A stretch of DNA of 64,000 nt from Agarophyton chilense (Eukaryota; Rhodophyta; Florideophyceae; Gracilariales; Gracilariaceae), in the NCBI GenBank assembly GCA_030374765.1, contig JARGXX010000037.1:434001-498000 (forward strand). The letters are read 5' to 3'. The translations under genes and the position numbers were made by a program. The notes below the pieces were generated by a model. It did not search any database, was not told where the DNA came from, and worked only from the letters and a program-made list of their open reading frames with translations. Shown one piece after another: positions 1 to 64,000 of this stretch (positions are counted from its first letter, which is position 1; each line of letters starts with the position of its first letter).

Positions 1-1848
1 AGCTGCTTTGTCCTCCAAAGATAGGGCCTTGTAATTGACTACGACTTGTGCCCATTCTCGGAGAGACAACACACATTGTGGAGACGTGTGACCTGGTTTG
101 TAGCAGAGATGAAAAATCAGACCAGAAGCCGGTGTTGGGTAGCGAGGTTCGGCGAACTTCACCGCGGGGCGGGTATCTCTCCCACCGGGACGCGAAAAGC
201 GGACATTACCACTCTTGTGTGAGACACGTGGCGCACGAACGCGACGATTATCCGCATAGAGTAGCGTGTCATCTTCAATCACGTTTTGTGACTCGTCCAA
301 GTTTGAGGGTAACTCCGTTGTCGGGATGGAATGAACGTCGCTATGGGCTAGCTGCAGGTTATCATAATCCCTTCGAGAGGCCTGTTCGTTGATCATCGAG
401 GCTGACGGGGAACCCGGCTGTAAAATCAACGCTTTTGCGGACCTAACCCTGGATCCAGGAGTGCGTGCGCGCAGGGCTTCACCTTCTGCGCGAGCGAGCT
501 GCACTAGTTCCAAATACGTGGCTTTAGGTCTATCTTCTCGGCGTCGAGCAACGAGAGTCCGGATCGCCGGGTCCAAACCATCGACAAACATGGTACAACG
601 CTCTTCAGCGGGGTAAACATTGCCACAGCGGTGGAAGGCTTTGTTAAGGCGCGACGAATAATCGGTTTCCGACTCTCGTGGACGTTGGCGAGTGTTTCGT
701 AGGGCGCTTATTGCCTGCTGAATGGCGGAGTTAGTAGCATACGACCTCAGGAGGTACTGAATTGCTTCGGGCTGGCATGTGACCCCTCTTTCGGAGGCGC
801 GTGATGAACCTCTGACAGAGTGATACTGGTCTTCTGCAATCCCACGTAAGAAATACGGTAAGGCAATGTAGGCCAGTCCCTCGTTTATTCCAAGGATGTC
901 AGCTTCCGCGACAAAGCGTGCCAAGAAACCCAACATCAATATTGGTTCTTCTCCAGTAGACAACTGGTTGCGAAGTGAGAGCTGCATTCGCTTAATGCAG
1001 TCCTTCACTCTTCCCGTACCACGGGGTGTACGATCCAAAGACGAGTCCTCCAAACGGTAGTACCGGTATGATAAGAGCTTCTTAAAGAGCTAATTGGTCG
1101 GTTTCAGCTCCTTCAAACCTGTGTGCTTCCTTCCCTTCCTGCGGGCGCGGATCACACCATGGGTGGCTGTTGACCCCTTAGAGCGTGAGAAACGCTCACG
1201 GCGAGCTACTTCCACCGATGAATCGGAAGAGTCGGACTCCGAGGATGAGGAGTCTGACGGTTCGGGATCCGTGTTTCTTCGCTTCTTTAGAGCCTGGCTG
1301 TTCTCTCCCTTATTTCCCTTGTGGGATACTGCAACCGGCTCGGCCGGATCATCCCCCGACATCAGGGTTTGTTCCAACGTCTCAAGACGGCTTCGGACGC
1401 GCGAAAAGTTGTCCGTGACGTCTTTGACAAAGGCCGAGGGTCCACCAAGGTACTCTAGAATCGAACTCACATCCGCACGGAGGACACGGAGGTCCTCAGA
1501 AAAATCCTGCATAGCAGTGTCATCCACATTCTTGCGAAGGGAATCAAACTCCCCTGCATGGATGACTTGAGCTTTCGGCATAGAGCCGAGTTGCTCTTCC
1601 ACAGCTGCAAAGCTGGGATGGAGAGTGACATCTCTAGCAGGGGAGAGCATCTGGGCGGCGGCAGACGCTGGTCCTGCTCCACTTGCTGGGGGTGTCGAAT
1701 CAGAGACAGGCGGTCTCGAGGTCCTTCCACCTGGCACGCCAGTCGATCCACCGGTATGAGCCCTTGAACGGACCTCAATACGGTATGGTTGCAATGGTTC
1801 CGGTGCACCGGTTTGACTCCGCGTCCTCGGACGGTCTTTGGACGACAT
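1..1848 (-). pseudogene. Gag of element A, continues past the window edge
   Basis: Gag builds the retroelement particle and binds its RNA. The frame opens at ATG 1848-1846. The first 252 residues are a Ser/Pro-rich start, a stretch of likely coiled coil (about residues 85-165) and an acidic Ser/Asp/Glu run followed by a basic Arg/Lys run. A TAG at 1092-1090 then interrupts the frame, which continues open with the conserved gag core (YRYYRL motif and RCGNVYPAEE block) also found in elements C and D. Near the window edge comes the zinc knuckle, in the form Phe-x2-Cys-x4-His-x4-Cys rather than Cys-x2-Cys. The TAG aligns with a proline in D, so CAG to TAG from a glutamine is possible but not shown. 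Too damaged to be functional if the stop is real. Confidence 0.8.
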
Positions 1849-1991
1849 GAGATCAGAATTCGTTACACGTGAGTATCCAAACCCGATCGGCTAGTAGGGC
1901 CAAGAAACTTCCTCAAAGAAGGCAACTGAGATCAACCTCAATTAGTGAGTCCTCTTCCCGATTAATCGTGACGGAGTGTGCCCGACTCAAA

Positions 1992-2010
1992 CTTCTAAAT
2001 CGGGAGACCA
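1992..2010 (-). other. Primer binding site of element A
   Basis: On the minus strand, three bases after the LTR end, lies TGGTCTCCCGATTTAGAAG. It begins with TGG as expected for pairing with a tRNA 3' CCA. Element C has almost the same site (two differences in 19). The deduced primer tRNA has an acceptor 3' strand TCGGGAG and discriminator A, hence C1-G72, a pair typical of eukaryotic tRNA-Tyr; the tRNA identity is inference. Confidence 0.8.
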
Positions 2011-2013
2011 GTT

Positions 2014-2911
2014 TGTAGGACAACGCTGGGAGCGTAGACACCACGAAGATGTTCGGGATCTTCCTCTCTTGAGAGACACGCTTCAGGCGGAGGAGACGCG
2101 TCCCAGCGGAGCACATAAACAGAGCCACTCTGCAAAGGCATGACGAAGTCGGGTGTAAGACCGAGGCCAATCCGGCGGGATACACCTAGAGTTTTTAGGT
2201 GAGCACGGCAGAGTCCGGGGTGTGACCAATCCTAGGCGGAGCGGTATCACGGCGATTGTCGGGAGAGGAGCGAGGAAACACTCGTACGAGGGGGGCGAGC
2301 GGGGTGAGTGAGGCGTCCACTTACGAGAGCCAAAAAAGAGAACAAGAGGAAAACGGGGGCGAAACCCTATACAGGGGCGAGACTACGACAAGTGTCGGCG
2401 ATTGAATATGAATCCACGGTGGTGGTAGCACTCTGGTCGACAGAGTGGTGGATGAACTAACGTGCAACGGGCGCTCACGCATTATGCGGTGAAGACGCGC
2501 CGAAGGTGAAAAGTTCAGAGCCAAGACTCCCCCCTTGGGATCTCCCAAGAGGGTGTTTACTGGGGAGCAGTGCTCAACCTCCAAAGTAGTGTGGCGCGCG
2601 GCCCCTGACAGTGGGCGCGCGCCCGAAAAATAGACACTAAATAGCGATAGCGTATCTAAATAAATACTAAATAATACTAAATAATACTAAATAATACTAC
2701 CCACTAGGTAGAATCCGGGCCACGTGTGGCACGCCTCGCACTCGAGCGTCGGCATCCGTGCAGTCCACGTGTTCCACCAGTGTGCACCTCCGGTCCTAAC
2801 CGGCCGTCGGCACGCAATAGCGGTATAGCTTGTCATAGACCGAGCTAGTTCTCAAGCCAGCGAAATCTCCAAGTCCTGAAAAGAAACCCCCCTGAAGGGC
2901 ATTCTTCTTCA
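2014..2911 (-). repeat. LTR of element A
   Basis: 898 bp. On the minus strand it starts TGAAGAAGAATGCCC and ends TTGTCCTACA, so the ends form an imperfect inverted repeat. It matches the element B 3' LTR (18051-19006) over its whole length, roughly 92-95% by eye, and carries only one copy of the 34-bp unit that is repeated in B. An A/T-rich run of TAAATAATAC-like units lies at about 2655-2705. Related but more diverged LTRs stand alone at 30650-31524 and 43111-44040. Confidence 0.85.
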
Positions 2912-3157
2912 TATCCCCCTCCTTAGGTGACGAACACGCCCTCGATATGGCTGGGGGGCAACGGTCCAACCGGCATAAGAGCGAGCCGCGTAACGCGTCC
3001 AGCGACCACTCGACTGTCGAAGGCAGAGCTGCGCAACCGAACGACAAACGCGCCAACGCGGTAACCACTCGTCGAACTTCGAGCGCTCTTCCGCATCGTA
3101 CGCCAACTTCCAGCGACCACATCCCGATACCTCGGCGACCAGTACTCCCGATGAACG
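2912..3157 (-). other. 3' internal remnant with polypurine tract, upstream of LTR A
   Basis: Homologous to 17807-18050 of element B. A purine run (minus strand AAGGAGGGGGATA, about 2912-2925) abuts the LTR as a plus-strand primer would. On the plus strand this piece holds the first about 70 codons of the antisense ORF described for element B, starting at ATG 2947; it then runs into unrelated sequence and stops at 3180. Homology ends sharply near 3157. Confidence 0.75.
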
Positions 3158-4800
3158 CTGTCCCCAACAAACATCGGTGAGCAGCTTTCGAACAAGCTCT
3201 TGCGCATCGCAAAGCTTGTGGGGCTGGACTTAGAAAAGCATTTTCCGCGTGCTCACCACCACGCCCAGGGGGCTTACGACTTTCGAACTGCTCCAATCTC
3301 CCTTGTCCGGATTGCAGGACAATCCTAATCGCTGCAGTAGAGCTCGTACTTTGAGCCCAGCTCTTGCGCAGTGCACAGGGACAGCTATGATTTCAATCCA
3401 GGACGAAGCGGTCAAGAAATCATTTAAGTAGGCCAAGACCCTTTAGCCGAAGCGCTGCAATTCCGTAACGAATGGAGTCATCAACCGCGTGAACCAGATC
3501 GGCGAGTGTACCCGTCCAAACGGCAACGCCACATAACAAAAGGATCTTCCATACTAAGAGAGCAGAAACCAGTCCAGCATGGCTGGCGCAAACCGCATGT
3601 TCCGGTCCTCCTCGCTCGAAGACCATGGATATCATGTAGTGTCCCTGCTGTAACTTCATTGGCAAATTTCTGCACGGATTTAATGCGTAATGAGCCGCAG
3701 TTTCAGTGCTTGGACTGTATCGAAAGGTTGATGACGAAAAAACACTGGCGATCTACTTGTTTCTCTTGCCAGGTAGTAAAGGCCGACAAGAAAACCACTC
3801 CCGCTCGTAAACAACGTTCCATATGCATCCGTGATAATTCCTGATATATTTCAAGCTTTCCACCCTCTTCCTCAACGCAAAGGCCTTGCCCTCTTCTGAT
3901 TGTGGCACGTCCGACAGCTGCTCACCATGACTCTGAGTGAAGGGCCGAGAGGGAACTTCGTACAAACCATACTTGATTACTCGGTAGAGGTACTCCGAGA
4001 AACAAATCTCACGCCATCCTTCGGCTTTGCGCTGTGCTGCAAGCCATAGATAACGCGAGGGTTTGATTTTGCCTACTGTTTTTTGGCGGACGAACCCCTT
4101 CTACTAGTGCGCTTTGTCGCGTTGATGGAGTGGAGGGTTGCTACCGCCTTCAGGAACTTGGTCGCCATGTGTGATTCCAGACGTCCCATGGGTTCTTCTA
4201 AATCGTCAGCTGCCGCAATATCCCCTTTCTTCTCCAATAAAGGTAGCACCAAGTATGCGTGAGTGGGACCCTCCGCCCCCGTTTTGTAGAACTTGCAGCG
4301 AAGACCCACCACTCGCGGGACATACTTAATCAAAACAATGGCCCTATTGTCAAACTTCGTGGCTTCTTTATACTTTTTATCGACCAATGACTTTTCACGT
4401 AATACGATTGCAGCCTCATGGAAAGCCATTCAGTATGCAGATACGTTAATGTAGATAACATCGTACTCGGACACAGCTCTCGTGGTGGTGTGCTTCTCCA
4501 TATGCCTCCACAAGGGCCACACCCGATGTGCAAAAACCCACCATTAAACCCTTGAACTGCGAGGCCCTGTTCATACGAATAGCCAGTCAATCCGAAGTCC
4601 TTATCATCTCGACAATGTCAGACAGCTTTGGTATATGCAACCATGTAAGCTTCGTCAGTCCCCGCACCCTTCAAAGAACCTTTGATTTGAAACGTTTTCG
4701 CTTTTTCCAGCAGCGCGCTAGCGTCCGCTGAGCTATTTTTTAAAGCACTCATTGTCATACAGATCACCGATCTGCTCAGCCAAACCCGTTTGGCCAACAC
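3158..4800 (-). mobile_element. DIRS-like retroelement remnant with broken reverse transcriptase
   Basis: Pieces of a reverse transcriptase can be followed on the minus strand in several frames. From about 4040 an N-terminal part reads GWREICFSEYLYRVIKYGLY and on; further down come VALPFG, IWFTRLM and AYLNDFL, then LQRLGLSCNPDKGDW and a LGVVVSTRK block. The order LPFG, Y-x-D-D-like box, LGL..N..KG.W, LG.....T is the pattern of DIRS/tyrosine-recombinase type RTs. The catalytic box is YLND instead of YxDD. At least one stop (TAA before the box) and two frameshifts break it. Upstream, 4073-4800 holds open stretches in two frames that I do not recognise. No recombinase gene or termini were found. 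Confidence 0.5.
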
Positions 4801-6162
4801 GAACCGCTTGCCCTCGACTTTCGGGGACTCTCTTGAAAAGAGAAAGGCAAGAAGACGATCGCAATGACACCATCGTCGGTCCGCTCCTTGACTCTTTCAT
4901 ACCGCCTGCGGCGGCGCGCGATCGTCATTGGAATGGCTCCCATTTCCCGTACGCGTCGTGTAATCCGCACTGATTGGAGCAGTCTGCGCGATCATCCCTA
5001 TCCATTTGCAGTGCGTTTCATACATTTAGGGCGTCTACATTACAAGTAAAAAGATATATCGGAGTCAGATAGAATTCTAATATAGGCTTTTGGATGTTGC
5101 TCAGTGGATTTTGGAAGTAAAAGCGTGTTAAAACATAGAAACAAAGAGCAAACTGTAGCAGTGACCCCAAAATAGAGCAAGAGACCCTTTTAAAACCATT
5201 GATACAATACAGTACTAGAAAAAGATTAATAAATTAATAGCTGTCATTGATCCAGGTCTTTTTCGACGTCATTGTGTCATCGGTATAAGTCTTGTATATT
5301 TATCGATACTGTAGGGCTAAAAACGAATATAAAGAGGAACAAAAAGCTCAAGAAAAAACCGTTTAGGTCAATTGTCAAATTCGCAAAGAGTTAGAAGAGC
5401 CTGCTCAGATCCTAAATCATGCAAAAAAGCAAACACAGAGAGGCTGGCCTGCATGAGAGAAAAGCGCGGCATGCGTTTATCGTTCCGCCGACGAGCGTCT
5501 CTGTAAATAGTGCTAATAAAAAACATTCGCTTCCTCGTTTTTGGAGCTTCGAGAAACTAGAGAAGGTGTATTGGAAACACGAGGATAGCTCTGCCATGAA
5601 GATATGGTGTGATCAAATATTCTTGCAATACAGAAATCCTAATTTTTTCCGTGAGAACGCACAATTTGTGTAATGTTTCTTTAAATTATAGTACCAGAAT
5701 TTATGCCTCCATAAATTGAGTTTTCAAAAGTCTCCCAATATGTACTACTCTGCGTTTGTGACACACAAACTCAGTGAAGCAAAGTGATGTACGAATGATG
5801 TTCAGAAGATGAGCGAAAGATTAGGCGTTTTTATTGTATTTTTCAGAGTTTTTGGATGCCCAAAATATGTAAAAATGATATACCCAAGTTGTGCAGTAGC
5901 GCTCCTGGAGGTTGTTCTATTGACTTACAAAAGAGCCCCGGCTGGTGTGCAGAACTTGTTCTCATGGTGCACGAAGTGATGTACCCTTGATCTCCGCTAG
6001 ATGTACATTTTTTCATAATTTCAGTGGAACATCGCGAGGCACGAGTGATACAGCTTGGAATGGTGTTTCATGTCGGCCCCCGTCTTACATGTACTTGTAA
6101 TTGGAACTAATAAAATACCTGGATAGCACATTCTCTAATTTGATTCGCTAGTTTTATAACTG
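4801..6162. other. No gene recognised; A/T-rich spacer
   Basis: Sequence turns A/T-rich with homopolymer runs. Short ORFs occur in both strands but none shows motifs or codon structure that I can support. Confidence 0.5.
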
Positions 6163-6240
6163 TATTCGCATATCGTATTCGCATATCGTATTCGCATATC
6201 GTATTCGCATATCGTATTAGCACATCGTATTCGCATATCA
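6163..6240. repeat. 13-bp tandem repeat, six copies
   Basis: Unit TATTCGCATATCG. Copies 1-4 are identical, copy 5 has two changes and copy 6 ends in A. Confidence 0.95.
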
Positions 6241-6663
6241 TAGTATTCATTGTGAAGTATAGCTCACCTCACCTCTCGCAATACTCCTCTCAGAGACCCT
6301 TTGGATCGGCTGCCAGCAAATTCCGAATCGAATACCGGATCATAAAACAAGCGACGTCCATCATGATCCATATATCCCATGAGCCTCTTGATGCACGTAA
6401 TGCCCTCCACACTCCGACGAGTGTCGCGCAGTGTGCCTCGACGGTTTCGGCCAAGTAGAAAGCTAAACGGAAGCTGCAAAGCTTTGTCCAGACGCAAACC
6501 ATACAACCAATTGATACGGCCAAGTTTGAAAGTCTTGCAATACAATAGCTGCTCGGCGGGTGTTCGACAACATGCATCAGCTTCCCAGATCTCGTCTATG
6601 AAACCGTAATAAACGTCGAAGGAAGCATCAGATGCACCTCACTGCTTATCGCTGCGTGTCAAG
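6241..6663. other. No gene recognised between tandem repeat and transposase relic
   Basis: Short overlapping ORFs on both strands without recognisable motifs. May be the 3' part of the CACTA-type element. Confidence 0.4.
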
Positions 6664-9313
6664 TCACCTCTGTCGAAATGAGCGGCTACCCAGCATCACT
6701 GCCTTTGCACGATAAATCCCCTGTCTTTCCCATATCATGAGCTCTGTGTGGCTCTCTAGCTTAAGCAAAACATCCCCGAAGGACAACTTCATTGTACGGA
6801 ATAGTCGTAGGGTTGAAACACTGACATCATACGCCGTTACCGGAAGCATAGTTTGCGCATATTCCACAACTTGTCGAATGCTTTGTTCACCACCCACTTC
6901 CTTAACTGAGCCAGTGACTATCATGGCCGTTGCATCGGCACCCCTAGCGCTACTTGTGCCTCTCACCATATCCACTCCGTGAATGTCTTCAACTGAATCG
7001 GAGGATTCTGGAGAATTTGAATGCACTGCTCTTGATTCCACGGAGCCACTGCCAAGAGTATCAATTTCTTCCATCTCACGGCCAAAGCAACCACCGAGCA
7101 TGTTAAGGCTGAAAAGATTGTGTGTCTTGAAAAAGAGATTCGCCTCCGGTTTCTGAGAAGATCGTCTCATATCACACAGCATCTCAGCGACACGCTCCAC
7201 TAGAAACTGAGAAACATTCCTAGGTGGTCCACAATCTTGAAGCATTTGCGGTAGGTGCAGAATGGCGCGGGTAGTTGGGGTGAGACATAAGGCTTCTGAG
7301 TCGATGGTGTAGATTACTCTCAAGAATAACTGGTGCGTGCGTTGAAGGTATTCGTTCAGCAGAGAGATATCCTCTATCGTCGGAGAGGCTTTGAATAGAA
7401 CGTGAGTCACCTTTGAAGTGAACGCCCATAGCATTGCAACCCTTCCACCCACATCATCGCCATTGAATACTGTTTGAACGTAGTGCAAGGCAACGTTCGT
7501 GAAATCTTCCGCCTTGTAGCCGCCAAGGTATTTGAAGGACTCGGAAGGTCTCCCCCATGAAGATGGAACCTCTCTGTATCTTCGGCCAAGAGATTCATTG
7601 ATCCGTCGCAGTATGCCTTCCCCTATGACGTACGCTGGCTTATCGATGCGACATCGCTGGTGTGATCCAATGCAGAGACTTAGCAAGTGCTTAACCCATC
7701 CTAACAGCCATAAATGCATGGGATCATACGGCGAAAATCTCACAATATCTAGTGAAAGCTATGCAATAGCTGGAAACCGTTTGATACCAGTTCGTTTCAT
7801 GATTTTTTCTCTCTCTGATTTGGTCTTGGCATTGGTCAAATCTTTCCAGACCCCTCTGATTTGTCTCTCTGTTCTGGGAAGAGGAAATTCAAGTTATGAA
7901 TAGTTGGCGAGAGGATTCCTTGACAAGCTTTCAGAAAGAGAAGAAAGCAGCACACTTTCCTCTGAGACCAACCGCAGTCGATTGCCAGCGAGAGAAAATT
8001 TCCGGGCTACCTTATGAAACCATCGACACGGTCCTTCTGCATTTTGCCCTTTGGGCCAATAATTTTGCTCGCTATAGGCCAATCAGCGATTACTAACAAA
8101 TAAAAAAGCGTACAACGTTCGTATGCTTCCATCATAACAATCCATAGGTATACCCCTCTGCAAACGATCCAAGTCTTTCAGAAGTGGAGAGAGAAAAATC
8201 AAAATTTGCTGTATCATGAGATCCGGGTACAAATGGACTAAGTAGGGCACTGGAAGCCTGTAACCTCTGTTCGATGCCGTAGTTAAGAGTGATTAACATA
8301 AGTAGCCACACTGATCTACTCATCTTTCGGGACTTGAACACTTTATTTCTATCAGATGAGAATGAAAGAAACTCGAAGAGCTCCGTCTCCTTTGACAAAG
8401 ACCACAGCCTTTTTCCATGCCTACTCTGGACGTATGTTCCGTTGAAGTAGTCGTAAACGATTCCATCCGTGGAGTTGTTTGGAGTTGTTTCCCTTGGTGC
8501 ATCCTCACAACCCCTCATGAGGGTTTCGATGGTGTCACCCTCTCTGAAGAGAGATGCAAGCTGTACGGAGACTAGCCGTTACCAGTATCTATGACCAATT
8601 GAAACTGGATTCTCGCACTTGGAACTGGGACAAACCCTTCCCTCAGCCTCTGTTTCGTAGATAGGAGCATTTTGGTCGCTACATATGACCCCATAGAATA
8701 TTTCCACTCCCGTTCGTCTTCGTACGTAGCTAATCAATAAATCGTAGCTAAAACTTGAAGCAACAACATCAGTTGTTAGCAGATTGCGAGCTTGATTCTC
8801 AGAGAGACCACCAAACTCAATTATCAGTAAAACCCTCATTAACCTCTTTACTTCTGACTCTCTCACTATATCGCTGACTCTTTGACTTGAGAGAACCTTC
8901 AATTTCTCTCTGCTTTCTCGGGATCTAATGGAGGCACACACTGAGACTCCCGATTGTTGACTGTAGAGATCGTTTTGCTGTTCCCTGTCATTCTGGTATC
9001 TATCAAATGATTCTGTTTCATGCCTCGAATTGTTGAAAGAAGCGTCTTGCAATGCTTCATCCTGATCACGACGGTCATCAAATCTTCTCTGTGGATCTTA
9101 ATCTACTTCACGCACATCTCCTCGAAATATATGAGGCGTCTCATCCATACGACCAGCTGTGACATCTTCGGATACTACCGCAGAATCGTCCCCCTCTTCC
9201 ACTTCAGCACTTACCAAAAGCCCATCAGCTGCATCGCAAATCACTTCATCACGAACGGGACTCACAGAGTTTTGCCTGTTACTTGCAGGGCAATGAAAAG
9301 TAGAATATGACAA
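6664..9313 (-). pseudogene. CACTA (tnp2-type) transposase, degenerate
   Basis: The transposase would cut and paste a CACTA-superfamily DNA transposon. One frame runs from 9313 to 8132 with a TAA at about 9098 and a TAG at 8579. It holds the tnp2-like block VYDYFNGTYVQSRHGK, then ELFEFLSFSSD, then LITLNYGIEQRLQASSAL, in the order seen in tnp2 proteins (short target segment, D-rich display, LNL-x-P-like line). After a degraded stretch (8130-7745) a second open part of 359 codons (7743-6664) has DPMHLWLLGWVKHLL, SSWGRPSESFKYLGGYKAED and YIGE-like lines typical of the C-terminal half. Frames differ between the two halves. No CACTA terminal repeats were identified. Family call rests on motif order only. 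Confidence 0.6.
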
Positions 9314-9667
9314 TTTATTTGGCGCTGATCTCTTCCTTGCACGCCTTACAGATTCTATTCTGTAATCGGATGAAGCTGTGCTTTATGCGCTCTCATTTTG
9401 ACCTCTCGACTCAAACAACGGGTTTATGAGATCTGCTTCTGCACCTTTTGTTCCCAAGTTCTGGCGAAATCGTCTTCGCCCTCTCAACTTTACGCATCCT
9501 TACTGATCAATAACAGTGCCAGATGTGATCTCATTCCCCAAGTACATGTGTTGCACAATGTTGATAACACAACAGATTCCGGACGGAAATGGGAACACTT
9601 TCTTGCGTTCTGAGAACGAAACGAAAAGTAGTCCGGAGTTCATGCCGAAACGAAACTGTACTCGGGC

Positions 9668-10361
9668 ATGCACGTATATTCTCCACAATTCTGGCGCAGC
9701 CGTTCCATCAACCGTTTCATCCTTCATCCGTGTTCGCTCTGCAGGCTTTCACTTCTACACACCAAGTCGCACACTAGCTTGATCTCCTTTCAGGTCTCTT
9801 CACCACTTTATTCCAGGCTGTTCAGCAATGTGCCCTTCGATACCACAGAATCATCTGTCTCACAAACAGGACAAGATAGTACAGGATATAAAGAACGCGT
9901 TCTCTCATTTCCCACTCGCAACGAGTCCCTCCGGAGAGAAAAACAAGGTGTTGATGACAAAGGGGCTCAAAGACGCATGCGCGAAATATTCAATCGGAAA
10001 ATGGAATCATTGGAAACGCGTGAGTATGACAAAGAGAAACCGCTTACCGAAGAGTTCATACATGCAGCTATGCGAAGCGTTAGAGAGTACATCTACTCAG
10101 TGTGTAACATACCTGATGATGGAAAGATGATATATCGGTCTTTCGTTCGTGAGCACCCGTTGGTTGTGGTTGAACTCCGATCCAAAATAGAAAGCTACTT
10201 TCGTATTCTTCGCAAAGCGGAGGGTCAGTTGGCTGCAAACATGCTCATACAAGAGACTCTGAGACGTGATCGTGCGTATGGAATTGGTGGGGCAACTGAC
10301 CGAAGACCGGTCGAGATTCAAAACTCTAAGGCACATTTCCATGATACTGCGAATTTACAGG
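9668..10361 (+). CDS. Unrecognised ORF, truncated by element B
   Basis: I do not recognise this protein. An open frame runs from 9668 and ends only at 10432, inside retroelement sequence in a frame that is not that of gag, so the genuine C-terminus is lost at about 10361. Residues from about 90 on are rich in Arg, Lys and Glu with heptad-like spacing (MREIFNRKMES onward, then RSFVREHPLVVVELRSKIES), suggesting helices. A pyrimidine-rich tract ending in CAG at about 9793 could be a 3' splice site, so the first codons of the open frame may be intron. It could be a gene of the neighbouring CACTA-type element (divergently oriented) or a host gene. Confidence 0.35.
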
Positions 10362-13300
10362 AGGTCGCGCAGACGGTGAAGCCCTGGGCGCACGCACTCC
10401 TGGATCTAGAGTTAGGTCCGCAAAAGCGTTGATTTTACAGCCGGGTTCCCCGTCAGCCTCGATGATCAACGAACAGGCCTCTCGAAGGGATTATGATAAC
10501 CTGCAGCTAGCCCATAGCGACGTTCATTCCATCCCGACAACGGAGTTACCCTCAAACTTGGACGAGTCACAAAACGTGATTGAAGATGACACGCTACTCT
10601 ATGCGGATAATCGTCGCGTTCGTGCGCCACGTGTCTCACACAAGAGTGGTAATGTCCGCTTTTCGCGTCCCGGTGGGAGAGATACCCGCCCCGCGGTGAA
10701 GTTCGCCGAACCTCGCTACCAAACACCGGCTTCTGGTCTGATTTTTCATCTCTGCTACAAACCAGGTCACACGTCTCCACAATGTGTGTTGTCTCTCCGA
10801 GAATGGGCACAAGTCGTAGTCAATTACAAGGCCCTATCTTCGGAGGACAAAGCAGCTGTTCCGATTGCATCGTATATCCGTGCTCTAACGGATGTTCCAC
10901 GTCACGTGTCGCTTCCCCGAGCTCGGGTGGTACCTGCAACGGAATCCCGTGTCACCAACGTGGTCGATCACCCCACTGCTTCTGCGGTACCTTCTGGACC
11001 TGATGCCCAGGCGTTGCCCGCTCAACGCCCTGAGCAGCCGCCTCCGGCGGAGCAGGCCCAGAAAAAAACTAAATGTTGGAGTCTCCTCTCAAGGAGAGGC
11101 ACCCTCAGAGTCGAGGTCGACGGCGCCCGAGGCGTCCAAGCCTCGCTCCCGATCAAAATCCTTTCAATGAAAGAGGCTGACGATGACGTGAACTCGGAAC
11201 AAGTTAGTGTTCTGCGTCGTCCGTGGAAACGTGTTTCACATAACCGGTTCCCGGATAGAGTTTTGGTGATGTCCAAGAGAAACTACAACGTCTTTTCTGA
11301 CCTTGGCCTTTCACCCCAGTTTATGGTGCGACACCTTACCGTCTTAGACACCGGTGCCGGTCCGAACTTTGTCGTGGAGGAAGTGTGACCGCCTGCTTTG
11401 CAGTCTAGGATCCGCCGCTACCAAGTCCCGGAGGTCGCTGACGCGAACAACAAACCGTTAGATACGGTGGGTTTCATAGAACTGGTAGTTTACGTTGGCA
11501 CTCGCGTGGTGAAACTGGACTTCGTCGTATGTCGGAAATTAGCAACTCCAGTCATCTTGGGTTGTGACTTTTGCAACCGCTTCGTCGAAGCGATCTTCCC
11601 CCGCCAACGTCGTGTCGAGATGGAGGACGGATCGTCCACTCCGATCGTTCGTCGTCCGCTTAGGCGTGCCACGAAGAAGCATGTCCCGCTACCGGCAGCA
11701 CAGGAACCTGGACCGGATAACATTGAATCTAATAAGCTCCGCGTCGCAGCGTCGTTGTGCGTCCCCCCTGAGTCCAAAATGATGGTGAAAGTAACCTCCC
11801 GTTAACACGGACTCCGGGTCTTGCAACCATTGTCGTCACTGTATGACAGGCACAGCCTCGCAATTGCGAATGGAATCGTCCATGTGAAGCCAAACCAACC
11901 GTTTCACGTGCTGGTCGTCAACGTTGGGACTGTATCCCAGTATCTGGTGAAGAACCAAGTGATATGGTCCGTCATGCCGCACCCCATTGCTATGATGCCG
12001 ACAAAGCTGACCGCAGCTGACGTTCTCGGACTCGTTCACTCTAAGAAGGGGGACAGCCCGGAACCCGTTTCATCGCCAGTACCCGGGGTTCAACCTGTAA
12101 CATCAGGGAGGCAGCCCGTTTCGACGAGTGGTCACCGCCCCGATCCAGTCCAAGAACTCGAAGACCTGGATCTCAGCCACGTCCCGGATTCATACCGCCA
12201 TCGATTGCGAGAACTTTTAAGGGACTTCACCACTATGTGGGACGGCTCCCTTGGTGAGATTGCCACTACGGAACACCGGATTGATTTGCTACCGGACACC
12301 CGACCCATCTCTCAGCACCCATACCGTGCCGGACCCGCCGCACGCGTGAAGGAAAAGGCACAAGTGGATATAATGCTTCGAGCAGGAGTCATTGAACCGG
12401 ATCAGTCGCCGTGGCCTTCTCCAATAGTACTGGCTCCAAAGCAGGATGGTTCCTGGAGGTTTTGCGTCGACTACCGTCGGTTAAATACCGTCAACGTCAA
12501 GGACGTTTATCCAATCCCAAGAATGAACGAGCACATTGACTCGCTAGGCACCGCCACCGTCTTTTCAACCCTGGACGCCAATTGAGGATACTGGCAAGTT
12601 CCGGTAAGGAAGCAAGACCAGGATACAACCGCTTTCGCGTGTCACTCCGGTCTCTACCGTTTCAAACGGATGCCTTTTGGTCTTACCAACGCCCCCGCTA
12701 CTTTCCAGCGAGCCATCGACATCCTATTGGCTCGCTTCAAATGGCGTACCTGCCTGGTCTACCTGGATGACATAATCGTCTTCTCACATAATCTGGACAA
12801 ACATCTCACTCATGTGAGGGATATGACGACTGCGCTTCGAGATGCGGGTGTCACTCTTAAGATGAAGAAATGTGACTTCTTCACGGACACCGTGAAGTAT
12901 CTCGGCCATGTTATCCGTCCAGGACGTGTTACAATCGAGGAGACTCGTGTTGAGTCACTCAAAGAGGCTAAAGAACCGCGGACGCAAACCGAGCTTCGCT
13001 CCTTTCTGGGACTCGCAAACGTCTACCGACGATTCATCCCGCACTTTGCGGACAAAGCCGCACCGTTAAACACGCTTTTGCGGAAAGGCCAACCACCAAA
13101 ACTGGACCCCTTAACACCCGTTCAAACGGAATCTTTCAACTCTCTTAAGGATTCTGTCGTCTCCGCCCCGATCCTCTCGTTGCCCAAGCCTGGAAGGCCC
13201 TTCACCGTAGATACGGACGCCAGCCACTACGAAGTAGGTTGTGCACTGTTTCAAACTACACCCAATGGGTAAAGACGCCCCGTCGGGTACTAGTCCCGAT

Positions 13301-16079
13301 CGCTAAACGTCCACGAGAAGAATTACTCCGTCTAGGAGAAGGAAGGCTTTGCAGTAGTGCGGGCATTAAAAACATTTCGCCCCTATCTCATGGGTAATCA
13401 TTTCACCGTTTTTACGGACCACGCATCACTTCGATGGCTACTCTCCATCTCGGAGCCTTCAGGCCGCTTGATGCGTTGGCGTCTCCGTCTAGCGGAATTT
13501 GACTTTGACGTGCAGTACCGAAAAGGATCGTGCAACAGCCAAGCAGATGCTCTCTCCCGCCTGGTCACTACTGGCGAAGCACTACCCGTCAAAGGCGATG
13601 AAATACCCTGCTTTGAAGTGAATGGCGACGACGTTACCATCGAGGACGAGGAACGAGACACGGACTCTTCAGATTCCGGTTCCGAATTGAACCACTTTCT
13701 TCTCTCGGAAGATTCCAAAAAACCGTTAACAGGGAACTTCGTGCCTATTACTCCAGAGGAGATGATACGGGAGCAATAAGCTGACCCGTTCTGCGTGAAG
13801 GTCCGCGCTCAACTCAATGGAGGAGTTATTCTACCCTTTCAGGTGAATGACGCCGGATACCTTGTACAGATCGTCGGATCGCACCCACAAATCGTGGTAC
13901 CACATTACCTCCAGTCGAGAGTCCTGCGGTTGTCGCACTACTCCAAACTGAGTGGCCACGTCGGGGGACGGAAACTTTACCTCACCCTACGCCGTAACTT
14001 CTACTGGCCTGCCATGGCAGTGGACTGTTACGCATCTGTGCGGTTTTGTACCGATTTCGCTCGGAACCGTGTCAAAATCCGCCGTCATGCGACGAAGTTG
14101 AAGCTGTTTCCAGCTCGCGCTCCATTGGAGTTTTTGGCCATCGATATACTCGGTCCCTTCCTTACCAATAAGGGGAATTACAAGTTCTTACTCGTAATTA
14201 CGGATCGCTTCTCCAAGCTGGTCCGGACTGTACCGTTACGGAAGATCTCTGCTATGAGCGTGGCTCAAGCCTTCGTCCTACACTGGGTTTTCGTCTACGG
14301 TCCACCGGTCAACCTCCTCTCCGATAACGGGAGACAGTTCGCCTCTCGTTTCTTCGAGAATGTGTGTCGCATCTTGGACATTGAAAACCTGTTTAGGACC
14401 ACTTACCACCCCCAAACTAATGGGCAGGACGAACGGTTCAACCAGACATTACTTGCGACACTCCGTTCATACGTTGCAGACCACCCCAAAGATTGGGACT
14501 TGTTCACTGATGCGCTCACCTTTGCGTACAATACGCAGATGCACAGGAAAACTGGATTAAAGCCCTTCGAGCTGGTACTGTCCCGTATCCCAGCGCCCGT
14601 GGCGCTGGAACCACAGCCCACGCTGGATACCTTTCCGTCACCGACTGCTTACCGCGAAGCGTGGAAAACTTGGCTCACGAAGCTCGTTCGCGCCGCACGG
14701 CGTTCAATGGGCCGAGCCCAGGCCGTTATAAGCGTGACTTTGATACCAAAGCCCCTCGCTCGCCGCCACGTCTCGCCCCCGACGGTTATGTATTCATCCG
14801 CAAGGAGTATTGGAACCCAGAGAAGGAGAAACGCCACAAGCTGTCACCCGTTGCCGACGGCCCCTTTCGGGTTATTTCGGTGGCTCCCGACACTGTCGTT
14901 GTTGACCTCGCTGGTACTCACGAACGCATCTCCCACGATCGCGTGGTATCGGCTCCCCCGCCGTTAACATCCCAACCTACTGGTGTGACTGCTCCCGTTG
15001 AAACGGATTCATCGACCCCCTTACCCCAGGTCCACCCGCGTCCCTACGCTATACCACACCCATCTCGGGGTTTGTCTGACCTTCCGCTACCCGCGGCGCC
15101 CAACCCGCAAAGAATCGTGTCCGGCATTTGTCGCTCCTCCCCAGTCCACCCGACGGACACCAACCCCGGTGCATCGTCTAAGGAGGGGGAGGCGCCCGAC
15201 AGCCGTCGTAATCCGGTCGATACCGTCGCTCGAAACGCCGCACCGTCACGTGTCATTCTTCGCCCATCAGAGGTGCCTGATACCGATGTCCTGCACGACT
15301 CGACGCAGTCGCTATCCAAGTCTCAGAACGCAGCTGCGGATAACGCCACCAACACTCGCCGAGGTGTCACCACACGTGCAACACGGAATGCAAATGCGCT
15401 CGACGTACCGCAGCCTGATACAGTACGAGTGGACGACGCACCGCCAAGTACCCCGCACAGGGAGGCCGATACATCCACGGCGCCGACGCCGGACAGCCAG
15501 CCATTGGAACGCTCACGTGACTACAAGGAATCTCGCCGTGGGACAGAGAGGTGCGACAATGCGCCGCCGCCCCAGCGAATCTCACCGCCGAAGCGAGCTT
15601 CACCACGCCGACTAGCGGAACGACCACCCAGGTTACCCGCCGGTGTGGGCCCTCCAACCGGAGTGGGAAACGCCGAAGCAAACCAGGCACTTGGGGAAGA
15701 TGAACCGCCGAAGTCGGGTCGACATTTTACTCAGCCGAGGACTGCCTTGCGCGCTACACGGTCCGACCGGAGCGAAGCTGCCCAACGCGTGATCACTTCG
15801 GTACCCCCAAACTCAGGACGGGTACCACCCGGAAATAGCGACACCGTCATACGGGATGGCCGGGAAGTGTACCGACAAGAGTTCGTGGTCGGACGCATTC
15901 TGGAGCACTCCTACCACCCAGAGGGGTATATCCAACACTTGGTCCGTTGGTACGGGTACGGCCCCGAGTGGGATTCAGACGAACCGATAGAGCACCTAAC
16001 TCGGTCAAGGGTGGTACAGTATCATGGTCGTACTGTCACGGCTTTGCCGGCTACCATAGACCAAGCCCAAGTGGGATAA
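10362..16079 (+). pseudogene. gag-pol polyprotein of element B
   Basis: One frame covers 10362-14720; the rest continues in another frame to TAA 16077-16079, so there is one frameshift near 14720. Domains in order: variant zinc knuckle (Phe 10744, Cys 10753, His 10768, Cys 10783); protease DTGAGP at 11347; RT with intact YLDD at 12760-12771; RNase H starting PFTVDTDASH near 13200; integrase with H-H then a damaged second zinc pair (RFCTDF, where C-x2-C is expected), catalytic D in DILGP, D in LSDNG and E in QDERF; an integrase C-terminal region; a long Pro/Ser/Thr linker; and a chromodomain ending with LVRWYGYGPEWDSDEP (about 15865-16020). In-frame stops: 11386 TGA, 11803 TAA, 12583 TGA, 13270 TAA, 13291 TAG, 13333 TAG, 13777 TAA. 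Catalytic residues mostly survive, but the copy is dead as written. Confidence 0.9.
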
Positions 16080-16343
16080 GAAGGCACCCAATAGGGATAA
16101 AGGAACAGAACATCTGGATAAGGACCCTTGGAAGAAGGAGAAGATGCACAGAAGACCTGTAGAAGGACACTCAGAAGAAGTGGAAGAGAAGAAAGAAAGC
16201 AAATACGTCATAGACGGAAGCAGTTTACTATTTTCGAAGTTGCTGCACACACTACCGCACAGCAAGGTATACTAACCAAGTTCCCAAGGGATCAGTTGGA
16301 AGAACCCGGATTACCGTGCGCGCCAGCCGGATCGCTAGCGGAG

Positions 16344-18060
16344 TTACTCCCGCCGGCCAGGCGTGCCACGAGGGGCATCTCTCATCGTACCGATGTCGCC
16401 GCTCGCCACTTGTGCGTTCAGTCCAACACCCCGAAGGAACTGGGAGATCACGGCCGCCTCTGGGCGTATGGGAACCTCGATGACTTCCGGTTTGTCCGAC
16501 AACGCCGCCGCCACTGGATCGACGACCGCAGCTGCGTGAGTCGCTCCCAGCGCCGGCAGCGCCGTAGTATCGGCCCCATCGGGGTATCCCACGTCTTCCA
16601 TGACCTCGTCGCCACGTTATTCGCCCTCCTCCTCCGGGAGATCATCACTGCCCTAGGCGTAGTAGAAGTCATCCGAGTTGACAAACCCCACGGGGTGCCC
16701 GTATGGTATGCCTCGCGGAGCCATCCGGAGTGCCGACGCCTCTGCCTCGGAGATCTCTTGCTGCGCCCATGCATTAAAGAAGATGAAATCTCCCGCCAAC
16801 GGCGTGCGACGCCCCGGAGACCGATCAGCCCCACTGGCTTCTTGACCACGGCCGCTCTTCCGGACAGGCACGACAGCCCAGTCGACACTCCCAATGATGT
16901 CGGTGAGCTCCTGAGATTCATCAGCGTTATTGACACCTCCAAGAGGGAGTTGAAGGTCCAGCTGCCGGATGTAACCACGCAAACGCGGAGGAGGATACCA
17001 CAGTCGATACTGGTCGTAGGCTTCCCACAAGATGTACGCCGCGGCGCGGACTGCCCATTCTGTCAGGCCCAACGACCATAAGCCGGAGAGCGGATCCTCA
17101 ATGAGGTACGAGCCCAGATAGGAGACGACTGGAGGCAACTCCACGTAACATCCCCGGCACACCTCGACGGAGGACCACCACCCAGGCAGGAGAACGTATC
17201 GACTGAACTTATAGAAAGGACTAATCCGGTTTATCTCCGTGTTCTGAGAAGGGACAAGGAACCCAAAGCGGGATCTGCCCCGAAGCTCCTCGCGGATGAA
17301 GTTCTGTAACCACCGATATCGGGACTCACGACGAAGGTGACGGAACTCGGCACGAATGATCGGACGGACCCAGCAGATCGCTTCTTGACGCGCTTGCGGT
17401 TGACCGCGCCATGCGTAAGTTTCCAATGCCGCAAGGCGGTCACAATAGCCGATCTCACCCTGAGTCTGGTACATCCGTAGGTGTAAGCCGAATTCGTCGG
17501 GGATGGGGTATTGGAAGTTCGCCAGGGAGACGCGCATTGCCATCAGCACACGCCGCCACGAGTTCTTCGTCGAAGACCGCTGTCGGATGGAACCACGGAG
17601 CTCTCCGGAGAATCGCCGCATGTTGACTCGGGTTTAATCCGACGAGTTCGTCGTAACTGGCCCAGGTGTTTTCCGCAGGAGTGATGTGGCTTGAATCTTC
17701 AACAGGACCCGGGGATCGGCTCGGCGCGGTTAACGAGGCACTCCCCCGCGGAAGGGGAGCCGAATAGAAACCGGAGAAGTAACCCCGGCGGGGATTGTTA
17801 CCACCGTTCATCGGGAGTACTGGTCGCCGAGGTATCGGGATGTGTTCGCTGGAAGTTGGCGTAAGATGCGGAAGAACGCTCGAAGTTTGAGGAGTGGTTA
17901 CCGCGTTGGTGCGTTTTTCGTTCGGTTGTGCAGCTCTTCCTTCGGCAGTCGAGTTGTCGCTGTGCGCGTTACGCAGCTCACTTTTATGCCAGTTGGACCG
18001 TTGCCTCCCCGCCATGTCGACGGCGTGTTCGTCACCTAAGGAAGGGGATATGAAGGACAA
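16344..18060 (-). pseudogene. Antisense-encoded third ORF of element B
   Basis: Function unknown. It lies between the end of pol and the 3' LTR and points against pol. The frame opens at ATG 18060-18058, ten bases inside the LTR, or at ATG 18015. The first 200 codons (to 17455) are Pro/Ser/Arg/Asn-rich and probably disordered. A frameshift at about 17500-17600 leads to a second frame (17621-16653, 322 codons) that is Trp/Tyr/Arg-rich and looks folded, including ISPFYKFSRYVLLPGWW, YLGSYL and LWSLGLTEW. After TAG 16655-16653 the same frame stays mostly open to 16344. The central part matches the antisense ORF of element C in protein but not in codon choice. No signal peptide, long membrane segment or known fold is visible. 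The 2947-3180 ORF of fragment A is the same N-terminus. Confidence 0.7.
18037..18050 (+). other. Polypurine tract of element B
   Basis: TAAGGAAGGGGATA directly abuts the LTR start, the expected site for plus-strand priming. The homologous tract sits beside LTR A and a similar one beside the 3' LTR of element C. Confidence 0.75.
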
Positions 18061-19006
18061 TGCCCTTCGAGGGGGTTTCTTCCCAAGACTTAGAGATTTC
18101 GCTCGCTTGAGGACTAGCTTGGTCTATGACAAGCTATACCGCTATTACGTGGCGACGGCCGGTTAGGACCGGAAGTGCACACTGGTGGAACACGTGGACT
18201 GCACGGATGCCAACGCTCGAGTACGAGGCGTGCCACACGTGGCCCGGACTGTACCTAATGGTTAGTATTATTTAGTAGTTTTTAGTATTTATTTAGCTAG
18301 TCTATCGCTATTTAGTGTCTATTTTTCGGGCGCGCGCCCACTGTCAGGGGCCGCGCGCCACAACACTTCGGAGGTTGAGCACTGCTCCCCAGTAAACACC
18401 TTCTTGGGAGATCCCAAGGAGGGAGTCTTGGCTTTGAACTTTTCGCCTTCTGCGCGTCTTCACCGCATAATGCGTGAGCGCCCGTTGCACGTTAGTTCAT
18501 CCACCCCTCTGTCGACCAGAATTCTACCACCACCGTGGGTTCATATTCAATCGCCGACACTTGTCGTAGTCTCGCCCCTGTATAGGGTCTCGCCCCCGTT
18601 TTCCTCTTGTTCTCCTTTTTGGCTCTCGTGAGTGGCCGCCTCACTCACCCCGCTCGCCCACCTCATACACGTGCTTCCTCGCTCCTTTCCCGACAATCCC
18701 GGTGATACTGCTCCGCCTAGGATTGGTTACACCCCGGACTGTGCCGTGCTCACCTTAACAGTCTAGGTGTATCCCGCCGGACTGGCCTCGGTCTTACACC
18801 CGAATTCGTCGTGCCCTTCCAGAGTGGCTCTGTTTCTGTGCTCCGGTGGGACGCGTATCCTCCGCCTGAGGCGTGTCTCTCAAGAGAGGAAGATCCCGAA
18901 CACCTTCGTGGTGTCTCCGCTCCAAGCGTTGTAACATCTTCGTGGTGTCTCCGCTCCAAGCGTTGTAACATCTTCGTGGTGTCTCCGCTCCAAGCGTTGT
19001 CCTACA
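18051..19006 (+). repeat. 3' LTR of element B
   Basis: 956 bp, starting TGAAGGACAATGCCC and ending TTGTCCTACA. Aligns end to end with LTR A. It is longer mainly because a 34-bp unit near its end is repeated. It should supply the poly(A) site for pol. Its left edge also carries the start codon of the antisense ORF, which implies antisense transcription out of the LTR. Confidence 0.9.
18904..19000 (+). repeat. 34-bp tandem repeat inside LTR B
   Basis: Two full copies (18904-18937, 18938-18971) and a 29-base third copy of a unit beginning CTTCGTGGTGTCTCCGCTCC. LTR A has a single copy, so the expansion arose after the copies separated. Confidence 0.95.
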
Positions 19007-20727
19007 GAAACTACAGAGTGCGATGCGATGTGTATGACTCACAGGGTTATACTTAGCCGGCATTGGCAAGTGGCGGAAACATTGTCGTAAGTTCTAGTGA
19101 TGATGCGGGAGTGGACCTTTCCGCATTCGCCACGAAGGCTGAAGACGCAAATCTGGCTGGTGGTCACTCAACGTAACAGCAGCTGGGAACACACATGGTG
19201 ATTTTCATCCTTTTCACATGAAGGAGCTCGTCAACTGTGGATTCCAAGGCGTTGGTCACCTTTACTAAAGGTCTGAACCACATCACAGGCAATTCGATTC
19301 CAAATGGAATTCAAAGTGCCAGATATGTGCGCGCTGCGGCAGCTCTCGCCAGTCTGACGCCAGACCTTGGTGTAGAGTATGGCACGGAGACATTGCTTCG
19401 TGAGTATCACTATCAATGCGGTTCAACGAACGCCGGGTACAGCTGCCCTACTGCAATTGCAGGACCTCTTAGACTTCTACGATCTTATAACAGAGCTGAA
19501 ATTGGCTTCATGTTCTGGAAGGAGGACGCGGCGACGGCTTCGACAGAACTTGGAGGCAAGCGAGGAGAATATCGTAGTAATATGGCTGGAACTGTACGCA
19601 GTGATGGAACAGCAAATCGCAGTGGCTGTTCCGAAGAACTGTCCATGTGGATAGATTTAAAGAGCTGCAAACTGGTATAAGTTCAAAGGCAAGAGGCGGG
19701 CAGAATTGAAGAATGTCGATGTTTCGACCAAATGTCCACTTGAGTATGGCGGCTGTGTATGTGATCGCAGATTGCAATTGTGCTCGTTGTCTACGTCAGA
19801 TTTGGTTACATCTTGGTCGGGCGTGTTGGAATCCGGTACTGAGAGGGCAGTGCCTTCCGGCACTGTCACCTCAGTATACTCTTGCTTGCGCAGGTATTCA
19901 AAAGCAACTTTCTCAGCGGAATTGGTGCGCCCCTGGTCTTCGTCGTCGCCGTCATCTTCGGTGACGACCATGGGCGCAGTGCGCGACATCGGGTGCAACG
20001 GAGAGCGTACAAATTGTGAAGGATGATGATCAACGGAAACCATTGTAGGGTTTCTTGCGTTCGGTCGCCGGTGTACAGAGTTCGGAGTGCTAGGGTTCAC
20101 ATTTTGAAGGGCAGGGCAGGGCAAACGTATTGTGTTTTATGTCTGGCGTTCGCAGCCCAAACACATGAAAGGAGAGAGAATGGAAAGTTCTCAGTTGTCC
20201 CTCCGGCGCTCTGCTCTTCGGTACCGCATGCAAGAGGCTTGGACAGAACAGGGTGAAGCAGGAAGGCCTTCTTTTGCGCCCAAAAAGGCGCAAGATTCTG
20301 GAATATAGACTTGGCTTGGTAGTTGATCCTTGTCGATGTAGAGCCGAGGAGGCTGTTGGCGAGAGGAGCTGCTTTGTTGTCGCCCGATGAAATTGTCAGA
20401 CTTGCACAATCATACCTTTCATACGCGAATAGACACTTCTCACAACCGCGTCGAGCCGCATTCCGCAGGTCTTTTCTACACGAAACTCGACGCCATCGAT
20501 TGCCCGCGAAAAAGAAATCCAATTGAAACCCTCGCTAGAGTAATCAGTGTTCGTCAGCTGTTGCAGATTGAGTTTCTTCTGCATGTCCCGTCCCGGCCTC
20601 AGTAGCGATTGTCTCCTCGTGCCAGTTCCATTTTGAAGGACCTGCATCCACGAAGCTCTGCGGAACTCATGACTACCACAACTGAGACGTCCAGATAAAG
20701 CCCGCAATATCATGGGCTGTTCTCAAG
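19007..20727. other. No gene recognised between LTR B and COG6 relic
   Basis: Several open stretches exist: plus strand 19237-19680 (148 codons including the stop), minus strand 20124-19657 (156 codons, with an Asp/Glu-rich middle) and minus 20522-20097 (142 codons). None has a motif that I recognise. They overlap one another on opposite strands, so at most one per place can be real. Confidence 0.4.
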
Positions 20728-22089
20728 ATGTGCTCCCTTCTTGACGCTCCCATTCCAGCTGAACCTACCTCTTTGTTGGCTGCCATATGTGGGACTCAAT
20801 CCTTATACAAAACTAGCTCACCAACCACGCACCTCGACCTCGCCCCAATGTTTGCGCACCGCGCAGTCTGAAGCAGCAAAGCCGTTCCAGATTTTTTTTC
20901 CGACTCTCAAAAGCAGCTTCAACATGTGCAAGCTCACATTGCTGAAATACAAAAGGACATCACTTCCCTCACCGGGCGATTATCTGGTCCGCGCAGTGAT
21001 GCCGGAACAGTCGTGTGGCAAACTTCACAACTACGAGCAAACCCCTCCGATGCTTAGTATCGCGATGTTGTTTCCAACGCATTTCTAAATCGATTTTTGT
21101 TGCAAGGTGCACACTCAGCTGCTTTGCAAACCGATAACGTCGATGCCACATACCTGGAAGCGTTCTGTAAGCTGAACCGAATTGATCGTGATCCTCGTTT
21201 TCTTCTACGATCAGGCAGCCAACGCGCTGGCTTGGAAGCTGTATAGTTCGCAGCTACCAAGAAAAAAGAGGCGTATGAAAAGGTGTTCCGTTTTTTTCAG
21301 ACTCAGTGAGGCATTTTGGATATAGATGCTGAGTAAAATGAACAAGAAGCCGCTCTTTTGCGGGAAAGCTATTCGGACGCTTCGTGCTCGTCCGGTGCTG
21401 CTTTGCTACTGTGCTGAAGAGCTTGGTTCAGCTCGTCGAGTCTCTCTTGTAACTCACTTCGTTCACAAAGGGAGGTCCGGGTGGCATGGCCAGACCCATC
21501 AAGATGCACGCCCATGACGGTATCTGATGTACCAACGATACGCGTGCATGGATGCATCAGGATCTCTCTTCGGAAAAGGAGTTAACGAATCGCTTGACCA
21601 ATCGACGCCAATTCTGGCGATGATACCATTCGAGCTCACAACGAAAAGTTGGCCCTTAAAGTTCTCAACAATGTACTTGACGCCCTTTTTCGCCCGTTTC
21701 TTTTTCAATTTGAACAAGATTTGGAGCAGACCTTTCCTGTTCTTGTTCTTTACCGAATTTCCAGTCTGGTGGAGTTCCATGCTACGACAGTGTCGCACCT
21801 ATTGGGCAAAGATGCAGCCCTTCCAGAGATGCTCATAGAATGCCACTCTATTGCAATGTATGGTTTCTATTCAGCTTGGAAGTCAAAAATGAAATCGTAT
21901 CGCCTTTCAGATCTGGGACCCTCAGAGGATCTTACACATCCAGCTTCCGTGAATCAGTCCATGACCTTTCTAGACGAGATCATGGCTACCCTAACCTACC
22001 CGTTGCGCTTGTGTGCGGTTTCAAGAATGTTTTCATGTTTTGCCGTCAGCAACTGTGGTGCTGCGGGTTCGACTTGGCGGTCCACTTGA
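20728..22089 (+). pseudogene. COG6 (conserved oligomeric Golgi complex subunit 6), degenerate
   Basis: COG6 is a lobe-B subunit of the Golgi tethering complex for retrograde vesicles. A single frame from ATG 20728 to about 21370 holds the N-terminal coiled coil (SDSQKQLQHVQAHIAEI) and the diagnostic core: NAFLNRFLLQ, LEAFCKLNRIDRDPRFLL, SQRAGLEAV and KKEAYEKVFRFFQ. Frameshifts lead to ARPVLLCYCAEELGSARRVS, then KGGPGGMARPIKMHAHD with AWMHQDLSSEKEL, then VLNNVLDALFRPFLFQ to 22089. The order matches COG6. Breaks are stops at 20869 TGA, 21055 TAG, 21244 TAG, 21307 TGA, 21334 TAA and about 21510 TGA, plus three frameshifts. The C-terminal third of the family is missing. It is presumably a decayed duplicate, since COG6 is normally needed; a functional copy elsewhere is assumed. 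Confidence 0.8.
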
Positions 22090-23173
22090 TCTGATGTGAG
22101 CGAAGCAGCAGCTCCAATGTTGGACTGCTAACAATGGGTCTGGGAATGCCTAACGCCACATTGTGGGTATGTAATTTGGCTTGCACGAACAAGAAGCCCG
22201 ATATTAACGCTGGTAACACACCGAACCAAGCGTGAGGGGTAGGCTTGGTGCGCAAAATTGCAGCTCCCATAAGAAACATCGCGATCCCCTATGTCTGCGC
22301 AAGGTAAGGTAGAACATCGCTCGACGCAGCATCAAACGCAGACAACACCGATAAGAGGCATCCCGCACTGAGGGCAAATGAAGGGGGCCTTTGGCTGAGA
22401 TAGGGAGTAAGAAGAAATGGCTGGCAGCTTTTAATCGAAAACGGCAAAAAAGAGAGCGACGGAAAGGGAGAAAAAATTGGCGACAAATGCTTTGTCGGTG
22501 GCTCGGTAACTAAAAGCACAGTAGCGTAGATTGAGCCCGTAAAATATAGGAGTAGAAAAATTGAAACACGACCACGCATAGCCCGACAAGGAAGTTAGAG
22601 ATATGGCACTGGAACAGTCAAATTTTGAAGGCGTTGGAAAGCATAGAGCTGGCCATGGCGGTGTACACGCCACTAGGAATCGAATTGCCCAATGTAATTA
22701 TCTCGACAGTAGTTACGCCCAAGGAGCCAAACTCTTGACGCCAGTGAATGCGGGAAAGGTCGTGATAGAGTAGAAAACGAGCGGAGGGTAGAAGCTTGTT
22801 GGAAATGAGATTGGTGGAGATGAGCAGCGGCTCGTTTCGTACGACTGCCCTGCAATATCTCTGGGTGTGATGCACGCACTCCTCACCACTAAAACAAAAA
22901 CGTCTTTGGTGCATCCGAAGCATATCTAAAAATCTAAACAGAAACCATAGCGCATCCAACGTGTATGGAGGACTGCATGGCACATCATGGGTGCATCCTG
23001 GTCATCTTCACATATTCTTTGAAAAATATTTTCAAAACTACTGTACATCACCGGGACATCATGATGCACAGCAATCCATCTACGGTGTATCTTCTGTATA
23101 TTCTACGGATATCAAGGTGCCTCACAGGGAAAGAAAAAGACAGTCCGTATCTAACAGGGTCAAATTACTCTAA
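22090..23173. other. No gene recognised between COG6 relic and Harbinger element
   Basis: Short overlapping ORFs only. The minus-strand open stretch 22983-22618 (122 codons including the stop) has no recognisable features. Confidence 0.4.
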
Positions 23174-23671
23174 GAGCATCTCCATCCATGACCCAAATTC
23201 TAATCCAATCTTCGGCACTTGGCCAAAGCCAAATTGTAATTTCATTTTTTCGAATGCCATCCAATTTATAATATGGAATGTCGCTGATGCGCTCAGTGAT
23301 AGGCCACCGGCGATGTTTTGGATATCCCATATCCATTCCCACTCACCACCACCCAATTCTCTCTACCAAACAAATCTTTCTCCTCGTTTGTGCTTCTCCT
23401 CTTTTCTCATTTTATTGATCAACGACAGCTGCTTGCTCTCCCTGCGTCCCCCCTACCTCGTCTGAACACTCATTTTTAACGTCAAATACCATTTCCAAAC
23501 AACATAAGGCAGCTTCTTAATGAAGCTGCCACTGATGACGATGAAGCAATGAAAATCGCTTTTTCGATTCAAATGGCAGCTCTGACAACATTAACAAGGA
23601 CCAAAAACTCGCATGGAGGCTCCGAAAAATGCAAAGTTCACAATATGACACATGAATATGCATAAGCCCCT

Positions 23672-25333
23672 ATGCCTTACAAGGAGAAGTATATTTGGCC
23701 AAGAACCCTTGCCCATCCGGGCACTAATCAAAGTGCACAAGAGGAGCCGGACGCATCATTTGAGCGCCTTTTTAGGATGTCTAGGACCATGTTTAACCGT
23801 ATTTTTGCAGGTGTTGTAAATGGTTTTACATATTTGCGCCAAGGCTTTAGTGCAGGCGCGACCGATAAAATAGGGTTGTTTAATCTGATCAAAGTAAGTC
23901 AGGTTTTTCGCCAACTAAACTATGGTATACCTGCCGATCTTGATGATGATTTTTTGATGTACCCAAAACTACTGCCTCACTCAGTCTGGAAGACTTATCT
24001 TAGGCTGTTGTGTTTCGAAACCAATTATCTACGACTGCCCACAGCAAACGACGTAGAGCGCGTCGAGAGAGAGTTTTATAAGGTTGGGTTTCCAGGTTGT
24101 ACAGGATGTCTGAATTGTGCGGGGTGGGATCGGAAAAACTGTCCCAAAGCTCTACAGGGGATCATGGCTGAGAAGGATGGAATGCATACAGTCAAAACGG
24201 AAGTTATATGTTGTTTGGATTTGTGGATATTGGTCTTCGAATTTGGGCTCCTTGGTGCTTTTAAGGACCTCAATATTCTGAAAATGAGCTGTCACTTTCA
24301 AGAGATACTGTGTGGTGCATTTCCACCCATCCACCGGAGCTACACAATTGCCGGAAAGAACTTTAACTGGTTCTTTTATCTGACCGACTGGATTTAACCT
24401 TCCTGGAAGGTATTGGTTAAATCTTCACTTGAACCTGATGGAGGTAGATGGAAGGTTGAGGGTTGAAGTGGAAGGTCGCCAGCTCTGGTTAGAATTTACT
24501 TGGAGGTTGTCGATCTTCGACTTATATACTACTCAACTCTGACAGCCATCTAACCTCCAGCTCACGTAAACCCTAGACTACAATCCGGGGACATTCAATA
24601 CTACCAATCATATTCAAACATGACATTAAACCCTAACCCAAATCCACGTCAACATACTACAGAAAGGTACAACAGTGCACAACACACCATTACACTGACG
24701 TGTGTACAAATTCAATGTACCAGCACATATTAAGTGTAATCCGCCTCCATGCACGATCCTGTTCCAACAAAGCACTGCATGCCTTCTGTAATACACAAGA
24801 CAGCATGTCTGTTCTTCCAGATCATTCCATAAAGCCTGTACTATGTGTTCAACATAAGATCTCGACAGCGTGGACACTTTGCATAGTAGTACAACTAGTG
24901 CATGTGGACACATGTATAAGGCAGACTCTTACTAGCTTTCCACCAATTACAGTGACAGCACTAATCACTCATCCGATATCCAACAGAACCGTGGGACAAA
25001 AAGACAAAGCTCTTCTGTCAGTCACACGAAGGAGTGCGGAAATGTGTGGAACCGGATTTTGGTGTGTTTTTTTGGCGTTGAAAACTTTTTTATATTGCTA
25101 ATGAATGCTGAACGTTGCCGAAAATGAAGTGGGTCGCAGCTGCGTGCGTGTGTATGCTCAACTTGATGGTGGAAAATCGAAGAGATTTCTGTTCTAGTGA
25201 CGGGTCTGACGGAATGGGTACAGTTTATACACCCAATGAGGATCTTACTGATATCATACTTACACACTGCGAATCTGGTTCTACCCCATTAAAGATGTCT
25301 ACGAATCCTATGATAGTGATGAAATCCCAGTGA
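23672..25333 (+). pseudogene. Harbinger-type transposase of element 1
   Basis: DDE nuclease that would mobilise the element. The open part 23672-24397 has the start of a plant-transposon-like transposase: FERLFRMSRTMFNRIF, an LNYGIPADLDDDFLMYPKLL block, RLPTANDVERV, then LNCAGWDRKNCPKALQG where functional members have the first catalytic Asp (IDCMHW), so it is Asn here. LWILVFEFGLLGAFKDLNIL and YLTDWI follow. A TAA at 24397 replaces the Tyr of the YLADGIYP-like motif. After about 550 unrelated bases (possible insertion, 24430-24950) the C-terminal line ECGNVWNRILVCFFGV and WVAAACVCMLNLMVENRRDF resumes at about 24980-25200. Clearly inactive. Confidence 0.75.
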
Positions 25334-25499
25334 AGGGGCTGCAGAGGGCTCTAACTTCAGTTATTGTAGAGCAAATATGAGGAGCACACCGTAACGAACT
25401 GTGAGTAAAACTTTATATTATGAAAACATGTATCACTTGAGGTATTTGCTGTAGACTTGCACTTCTAATTCTTTACTAGTTAAGGATTGAGGAAAGGGT

Positions 25500-26580
25500 C
25501 CCAAAAAGCACAGTGCTTGTGGTAGATACAGTTCTGGACGCATTGATGCTCACTAATTCATTTTGATTACAGGTAGAACGTCAATCTCTATTGGACGAAA
25601 CCTCATTCTCTAAATCTGCTAGTGCCTTGAGGAGCTGTGATAACTTCAGGAAACGTTGTTGAACAGCAGGGTGGGTTACTGGCATTGAGAATAAAAATAC
25701 AGTTAACTGTTGATTCTCAATTAGTAGCATATTTTCAGGGACCTTCGCATATTTTTATGAAATGTCTGCTAATATATCAATTCCAACAATTCCAACTACT
25801 TCTCTGTGCAGCGCCGCGACTTGCTTTGAAATTTCCAGTGCTCCATTCGCCCGAAAACGTCGTTCTTTCATAGGCCAGGTATAGGATGGAATGAAAGAAG
25901 AACTTTCTGCTGCTACTGAATCATTTAGACTAGATCCATTCGTGGGAGAATCGCGATTTGCTGCATCCGGCAAATCAGAATTTCCTTCAAAATGTTCCTC
26001 AAAACTGTCCATATTTTCTTCTTAGCCCTCTATTCTGCTTTGAAAGAACCAAGAGAGTCCAGATATTTGTGTTTCGGAGATACAAAAGTGCATCCTGCAA
26101 TGGAAAATCCATCCCTGGGTCAACAGATTCACTTTCAAGATAAGTTTACATTTCTCCAATTCTTGCATCACCATTGAGAACGGCAAAGGCAGCCCTCCAT
26201 TTGTTCTTTATAGAGAGATCATCGGTTTATTTCTTTTCATTTATGAATGAAATACTTCCTTCTATCTTTAAGAAGTCAAATTGCGCTTTCTGGTACCGTT
26301 GAAATGCTGCATCACCATTACGCTCGCTGCGACAAGCCTTTGAATTTTCCCGTTTGAGTTCGTGCATGTATCGCTTGTAAGAGGTGAAAAATTGGCCTTG
26401 AAAATCTCCTTTTCATTTCCATTACCGCTTCGGGGATCCTTAGATGCTGATACAAATCCTTGCGGGGAGTTACAGTCTCTTCCGAACTCCATCCTCTGCT
26501 GCTTCTTCTGCGGCATTTTAATTGGGGTTTCAGAAGATGAAAGAATAGGACTCTCCAACAGTGATATCGAAAGAGAAAGA
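25500..26580 (-). pseudogene. SANT/NAM-like DNA-binding ORF of Harbinger element 1
   Basis: Harbinger elements carry a second ORF whose Myb/SANT-like protein guides the transposase to the ends. On the minus strand from about 26580 there is a degenerate N-terminal part (MPQKKQQRMEFGRDCNSPQG and RSGNGNEKEIFKANFSP), then KNKWRAAFAVLNGDARIGEM. An acidic Ser/Asn-rich part follows (26012 on) and a C-terminal helix block beginning MKERRFRANGALEISKQVAA. The last part resembles the C-terminal region of fungal and plant Harbinger partner proteins. Several stops break it. Assignment rests on layout and weak motifs. Confidence 0.5.
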
Positions 26581-26907
26581 GTGTCTTGATCTTCTGTTGG
26601 TCTGTTACATCATCCGCAGTGTAGTAGTATGCTACATGGCGAAAAGAAAAGTGAAAGCACGCATCAAATTTGATGCACAGATATTTCGGTAGCATTATGA
26701 AAGTGCTGTTTTGGGAGCCGTTTTCCCGCTAAGCTGTAAAAGCTTTTGTGGCTATTTTGATGCAGATAAAGGATTTTCCCAAGTTGGTTTTAAATTGAAT
26801 CGCAATAAAGCCTTTCCATTTTGAGCTGATTTGGAACGATTTTACCAAATTTACAATCCATGATCAATACAGGTTTTTGAAATGTCGATTTTGAAATGTA
26901 TTCCTTA
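26581..26907. other. Spacer of Harbinger element 1 before the nested insertion
   Basis: Nothing recognised. Ends where the inverted repeat of the nested transposon starts. Confidence 0.4.
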
Positions 26908-28093
26908 GCGGAGGGCCGTTTTTAACAGAGGTATATTTAAGGCATTTTTCTGAAAAAATGGCTCAACCATTTCATGTAGCACGTCAAAGCCTTCCTTTGA
27001 TAACCGAAAAGTGCGTTTGGACGATATTATGTTCATCCTATAGTCTATTCTTCCAAGGTGAAATTTAGTTTGACTAAAGAAAGGCATCCAGCTTTGACCA
27101 GTTTGCAAATATCTGGTGCTTTCAGAATAGATACTAAACAGCGTAAAAGATCCACTAAAACAGATGCGTGAAGCTGTCAAAGAGTTTTGGAAGCTACGGA
27201 AGTGACTATTAGAACAACTGCTGTTCGTTATTAGCAATCGGGATGTTGCGGATAACGTACAATGTTGTAATCCAAGACTTAAGCAAGCAATAGCTGATGG
27301 GAGAGCTACAAATTATGGGCGAATCAAGGACCAAAAGTCGAAGGAGTAGCACGGAGTAGGGGGTGATAGAGTCCATGCAAAATCTGTACATTAGAGGTCT
27401 TACGGATGGTGTTGTGCGCAAAATTTTTGACTGAAGTGTGAGCATTGGCCAATGGCCACAACCATGGCGCACAAGCTAATGAAAAGTACTGGAAAGACCT
27501 TACAGCCAAGTTTGAAAACGGCAATTAGAAATGAGCAATGAGAATTACAACTTCAGCCCTCCTACTCAAGTTCCATGCACGCCTTCCGCCTTCCACCCTG
27601 TCCTGCTTCAGGCATCCACCATCGCCTATCACAGCAGTGGTATCCATCATCTATACTTCATTTCCATCCACTACAACCATGCCGTTGTATAGACAGAAGG
27701 ACCATGCCGCGCATTTACAAATTCGCCGCATTGCATGATGGCGAATTGCTATGCAAACCATTGCCCGCAGGGGACCACATCGAAGAGGACGTCGAGCAGT
27801 CAATTCAACTCTACTCTACAACGCCACATTGAACTTTCATTCTTTTACCATGGACTACATGCTGCGATAGTCTTTACATAACCGCATTTTGGCTACTGAA
27901 TTCTCTTTCAACTTCAACTCATTGATAGATGAGCAATGCCTTTTTTATTGTCGTTTCTGCAAGAGTGACATTCCTAAAGTCGCTAGTAGCGTGGCCATCT
28001 GAGTACAGAAGTACTAAGCGAAACAACTACCAAACTAACCAACTACTGTCTACATTTGTAATTCTTCAACGGTTTGCCTCTCCCTGCAGGTGA

Positions 28094-28915
28094 AAAGACA
28101 TTGAAATTCTTTTCGGGAGACAATATTCCCATATGTCAGAGATATTCTGGGAGACAGTTGAGCATTTTAACAAAGGTCGCGGACATTTACTTACTGCGGA
28201 CATTATTCCACAATTTATACAGCAGCAAGGCTCTAGATATGCTGAATCATTGCTGGATAAAGGCGCTGGTTTAGAAAACTACATCGGTTTCATAGAAGGG
28301 ACAGTAATTGGTGTTGCACGCTCAGGGGGCAGTGCTATTCAAAACGCTGTTTATACTGGGCATAAGAAAAAGCATGCACTAAAGTTTCAGGTAGTGATGT
28401 CACCAGATGGTCTCGTACTGCATGCTCATGGTCCGGTCGAAGGACGACGACATGACTGGACGCTGTACATACAAAGCGAAATGGATCGGCAACTAGAAGA
28501 AGTCCTTGATGTTAACGGGAAGCAGTTTTGTATCTATGGGGACAGTGGATATAATTATAGGGTGTACTTAGAGGTTCCCTTTCAAGTATCTGTGTTATCG
28601 GATGAAGCAAAAGCCTATAACAAGGCATTGAGCAAAGTGCGGGTATGCGTTGATTGGATTTTTATGGAGGTCAAACTGCACTGGAGTGCCGTTGATTTCA
28701 AACGAAAGATGCGTATCAAAGAGTCTCCTGTAGGGCTATTGTATCGCATGGAAATGATTATAACCAATATTCGAAACTGCATATATCCAAACACGGTTGC
28801 AAAATACTTCGACTGTGCCCCGCCTCTTCTTGAACAGTACTTTTCCCATAGGGACGAGCAGGTTAATGTGACGCAACGCCGTAAATGTGGCTATATACAC
28901 ACGTTTACTTATTGA
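28094..28915 (+). pseudogene. DDE_4-type transposase of element 2, 3' portion
   Basis: Catalytic part of a Harbinger/IS5-like DDE transposase. An in-frame TGA at 28091 precedes IEILFGRQYSHMSEIFWET, the helix-turn-helix line. Then come IGFIEGTVIGVARSGGS, GHKKKHALKFQVVMSPDGL, HGPVEGRRHDWTL, IYGDSGYNYR and VRVCVDWIFMEVKLHWS, ending at TTNIRNCIYPN-like and YFDCAPPLLEQYF lines. In the family the three acidic residues sit in FIDGT, YGDSGY and VEWxF; here they read E, D and D, so the first and third look exchanged. The N-terminal region (about 27.7-28.08 kb) is not resolved and may contain an intron ending CTGCAG at 28089. The frame is clean for 270 codons. Confidence 0.75.
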
Positions 28916-29024
28916 ACTTGTCACTGAACTCTTCCATCATCAACTTCAACTTGTCTAGTTCTAACTTATTTTGCAACTCTCGGTCCTCTTTGCGCATCAA
29001 CCTTTTCTTTTCCAGTTCTTGACG

Positions 29025-30247
29025 TCACTCAGCGCGCTCTATCTCCCTTTCATCTAATTTGAAAGTGAGCCCGTCACGTTCCAAGGACAGCTTTTGCTCT
29101 TCAAAGTTCATTTGAACTCGGTCTGATGCATGAATTGACTCACCAAAAGATGCTAAATCCATGGCCATGTTCGCGATATGGGCTATTGTGCGACTTTTAT
29201 TCTTTGTGCGCGCAAAAATTTCACCATGAGTGGGACCACAATTACAATTGTCATCATCTTCGAGTACTAACGCCCTTGTTTTTGACTCTTCTTGGCTTTC
29301 TGAAGACCTATGTTCGTCTTTGTTTGATTCCAAGATCTGGATATCACCATCATTCGCTGCATCCAGCGTACGCACCTTCCGTCTGGAAGCCATAGCCACA
29401 AAACGACGGCCTGCGGCCAGCTTTCTCTCTTCAATGACCTTTACCTTGCCCTTCTCCTCTTCTTTTTGTTTATACAAGTCATCGCTAGTCTCTCGCACTG
29501 CCGAAGGGAGCTCTTCCGCTTCTGTTACCTTGCTCCCCACACCAGACATCTTAGATAGCTTTATGTCGTTCAGGTTAAAGTCTTTCTGTAAACGATTATA
29601 TCGGTCTTGATTATTTTCCCCCTCTATTTCTTCATGAAACTTTCCTGTTGTCCCCAAAGCGTCTTTGACGGATTCAAGGGCCATGCGCTTTTTACCGTAT
29701 GCAGCTTTTTGTGCACTATTAGCTTCTACTTCCCTTAATATCATAATATACTGCTCAGCAGTGAACAGAGACTTTCATCCACGCTTTTACTTCTTTTTAG
29801 CATCTGCCGTGGCGACCTTTGTCACTACGGCGGCTGCGTTGGACGTACTAGTTTCCAAAGCAGCAATAGTGGTGGCAGAAGGAGGGGCTGGAGTAAAAGA
29901 GGTGGTGATTAAGGAAGATGCAGGGGTAATTGTAGAAAGATGGAGTAGTGGAATGGTATTGCTCTTTATTGGGGCGGACAATGAACTGGATGTGTTTAGT
30001 ACGGTGTGAGGGGTGCGTAAAGTTGTTTGTAGGGGTTCGGAAGGAGTTGATGGAACGAGGTAGACAGCTCTGGCAGGGAGGGGGGAAAGAGAAGGTGGAT
30101 CGTGTGCTTTGAGTTGCTGATGGAAGGGTTTTGGGTTTCTGGCAGGTTGTTGGACCGCATGGTCTTTGGGAATGCTGATTCCTTACCCTTCATAGATTGG
30201 TGCGTTGAGGCAGACTGACGGGGCGGACTTCTTGGTGTTGTCGCCAT
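29025..30247 (-). pseudogene. SANT-like / coiled-coil partner ORF of element 2
   Basis: The likely DNA-binding helper of the element 2 transposase. The 3' open part (29744-29025, 239 codons) begins with a SANT-like segment, AEQYIMILREVEANSAQKAA and GKKRMALESVKDALG (about 29765-29660), followed by NQDRYNRLQKDFNL. A long acidic and basic coiled-coil-like tail ends FKLDEREIERAE. The same frame continues upstream to ATG 29981 through a Ser/Thr/Pro/Ala-rich stretch and KKK, but with TAA and TGA at about 29787-29775. An N-terminal start MATTPRSPPRQSASTHQSM at 30247 is in another frame. So at least two stops and one frameshift break it. Confidence 0.6.
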
Positions 30248-30649
30248 GTGACAAGCTCTGGTTTAGTGCCTCTGTTTCATACAGCGAAACTTACTGAATA
30301 TTTTTGCGGGAACTCGGTATCGTTGCTCAAAGAAATTGCAGTAACGTTGTGGGCAAACAGTCACAATTGAGCAATGTTTGCCACAGCCTTATACAGTATT
30401 TCTGCAAAGATCTATACTGCTGTAATTTCAATGTACATCTCTTCAATTCTAGTTGCTGAAAACTGCAGCCGCAAACTTGCTATTAGGCGAGGATCAAGCA
30501 AGGTGTGGGTCCCGTACTGCGTACAGTGTTCCGAAATTGCTAGAACACACCTTTATGAAGTGAAAGCAGGATCTGCACTCTGTATTTAACCGCCGGTGTC
30601 GAAAACCATAATGGCGCATTAGGGAAAATAGTATAGTTGTTATACTTTT

Positions 30650-31524
30650 TGTAGGACAATGCCCCCAAGAAGGAAAACCTACGAAGACGTCCGGATCTTC
30701 CTCTCACGAGGTAACCGGCGCGGTAGAGCCCTCCCAGGGATCGGCGCGCAATGCCGGGTGTAAGCCGGAGCCGAACCGTCGCGATGGGCGCAGGGAGGCT
30801 GAAAGAAGCCGAGAATATCCGCCGAAGCGGTGCTTGCGTATCTTCTGAGGAGGCAAAACCCACGAGAGTGGCAAGCACGACAGGTGTCAGTGCGAGCCGC
30901 AAGAGCGGGAATTGCCCAATGAAGGGGAGGAAAAGGGAAGTAAAAGGGAAGGAAAATGTGAACGGAGGCAAGAGGGCGAGGTTGACCACGAGTCGCAAGA
31001 GAGGACTCGGGAATAGCCGGCACTGCCGGGTGTAGCAAACCGTATACACTGGCGGAACCACGAAAGTGGTAATAGATACCCAACACACGAAGGCTGCTTG
31101 AACGTCAAAGGGGGTTGGGAAGCCGTGCACCACGGGAAATCCCTCCGTAAGGAGTTGTAAATCCGCGCAGGCGGTTCGACCCAGAGCCAAGATCTGGAAG
31201 ACCAAGATCACCCTTGTTGGGGAGACTTTACTGGACCGGCAGCCGCGAGGCCGGCGGCCTAAGTACTGTAGTCACCGTAGAATAGAATAAATAAAGTCTA
31301 TCCTAAATAGCTAAATGTCCGTCTAACAAAGCGGCCAATCTGGCGGCCACGTGTCGCGCGGGCGCTTCGGCCACTTGTATGGCACCCGATCCCGCCGGTG
31401 CATCACCGGCGTTCCGGCCATTGCCGTGAAAACGGATTACTCCTACTCATAACGAGGTTGCACGCCAAAGGCTCCGGAAAAAACTTAAGTCCCCAAAAAC
31501 CTCCCTGGAGGACGTTGCTCTTCA
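30650..31524 (-). repeat. Solo LTR, relative of the A/B family
   Basis: 875 bp. On the plus strand it starts TGTAGGACAATGCC and ends GTTGCTCTTCA, an imperfect inverted repeat. Flanks CTTTT (30645-30649) and CTGTT (31525-31529) agree at 4 of 5 positions, as expected for a decayed 5-bp target duplication. Blocks such as CGGATCTTCCTCTC and GCCGGGTGTAAGCC match LTR A read in the same direction. No internal sequence remains, so it formed by LTR-LTR recombination. Long minus-strand ORFs inside it are low-complexity artefacts. Confidence 0.75.
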
Positions 31525-31529
31525 CTGTT

Positions 31530-32569
31530 ATTGGTAGGTTTGCTGCTTTAAACGTTGCTAGCAGCTATTATAGTAACTTGGAAGCACATAGTAGTAACTA
31601 TCGAGTATTAATGCGTTTCAGCTCCTATTTGGAGGTTCTAGATCTCTTTAAAAGGACTCTGTTGTCTCCAGGGTTTGTCTTAGACCCCGTAAACCAATAA
31701 TTGACACCCTAAAACATTTTTTGTCTTTAGCTTCGAGCCCTTGAACTTTATCAAAAGGTGAGGCGTTTGCCGCCTGGGTTCCAGTGAGGAGACTAACGCT
31801 GAAAGAGCCACTTCATACATCATAGAAATCTGTTAGGTGTATGCTGCAGTAATGGGGTCCAATGAGGCGTTAGCGGCTGGGCAGAGCACCCTCTGCCAGC
31901 CCGCTGTAACCGTTGAAGGGCCACTGGTGTGGAGGGGAGACGTTCTATGTGTACTAACTGTACCGGGCCAATCGAGAAAGGTCTTAGATAGTAAAAGACT
32001 GCGACAGTTGTAAAGACTTGGTGGTGGTCTGGGATATAGTAATGAACGGGAAGCTGCCGGAAGTTGTACCGCGTAACCTTTCTGGAAAAAGGCGGGCTTC
32101 TTGTATAGAGTGAAAACATATCCTGTTGTTATTAACTTTTCTCGAGAAGCTTTGTAGGGATTATAAATGCGAGTTTTTTGTTAACGCAGAAGTTTGAAGG
32201 CTGAAAAAACGTTACACATCTAAAGTTTCTTACTGGAGGCCAGGGTGTCTGACTCTCAGTGAGTATTGACATAAGTGTTTGGTTGCGTTGGTTAAGAAGA
32301 TCAAGAAGAAGTTCATATTGGAATATTTATATCTCATTTCATCTATCTGGGCCATTCAGTAACGGAAAAGGCTTACTTTTGCCGAAGTTTATTGTTACGT
32401 CTAGCCCACAGCGTCACATCCAAAGATGGCGCCGACACAAGCAATAGAGAAAGAGCGGTTGTAGTTTTTGTAATTATCGAACGCATTTGCGTCTTACAGA
32501 AGTTAATTTTCTGTGCCTAATTTTTGAAAATTTCAAAGAATGAATCACGTTACGGTTGATCGAGCTTGA
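31530..32569. other. Right arm of nested element 2, no gene recognised
   Basis: No supported ORF. Contains a strong imperfect hairpin at 31872-31905 (arms AGCGGCTGGGCAGAG and CTCTGCCAGCCCGCT, loop CACC). Confidence 0.4.
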
Positions 32570-32665
32570 ATCTACCTCTGTTAAGAACGGCCCTGAGCAA
32601 GCCGATGTGGAATTCCAAATTTTGGGTTAGAAATGTATTTGGAAACCCTGGTGGAGATGCTCTAA

Positions 32666-33242
32666 AGAAGTCTTCACTTCAGGTCATAGAATTAACTACC
32701 CTCGTAATGTACCATGCCATTACAATGATCGCTGGCCCTCGGAGAAGACGAGAGAAAAGCGAAGTGCTTGGTCAAAATAAACGGATGTCCGCCGTTTCAA
32801 CTGCCGTTGAGGAAGACTAAGTAGCAAAGTTCGAAAAAGAGAAATTTCTTCGGCATTTTTTTGTTTTCGAGTTCAATTTGGCACGTGATGGGCGTGCGAA
32901 ATGGTCCCGTACTGCACATGTATGGTAGTGACGCTGAACGAAGTCACGCCATTACTTTCTCAATCCATCATAGCTTCACCTAGCTAGGCGTGAACATATA
33001 TTGCGAATCTTCGCGAAGGGAAGGAATACCTCGGGGAAAGACGGGTGATTCTTGTGGTACAGTATAAATCCAGGTTTCTTTCAAAGCCATTATTCTGTAT
33101 GTTTGATATGTTAAGGGTTCGTGGCAATCCTCATGCCTTATCAGAGAAAGCGAACGAGATGCACTGTTTCGATTACTAACACGTTCCATCAAGGCGGGAA
33201 TATTTTCAAGGGCCTTTCTTGACTCCCTTGGTTTTTGAAGCT
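32666..33242. other. Upstream region of the GUCD1-like gene
   Basis: 577 bases with no recognised gene. The Harbinger target duplication lies at its left edge, so the transposon ends about 0.6 kb before the start codon. Confidence 0.5.
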
Positions 33243-34319
33243 ATGCGGTGGATTTCTTTTCAAAAACAAATGTGCAAAGAGGACGATGGCGCAACAGCAC
33301 TCTCTCATGGAAAGGCTCTCCACCGTTTTATTCAGTATCAAAAAGATGCAGTGCCGTACATACACCAAATGCGCAGTTGGGACTGCGGGCTGGCATGTGT
33401 AGCGATGACGCTGAAGACGCTGGGCTTTAAGCAGGTGAGTGGGGGCGATTTCTTTTTGTTCACCTTTTCTGTATTATGAGCCTCTGACAAGATTATCTAC
33501 AACCGGCCATGCATCACGTAGGTGTTTTTGGAAGACTTGATCAAGAACTGTCGAGCTGCGGCAACTTGGACTATAGATCTTGCATACCTTTTACATGAAT
33601 TTGGGGTGCGTGTTTCGTACTATACCACAATTAGAGGAGTACGTCCGGAATACTTGACGCAATCCTTCTACAAAAAAATGCATGACCCCAGTGATACAAA
33701 TCGCATATTGCAGAGATTCAACGATGCCAAGAGCAATGGAGTGAATGTCACGGAAGAAAAGCTAAAGATGTCCGATATTCAGAGAGCAATTGTGGAGAAA
33801 CGCCAGTTAGCACTAGTTCTTGTCGACGTACGTTTGCTGAGATGTATATTTTGCACCCAGAACCATGGTACTCAGGAAAGCATTCGATCTTATCACAGAA
33901 ACCCAGATGGTTTTCTAGGCCACTATGTTTTATTGTATGCTTACCATGAAGAGAGCAACTATTTTCTGATGAAAGACCCGGCTTCTGGCCGAGAATTTTG
34001 CATGGTTTCTGCCCCGAATTTGGAACTATCTAGATTAGCTTTTGGAACTGACGAGGATATCATTCTAATTGGGAAAGCAAGAGTTATGCGAGAATCACAC
34101 GCGAATTCTGTCTCAAATTCTTCTCATAAGACAGGGATTATCCACCAAGAACTGACTGGGAGCGAAATGATTCAAAGGCCTCAGCCGTCAGTTCGTGAAG
34201 CAGTTGGTGTCGTTGTAACATCAATTTCTTCCCATTCCAACACTATTGGAAGAGATGCTTTGAACTTTATACTTCGCAAGGTATTCGGTGTTTCCATTCC
34301 CAGGACAAAATTGCCTTGA
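33243..34319 (+). CDS. GUCD1-like protein (guanylyl cyclase domain-containing 1 family, C39-peptidase-like fold)
   Basis: Two exons, 33243-33434 and 33522-34319, separated by an 87-bp phase-0 intron (GTGAGT...GTAG); joined length 329 residues. Residues around 45-62 read SWDCGLACVAMTLKTLGF, the Cys box of the family. Exon 2 gives WTIDLAYLLHEFGV, then SFYKKMHD, GHYVLLYAYHEESNYFLMKDP (His and Asp/Asn positions of a papain-like triad) and FGTDEDIILI, all in the order of animal and plant GUCD1. The name is historical; enzymatic activity is not established. The first ATG in frame upstream of the Cys box was chosen (33243); a 90-residue Ser-rich tail after FGTDEDIILI is extra. No damage seen, so probably a working host gene. 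Confidence 0.85.
33435..33521 (+). other. Intron of the GUCD1-like gene
   Basis: 87 bp, donor GTGAGT after codon GCAG-ending Gln, acceptor CACGTAG. Removal joins KTLGFKQ to VFLEDLIKN in frame and restores the family alignment; the unspliced frame ends after 25 codons. Confidence 0.85.
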
Positions 34320-35746
34320 TCTAACGGCTCGTTCTCTCCTTCTGGCTCTAGTTCTGCTTCTGATAACTCTATGTCCTCTTCATCCAAATTCAGTAACCCA
34401 AGTTTTCCTTCTTGTGGCAATGCGGGGCTGTAGGTGGAGTGGTTCAGAATGCGGTTCACTTTCTGTTTTTTTTTCCAGTCGATCCAGGCGATACTGATCG
34501 GGTTAGCCACACATTTTCTTTGTGAATTGCTGCTTCCAGGGAAGTCACGCTATCCTTATCAAGCCCGGACCAAAGCGTTTGAAATTCTGTACTGAGGTTC
34601 GTCGAAGAGCTCTTCACGTCCGCTTGTGTGGTTGAGAACATATCCAAGGCTTTAGGAGAAAACGAAGTCGACGTAAACCCTATTTTTGTCTGCTCAACTT
34701 TTTTCATTCTTGATAGGAAGGTCTTCCTATTCACCAGCTTGGTTGCCGACTCCCTTCCCAAAGCTTACTGGCTCATTAGATCTAGTAGCACTGCAATCAT
34801 GCTCTCTTCGCGACGTATTCTTCGATAAAGTGACACACCTCTCGAGTAGATGTCAGAAGGACAAGTCTTTTGGGTGTTGTGGATGGGTTCAAGGGTAGGG
34901 GTACAAGAAATTTGGAGGTGAGCAATGTGACACGCGTATTATGGACTATCTATGCACGGTCAAGTTAACTATAAAGATGAGTTCAGAGAGATAAAGATGT
35001 AACAATTCTGTTTTGCACTATGTGGTGTGGTTTCTTCACCTAACTTGGTCTGATGGCGACCACTCGGCCATGAGCCTGCTCTCTTTCCCCAAAGAAATGC
35101 AGTCTTCATATTACTAATGTTCCCCAAAACGGTACTACGCGCGCCGTACAGCAAGGAAGATATATTGTCCTGATACCCGGATTAGGGGCAGAGATAATCA
35201 GATTCTGATTGAAGTGAGTCACCAGTGTGAAGTCGGAAACGGAAGCTCATTGTTCTTGCTTCTGAACAATAAACTCCTCGGAAAGTGGTAAGAGTTCCCC
35301 ATTTAACTACACAACAATTCCACTGTAACGGCTGGATTGCTTGGTTTGAATATCTAGTTAGACGCCATGTTCAAAGTTGAAGTGCCTCCACGACTCAAGA
35401 TGGTCACAACCCAGGCCTACCACAAGTTGGCGGGAATCTCCCTTGCGGGATGTACTCCCTGAGCCTGAGGTATGAAACTAGGCTAAAAGGTTTCACGGAA
35501 GTGTTCCCAGCGATATGTCATGCAATGGGCATGTAGTTCCATTTCGACTCTATGGTAGCGGGCGTCTCGTGATTGGGATACTCGAACGGTGAATTGATGG
35601 CAGTGAAGCCGGGAAACGCTAAGGATCGTTCTACGAGTTGTAGTAGGTAGGACTTTATTTTTGCAACAGATTCAATGTTTCTCTAACAGTGCATGTAGCC
35701 ATAAAGTAAACATGCGAAAACAAGGTTGCAAGTTGAGTTAATGTGC
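34320..35746. other. Intergenic, no supported gene
   Basis: Minus-strand open stretches at 34761-34456 (102 codons including the stop) and 34510-34181 overlap each other and the 3' end of the GUCD1-like gene; I could not support either. The rest shows nothing recognisable. Confidence 0.4.
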
Positions 35747-36976
35747 TCACAAATTCTTTAACTTTGTTCTGAGCTGCTCAATCTCATCGGTCAGTCCTAG
35801 TATAGTATTGACAGTTTCTTTTCTCTTCACTCGAACCAACTGATTGCCTTCGCTTTCGACGGCATCAACTTTGAGCATTTGCTGTGTGAGATATTCTTCT
35901 AACTCAAGGAGACGTCGAGATCCATCTTGAACTTCATCTTCCTTCCCCCGCATCGTAGCCAGGCAGCGCAATTGATTGATATCATATCTACCAGAGGCAG
36001 TGATCTTGTTCACGTTGTCAATAATGGATCCTAAGGCACTGAGCTTTTCCGTTGCCGGGTTCTCATTTTTTTCAAGATGAGGTGAGACACCTCTTCTCGC
36101 ACCGGGCTTCCCTGAAGAGGTTGGGAGATTTGATTGACTCGCGAATTTTTTGTCAGGATTTGGGCTCGACGATGCCGTGCTGGGCGTATTAGCAGTTCGA
36201 AAGTGCTGAGGCGTAGGGGAGGCTTTGGTTGATTGCTGGTTTGTAGGGATATTAGTGGAGTTATTGTCAACGGCGCGGGGTACGGGGATGCGATGGGCCG
36301 TGGATGCGGGAGACGCGTTATGGTCGTGAATCGGGGGGGCTTCAGGGTCAAAAAACGGAGCTTTTGTCATTTCTCGTAGGTCCGGGTGAATATCGTTGTC
36401 AATGCTGGCGGATGACTTAGATTTGGCGCGCCCCAGGAATGTTCGTTGCGCCAGAGCGCTTGGAATGGTGTCCGGCGGTCTGTCGGGCAGCCATCGTGAA
36501 CTGTTGGTCTTCTTGTTGAAAATGTATCGTCGGCCGGTTTCGGGAACAAGCATGAGCACCTCGTCAGCGGTGAGGCCGAGTGATTTGGGCGCGGCTATCT
36601 CGCGGTATTTGGCACTTTCGCCAAAGTGTTGTGGCTTGCCTGGGTTTGCAGGTTTCTTCGGCTGCGCACGCTTTTCTGCTGCAAAGGGATTGGTGGAGCC
36701 GTTGGCAGCAGCGGCATTCTTGGTGTGCTCTTGATTGGTAGATTTGTCGGACGAAACGGGACAGAGATGTTGATTGTTCTCAGTCACCCATTGTCGCTCG
36801 CCGGAGATGGTATTGACGAGGTAGTCATTGGAGGTCTTCGGATCAGTGTGGCGGGACCATAGCCATTTTACTTCGCTGGTAACTGGGTGCGAGAGGTAGA
36901 TGAGCCCGTTTTCGGCCCGGTGTTGAGACCACTTGGAGTATGGGAGGTGAGCGTTAGCTGCAGGATGTCTTTGCAT
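35747..36976 (-). CDS. WW- and BAG-domain protein, BAG co-chaperone family
   Basis: BAG domains bind the Hsp70 ATPase domain and act as nucleotide-exchange co-chaperones. This intact 409-residue protein has two overlapping WW-like modules at the N-terminus (Trp16 to Trp38/40, and Trp40 to Trp63 with SNDYLVNTISGERQW) and a third at about 145-165 (RRYIFNKKTNSSRWLPDRPP). A Pro/Ser/Thr/Asn-rich disordered middle (170-300) follows. The C-terminal BAG-like three-helix region (about 305-405) includes RRLLELEEYLTQQMLKVDAV, then EGNQLVRVKRKETVNTI. N-terminal WW plus C-terminal BAG is the layout of animal BAG3. No intron is needed. It is divergent from the HEAT-repeat gene, with starts 1.9 kb apart. 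The domain calls are by eye; orthology to BAG3 is not claimed. Confidence 0.75.
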   Translation of the reverse strand: MQRHPAANAHLPYSKWSQHRAENGLIYLSHPVTSEVKWLWSRHTDPKTSNDYLVNTISGERQWVTENNQHLCPVSSDKSTNQEHTKNAAAANGSTNPFAAEKRAQPKKPANPGKPQHFGESAKYREIAAPKSLGLTADEVLMLVPETGRRYIFNKKTNSSRWLPDRPPDTIPSALAQRTFLGRAKSKSSASIDNDIHPDLREMTKAPFFDPEAPPIHDHNASPASTAHRIPVPRAVDNNSTNIPTNQQSTKASPTPQHFRTANTPSTASSSPNPDKKFASQSNLPTSSGKPGARRGVSPHLEKNENPATEKLSALGSIIDNVNKITASGRYDINQLRCLATMRGKEDEVQDGSRRLLELEEYLTQQMLKVDAVESEGNQLVRVKRKETVNTILGLTDEIEQLRTKLKNL

Positions 36977-38891
36977 GGCCTACTCAAGCGCTGAATTGGA
37001 ACTGCAAACTGAGGGCGGGCAGCGAAAAATTATACAGGCGAAGCGCCGCGGGGAAGTGAGTCGCTGAAGAGCTCTGGGACGAGGACGAGAGGCGGGAAGC
37101 AACTAGAACGCGAGGGAGGAAGGAGTTGTGGGGGGTGCGGCCTGGTGCGCGCCGCAAGCGGTCGAGCCGTTGTTGTTGATTGCGGACGCAATGTTGCGCG
37201 CGAGGAGCGGCACAAGGCAGGAGCTTGCGCCCCGCCACTGAAAGCAGTGTGCCCACACGTGGCGACTGTAAGCCGCGCGGTTTTCCCCTTTTTTTCCGCA
37301 GAATCAGACAAAAACTGCTGAAAAAAATTACACACCCTGACCGTTTGGATGTTCATTCGGGTTGACAGTTTTGCGCAGATAAGGGATCTGTATGAAATGA
37401 CTGTAAACAGCACGACCGGACACGGCGAACCGAGCGTTCCGGTGGCGTTCTCTGGGGAAAGTCCTCCCCCCACCTCAGCCTCGGCGGCTCAACGCTAGTT
37501 TGTGCTTGGTCATCATGATTGTAATACTGCCAAGTAGATTCAGTGGCTGTTTCGAGTGGCCTTGGGACTCAGCTATCAGTTCCTACAAGCGGAGCATCAT
37601 GGCCTGTTGACGTCGATCTGAGTTGAGTAGTCGGTCTCTCAGTTTCCAATGGCATGGTGCACCAAGCAATGCGTGTTGTCCCAAAGTCAGCCAGCCAGCT
37701 GTTGCTCTGCTCGGTGTGTGAGACGTGACACGCTTGCCCGACCACGTTGCCAATTAGATCGCATCTCCCGGGAGATGGCGCCACTCACATCATATGAGGT
37801 ACACATCGGTTTTCGCCAGTCGACCGACACGTTCTTCATGTCCGTGCGGTCACTCGTTCGCTTCTGATACTAGCTAGTAGTATCGAGCTTAACCTCCGCA
37901 ACGAGCCGTGGTAGCGAAACAGCAACGGCGTATAGCACTTTTCACGAAACAGTTCGTACACAGCGAATTGTTAAACTCGAGACGCCTATTTGAAACGACC
38001 GAGAGCTGCAGCCGTAGGCGCGCGTCGCGCTACACAAAAGGGTTGGAGATACGGCGCTGATACGCGTATGGAGCTATCTAAACTTATGTAGTTACTGAAT
38101 TGGATGCGGCGCCCCAGCTGTCCGTTACGAGAGCAACTGCGGCTAGCTAGGGATCGCTATCTCCCAAACAGCAACGAAAAAGGCGAGCGAACGCACCCAG
38201 CGTGTACGCGCTGTACCGCGCGCTACCGTTCAACTGCCTTGACACGTGGCCATACAGGGCAGCAAACGGCGCGCAAATCATGCGCGCCGCCTTTTCCGGC
38301 GCCACCGCAGCCCCAAAGCGCCCCTGCGCGCACTCCGTGTTGTGTGCCCCTCTTGGTCGTCAACCCGTGGCGGACTGTGTGCAACCCCCATGCGCAACGA
38401 GCATCCCCCTGCCTCGCTGCTCGCCCTTTCTCACCACCCTTTCTTTCTTCCCCACCACCCTGCCGCCCCCCACCCCATCCCCCATCCCTCTACCCCCTCG
38501 TTCCCCTTCCTTCCCCCCTTCCTTCCCCCTCTTATCCTTCCCCTGTTCCTATACCGGCCCGTAGTGATTCCGCGTGCTCCTCTTCTTCCCCTTGGTCTTC
38601 ACGTCTACCCCGAGTATCTACTATTTCTCTCGGTTTTCATTTTCCGTTCAACCCGCCCACCCTCCACACGTTCCTCTGTCCTTGCCAGATTTTCAACCCC
38701 TCCCAAATTATCTTTCACTATCATCCGCGTGTCCGCTTCGACTATTTTCTATTGCATTCCTCGACTCGCCGCCATTCCCCACCATTCCCGCCCTGTGTCC
38801 TTCTCTCATAGGCCCGATTACGTTCGTGCGCTCTCCTTTGCAGCTTACCGGATTTTGAGCCGACTCTTCGTCCCGACGCCACTCTTCTCTT
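36977..38891. promoter_or_regulatory. Divergent intergenic region with pyrimidine-rich leader
   Basis: Lies between the starts of the BAG and HEAT-repeat genes, so it must hold both promoters. About 38430-38790 is strongly C/T-rich on the plus strand and sits directly upstream of the HEAT-repeat ATG, as 5' UTR or core promoter. The long ORFs here on both strands come from that biased composition. No TATA box was identified. Confidence 0.45.
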
Positions 38892-41591
38892 ATGGCTGCC
38901 GAAGCAGCTACCCCGGACGCGCCGCAAGCATCTCAATCTGCATCTGAGCCGTCGTCTTCTCCGCCAAGTGCAAACGGCACAACACCTTCTGCAACCCCAA
39001 CCAACCCTACTGCCCGAACACCCCAAACCCATGCCTATTCCACAATCCAGCCTCCAAACGGAATCAATGCTGATCCAGAGGCCGCGGCGCTGCACTCCTC
39101 GGATTCGCAAGTCGACGACCAGGATTCAAAAGCGTATGATCCCGATACCTCCGGTGTTGAATTTGTTGTTCTCAACGACGAAGTTCTTACCAGCGTCGCT
39201 AATGCCACCTTAGTTCTTCTTGATGGCTCTGACCTTGAGAGGTTGGCTGTTATGTTCCAGTTTCCCCAGTTTCTGGAGCACTGTCCGGATGACACGCTCC
39301 AGATTATGGTTCCGGAAATATGTCGCGATGCAGTGCGATGGAAAGACGAAGTTCAAATGGCTGCCGCAGAAGCGTTGTACTTTGTGGTTAACATGCATGT
39401 TCCCGAAACTGTTGCAAAGCGCATTGTTGTGGCTGCGTTGCGAATTATTCAAATGAGTGAGAGTGGCGATGTGTTTGATGCGTGGGGCGAGATTCTTTCA
39501 ATGATGCTTCCCCAGGTCAAGCGTGAGGATGTCAAGTCACTTGTAGTACCTGCTACCGTAGACCGCGCATCAAGTCCAACAGTTGAATCTCGACGTCTGG
39601 CAGCTAGAATCATAGGTTCCCTGAATGACGCTTTGACACCAAACGAATTGGAGGAGCAGTTTTTGGGCCAAGCGATGCGTCTTTGTGATGACCAAGATCC
39701 CTCAGTTCGCGCTATGATAGCACAGTCTCTTGCATCGGTCGGAGCCAAATTACCTTTGCGCATCTCGGAAAGACAACTATGGCCGAAATTGGATTCTCTT
39801 ATGACGGACGACAATGCGCGTGTTCGTGCCGCCGCTATGCGGGCCGTCGCTCGATCTGCTGAAGCACACAAAGCGGAGTGCTTGAATTCTCTAAGCTTCA
39901 AGAATATGTTACTTCCCACATTTTTGCGAGAGTGTGCAACAGCCAGCACCGTCGCTTCTTCTGACCTCCGAAATGTTGATGACGACACTTATCTCATGCT
40001 TGAGATATTTTCAGAGGTCTATGGGTATCTCTTGTGCGCTGTGCATCCATTATTTGCAAACGAGGAGACATGGAACACTGCTTTGAATTCACTGCGACGG
40101 ATGGTCACGTGCAATGGTCCTACTGTTCGACATTGGTGCGCTTTCAATGTACCCGCGGTCGCCGTGGTGTGTGGTTCCAAACGACCGGAAAAGATTCGTG
40201 GGGTGGTTCATGCACTGTCCGCGGATACAGATGTCGAAACAAGAGCCACCCTTGCCGCCGGTATTCACGAGACTGCCCGCGTGCTTGGGAAGGGCGAGCT
40301 AAGAGAGGAGATTCTAAATGCTATTTCTAATCTGATGACAGACCAGAATCCACAAGTCCGAATGAACTCATTGTCCCACTTTGCAGAACTTCTCATCCTG
40401 CTTTCGACTGGACCCGAGGAAGGTCAATCTGAAAGTCCAAATGAGAAGAACTCCCCTGCAAAGGAGCTATCTCCAGTGTTCCGGTCTCTTGAAACTATGT
40501 CACATGATTCATGGAGAACTCAGGAGCTGTTGGCGAGGCAGATCGACCAATGCGCCAATCGTATTCCACAAGATATGCTCTGTGAGCATGTCGCCCCTTT
40601 GTTGTTCCAAATGGCAAGAGAGTCTACGTATTTGGTGCGTAGGGCTTCTATATCTGCTCTCGTGTCGGTTGTGAGGTACATTCCCGACGTGAGGCGAAGA
40701 GACCATATTCTCAAACATTTTCGCTCAGAATGGGCGAGAGGGAAGGTGTACTGGACACGATTAGCATATATAGATGGAAGCACAGCTGCACTCAAGCTCC
40801 TTAGCCACCGGTTATTTACTCATTTATTTGCTTCTGAGTTGCTTTCTTTGTCCAGAGATTCTGTCGCAAATGTCAGACTTCGTCTGACGAGGCTCATGCC
40901 GGAAATTGCCACAGCGTGCGGGTCAAAAACGGCCTTCAAAAATGCAATGGAATCTCTTCTGAATGATCCGGACGATGAGATTAGGAGAGAGGCGGAGCTG
41001 GTACAAGAGAAGATCAGGAATGCTGTGCCTCCCACCCCAGAAATGGAAGCAGATAATGCTGCAAAGGAAGCCGCAGAGCGCAAGTTCTTTATACAAAGAC
41101 AGAAAAGAAAGAATAACAATTCTAACAAAGACGGTGCCTCTGATGGAGGTAGAAATCCCGATTTCAAGGGTCCTATGCGTCGTAATGCATCATTCACAAA
41201 CAACACCGATGGTGCTTCCGGAGCGAAGCAAACAGTGGTCACCCACAGTGTTCTTGGGGCACCGGGCTACCCGTCAACTGATAATCTCTCTCCAGGCCAT
41301 CTGGCTGCAGGACCTGGTAGACAGGCTAATGGTCGAAAAGAAAATGAAGCTGGGGATGGAAAACCAAACGGCCGAACTGGTCAAAGACCTCGGCCAAACG
41401 GGAAGGCTGCAGACCGGGCGCAGAGTGGAAGAAGAAAAGGTAAGTTTTGTATTTCATTGCGCATGACATCTATTATTGTTTCCTTTTCCTGGAGTTGAAT
41501 CCCCCGCTTCTGACCGACGTTTTTCTCAATGTGTTAATTGATGATCCTCATCCATTTTATAGGTTCTGTTTTCCGACGTTGCTTTGCATGA
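38892..41591 (+). CDS. HEAT-repeat protein, PP4 regulatory subunit (PPP4R1/PPP4R4)-like
   Basis: Likely a scaffold for protein phosphatase 4 catalytic subunit. After a Ser/Pro/Thr-rich start (residues 1-75) come consecutive HEAT-type helix pairs over about 90-720, e.g. MRLCDDQDPSVRAMIAQSLA, MTDDNARVRAAAMRAVARSA, MTDQNPQVRMNSLSHFAELL, NVRLRLTRLMPEIATACG and LNDPDDEIRREAELVQEKI. The D-(P/D)-x-VR spacing is that of PP2A-A/PPP4R1 families. The tail is basic and Gly/Asn-rich. The open frame reads through to 41498, but a good donor (GTAAGT at 41440) and acceptor (TTTTATAG ending 41562) predict an intron; joined, the product would be about 858 residues ending at TGA 41589-41591. The C-terminus is therefore uncertain. 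Which PP4 subunit it corresponds to is not resolved. Confidence 0.75.
41440..41562 (+). other. Possible intron near the 3' end of the HEAT-repeat gene
   Basis: 123 bp from GTAAGT to TATAG with a pyrimidine-rich end. Splicing leaves a phase-1 junction and gives a 9-residue tail. The next frame of the downstream exon reads longer (LFSDVALHEDPSRQAQERLR), so the exact junction should be checked. Confidence 0.5.
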
Positions 41592-42477
41592 GGACCCAAG
41601 CCGACAAGCTCAAGAACGGTTGCGATACAGGCTCAATTGATAAGCTAAGGTTGATGAGGGTTGCGAAGGCTATCTGCTCCCGGGTAAGAGGTTTCACATG
41701 TGCTGATACACGGAGTTGAATCCTCGTAAATGCGAATCGCTCCGCTGAACGGAGTCTCATTCTGCAGTGGGTTCAAGTGCTGTTCCACTGCATTGCATGT
41801 ATATGAATCGTCTGTAGCTTTGTTTTCGCAAGGTGTTGTCGCGTTTGTAAGGAACCATGTTGCCAGTTGTATGACGTCAATATGTTGCGCTCTGTAGGAC
41901 CTCGCAAGTGGGGTTGCCCTACCACACAGAGAGACGTCTTGTACAAGTGAAGTTGGAAAGGATGGAAGAACGATGTGTATTCGTTCTGAAGCCCACGGAG
42001 AGAGCGGGGAAGTAGGGCTGGACTGTGAAGCAGACAGGGAATGTTTGATGTCTTGTGAGGATGTGAAGTGTATAAAGTGATTGGAATTTCGATTATTGTT
42101 TTGTCTTACGTCATTGAGAGCAGTGCCTTCATGGGGTAAAAGATGCATGTTTTGCTCATGTGGCCGTTTCAACAAACGCCTGGCTTCTCACTTCATAGAT
42201 GATATACCGTCACCAGCGTAACGATATCTTCTTTTTCATTCCCATTCACGAAGTCAAAAGAAAACAATTGCACCCTGCCCCAGTAAACCGCGCACGAAAT
42301 GATCAAAGCAACATCTGCTAATCTGTGCATGTAGTCGGTTTACCAGCTAGGGGTTTTAATGGGAAGTACGGCATTTTGCCCTTGGGAACCCACCAGAACG
42401 AGATCGCTTTCTCGTGGATATCACCATCTTTTTATGCGTTTGTTAGGGTCATTCCAACAAAAATTAGTTTGGTATGG

Positions 42478-42546
42478 AGATAAAATATGGTATTGATGGC
42501 GGCCTGTGATTGGCCATACATAATGCACGTCAACCATATTTTATCT
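42478..42546. repeat. 14-bp perfect inverted repeat
   Basis: AGATAAAATATGGT (42478-42491) and ACCATATTTTATCT (42533-42546), spacer 41 bases. Could be a small MITE or a hairpin. Confidence 0.8.
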
Positions 42547-42552
42547 TTGCCA

Positions 42553-42608
42553 TCTCATATTTGTGGGACTCGCAGCACCCACCTCTGCAAGTCCCGAATG
42601 ATATGAGA
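42553..42608. repeat. Two-part inverted repeat (hairpin)
   Basis: Outer arms TCTCATAT (42553-42560) and ATATGAGA (42601-42608), inner arms GGGACT (42565-42570) and AGTCCC (42590-42595), with small internal loops and a 19-base loop. Confidence 0.75.
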
Positions 42609-43110
42609 CGTGAAAAAAATTATGGAATCGGGATTCAAAAGCTTCCGATTTCGACTCCATACGTACAAACTTCACAACAAGGACAAGTTCCGGATTGAAA
42701 ACGATTTTCGTTTTCCTCTTCTAGCAGATCCCTCGCCTACTCCTCACGTTCACTCTCACCTTGTTCCCTTTTCTCACACTCACCATAATTGCAACTATCA
42801 CCACATCTTTAGAGCCATTCCATCAAATCCTCAGTGTCGCTCTCACCCTCTGCCACCTCTCATCACCGGGTTCACCATAACTATCTCCTCACTTCCGCCC
42901 GCAGCGCCATCGTCACCTTCATTCTTAGCCAACTTTACCTTCAACGTCACCCTTTCTTCAGCATCACTTTCCCTCTTCTCAACTATTTCATCACCCCATT
43001 CTTAGTTCCACATCCTCGACACATTCTCATCCCGTCCTATGCGTCGCAGTCACTGTTACTCTCACCGTCACCCACTTCTAAGCGTCATTGTATCTTCTCA
43101 GCTTTAGTGT

Positions 43111-44040
43111 TGTAGTGCAACGCCAAGAGCGGCGGAAACACACGAAGATGTCCGAGTCTTCCTCCAAGGAGGGTAGCACGGCGACGGAGCCTCTCCGGAG
43201 TGAACACGACTAAGTCGGGGTGTAAGGCCGAGGTTCACCGGCACGCCAAGCGGGAAGAGTGTGGGATGCTAGAAGGGAGCAGACCAGGTATGAGCTGTAT
43301 TCCACGGGAGTGGGTAAGTCTCGAGATCGAGTGATGCACCCACAGGAGTGGCGGTAAACCCGGTAAGCCGGCGCGCGGCACACGCGCGAGCGGCACGAAT
43401 AACCAACCACAAAGCAAAAGGGGGGAGCTACCACAAGAGTGGGTTAGCGATAAAGGGGGGACCACCCATTGGGGGCGATCGGGGGCATGGGCCACGAGAG
43501 CCAAAAGAAATATGTAGCAAACCCAATACTGGGGCGAGAACACGGCAGTGGTATGAAAGATATACACGCTAACAGCGGTCAGCGGTGAGTCTCCTGTTGA
43601 CGCAGGGTGGGTAAGTCTACCGTTAGTAACGCGGCTTCACCTCCGTAGAGTGTGAAAGACTCGCGAAAGCGGAAAAAGACTTGGAGCCAAGAACCCTGGT
43701 TGGGGAGCTTTACTGAGTGTCAGGGCGAGATCGCCCTGGCACTATATAGTGTAGAATACTGTAAAGAGCTCCCTAACCTAGTGTAATAAAGCTTAATAAA
43801 TAGAGAAATATCCAGCTATGCTGTCCCAACCTGTCCTGGGCCACCCGTGGTACACGTGGGTAAGTCACACCCGAATCGGGGCCACGGCGCACGGCCGCAG
43901 GGGCACTTCGCGTACAACCCGTTTACACCTGGCTACGCCAGCCCGCTAGAAGCGGTATTACTCATAGATCTCACAAGTATCGCCCGAGGCGGAAAAACAA
44001 CCAAGTCCTGGAAAAAGGCCCTCACGAGGGTTGCACTTTA
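43111..44040 (-). repeat. Solo LTR, second relative of the A/B family
   Basis: 930 bp. On the plus strand it starts TGTAGTGCAACGCC and ends GGTTGCACTTTA; the terminal ten bases pair at 8 of 10. Flanks AGTGT (43106-43110) and AGTTT (44041-44045) match at 4 of 5. Shares ACGAAGATGTCCG, TCTTCCTC and GTCGGGGTGTAAGGCCGAGG blocks with LTR A in the same orientation. The C/T-rich host sequence continues on both sides. Confidence 0.75.
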
Positions 44041-44702
44041 AGTTTCAACAAATCCTCAATGTCCCAATCAGCTTCACCCTGTTCATATCCTCAGAATGAC
44101 GCTCTTTTTTCTCAGCTTACCTTCAAGAACTTCTCTGCATCACCCCATCTTTACCGTCATCTTACCATCACCGTCATTCTAAGCGCCACCCTTACCTCAA
44201 CTTCATCCGAGTAGCATCTCTCACCTCTATCTCTCTGTCTCTTTTTGCGTCAATTAATGGTGACATGCACACGTTCGGGTCATTCAAGGGGTATATCCTC
44301 TCCCCCTTGGGTGTACAAAAACGCTAAGAACAACACACCATCTAGGCCAATCAGCGATGCCAAAAACCATCGTATTGAAAACTGCTATGATCGTCGCCCT
44401 TCTGATGACCATCATCTTAACGACGGTGATCACCCACAAGACAGGCAAGAACCTCATGATATCCATCACCATCATGACGAATATCACACTGAGAGCAACT
44501 AACGAAGTCAGGATGACATTTTCACAGACAGCAGACCATCCGCAAGTTGGATAAACGCAAAAAACATGCCAACATCACCGCCTACACGGATTATAACCGG
44601 TTTTTCTCGAGCACATGTTGTCGCCCCGCCGTTCCCACCTCGTCGAAAAAGCGCAAATGTCGCTGTTAGAACGGAGGTTCTGCAGAATTCTCACAGCAAC
44701 TC
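44041..44702. other. C/T-rich tract, then possible left part of Harbinger element 3
   Basis: A plus-strand open stretch 44245-44748 (one stop at 44500) encodes a His/Asp-rich segment (DDHHLNDGDHPQ and HDIHHHHDEYH). It is of unknown meaning. No terminal repeat of the Harbinger element was found. Confidence 0.35.
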
Positions 44703-45034
44703 TTGTCACGGGGGGCAAAAAACGCGATCTATTACGCGCCGGGTGTGACTAAGAGCCACGACGCCAACGATTTGTGCTTCCCAGAAACTGGAGCGACATT
44801 TGATGTCGATGAAGAGCTATATCTTTCCCTCAACGCCGCTCCCGCTCACTTGTACAGCCGAAAAATTTCCCCAAACTGTACTTTATTCTGCATTAAGACG
44901 ACGAAAATCGTCAGGATCTGTCACAATGGCAATTTAGCATCTCGGCTGTTACGAGCAGGTGTGTCGGAATGTGGGCATATCGAAACTCTAGCATTGGAAT
45001 GGGAAGATCAACGATGCATTGATACTGCGGCTGC
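44703..45034 (+). pseudogene. 5' part of Harbinger element 3 DNA-binding ORF, cut by element C
   Basis: An open frame enters the left target duplication of element C in the frame that resumes, after removing the element, as the SANT-like ORF at 56227. The 110 codons here are not recognised and may be partly intergenic. What supports continuity is the perfect GCTGC duplication and the frame match (DTAA then TDAARVGGGRGR). Confidence 0.45.
45030..45034. repeat. Target site duplication, left copy (GCTGC)
   Basis: Identical to 56227-56231 on the other side of element C. Confidence 0.9.
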
Positions 45035-45667
45035 TGTCGTACAATCACCTCTGGGGTATGCTATTGTCTTGTCTACGGAGCGTAGTGACGCTCAACCGTA
45101 GGGAGCCTGGTGACGCTCAACCTTAGAAGGTAGACGTAATAAACCTCGATTGTAACAGGGCACCGTGAAAACCTGCAGGTGCAAACGGTGGGGCAACTAG
45201 TCTATACCGAGTAGGTGAAAGATGGTAGGCGTCGACGAGCGGGAAAGCCTTTGTGGTAGTTGAGAAACGATGAACCAAAAGGTATAGTCGTGACCCAAGT
45301 GGTGCCTGTCTTTATCAGATTAGGATGTGGGAGGTGCAGTTCCCTATATGCAGTGGACTGCACTCTCCAGATCACCCGGGAGGTGCCAGCAAGGCACGGT
45401 CCCTGACCTAGTGTCAGAGACCTGGCTGCACTGGCTACAGTGCCAGGTGGCCACTCCACTACTGTACTAAAATGAATATAATTACAATTACAATTACTAA
45501 CAATTACTCAACCAGAAGGTACATGTCAACACTACACGTGGTTGACAACACCTAGATGGTAGCTCGCCCGGAGCTGCCTGGCCGATGATCCCTCGCACCC
45601 ATCACCTACAAGGTCAGTGTAGTATATTGACAACCTCAAAGGTCAGACCTTCTGCCAATATACGACA
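45035..45667 (-). repeat. 3' LTR of element C
   Basis: 633 bp, TGTCGTA to TACGACA. Includes an AATTACAATTAC-like A/T run near 45480-45505 shared with the other LTR. Confidence 0.95.
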
Positions 45668-45680
45668 GACCCCCTTCCTA
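45668..45680 (-). other. Polypurine tract of element C
   Basis: On the minus strand, AGGAAGGGGGTC directly precedes the 3' LTR. Confidence 0.7.
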
Positions 45681-46511
45681 CCCGTGAGGCACGCTCCGTG
45701 TGTCCTTCCATCGACCCATAGAGGTGTAGCGGGCGACAGCGGCGCGGGCATCGGAGTGGTGTCTGCACACGGCACGCGATCCCTTGAGGTGCAGAACTCG
45801 GCGCCAGTATCGCTTTGGGGGGGGGCGCGCGGCGATGTCGGCGCACGAATTGAGCGACAACCATTCGGGTAGGGACTGTTATGAGGACGATGCAGTGGAA
45901 CTAGCGCACTCGCGGACACCGTTTCGGTAGTGGCCCTGCTTGCTTGCGATTCTGCTTCCGCATAGCCCCCCTGTCTAACCAAGTTGGTGTCAGACCTTTT
46001 CCCCATTACTCAAACTTCAGTTCCCTCCTAGGTCCCTGCGCAGCGACGACCCGCCTGGTCGTTCCCACGGCTCGACAACCCTTCAGGTAGTGCTGCCCTT
46101 AATTGGCGGCGTCGCGACTGTAACCGTTTGTCCGGCTTTTCCCTGAAGGTTTCCGGGCTTCTCAACCTTTCAGGTTTCGTCTACCTTGTAAGGATTGACA
46201 CGTGGCGCCGGTGGGGCCTGAGCCTGCGTCGATACAACCATTGAGGTGTTGGCCTGGGTCCGTGGTGGAAGCTTCCGGGTGTGAGACCTTATTCGTGTTG
46301 AGCGGCCCCGTCAGTAATTACTCGACCTTTTTCCGGTTTTGCATTCCGGTTTACCCTCAATGCAATGACAGGATCGCGCCGCCTCTGCGCACGCGTTCGA
46401 ACCCATTCGGTACCACGTCGGTGCCCCTCGCGCCGCATCGTGGATTCGTCACCGATACCATGAAGGGGTGGGTCGTCCCCACAAGCAGCACCAGCGCTCG
46501 GGAGACGTGAG

Positions 46512-48783
46512 ATGCCGGTTACCATTGAGGTTGAAGAAGTTGGAGATTCGGAGGGGATTGATACCCCTGCAGTTATGTCTTTCAGGTCGGATTGGTCCCG
46601 TTCCACAATACCTCAAAGGTCTGGACCCGCTCGCGACCGCACGCCGGCCACTGTTGTACCCGGAAGGTCAGTGTCGGTACTACCGGAAAGGTTGGATCCG
46701 TTGGCCATCTGCTCAGAACGGACCGAGGAGGCTCTACTTCAGAAGGATGAATACCCGCTGGTGTTCACCGCGGCGGTGGGGGTCCAGTCATCACCTCGTT
46801 CGTCGGGTCGAGCTACGGCCTTCCCAACCATTTCAGGTAGCGGCCCATCTCGTGGCCGTGGACGCGGTGGTATTACCAAGAGGGTGACTTGCTCGACTTC
46901 GCGAACGCCTACCAACATTGGGTTTCGCAGGGTGCCTGTCCTTGCGACTCAGTTCTCCCCTGGGACTCCGGCTGACCCGTACCAACGCAGCGGTGGACTT
47001 CCTTCGACGATTCAAACCAATTGGGCTCACAATCTCGCGTTTGTTGCGGCGAATCGGAAGACGAGTCAGTATGGACTTTTTGCTATTACCTTCGACCAGG
47101 TGACGAACAATGACCTGTTGAAGCATGATTGGCCTGTGGCGGTGGGGAATTCGTCACTGCGTTGGGACTGCGAGCGCCTTCGCTCCGTTCCATTGCTTTT
47201 GAAGAAACGGGACCAAGAGTCTCAACCTTGTCAGGGTCGACTGGCATGTTACCAGAGTCCGCAGCGACATATACCTTTGAGGTATTTCATCCCGCCGACA
47301 TACCCGAGCGACTTGCCGTATGTGCGCATCGAACCGGAGCTGGATTATTACCGTCGATTGGTGGTGCAAGTGTGCCAGTACCCGTCTATTCCGGAGACTT
47401 ACCTTCCGGTTTCACCTCACTTGGTTTCCCTGAATCGGCCTTTCACCACTATCAACTGGGCTGAGCGTAGTAGGTGGGGCGAGGATGCAGCGACGGAGAG
47501 TCGCGTTCGCACTCGCAACTCGTACACTCGCGTTATGCATATGTTTCAAAACGTCGAGTACTTCTCACAACCTACGAAGGATAGAGGCGATTGGTAAGTG
47601 CTTCTACCAGAGTGATGGCAGTCCTATGAGGTTCCGTTGTCACTGAGCGTGCCCACTCCGCCGGTCTTCGCGTACTTCGGGAGTCATATTTCCCGCAACC
47701 TAGAGAGGTATTACCTCATTTGGTCGATTGCCCTCACGGAATGGACCTTATTGGTTGCCATCCTGGCTCTAGAGGCCGCTCGTTACGGTATCGATTGGGA
47801 TTGTCGCAATCCCGACTCTGACCCATACCGAGATGGTGTTCAACCTGTAGGTCGCATCTTCTTCATACCTCCGAGGGTTGCCCAGGATATTTCCCGATTT
47901 GGTTACGAGAACATCGTGGAGGGGAGCGATTATACCGTGAAGGATTTGGACTCGTATCTCGAGCAGAGCAAGAATTACCATTGGGATTCCCATCAAGGTT
48001 GGGAGCCTTTCGATCCCGCTGCTTGGGAGATAGTGCCTCGCCACGCAAAATACTATCCCGGGGAGCTTCCTGTTTATGGAGCTCCCGCGAGCCCCGAACC
48101 TTATCATGGTACTCTGGAGACACCAGTTGGTCGTTATGCTGGTCCCTTCCCGTCGGAGCCGTTACCTCAAGGTCGTAAGTCGCCTATCCTTACGGGTGTG
48201 ACTCCTACTCAACCGAGCTCCTTGCGGGGTTGCTGGTCCGTTTCGACCTCTGTTGGCGAGTATTGCTCGTCGTTCACCTCAACCTATGATGGATTTTCCG
48301 GCCGTGGTCGGTTTGCTGGCTCAACTTCGCCAGTCTTGCGTCACCAACTTTCAGAGGGCTGGTCCTACCTCCGTGGTTGCTGTATTAACGCTCCTTGAAG
48401 GTTTGCTGCCGCGCCATGCGCAATAAATGAAGGCGCTGAACCATCTTGGTGAGTTACGGAATCAGTTCCAGTTGGACATGTACCAACTGGCCACCCGTCA
48501 GGTTGCCAATCTGGCAAGCGTCTCTGCTGCTGCGCCATCTGATCCTTTGTTGGATCCCGTTCTACGTTCAAACTTGAACCCTGCGGTTTTGCAATCTCCT
48601 CCGGCGGTTCCTTTCGTTCATCCTCTCTTGGTTTCGACTCCTCTCTCCAGTGGCTGGGCTACCGTTCCTTCGCTACCTCTTAGGTCGATGGCTACTAGCA
48701 TTTCCGCAGGTTTTCCTCCGCGGGTAGTCAATAACACGGGTCCTCCTGTTTCCATTGCTCCTAAACCGACAGGTCCTTCTTAA
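46512..48783 (+). pseudogene. Antisense-encoded third ORF of element C
   Basis: Function unknown. Opposite in strand to gag-pol and convergent with it; its end (48783) is about 130 bases from the end of the chromodomain frame (48915). One frame from ATG 46512 to 48398 is interrupted only by TAA at 47595 and TGA at 47613. Around 48200-48300 it shifts into the frame that continues through TAA 48424 to 48783 (LGELRNQFQLDMYQLATRQV). The region around 47600-47790 aligns with the element B antisense ORF: VLLPE*WQSYEV against VLLPGWWSSVEV, AYFGSH against SYLGSY, IWSIALTEW against LWSLGLTEW, and ALEAARYG against LWEAYDQY. An earlier 45585-45872 ORF starts within the LTR and may be a leader. No known fold, signal peptide or membrane helix was recognised. 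Confidence 0.7.
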
Positions 48784-48914
48784 TGTAAAATGTTGTCTCT
48801 TCTTGTCTCCTCTACTGTTACATTTGGTTGTTCTTTCGTATCCTCCCTTGTAGGTAATCTGACACGCATACGCGTCCACCTTCTGCGGAAAATGACATCT
48901 TTTCTCCCCCTTCC

Positions 48915-49150
48915 TTAGGCCTGAGTACCACGAAGGTCTAAGGTTAGCTTTCTGCAGCCATCAGCTCCTTGCGACGGCGCCAATACCTGATACGAAAGTT
49001 TGGGGGTACTGCGGCTGGGGGGTTGGAGGGTGTCCCCTTCTGGGCCCCAGCCGTACCACCTGACGGTGTACTTCAGACCAATGTAGGTTCGCGTGTGGCT
49101 TACCAGACGGTCAACGGGAAATTCTTCTGAGGTTTGGTTCTGATCTTTCG
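48915..49150 (-). pseudogene. Chromodomain of element C (shifted frame)
   Basis: Downstream of the stop at 49164 a different minus frame reads EEFPVDRLVSHT, then LKYTVRWYGWGPEGDTLQPP, matching the element B chromodomain EFVVGRILEH and LVRWYGYGPEWDSDEP. It ends at TAA 48917-48915. Chromodomains of this kind target integration to marked chromatin. A frameshift separates it from integrase. Confidence 0.75.
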
Positions 49151-49163
49151 AGTGAACGCTACC

Positions 49164-52100
49164 TCAAGGGTTCATATGTTCCGAGTTGGGAGCTTCGTGT
49201 GTGAGAGCCGGGTCAGGAGCTCCCGCTGTTACCGTTTGGGGTTCCATTTCCGTCCCTGTTAGAGGGTTGTAATCCGGATCATCACGTTGACGGTCATCGT
49301 TCACCTCAATTGGGGTGGGGTCCTCCGAGGGTCGAGTGCGCAGAGCTACCGCTCTGGGCTCTCGGGCTGTGGTGTCCGCCTCCATGCCGTGTTGAACCGT
49401 TTCAGGTGCTACCGTAATACGGTCAATTGATATCGTATTCGGTATTCCGTCCTGTTCAACCGTAACGGTGTGGTTGGATGCGTTCAGTACCTTATAGGGT
49501 CCCACTGATCTGGGTAGAAGCTTCGAATTCATATTTCTGTCAATAGCTTCGTCGTCTGCTTCATCACCCGGTCGTGGTCTTTTACCTGAAGGTGGGTTAT
49601 CTATGTAGACATATTGTCCCGAGGATACAGACACCACTTTGGTTATCCTACGGTCGTAGTCGGCCTTGTACCGCTTCTGGGCTGCAGTGAGGCGGCTCTC
49701 TGCATGTTTGAGAGCCCTCCTCAACCTCACAAGGGTATTCCGCTTGACCTGGGCAGGGGTCAGTGCGCCAGCTGCAGTGCTCGTGGTATGATCTCCCTGC
49801 ACTACAATACCTAGGGGGTGTCGCGACAGATCCAAATCAAAGGGAGTGGTCTGCGTTGAACGGTGTACCTGCAGGTTATAGGAGTAGGTGAGCGGTTGCA
49901 CCAGCTCATCCTACCCAGTTTGGTGCTCTTCCGTATAGTGCCGTATCCTTGATACCAAAGTGTAGTTAAAGCGCTCGACCTGTCCGTTCGTCTGCTGGTG
50001 GTAGGCAGTAGTGAAATAGTGCTTGATACCGAAGAGGTTACAGTCTGCTTCGAAGAACTTCAATGCCAAGTTTGAACCATTATCGGCAAAAAGGTACAGT
50101 GGTGCATCGTACAGGTATACCCAATTGTTGAGGAACGCGATCGCCAGCGTGGTTGACTTCGTCTCCTTTAAAGGTATCGCTCTTGTGAGCTTCGAGAACC
50201 TGTCGGTGATCACTAGAATGTGCTGATATCCATTCTTGGTTTTGGGAAGTGGTCCTAGAAGGTATATCGCAACAAACTCCAGTAGACCCGCTGCTGGGAA
50301 CAGCTTGAGGTATTTTCGATGCTTTCGAATACCACCGCGGTTACGAACACAAAACTCGCATTGACCTACAAAAGTATAGACATCATGGGCCATATGAAGC
50401 CAATAGAACTGTTGCCTCAAGGTGTAATACATCCTGGTGGCACCGGGGTGTCCCGATAGTCGCGGGTAGTGCGCGAGATACAAGACTCTCGGGCGCAGTG
50501 CCTTCGGAACCACATTTTGAAGGCTACCATCCAAGGTTGACCTTCTCACGATGTACCGATTGTGGTCCACATCGAACGGTGATACTTTGAAACCAATTTG
50601 GTCAGCCATGGTTCTGCAGTACGCATCCTGGGCCTGTTCACGTAGAAATTTCTCTCGGGTTACGGGCATGACGTTCGTTTCCTCGAGGGTCAGTATCTGA
50701 GTTGCCGTGTCGGTGTTCCGCAAAGCACGTTCTTCAGGTGAGTCCCAACATCCTCCTAGGTGGTCGCCGGTACCATTTTGGTTTGATGACACCAAAAAGC
50801 AAGGGATATCATCGTCCACCGGTTCTGTCTCTAACATTGAGGTGTTTAAGCGTGACATAGCGTCAGGTATGTTGTGCTTGATACCTGGACGGTACTGTAC
50901 GTCGTATTCAAACTCGGACAGTCTCAACCTCCAACGGGCAAGTCCACCAGACGCATCTGCGGGTCCGAGGATCCTCCTTAACGCGTCGTGGTCCGTGCGC
51001 AACGTAAAGCGCTCACCATACAGGTGTAGAAAAAGCATCAACATGCTCCAAACTACTGCTAGACATTCCTTCTCGGTTACCATGTAGTTTTGCTCCGCCT
51101 CATTCATAGCGCGGCTCCAGTATTTTATAGGTAATTTGTATGCGTTGTGCTGCTCCTGCATGAGACAACAACCAATTTGGGCATGGGATGCATCTGTATC
51201 CAGAGTGTATGGTAGACCTGTTTTCTGTATCGCTAGGATTGGCGGCGACAACAGCGCTCGTTTCAATGCCTCAAAGATGTCCATTTATTCGTCCGATAGA
51301 TTCTCAAACCGTTCAGGTTCACCTTTCTGGAGCTTCTTGTTGAGGGGAGCCGCCATTTTCGCGAATCCCTTCACGAAGCGACGATAGACGTTAGATAAAC
51401 CTATAAAGGATCGTACGTCTGTCTGGGATCGTGGCAACTTGACCTTCTGTACGGCTCTAATGTTTCTTGGCGCAACCTCTAGGGTACCAGGGCCTATGAA
51501 GGAGCCCAGGTACTCAACCGTTCTGGTAAAGAAGACGCATTTTCACAGCTTCAGCGTCACTTCCGCCTCAGTTTGGAGGGTTAGTACGATGCGTATGTGT
51601 GCAAAGTGCTCTTGTACCGATCTGGAATAGATGATTACATCATCGATGTATACCAAGGCGGTTGTCCATTTAACCTTCGAAAGGATGATGTCCAGCACCC
51701 TTTGAAAGGTGGCTGGAGCATTGCGTAACCCTAACTGCATCCGCATGAAGCGAAACAAACCTGCATGGCACATGAAGGTCGTTTTGTCTCGATCTTCCTC
51801 ACCTACGGGTACCTGCCAATAACCACAATTGGCATCCAACGTGGAAAATATCTGCGTATCTCCCAAAGAGTCGATGCACTCATCCATTCTAGGTATCTGG
51901 TACGAATCCCTGATGGACACGCTATTTAGTCTGCTGTAGTCCACACAAAACCTTATACGGTTATCCCCTTTCTTCTGAACCAGAACCACGGGACCAGCCC
52001 AATCTGAGTTGGCTGGTTCAATTACCCCTTCTTGGAGCATTCGCTCCACTTCTTTGAGTTCTATCTCTCTCGCGTTCAGACCTGCTCGGTATGGTTGCTG

Positions 52101-53701
52101 ATAAATCGGCTTCGAGTCAGGGAGGAGCTCGATGCGATGCTGTGTGGCCTTAATTTGGCCCAGATGGCCTGACCACATGGTTTCGAACTCCTCCAGAAGG
52201 TCGATATTACGGCCCCGCTGTCGGCCGTTTTCTTTACCAATCTGGACTGTATCTTGCCATTGTCTCTCAAGGTCCGGTTTCTCTTCTTTGTCTACCGATG
52301 CCTTATCGGTTAGCTTCGCTTCCATGTTGGTATTTATCGATACCTTTGTGGTTGTGGACGCATTTGCACACCCCCCCTCCTTATCGAAGGCGACCTCGCC
52401 GAGATCAGTGTGAGCTACGGTGAAGACCCCTTGTGGTGCCGGTAGTGCGATGCCAACATTGGTATTTTCCGCCAACCTCACGTCATGACTGCTGGAGTTG
52501 CTGAGACACACCTTAAAGGGTTGATTTGGGATGTTGTCGACAATCCCGTTGGCCATCAAGGTGAGGTGTCGATGTGCTAATCTCGGATGGTTTTGTAGAA
52601 TGACCAGCCCGGTGGTCGCACACGACACCGGTACCAATATTTGGTGCATTGGCGGGATAACAACCTGTTTGGTAATGTGCACTTTGTTGGAGACCGTTTC
52701 GGTGGAGATCGTCTTCTTCGGTTTGACGAACCATCCCCGTTTGGTTTCCGTATTACCTGAAATGGCAATTCATCCCCCCTGACGTAGGGCGACGGTATGG
52801 GAACCAGGAAGGATTGCTTTGACATGTCTGTCAATGAAGTTCGTACCAAGTAGGCAGTCTGTTGGCAAACGGTCGACAACAAAGAATTGTGGTCTTAACT
52901 TGAGGTGTCCGAGCTGCCCCACAGTGGTGAGCATACCTCGAAGGTTTAATGGGCGCTCATTTGCATCCACCAGCGGGTTGTTGTCGGGAGGTCGGCTCAA
53001 GTTCCGAAGTACCGCCTCAGGTATGACGTGGGAGTTCAGGACCTTTGGGCCGGCCCCCGTATCCAACATGCAGGTGACCGGAACCGCAAGGCGATCGGAG
53101 AAACACATTGAAGCACGTACTTTATAGTTGTTGTACTTCATATGACAAACCGGAATTGGTTGTGACGTGTTCTCTTCCACTTTCAAGGTTCTGGGTATCG
53201 ATTGGCCTTCCAATTGCTGGTTGGGTTCGGCCATTACGCCAACCATTCGGTTTTTTCCTCCTGTACGGGAGGGGTTGAGTCCAAGTTTGGTGTTTCCTCG
53301 ATGGTATTGACCTGTACCTGTGTACGGGGTTGGAACCTATTTGGTGCTTGCGTTGAATACCAATAGAGGCGTTGGTGATTCTGCCTGCGAGCCTGAATCA
53401 ACTGGTCTCTCATCCCTGGAGGTAAGTTAGGGCAATTGTTTGCCAAATGGTCTGTCGCGAGACAAAACCAGCAAACGAGGCCTCCAGTTTGAGGGTCTCG
53501 CGTTACCATTGAGGGGGGTTTCGAAACCTGGTTGGTAGGAGCAGTGGCGTAGGATGTGGGTGGCGAGTTATGGAAGCTCGCTCCTGGCATCCTATGCGAG
53601 CTCACCGAACTTGGCGGCGATTGTACCGAGTTTGGTGTATGCGTTGACGACCAATTTCCTCCCGTCAACGGTTTCGGGAACCGCCCATGGGTCACTACCA
53701 A
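49164..53701 (-). pseudogene. CCHC-PR-RT-RH-INT polyprotein of element C
   Basis: Begins (53701-53234) with a canonical zinc knuckle, CWFCLATDHLANNC, then passes by a frameshift at about 53240 into the pol frame. Protease LDTGAGPK lies at about 53055-53063 and LLGTNFIDRHVKAI follows. RT has YIDD at 51650-51639. RNase H includes YTLDTDASHAQIGC (about 51200). The integrase zinc pair is intact (CEFC), with D in YLLGPLPKT, D in FADNGSN and E in TNGQVERFN. Stops in frame: 52772-52770 TGA, 51545-51543 TGA, 51287-51285 TAA, 49913-49911 TAG. The last aligns with Trp in B (TGG to TAG). Catalytic motifs are complete, so the decay is mainly nonsense. Confidence 0.9.
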
Positions 53702-53837
53702 GTGGATAGCGGTTCCTCTAGGTACTATGATTTGCGAGCTACCCTCTGAGGTTGTTGTGTCTTCAATTTACAAGACTGGCCTTTTCGGTTTATCCTTCGA
53801 GGTTGGCGGCATGGCTGGTCTCTTTCCCAGCAGAAGG

Positions 53838-55517
53838 TTATCTCCAATGCCCTGGGAGTATCGATCCAGCCCATTGTAGTCTACCTTTTTGGTTAGTGGC
53901 TAGGTAATTGTGTACCAGATAATTGATCGCTTTGTCGACATTGTCGGCAAATAGCGACTTTAACCTCGAGGTAGTGAACACATTATCACAACAGGTTTCC
54001 AGATTCCAAAGCGCGAGCGAAAACTCCGATTCGGTTTGCCCAGACCTTTGATGGTCAGCGAGGACTTCCGAGTAAGCCTCGTGGATAACCTCATCTGTGG
54101 CGTATGTTTCCAAAAGAAAATTAACCACTTCTAGCTATGACTCCAACATCTCTGTGCCATCCTCATCCATCGCTAATGTGTTGCCGCGGAGCCTACCCTG
54201 CAGCAAGTAGTATGCTTGTCCTTTAAGGTAAAACTGAAATAGCCACATCGCAGCGACCTCGAAAAAACCATTTTGGTCACATGCAAGCTTGAACTTCTGT
54301 AAAAACTCAATTATCGCAATAAGATCCGTACCTGTGAAGGTTGTGTCACCCATTTGGAAGCTGAGCTTCTTGTGGTGCTTAATAATCTTCTGAGCCACCC
54401 CTTGGGTGTATTCAGAAGACTTGTTGATCAACCGATAATTCCTGTAGTCAACCGCTTTGGTGAACAGATCTTTCAAGGGTTGGTGCACCTCCAGGTCTAT
54501 TTCGGTGTCCGACTCAGAGTCGGGCGACTCATTGTATCGCTTTTTACCCTTTCGGTTCTTTTTCGACGACTTCTTCGTCGACCTGTTCGTTTTCTTCTTC
54601 TTATTATCTTTACGGTCATCATCCGACGATGAACTCGTATCGGAACTGGAGTCTGACGAGTCGGGATCTGAATCATCCTCTCGATTCTTTCCCCTCTTCG
54701 TCCTCCGCTTCTTCCCTTTTCGGTTTCTTCGTCGCTCATCCAACGAGTCAGACGAATCGTCCGTGGGACCACCTCCATGGGTATCCTTTTGAACGAGACG
54801 TGTAATTGGTTGCAGGCAAATGTCTTGAGAATCTACCTTCCCCGGGACCTCTTGACTCTGCCTTGGACCTTGTAGGTACTCACTATCAGTAGGTAAGTGT
54901 TTAGAATGAGTGGAATGACCCATTTGGAACCCTTGTGGTATGCGCTTTGCGATGTTCACCTGTGTAGGTCGGGATTTTGTGAATCCCTCGGAAACCCAAA
55001 GGTCCTGCACAGCGCTGTAAACATGCCCCCTAGCATCTGCAAAGAGATACTGTTTCACCATTTCAGTTAACCTTTCCGATAGCTCTTGAGCTGCTCGGTC
55101 AATCACAATACGGGTAAATGCATCGACGTCCATTGATGGCGGAACCATCCGGGTATCCGACTTCTCCTTTATGGTTAATGCATCCTCGACCGCGAGGGTG
55201 ACGAGCGCTTTCGCTTGCTCTTCGACGTGAGGCCATAGCTCCTCCGCTGCAACCTCAATTGGTAATTCCCTTTGAGGTTCCGTTTCCATAGGCGGCGGAC
55301 CATGTACCTTTACGGTTTTGTCCCGAGGGTACCGGAGCAGCTCCTCGGGGTTTTCCAGAATCGGTTGAGCCGATGGGGCTCCTTTAGAACCTTTATGGCT
55401 TGGCGGGGCGCTCGCACCACGCGTATTCCTTTTAGGTCGTTCCATTTGTGACCAATAGTGGTATCCTGTATTGCTTTGCTGGATTTCCTGAAACCAAATA
55501 GGTCTACGAGCGTCCAA
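53838..55517 (-). pseudogene. Gag of element C
   Basis: ATG at 55517. The first 460 codons include an acidic/basic alternating tract (RKGKKRRTKRG and DSDPDSSDSSSDTSSSSDDD) and the gag core with VDYRNYRL, as in A and D. TAG at 54137-54135 sits where D has Trp (SWPEAVEYLL against S*LEVVNFLL), so TGG to TAG. The frame continues to a stop at 53838 and the zinc knuckle follows in another frame. Sequence is far diverged from A and D but the order of motifs is the same. Confidence 0.85.
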
Positions 55518-55570
55518 TCCTTCTCGGAATCTCGTGTGAACCGTTAAGGTACGACGAAACCTAAAAATAC

Positions 55571-55589
55571 TTTCTAAGTCGGGAGACCA
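55571..55589 (-). other. Primer binding site of element C
   Basis: Minus strand TGGTCTCCCGACTTAGAAA, three bases after the 5' LTR. Nearly identical to the site in fragment A despite different LTR sequences. Confidence 0.85.
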
Positions 55590-55592
55590 AAA

Positions 55593-56226
55593 TGTCGTAC
55601 AATCACCTCTGGGGTATGCTACTGTCTTGTCTCGGGAGCGTGGTGACGCTCAACCGTAGGGAGAGAGGTGACGCTAAACCTTAGAAGGTAGACGTAGTAA
55701 ACCTCGATGGTAACAGGGCACTGTGAAAACCCGCAGGGGAAAACGGCGGGGCAACTAGCCTATACCGTGTAGGTGAACGATGGTAGGCGTTGACGCGCGG
55801 GAAAGCCTGTGTGGTAGTTGAGAAACGATGAACCAAAAGATAAATTGGTGACCCAAGTGGTGTCTGTCTTTATCAGATTAGGATGGGGGAGGTGCAGTTC
55901 CCTATATGCAGTGGACTGCACTCTCCAGATCACCCGGGAGGTGCCAGCAATGCACGGTCTCTGACCTAGTGTCAGAGACCTGGCCAGCACTGGCTACAGT
56001 GCCAGGTGGCCACTCCACTACTGTACTAAAATGAATATAATTACAATTACAAGTACTAATAATTACTCAACCAGAAGGTACATTTCAACACTACACGTGG
56101 CTGACAACACCTAGATGGTAGCCCGCCCGGAGCTGCCTGGCCGATGATCCCTCGCACCCATCACCTACGGTGTCAGTGCAGTATATTGACAACCTCAAAG
56201 GTCAGACCTTCTGCCACTATACGACA
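55593..56226 (-). repeat. 5' LTR of element C
   Basis: 634 bp, same ends as the 3' LTR, with about 40 differences by eye. Confidence 0.95.
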
Positions 56227-57154
56227 GCTGCGACTGATGCCGCTCGAGTTGGTGGAGGGCGTGGTAGAGCACCGAATTGGACGAAGCACGAAACGGCGAG
56301 TCTGTGCCACGTTATTTCAGGCTCTCGGCATCACACTACCGTGCAGCGGATGTACCATTACATCGAAACAAGGGCCAAATTAGACGCCGGTAGGCACGAC
56401 CCTTTTGCAAATGAGTTTCTGGAACTTTTGAACTCTACTGATTTCGTAGCCTGGTCTCCGGAGCCAGTTAATGGAGTCACAGAAGACCTCCTGGTTCAGT
56501 TTGACCCATCTCTCCACCCACACGTTTGGAGTGGCACAACGTTTAAAAAACGCTGGGCGAAACTGCGTTCTTTATACACCACCGCAAGCGATAACTACCA
56601 AAAGTCAGGACAAGGTGACCCGGACGCCTTCCCGTCATTCACTATTGGGGACGATAGCGTTTCGAATATGCACTGTGTGTTTTACAATCATCCTAGCCTC
56701 GATTCTCTTACCAGAGCCATTCTGGAAAATGCAGATCGAGGCTGGACTAGCCAGCATTGATGAAAACAGAAAGTCGTTGCCACCGAACATGTCGTCTGCA
56801 CACAAACGGCGTCGAGATGAAGGAATATCCTCGGTACCCGCAGCCATTTCTAAAATGGCGGAGACAAGCAGCACCCCACAGCCTATTGTCATAACAAATG
56901 CTAGCTCCGTGAGTGCATCTCTTCCGAGTATATTGGAGCTTGAGCGAGCAACTAAAGTTGCATCAACAGTTAGCAGTATAATGGAGCATGAAGCCAAGCA
57001 TATGGATCAAATTGGGAGGTTGTCCAGTAGCAGGTCAGAGCAAAATATGGATGCCACCAGTGTGGTGCTACCCAAACGGCTTCGTAGAGCAAGAAATATG
57101 ATCGACAGTGCCATGTCAACAACGGGTGAGGATGAACGTACATTTCGATTGTAA
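56227..57154 (+). pseudogene. SANT-like DNA-binding ORF of Harbinger element 3, 3' part
   Basis: Starts at the right target duplication and continues the frame from 44703-45034. GGGRGRAPNWTKHETASLC opens the SANT-like domain; WSGTTFKKRWAKLRSLYTTA and SDNYQKSGQGDPDAFPSFTI are its later helices. The frame ends at 56760, but the C-terminal part continues in another frame as GLASIDENRKSLPPNMSSAH through a Ser/Thr-rich segment to PKRLRRARNMIDSAMS and TAA at 57154. There is one frameshift at about 56710-56750. Partner of the transposase encoded downstream on the other strand. Confidence 0.7.
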
Positions 57155-57197
57155 TAATCTTTCAGGCATTGCTTCCTTCAGAGTGTAGAAATATGTA

Positions 57198-58435
57198 TTA
57201 GGGACGGCGACGACAACTTGCTTCTATCTCTTCAGTACATTCTTCGCACAACTGCGAGGAATCCAAATCTCGTCTCCGTCTATGTAATGATTCATCCAAA
57301 TCACAGTCATGCTGTAAATAAACGTGTCCATCAGCTTCTTCAGTATGATGATTTGTATCCATGTCTGATATTGGAGGGACTTGTACACCACCATTCCGGT
57401 CAATAATGGAATTGTGAAGCTTGCAGCAGACAACAACTGCCTTGGCATTTTGCTGCAATGTGCAGCTTAACGGTCTCCATAGTATGCCCCATCTGGAAAC
57501 AAGAATTCCGAACGCTTGCTCAATAAAGATCCGGGCAAAGGATTTCCACCAGTTGAAAAAATCTTTCGAAATGGAAACATTCCGTCCTGGCCAAGGAGTT
57601 AAGAGCCTGTTTATGCATTTGTAAGCATTATCGGCAGCAATCCAAAATCCTGCGAGCAGGCCTTCGTCTTGCTTTGTAAGAAGATGAGCCAAACCAGTAA
57701 TTGAATACGCCGTACTATCATACGTAGAACAACAGAAAGACAGGAAACATAATTGAACCTGTGGAGAGAATCATACATTTCTTGAGTATTTAAAGCGGAC
57801 CAACCTTTTTTGTTAAAGTAAGTCGATGAGATTGGTACCTCCCATGCGTGCGGCTCCTTTATCTTTATAGAAATTCCATCCAAAGCCCCACAGCACATTT
57901 TCAAGGCACTCCGACCTCCGCGAGAAAAGCCTTCAGAATTATCTTTCAACCAAGTCTCGTTCCCATATGGGAATGTTATAAGGAGAAATTGATCCAAAAG
58001 ATCTCTTGTGTCTTCCACGTAATTGCATAACGTCGAGGTTGATATACCATGAGCCAACGAAATGTCTAAGTGGGAACCTCGTGCCAGCCAACGGATTGTG
58101 ACTGAGAGCCTCAGAAGAGGACAGCTCCGCCGAAACGTTTTCTTGTCTTCCAGATCCAACTTGTCAGATAGTGCCATAAAAACAGGATGAGGAATTCCAT
58201 AGAGCCGTGTGAAGAACAAGGGTGGTGTTCCTCCTAGAAGTGAAGAAAACGAAAAAAGTCCGCGAGGAATAGTACTATGATAGCGGCCATTTGTGCCAAG
58301 TTGCAATACAAAGAACGAGACTAAGGAAGCCAGAAATTGTCGTTTCTGTTTGCGGCATCTGTGACATATAGCAGCATATATTGCTTCTGAAGATGGAGTT
58401 TCTGTCGAACGATCGTTAGCTCCGGATTCCGGCAT
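57198..58435 (-). pseudogene. PIF/Harbinger transposase of element 3, one frameshift
   Basis: About 410 codons with only one frameshift (near 57750). N-terminal half: LYGIPHPVFMALSDKL, LRLSVTIRWLARGSHLDISL, HGISTSTLCNYVEDTRDLLD (helix-turn-helix). First catalytic Asp in CCGALDGISIKIKEPHAW, NKKGWSALNTQ; second Asp in GFWIAADNAYKCINRLL; Glu in ARIFIEQAFGILVSRWGILW; then VVVCCKLHNSIID. All three acidic residues are present, unlike elements 1 and 2. Layout, transposase on one strand and SANT ORF on the other, is standard for the family. Terminal repeats were not found. Confidence 0.8.
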
Positions 58436-59228
58436 TGATGGACTGGGATCTGCAGAGAAGATTGACGCGATTTAATATAGACGACGGTTCTGGGACATGT
58501 CGCATGCTCTATTCTGTTCCAACTGTTGGAATTGCAGCATTCTCCAAATAACGCAAAAAATGCAAAAACACTGCCATACCATACTATATTTTAATATCTT
58601 GGAATGAACCGTAGGAACCTCGAAACTGCTTGAGCACCTCGTCCAAATTGGTTTTTCGATTTTTTCATCGAGTAACCTTCTCGGCGGCGCAATTATAAAC
58701 ACCTACAGTGCCCAATATAATTACAAGACCACGTACCTTTTGTGTTCCAAATCCAAACAGATCGAGTAGAGTACAGGAGCCGAAAACAGATATAAATAAA
58801 TCAATAAGAAGAACCCCTCCAGTTAAAACACCCCCTGAGTTCTTGAAATATGCTTAACCCTTTTGACACGGGAAGCTTGTGTCTAGTGAAATAAACATTT
58901 GCTGCGAATTGAATTGGTGCACGAAAGAAACTTGTAATCGTCATATCCATTAAATTTTAGTTAGGGGACACAACGCGGGTGGCTACAACCCAAGGGGGCA
59001 CAATTAGTAGATATGCTCTCGAGAGTACCAGCCCAGTATAATGCGAAGAGAAGAAGTCAAAGAAAGACGACAGAAAGAAGGAATGTACTGGGTAGAGAGT
59101 GCGAATGATAACATGACCAATATATATGTGGCAAGCAGAGGCGAAGGTATAAAGATGTGATGTAATAAATGAAATGTGTAAAGGCCTATACCACGATGTA
59201 AAACCTGGATGTATATATCGCAAATGTT
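58436..59228. other. No gene recognised
   Basis: A/T-rich; probably includes the right end of Harbinger element 3. A short minus ORF (59223-58957) has no motif. Confidence 0.4.
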
Positions 59229-59951
59229 CTAGAAAATAGTATGGTTCTTCTTTCTGACGACGGCACGATGACGACGACTTCTATAATGAACTCGGAGGTC
59301 GTGGGCTTCGGGGACCTTGATATCGCATACACGGCACCAGACGTCAGTGTCTTTGTAATAAGCGCGTCGTAGTGCGTTTTGGTGCTCACGACCGCCTTGG
59401 TACCCAAGACCGCCTTGGTGCACCTCTAATTGGCGTTGGCTCTGTACATTGATGCTGCAATTGTCACAGCGCTTCAAAGAGAGTTTACGAGATGGAGGAC
59501 TGCGGCGACGCTTCTCACGCTGAGTAACGACTCGAAGGAGGTGGCGGGTGCGCAAGTCACTAAGGTGTTCGGTGGAGGATGAAGAGTCGGTGAGGGATGT
59601 GGCTTCCTTGGTGACGCTGACGGCTTCCACTTCCGAATCGGAACCTTGCACAGTTAAATATTCGCCCGAAGAAACTGCAGACTTTGGAACTATATTCAAG
59701 ACAGACAAAAGTCAGTACTTGCACACCATACCAAAAGAGCAGGGAAAGTCACTTACTCTTGAACGAATGCCAAAAGGTCGTTTAGTGTGAGCCCTACGAC
59801 GTATCACGCGGTTCTGTGAACAACAGAAGGTGCTAAACAGTCCCACGCGAGTGACTTGTTCGCAGAAAAGATCGGCGCAGTCGCGGTAGAAAGCACACCC
59901 AACCCCCAAGTAAAGAAAGAAAGGGAAGAGAGTTGATGGCAGGAGAGGCAT
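59229..59951 (-). CDS. Zinc-finger protein, two U1-type C2H2 fingers
   Basis: The clear part is 59708-59229. A Ser/Thr/Glu-rich segment is followed by two fingers. Finger 1 starts CDNCSINVQSQRQLEVH and reaches its second His only after an extra segment (HQGGLGYQGGREH). Finger 2, CRVCDIKVPEAHDLRVH then RSRRH, is a standard C-x2-C-x12-H-x5-H. U1-type fingers usually bind RNA or DNA. Upstream, an ORF from ATG 59951 carries a donor GTAAGT at about 59757; splicing to an AAG at about 59686 would join it in phase (IRSR to SAVSSGEYL). The first exon begins with a short hydrophobic stretch and is less certain. A simple start within 59708 is the alternative. Confidence 0.55.
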
Positions 59952-60605
59952 GGAGTCGGCCTTATATAGACAATTTGGAGGAAGTCCGGCGCCAGAATTT
60001 GTGAGGCTTCCTGTCCGGTACCGGCCAGCCTGTCCTAATTGCGCGCCTTACTCGACGCAGGACGCTTTTGCGCTTCGTAATGAAATTGTGGATCTAAATA
60101 AACACTCTTTCTACAGCATTACGTCCAAATAATAGCTTAGTTACTATAAGAGTTAAGTGAAACGGTAGGACCGATGCGCGTCGCTTACGTTCATATACAC
60201 GAAGCAGCATGCGTTTCGCTGGTGCGTTTTACACGTTTCTTAAAACTGTTGGTGTTCGGCGTTCCAAGTTTTGAGTTTGTCTTTGTCTATCCCACTAGAC
60301 ATAAGCGAAGAAGTGTCATTGCTTGTAGCCCGATTCCAGGCTCTTCTAGGCCAATAATGTAGACTTTCATGGCATTGTCTTCCATGGATTTTTAGCATGA
60401 AACGCATTACAATATGTAGTTGGCAATCTCTGTTTTTGATTGAGTTTCGAGCACCCTGTTGTTTGCAGCAAGCTAGCGCATACTAAAGGCTCGTGCAGAA
60501 TTGACACGACGCCGCGGGAGTTAGACCCCTGGCAAATCAGAAGCAGGGGTTCAACATTCAGTACCTTGCTAAACGGCACCGTAGATGTAGTTAGCTCCTA
60601 CTCGA
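59952..60605. other. No gene recognised
   Basis: Contains open stretches of up to 71 codons on both strands without motifs. Confidence 0.4.
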
Positions 60606-61442
60606 ATGATAGATTGGGGTTTAACATCGACCCAATTGTCGGAAGCTAAGTCAACAGAGAAGAAAGAGCGCGCTTTTCAAACCGAGAAGGGGTGGAGTCA
60701 TGCCGATTCACATCGTCAGCGCGTCGCTCACGACATCATCGACGACGTCAATTGGGAAGATCAGTTTCGGTCTTCGATAGTCATTCACGACCATACGACT
60801 GCTTTGAAAAGCGATGGAGCTATTTTGTGCTGAAGCATGGGCGATAACGGTTAGTCAGGCACTAGATCGGCCCGCACGCATTATGAACCGGCAGTAGTGG
60901 CTCCTCATCTGCGTGCAACGTCCGTATCGGCTGGCGAAAGACACTCTCCTGCGCTTACCACTGACGGAGACCTGTACCTTTGGGGTGGATGAACTCAGGG
61001 CCATATTGGCGACGGAGTCCTTAACGACAAATATGCGCCCGTTGCTTTACCTTCTCCAAGACAGCCTCGTAATGAAATGGAAGTTGATGAAAATCCATAT
61101 CGCTATATATCGGTGTGGTGGGGTGGATATCACACTTCGGCACTTGCTGCTGATAAATGCACTTCGGTGCGTGTCGCTCACGCACAATATGAAGCCATAA
61201 TTCCGAGATGCGTCTTTGACAACATGGTACAGCCGCGTGCCGGGCATTCCCGATTTTGCACTGCAACCGTCTTGCTTCGCACTTTTTTCAAACGTAATTT
61301 CCGACCATTGGAGAACGGAAAGGTTGACTACCTTGCAGCGGAAAATATCTACTTCAGATCTGCGAAAATGTTCGGAAAGGAAGGGCGAGTCGTTCTGGAA
61401 CATGCACGTCTGTGTTCTCAGAATGCTAGTTTAGTGTGCTAG
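60606..61442 (+). pseudogene. RCC1-repeat protein fragment
   Basis: One frame throughout, with three stops: 60831 TGA, about 60873 TAG, about 60987 TGA. It spells three RCC1 beta-propeller blades: HDHTTALKSDGAILC then MGDNG; VSAGERHSPALTTDGDLYLW then GHIGDG and KYAPVALP; and ISVWWGGYHTSALAAD. Glu/Asp-rich and basic flanks. Full RCC1 proteins have seven blades, so this is a truncated remnant. All stops are explained by CAG, CGA or TGG codons losing one C or G by transition. Confidence 0.7.
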
Positions 61443-61989
61443 ATAGATTTGTTGGAGCTCAAACTTTTGAAAATTTAGTGGAATTGCAATTCGCGCCAGT
61501 TCACACCAGTTGCACTGTAGAAAACTTAATTTCTTTGAAATGTCGTTTGCACTCCCCTTAGAACCAACAGAGCTAGTCGCAGTTCGATGATAGTTTAGTA
61601 CTTCATTCCTTTTCTCTCTAGTTTCACATTCACGAAGGTCACCAGCACCACCGGTCAGAAACCAAGTTTTTGTGAAAACAAATTTATTTAATCAACTGCC
61701 TTCCGCCACGTGGGAACCCAGAACTCATCTGGCATCCGGCCATTGCTTCACCGGAAACAGCATCGCATAAAGCTCCCGGGGTATAATCTCTATCTCTTCC
61801 CCTCATTCCCCTCATCCCACTTCGGCCCTTCGACCGCTCGTAAACAAGACTCCATCCCAATCTTATCTTCCTGTTTTCTCCCCGTTTCACCCCCCCTGTC
61901 CCTCTGCAGTTCCTTCAAAGCCCTCCCCAGCTGTGAAAAACGACCCTCCAACTGTCGCTAATTCTCCCTCACCTCCTGAACACATTGCG
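61443..61989. other. No gene recognised; possible 5' region of element D
   Basis: No LTR or PBS with TGGTCTCCC was found. 61790-61990 is C/T-rich on the plus strand. Confidence 0.4.
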
Positions 61990-63487
61990 ATGGCTAGCTC
62001 CTCGTCCATTCGGCGCCGGTTCCAATCGCTCGTTTTTGATATCGCGCTTGCCGAGCTTCGCCGATGACCCCTCGCGAGAGAGTTCTATGAGGTTCTTTTA
62101 GAACTCCAAGAGGCGTTGGTTGAAGACCTCTTTGTTCATGGGCATAATTTAACCCCAAACATGGACGACGGTCATGTGTAGTGCTGACGAGTATGACTCG
62201 TCGGATACGTCCACTGACGACGCCAGTGATGATGATCATCGCAGTTCTCGTTCTAGGAAGAGAAACAATTCTCCTTGGCTATTGAGAAAGAAAGGTCCTA
62301 AGTACAAGCGTCTCAGGCCACTTCCTTGTACGAATCCGTTGTATCGGAAAGTCCTGGACTACCGGTATTATCGCCTGAAGAGAGGAGGAAAGAATCGATC
62401 GGGTCGCGAAACCGCAAAGGTTAAAGACCACATTAGGCGGTTGAAGATTGGACTGAATGATTTAGTCTTTGATGGCAAAACGCCCATTATCGTTATCGAG
62501 TACCTTACTCGTTTCGCTGCCGAAGCGGACACCTTAGAAATAATTGAACCTCAAGCTTGGGTTTCATTACCACATTTCTTGACGGGCGTTACGTCCGAGC
62601 AATAACGTTCCGTTTGCCGATCCCTGACCGCTGACGAAAGAGGTGTGACATCCTGGCCGGAAGCAGTAGAGTACTTACTGCGCGGCTATGCGACAACGGA
62701 CGCAATCCGACAGGCTATCCAGGATCTTCGTGATGTGACCCAGACACCTGGTGAGGGAGAAGCAGAGTACAGATCGAGACTTAACAGAATGGCCACGGGC
62801 TGTGGAAACGTTTACTCAATGGAGGACAAGATTACGTTGTTCATGGATGGACTCGATCCCAACATCAATTCTCTAGTGGCTTGATTTCGAGAAAAGCATG
62901 AAAGAACCCCATTTCTCGAGTTGGTTCAGTTAGCGCAAGCTGAAGGTGACGCGGTAAGAGCTCGCGGAGTTACGCGGAACACCATAACGCTTGGTGCATT
63001 CAAAGCAGAGGAAAGACGCAAACAATCCGCGAAAACCACTCGAAAGGTTTTCTACCTGGAATCTCCAATGGACTCTCGAGAGTTGTCGTTCGCTAGACAC
63101 GATAACCAATCGCAACACGATGCTATTCACCTTATGGATCATCGGCACTCATCAGTGCCCACAGATGATCTACCTAACTCAGAATCTCAAGAGGAAGAAG
63201 CTCTAATGGCTATGGAATAGAGCCGCCCAGAATCCCGTGCATACATGAAACCCCCGAAAGGAGGATTGAAGAATGGAAAAGCTGGATGGGTGGACACGCA
63301 ATTAGCGTCTCGATCACAACCGAGGTCGGCAGCCCGCCGTGAAGCGTCAATTTTCTATCTGTGCTATGGCTTTCATCATCTGTCTTCAGAATGTACCCTT
63401 CCTGCAAAGGATTTAGTTCGCGTCCTCACGAATTACGAGACTCTCTCAGAAGAGGAAAGAATCCGAGTGCTGGCTGGTACCTACTGA
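61990..63487 (+). pseudogene. Gag of element D
   Basis: A leader from ATG 61990 (MASSSSIRRRFQSL, then LARELYEVLLELQEALVEDL) has a TGA and ends before 62180. The main frame 62174-63487 holds an Asp/Ser-rich run, KRLRPLPCTNPLYRKVLDYR, YYRLKRG and GLNDLVFDGKTPIIVIEYL, SWPEAVEYLL, GCGNVYSMEDKITLFMDGLD. It ends with the zinc knuckle FYLCYGFHHLSSEC (Phe 63353, Cys 63362, His 63377, Cys 63392). In-frame stops at 62603 TAA, 62882 TGA, 63218 TAG and 63485 TGA. The one at 62882 aligns with Arg in A (CGA to TGA). Confidence 0.8.
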
Positions 63488-64000
63488 AAGTTCAAAGCAT
63501 GGCTTAGCTACCATCCTGGACGTCAATCTGGAGCTCCAGTAATAGAGAACACTGAAGCACCACAGGCTACTCTGCAAGTTGGAAACAACGCCCCAAGGGC
63601 GAACGACACGCCTCAGTCGGGAAACTAAGTAAGGGAACCACTAGGGAGTTGGCCCTATTCCATCGCGTAGAGACGACCAGGGAGTACTCGCCTTCCTGTT
63701 CCTGCGCTTGGAGACCCAAGGTCCTGATGAGGACTCATCATACTTTGTCGTGCGGATTAAATCCGTCCGTTGGAAAGCGAGTACAGTTTGACTGTGAACT
63801 CAAATGTCCTTGGAGACATTATAGTTGTCCGTTGAAACGGGAAAACTTTATTATGACAATGCAGAAGAGAAACAATAAAGCTTATGCCGTCATCGGCTGG
63901 AACAAGGATTTATTGACCCGCCGCCTGACAGTTCTTGACACAAGCGCCGGACCGAACTTTATTCGAATATCCAAACTAGGACCCACCGATCAGGAACAAA
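63488..64000 (+). pseudogene. Protease region of element D, partial
   Basis: Degraded spacer followed by a frame with NKDLLTRRLTVLDTSAGPN-like residues. The catalytic triplet is Asp-Thr-Ser (63937-63945) instead of Asp-Thr-Gly. The window ends about 40 bases later. Confidence 0.6.

What the first reader, a model, noticed from the sequence alone, without database searches (positions are those of the whole stretch)
16344..18060. Conserved antisense-encoded third gene in Ty3/gypsy chromodomain elements (copy in B)
Between the chromodomain end of pol and the 3' LTR, element B has a long ORF on the opposite strand. Its middle part matches the antisense ORF at 46512-48783 of element C. Matched pieces include VLLPGWWSSVEV/VLLPE*WQSYEV, YLGSY/YFGSH, LWSLGLTEW/IWSIALTEW. 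The codons differ mostly at third positions of the antisense frame (e.g. TGG TCG TTG GGC CTG ACA GAA TGG against TGG TCG ATT GCC CTC ACG GAA TGG), which is what selection on the antisense protein would leave. Antisense ORFs have been reported in some plant gypsy lineages; I know of none described in this lineage, and this protein resembles nothing I recognise. It might be an env-like, capsid-modifying or regulatory product.
Basis: partly seen in the sequence, partly recalled or inferred. Interest (0 to 1): 0.88.

Follow-up and report, generated by a model that had tools for sequence, protein, structure and literature searches.

The report
Antisense gene in red-algal retrotransposons
Jumping genes in a red seaweed carry an extra protein-coding gene written on the opposite strand to their other genes; the protein shows the marks of natural selection, resembles no known family that was searched, and its job is unknown.

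Summary
The window is from an 80 Mb red-alga assembly, by homology one of the Gracilariales. Element B carries, opposite to pol and before the 3' LTR, a dead copy of a ~622-codon gene; 123 main genome matches were listed, C's version gave 151, and two more subfamilies, D and E, turned up. B, D and E share 34-37% amino-acid identity; C about 24-29% over the central domain. In 8 of 8 frame-neutral comparisons the antisense frame scores best. Within B and C it has the lowest dN/dS of six frames (0.64, 0.67) and fewest stops; RT/RNase H in the same 14 copies has 0.61 against 0.68. Pfam, PHROGs and PDB profiles gave nothing credible. Antisense ORFs at this place are a known kind (Grande, RIRE2, Retand, Boty; PMC7264820); my searches showed none for red algae. 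Best reading: an accessory, perhaps regulatory, protein made from an antisense mRNA starting in the 3' LTR. Selection on the protein is well supported; transcript, promoter, fold and function are inferred or untested.

The parts
16295..18015 (-). Antisense gene of element B (subfamily B): ATG at 18015, about 622 codons by comparison with a natural uninterrupted copy; this copy is dead (two frame changes, two in-frame stops)
16653..17633 (-). Longest open piece (326 codons), holds the conserved core
   Evidence: 123 main genome matches
17455..18123 (-). Open piece with the N-terminal arm and the start of the core
14511..16079 (+). C-terminal part of pol of element B with a chromodomain-like tail (Pfam Chromo below its cut-off), converging on the antisense gene
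   Evidence: E 0.0022, 18.3 bits against cut-off 25.1
12586..14967 (+). RT, RNase H and integrase pieces of element B
   Evidence: 12586-13272 RVT_1 2.2e-27 and RNase H; 13780-14967 Integrase_H2C2 and rve
18038..18048 (+). Purine run AAGGAAGGGGA, putative polypurine tract; the 3' LTR of B is inferred to begin at 18051, about 35 bp upstream of the antisense ATG
   Evidence: LTR border of B inferred, no LTR pair shown
46365..48780 (+). Antisense gene of element C (subfamily C), broken copy: 46365-48227 and 48229-48780 in two frames, three in-frame stops
45035..45667 (-). 3' LTR of element C (TG...CA), 93.5% identical to the 5' LTR; purine run AGGAAGGGGG two bases from its inner border
55593..56226 (-). 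5' LTR of element C; GCTGC flanks the element on both sides (45030-45034 and 56227-56231)
49164..52769 (-). pol of element C (RT, RNase H, integrase)
   Evidence: for 49911-51284 and 51543-52769
2947..3159 (+). First 71 codons of the subfamily-B antisense gene in the inverted fragment A
   Evidence: 88.7% identity

Best explanation
It is an accessory gene of a clade of Ty3/gypsy retrotransposons with a chromodomain-like tail in gracilarioid red algae, placed tail to tail with pol between pol and the 3' LTR. SHOWN: the antisense frame is the conserved coding frame across four subfamilies, it is under purifying selection with an overall pairwise dN/dS near that of RT/RNase H, and its product is one protein family (in B, D and E a core of 325-326 residues, an acidic tail of pI about 4.1, and a short conserved C-terminal segment). 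INFERRED: it is translated from an antisense mRNA whose start lies in the 3' LTR, because in B and D the ATG sits only about 20 and 66 bp from the purine run next to the inferred LTR. INFERRED, weaker: the protein is a soluble regulator of the element's cycle (for instance of its nuclear stage, or of its silencing by the host, which has four Piwi-domain matches and would see double-stranded RNA from two overlapping transcripts), not an envelope protein.
For: Copies and open frames: 123 main matches, 32 without stop, 151 matches from 147 scored candidates, 77 matches, 54 without a stop over about 473 codons (the four of them read are subfamily D). Frame-neutral tblastx: antisense frame best in 8 of 8 comparisons covering the six subfamily pairs (e.g. 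438 bits against 190 for the next frame in B-D). Deep divergence: B, D, E 34-37% identity; for B against D codon-position differences 0.49/0.40/0.67, dN 0.70, dS 2.0. Within families: antisense frame dN/dS 0.64 (28 B copies) and 0.67 (30 C copies), other five frames 0.73-1.0; stops per copy 1.4 and 3.4 against 8.6-36. Same 14 copies: RT/RNase H 0.61 (bootstrap 0.51-0.69), antisense 0.68 (0.60-0.83). By branch: internal 0.68 (B) and 0.61 (C) of neutral expectation, terminal 0.83 and 0.80; nonsense changes internal 0.23 and 0.33, terminal 0.68 and 0.67. Chromodomain-like tail on the opposite strand in 52 of 68 loci (B 28 of 30, C 16 of 30, D/E 8 of 8), same strand in 0, not detected in 16. Relatives in three named species, all Gracilariaceae; G. 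chorda P0004 begins at the Met aligned to ours. Four Piwi-domain matches. ATG and purine run.
Against: No transcript or protein data at all. Within-genome dN/dS is only moderately below 1. In the 14-copy set the internal-branch value is 0.72 for the antisense gene against 0.36 for RT/RNase H (few events), and nonsense changes there are not rarer on internal than on terminal branches (0.61 against 0.57; 3 and 17 events), so the branch result rests on the larger sets. Some other frames also show fewer nonsense changes than expected (e.g. B gag-pol frame 0, 0.58; C gag-pol frame 2, 0.50 on internal branches). In C the ATG is about 700 bp from the LTR, so an LTR start is less compelling there. No domain, motif or fold match supports any particular role; no structure could be predicted.
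Confidence: 0.72

Rival explanations
1. The antisense transcript, not the protein, is the functional product: it pairs with the genomic RNA and tunes silencing; the frame is incidental.
For: Sense and antisense transcripts would overlap over about 2 kb (inference from the layout); the host has four Piwi-domain matches; antisense non-coding transcripts of other elements are known (PMC7264820, parts 1 and 2 of 3 read).
Against: An RNA role does not explain lower dN/dS in one frame, or protein identity of 34-37% at 45-48% DNA identity with the antisense frame best in 8 of 8 comparisons.
Confidence: 0.08
2. An envelope-like or structural (capsid-associated) protein encoded in reverse.
For: Position between pol and the 3' LTR, where env lies in retroviruses; polar arms around a compact core; the C copy has one stretch with hydropathy mean 2.1.
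Against: No conserved membrane-spanning stretch across subfamilies (0.9-1.5 elsewhere); no profile match in the PDB. The capsid version is not excluded.
Confidence: 0.12
3. A chance open frame, or a shadow of constraint on the gag-pol strand.
For: Mirror frames on the gag-pol strand also look similar between subfamilies (up to 33.5% identity), gag-pol frame 1 has dN/dS 0.73-0.75 and 0.92 and 0.86 on internal branches.
Against: That mirror frame holds 26 and 36 stops per copy and 14-20 stops in each of the four uninterrupted copies compared, and the antisense frame scores higher in 8 of 8 comparisons.
Confidence: 0.02
4. A captured host gene or the remnant of another mobile element that inserted in reverse and was kept (an account of origin, compatible with the best explanation).
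For: Reverse orientation and no detected relation to other known families.
Against: The eight proteins listed at E up to 10 are from Gracilariaceae or unnamed sources (only the 8000 candidates sharing most words were scored); no host or transposon relative by Pfam.
Confidence: 0.2

Closest known systems
Antisense additional ORFs of plant Ty3/gypsy elements (maize Grande gene23, rice RIRE2, Silene Retand ORF4)
   Same: Position between pol and 3' LTR, opposite strand, related across species, function unknown (PMC7264820, parts 1 and 2 of 3 read; PMC11963269, passages)
   Different: Retand is a non-chromovirus lineage and its ORF carries TRP28/PF04195, which none of 12 B/D/E-type members matches at E up to 1; here pol ends in a chromodomain-like tail and the host is a red alga; Grande and RIRE2 proteins could not be compared
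Boty of Botrytis cinerea with antisense gene brtn
   Same: An antisense gene in a gypsy element outside plants (PMC7264820, parts 1 and 2 of 3 read; PMC8365987, passages)
Antisense genes of retroviruses such as HBZ of HTLV-1
   Same: Would work alike: antisense transcript from a promoter in the 3' LTR (PMC7264820) and a nuclear regulatory protein (PMC11963269, passage)
   Different: No sequence relation tested; analogy only

Membership tests
Antisense aORF between pol and 3' LTR (aORF-3R) | ORF on the strand opposite to gag-pol | tested here: met
   52 of 68 loci with the chromodomain-like tail opposite, 0 same strand, 16 none
[quoted passage not shown]
   Element C with both LTRs and a 5-bp duplication; B by position and purine run
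Antisense aORF between pol and 3' LTR (aORF-3R) | Present in most copies of the family, with conservation like other element proteins | tested here: inconclusive
   Pairwise conservation similar to RT in 14 copies, weaker on internal branches; the share of all copies that carry it was not measured, since searches started from the ORF
Retand TRP28 antisense ORF | Transposase 28 domain PF04195 | tested here: not met
   0 of 12 members of A6 match it at E up to 1; nor do the three C pieces of the window
Env-like gene | Sense orientation, signal or membrane segment | tested here: not met
   Antisense; no membrane stretch shared by the subfamilies (C alone reaches 2.1)
Ty3/gypsy chromodomain elements (chromoviruses) | RT-RNase H-integrase order and chromodomain at the end of integrase | tested here: inconclusive
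   RT, RNase H, integrase met; Chromo E 0.0022 but below the Pfam cut-off, homologous tail in 8 of 8 D/E loci; no RT tree was built

The most novel reading that the evidence does not exclude
A new protein superfamily, confined to red-algal chromodomain retrotransposons, made from an antisense promoter in the 3' LTR and serving to protect the element against the silencing that its own overlapping transcripts would provoke.
Probability: 0.18. Interest if true: 0.82.

Novelty: new variant of a known kind. Interest (0 to 1): 0.58.

Why it matters
Antisense genes in LTR retrotransposons have been described without a known function (PMC7264820). Here four subfamilies, hundreds of listed copies and relatives in three named species give a strong test of selection in that frame, in a lineage far from the plant and fungal cases. 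It suggests that reverse-strand accessory genes arose more than once in gypsy elements, and it gives natural uninterrupted proteins on which function can be tested. It also means that gene catalogues of gracilarioid algae hold this transposon gene as 'hypothetical protein'.

Tried and rejected
Env-like reading not supported. Shadow of a sense gene rejected. Known domains: Pfam, PHROGs (3 proteins) and a PDB profile search gave nothing credible (best PDB E 0.88). NCBIfam and PADLOC were not searched. A DNA search with the 3' end of B was meant to show the LTR border through 5' LTRs, but all 40 scored matches (of 637 candidates) reach into the ORF, i.e. are 3' ends, so the border of B stays inferred. 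No 5' LTR resembling B's 3' end was found at 6000-10500. Structure prediction could not be done, so no fold search was made. RT of C, D and E could not be fetched, so there is no RT yardstick for C, no RT tree and no test of congruence between pol and the antisense gene. Rows dropped before counts: two copies identical to others over the ORF (L010, L024) from the B set, 30 to 28; of 20 RT pieces fetched 13 gave usable cover and were kept, plus the window copy, 14 in all; the four short N-terminal matches were left out of the 123. The frame comparison leans towards the antisense frame because its alignment was made in that frame; one search does not. One search compared 8 of the 24 possible pairs of the eight copies from different subfamilies.

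Full report
WHAT WAS CHECKED. The finding says that element B, a Ty3/gypsy element with a chromodomain, has a long ORF on the opposite strand between pol and the 3' LTR and that its middle matches an antisense ORF of element C. Both are in the sequence. The quoted codons are exact, at 17055-17078 (-) and 47721-47744 (+). The B copy is broken: ATG at 18015, frames changing near 17512-17618 and 16372-16374, in-frame stops beginning at 16655 and 16619, end near 16295. The C copy is broken too: two frames and in-frame stops at 46461, 47595 and 47613.

WHERE IT IS. The window is a 64 kb piece of contig 37 of a 79.8 Mb assembly. The genome has 13 matches to the phycobilisome linker family. The named relatives of the antisense protein are from Gracilariopsis chorda, Gracilaria domingensis and Agarophyton chilense, all Gracilariaceae. 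It is therefore a red alga, most likely one of the Gracilariales; the species is not established. Gracilaria assemblies of similar size are in print (PMC10388701, passages: 72 and 76 Mb, and 78 Mb for G. domingensis).

ELEMENT ANATOMY. Element C is complete in outline: LTRs at 45035-45667 and 55593-56226, 93.5% identical, TG...CA ends, a 5-bp flanking duplication GCTGC, and a purine run two bases from the 3' LTR. pol pieces of both elements carry RT, RNase H and integrase; the chromodomain of B scores E 0.0022, below the Pfam cut-off, but its tail is homologous in 8 of 8 D/E loci. In 52 of 68 loci that tail lies on the strand opposite to the antisense gene, in 0 on the same strand, and in 16 (2 B, 14 C; the query was the B sequence) it was not found.

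IT IS A FAMILY. With the B piece as query 127 matches were listed: the window copy, 122 others at 78-89% identity, and 4 short pieces; 32 of the 123 main ones have no stop. The tool scored only 123 of 1871 candidates, so this is a lower bound. C gave 151 matches from 147 scored of 1127 candidates. Relatives from other algae then brought up two further subfamilies in the same genome: D (77 matches to P0006, 54 without a stop; frames of 640-650 codons in those read) and E (frames to 611 codons). Uninterrupted natural copies exist in B, C and D.

SELECTION. Three tests agree in the main. (1) Shallow: among 28 B and 30 C copies the antisense frame has dN/dS 0.64 and 0.67, the other five frames 0.73-1.0, and 1.4 and 3.4 stops per copy against 8.6-36. 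In the same 14 copies RT/RNase H has 0.61 and the antisense gene 0.68, with overlapping bootstrap ranges. (2) By branch: on internal branches the antisense frame has 0.68 (B) and 0.61 (C) of neutral expectation, and nonsense changes 0.23 and 0.33; on terminal branches 0.83 and 0.80, and 0.68 and 0.67. That is the pattern of a gene needed by copies that go on to transpose. Against this, in the 14-copy subset the internal value is 0.72 for the antisense gene and 0.36 for RT/RNase H (20 nonsynonymous against 23 synonymous changes), and nonsense changes are about equally rare on both kinds of branch (0.61 and 0.57); some other frames also show fewer nonsense changes than expected. (3) Deep: B, D and E are 34-37% identical in protein, with differences of 0.49, 0.40 and 0.67 at codon positions 1, 2 and 3 for B against D, and dN 0.70 with dS 2.0; frame-neutral tblastx puts the antisense frame first in 8 of 8 comparisons covering the six subfamily pairs. 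C is the outlier: 24-29% over the central domain in the longer matches, significant in 28 of 30 loci, profile-profile E 8.8e-7 with probability 91.5.

THE PROTEIN. B and D have a polar N-terminal arm (not present in the two E frames read), and B, D and E share a core of 325-326 residues rich in Arg and Trp, an acidic tail (pI 4.05-4.21) and a short conserved C-terminal segment. No membrane segment is shared by the subfamilies, though C has one stretch of hydropathy mean 2.1. Pfam (scans that included 6 window or locus pieces of the antisense gene, then 12 alignment members), PHROGs (3 proteins) and the PDB (profile of A6) give no credible relative. Three protein searches found 9 distinct proteins, P0003-P0011: six from the three named species and three from sources that name no organism; each search scored only the roughly 8000 candidates sharing most words. 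P0004 of G. chorda is a 617-residue annotated hypothetical protein whose first Met aligns with ours.

HOW IT MAY WORK. The ATG lies about 20 bp (B) and 66 bp (D, L082) from a purine run that looks like the polypurine tract, so an antisense mRNA must start inside the 3' LTR unless its leader is very short (inference). In C the distance from ATG to LTR is about 700 bp. An annotated A. chilense model (P0005) begins with residues that by eye correspond to an open frame across the LTR border of C (45546-45872), but it looks like a gene model with splicing artefacts. Sense and antisense transcripts would overlap, and the host has four Piwi-domain matches. I therefore favour a regulatory or protective accessory protein. 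This last step is inference only.

COMPARISON. [quoted passage not shown] Grande's is transcribed from its own promoter and its protein is nuclear. Retand elements are non-chromoviruses with the TRP28 domain (PMC11963269, passages), which is absent here. The original papers on Grande, RIRE2, Retand and Boty were not seen. Searches of the paper library, of which I saw listings of at most 20 papers each, showed me no report of such a gene in red algae, nor in the listings in chromodomain elements; the passages seen of two Gracilaria genome papers (PMC10388701, PMC12502185) do not mention one, and most subscription papers are not in that library. So this is a new variant of a known kind, with an unrelated-looking protein; relation to the Grande, RIRE2 and Boty proteins was not tested.

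VERDICT. Conserved antisense protein gene: about 0.95. Antisense mRNA from the 3' LTR: about 0.6. Regulatory or protective role: about 0.45. Confidence in the combined statement as worded, with its last steps marked as inference: 0.72.

Noticed in passing
window 1-3160: Fragment A, inverted relative to B: 2020-3160 matches the 3' end of B (91%) and 1-493 matches B 10365-10857 (99%), as if an LTR sat between the end of one copy and the start of another.
   Followed up: partly
window 6000-10500: No 5' LTR resembling B's 3' end is present, so B is truncated, recombinant or bears a different 5' LTR.
   Followed up: partly
L020 upstream of 883 and window 18015-18435: Two copies of subfamily B with alike ORFs have quite different LTR-side sequence beyond about 75-120 bp from the ATG (by eye), suggesting exchange or fast turnover of U3.
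   Followed up: no
G000:C39: Three phycobilisome linker matches recur at a constant offset of 185,684 bp, as if a plastid genome of that size was assembled twice in a row (inference).
   Followed up: no
G000:C6, C80, C4, C27: Four strong Piwi-domain matches in frames of 891-1069 residues: the alga probably has RNA silencing.
   Followed up: no
window 38859-41498: Single open frame of 879 residues with HEAT repeats (Pfam), resembling a phosphatase regulatory subunit (that name is recalled).
   Followed up: no
window 45546-45872 (+): Open frame across the inner LTR border of C that by eye matches the start of the A. chilense model P0005; could be a first exon of the antisense gene.
   Followed up: no
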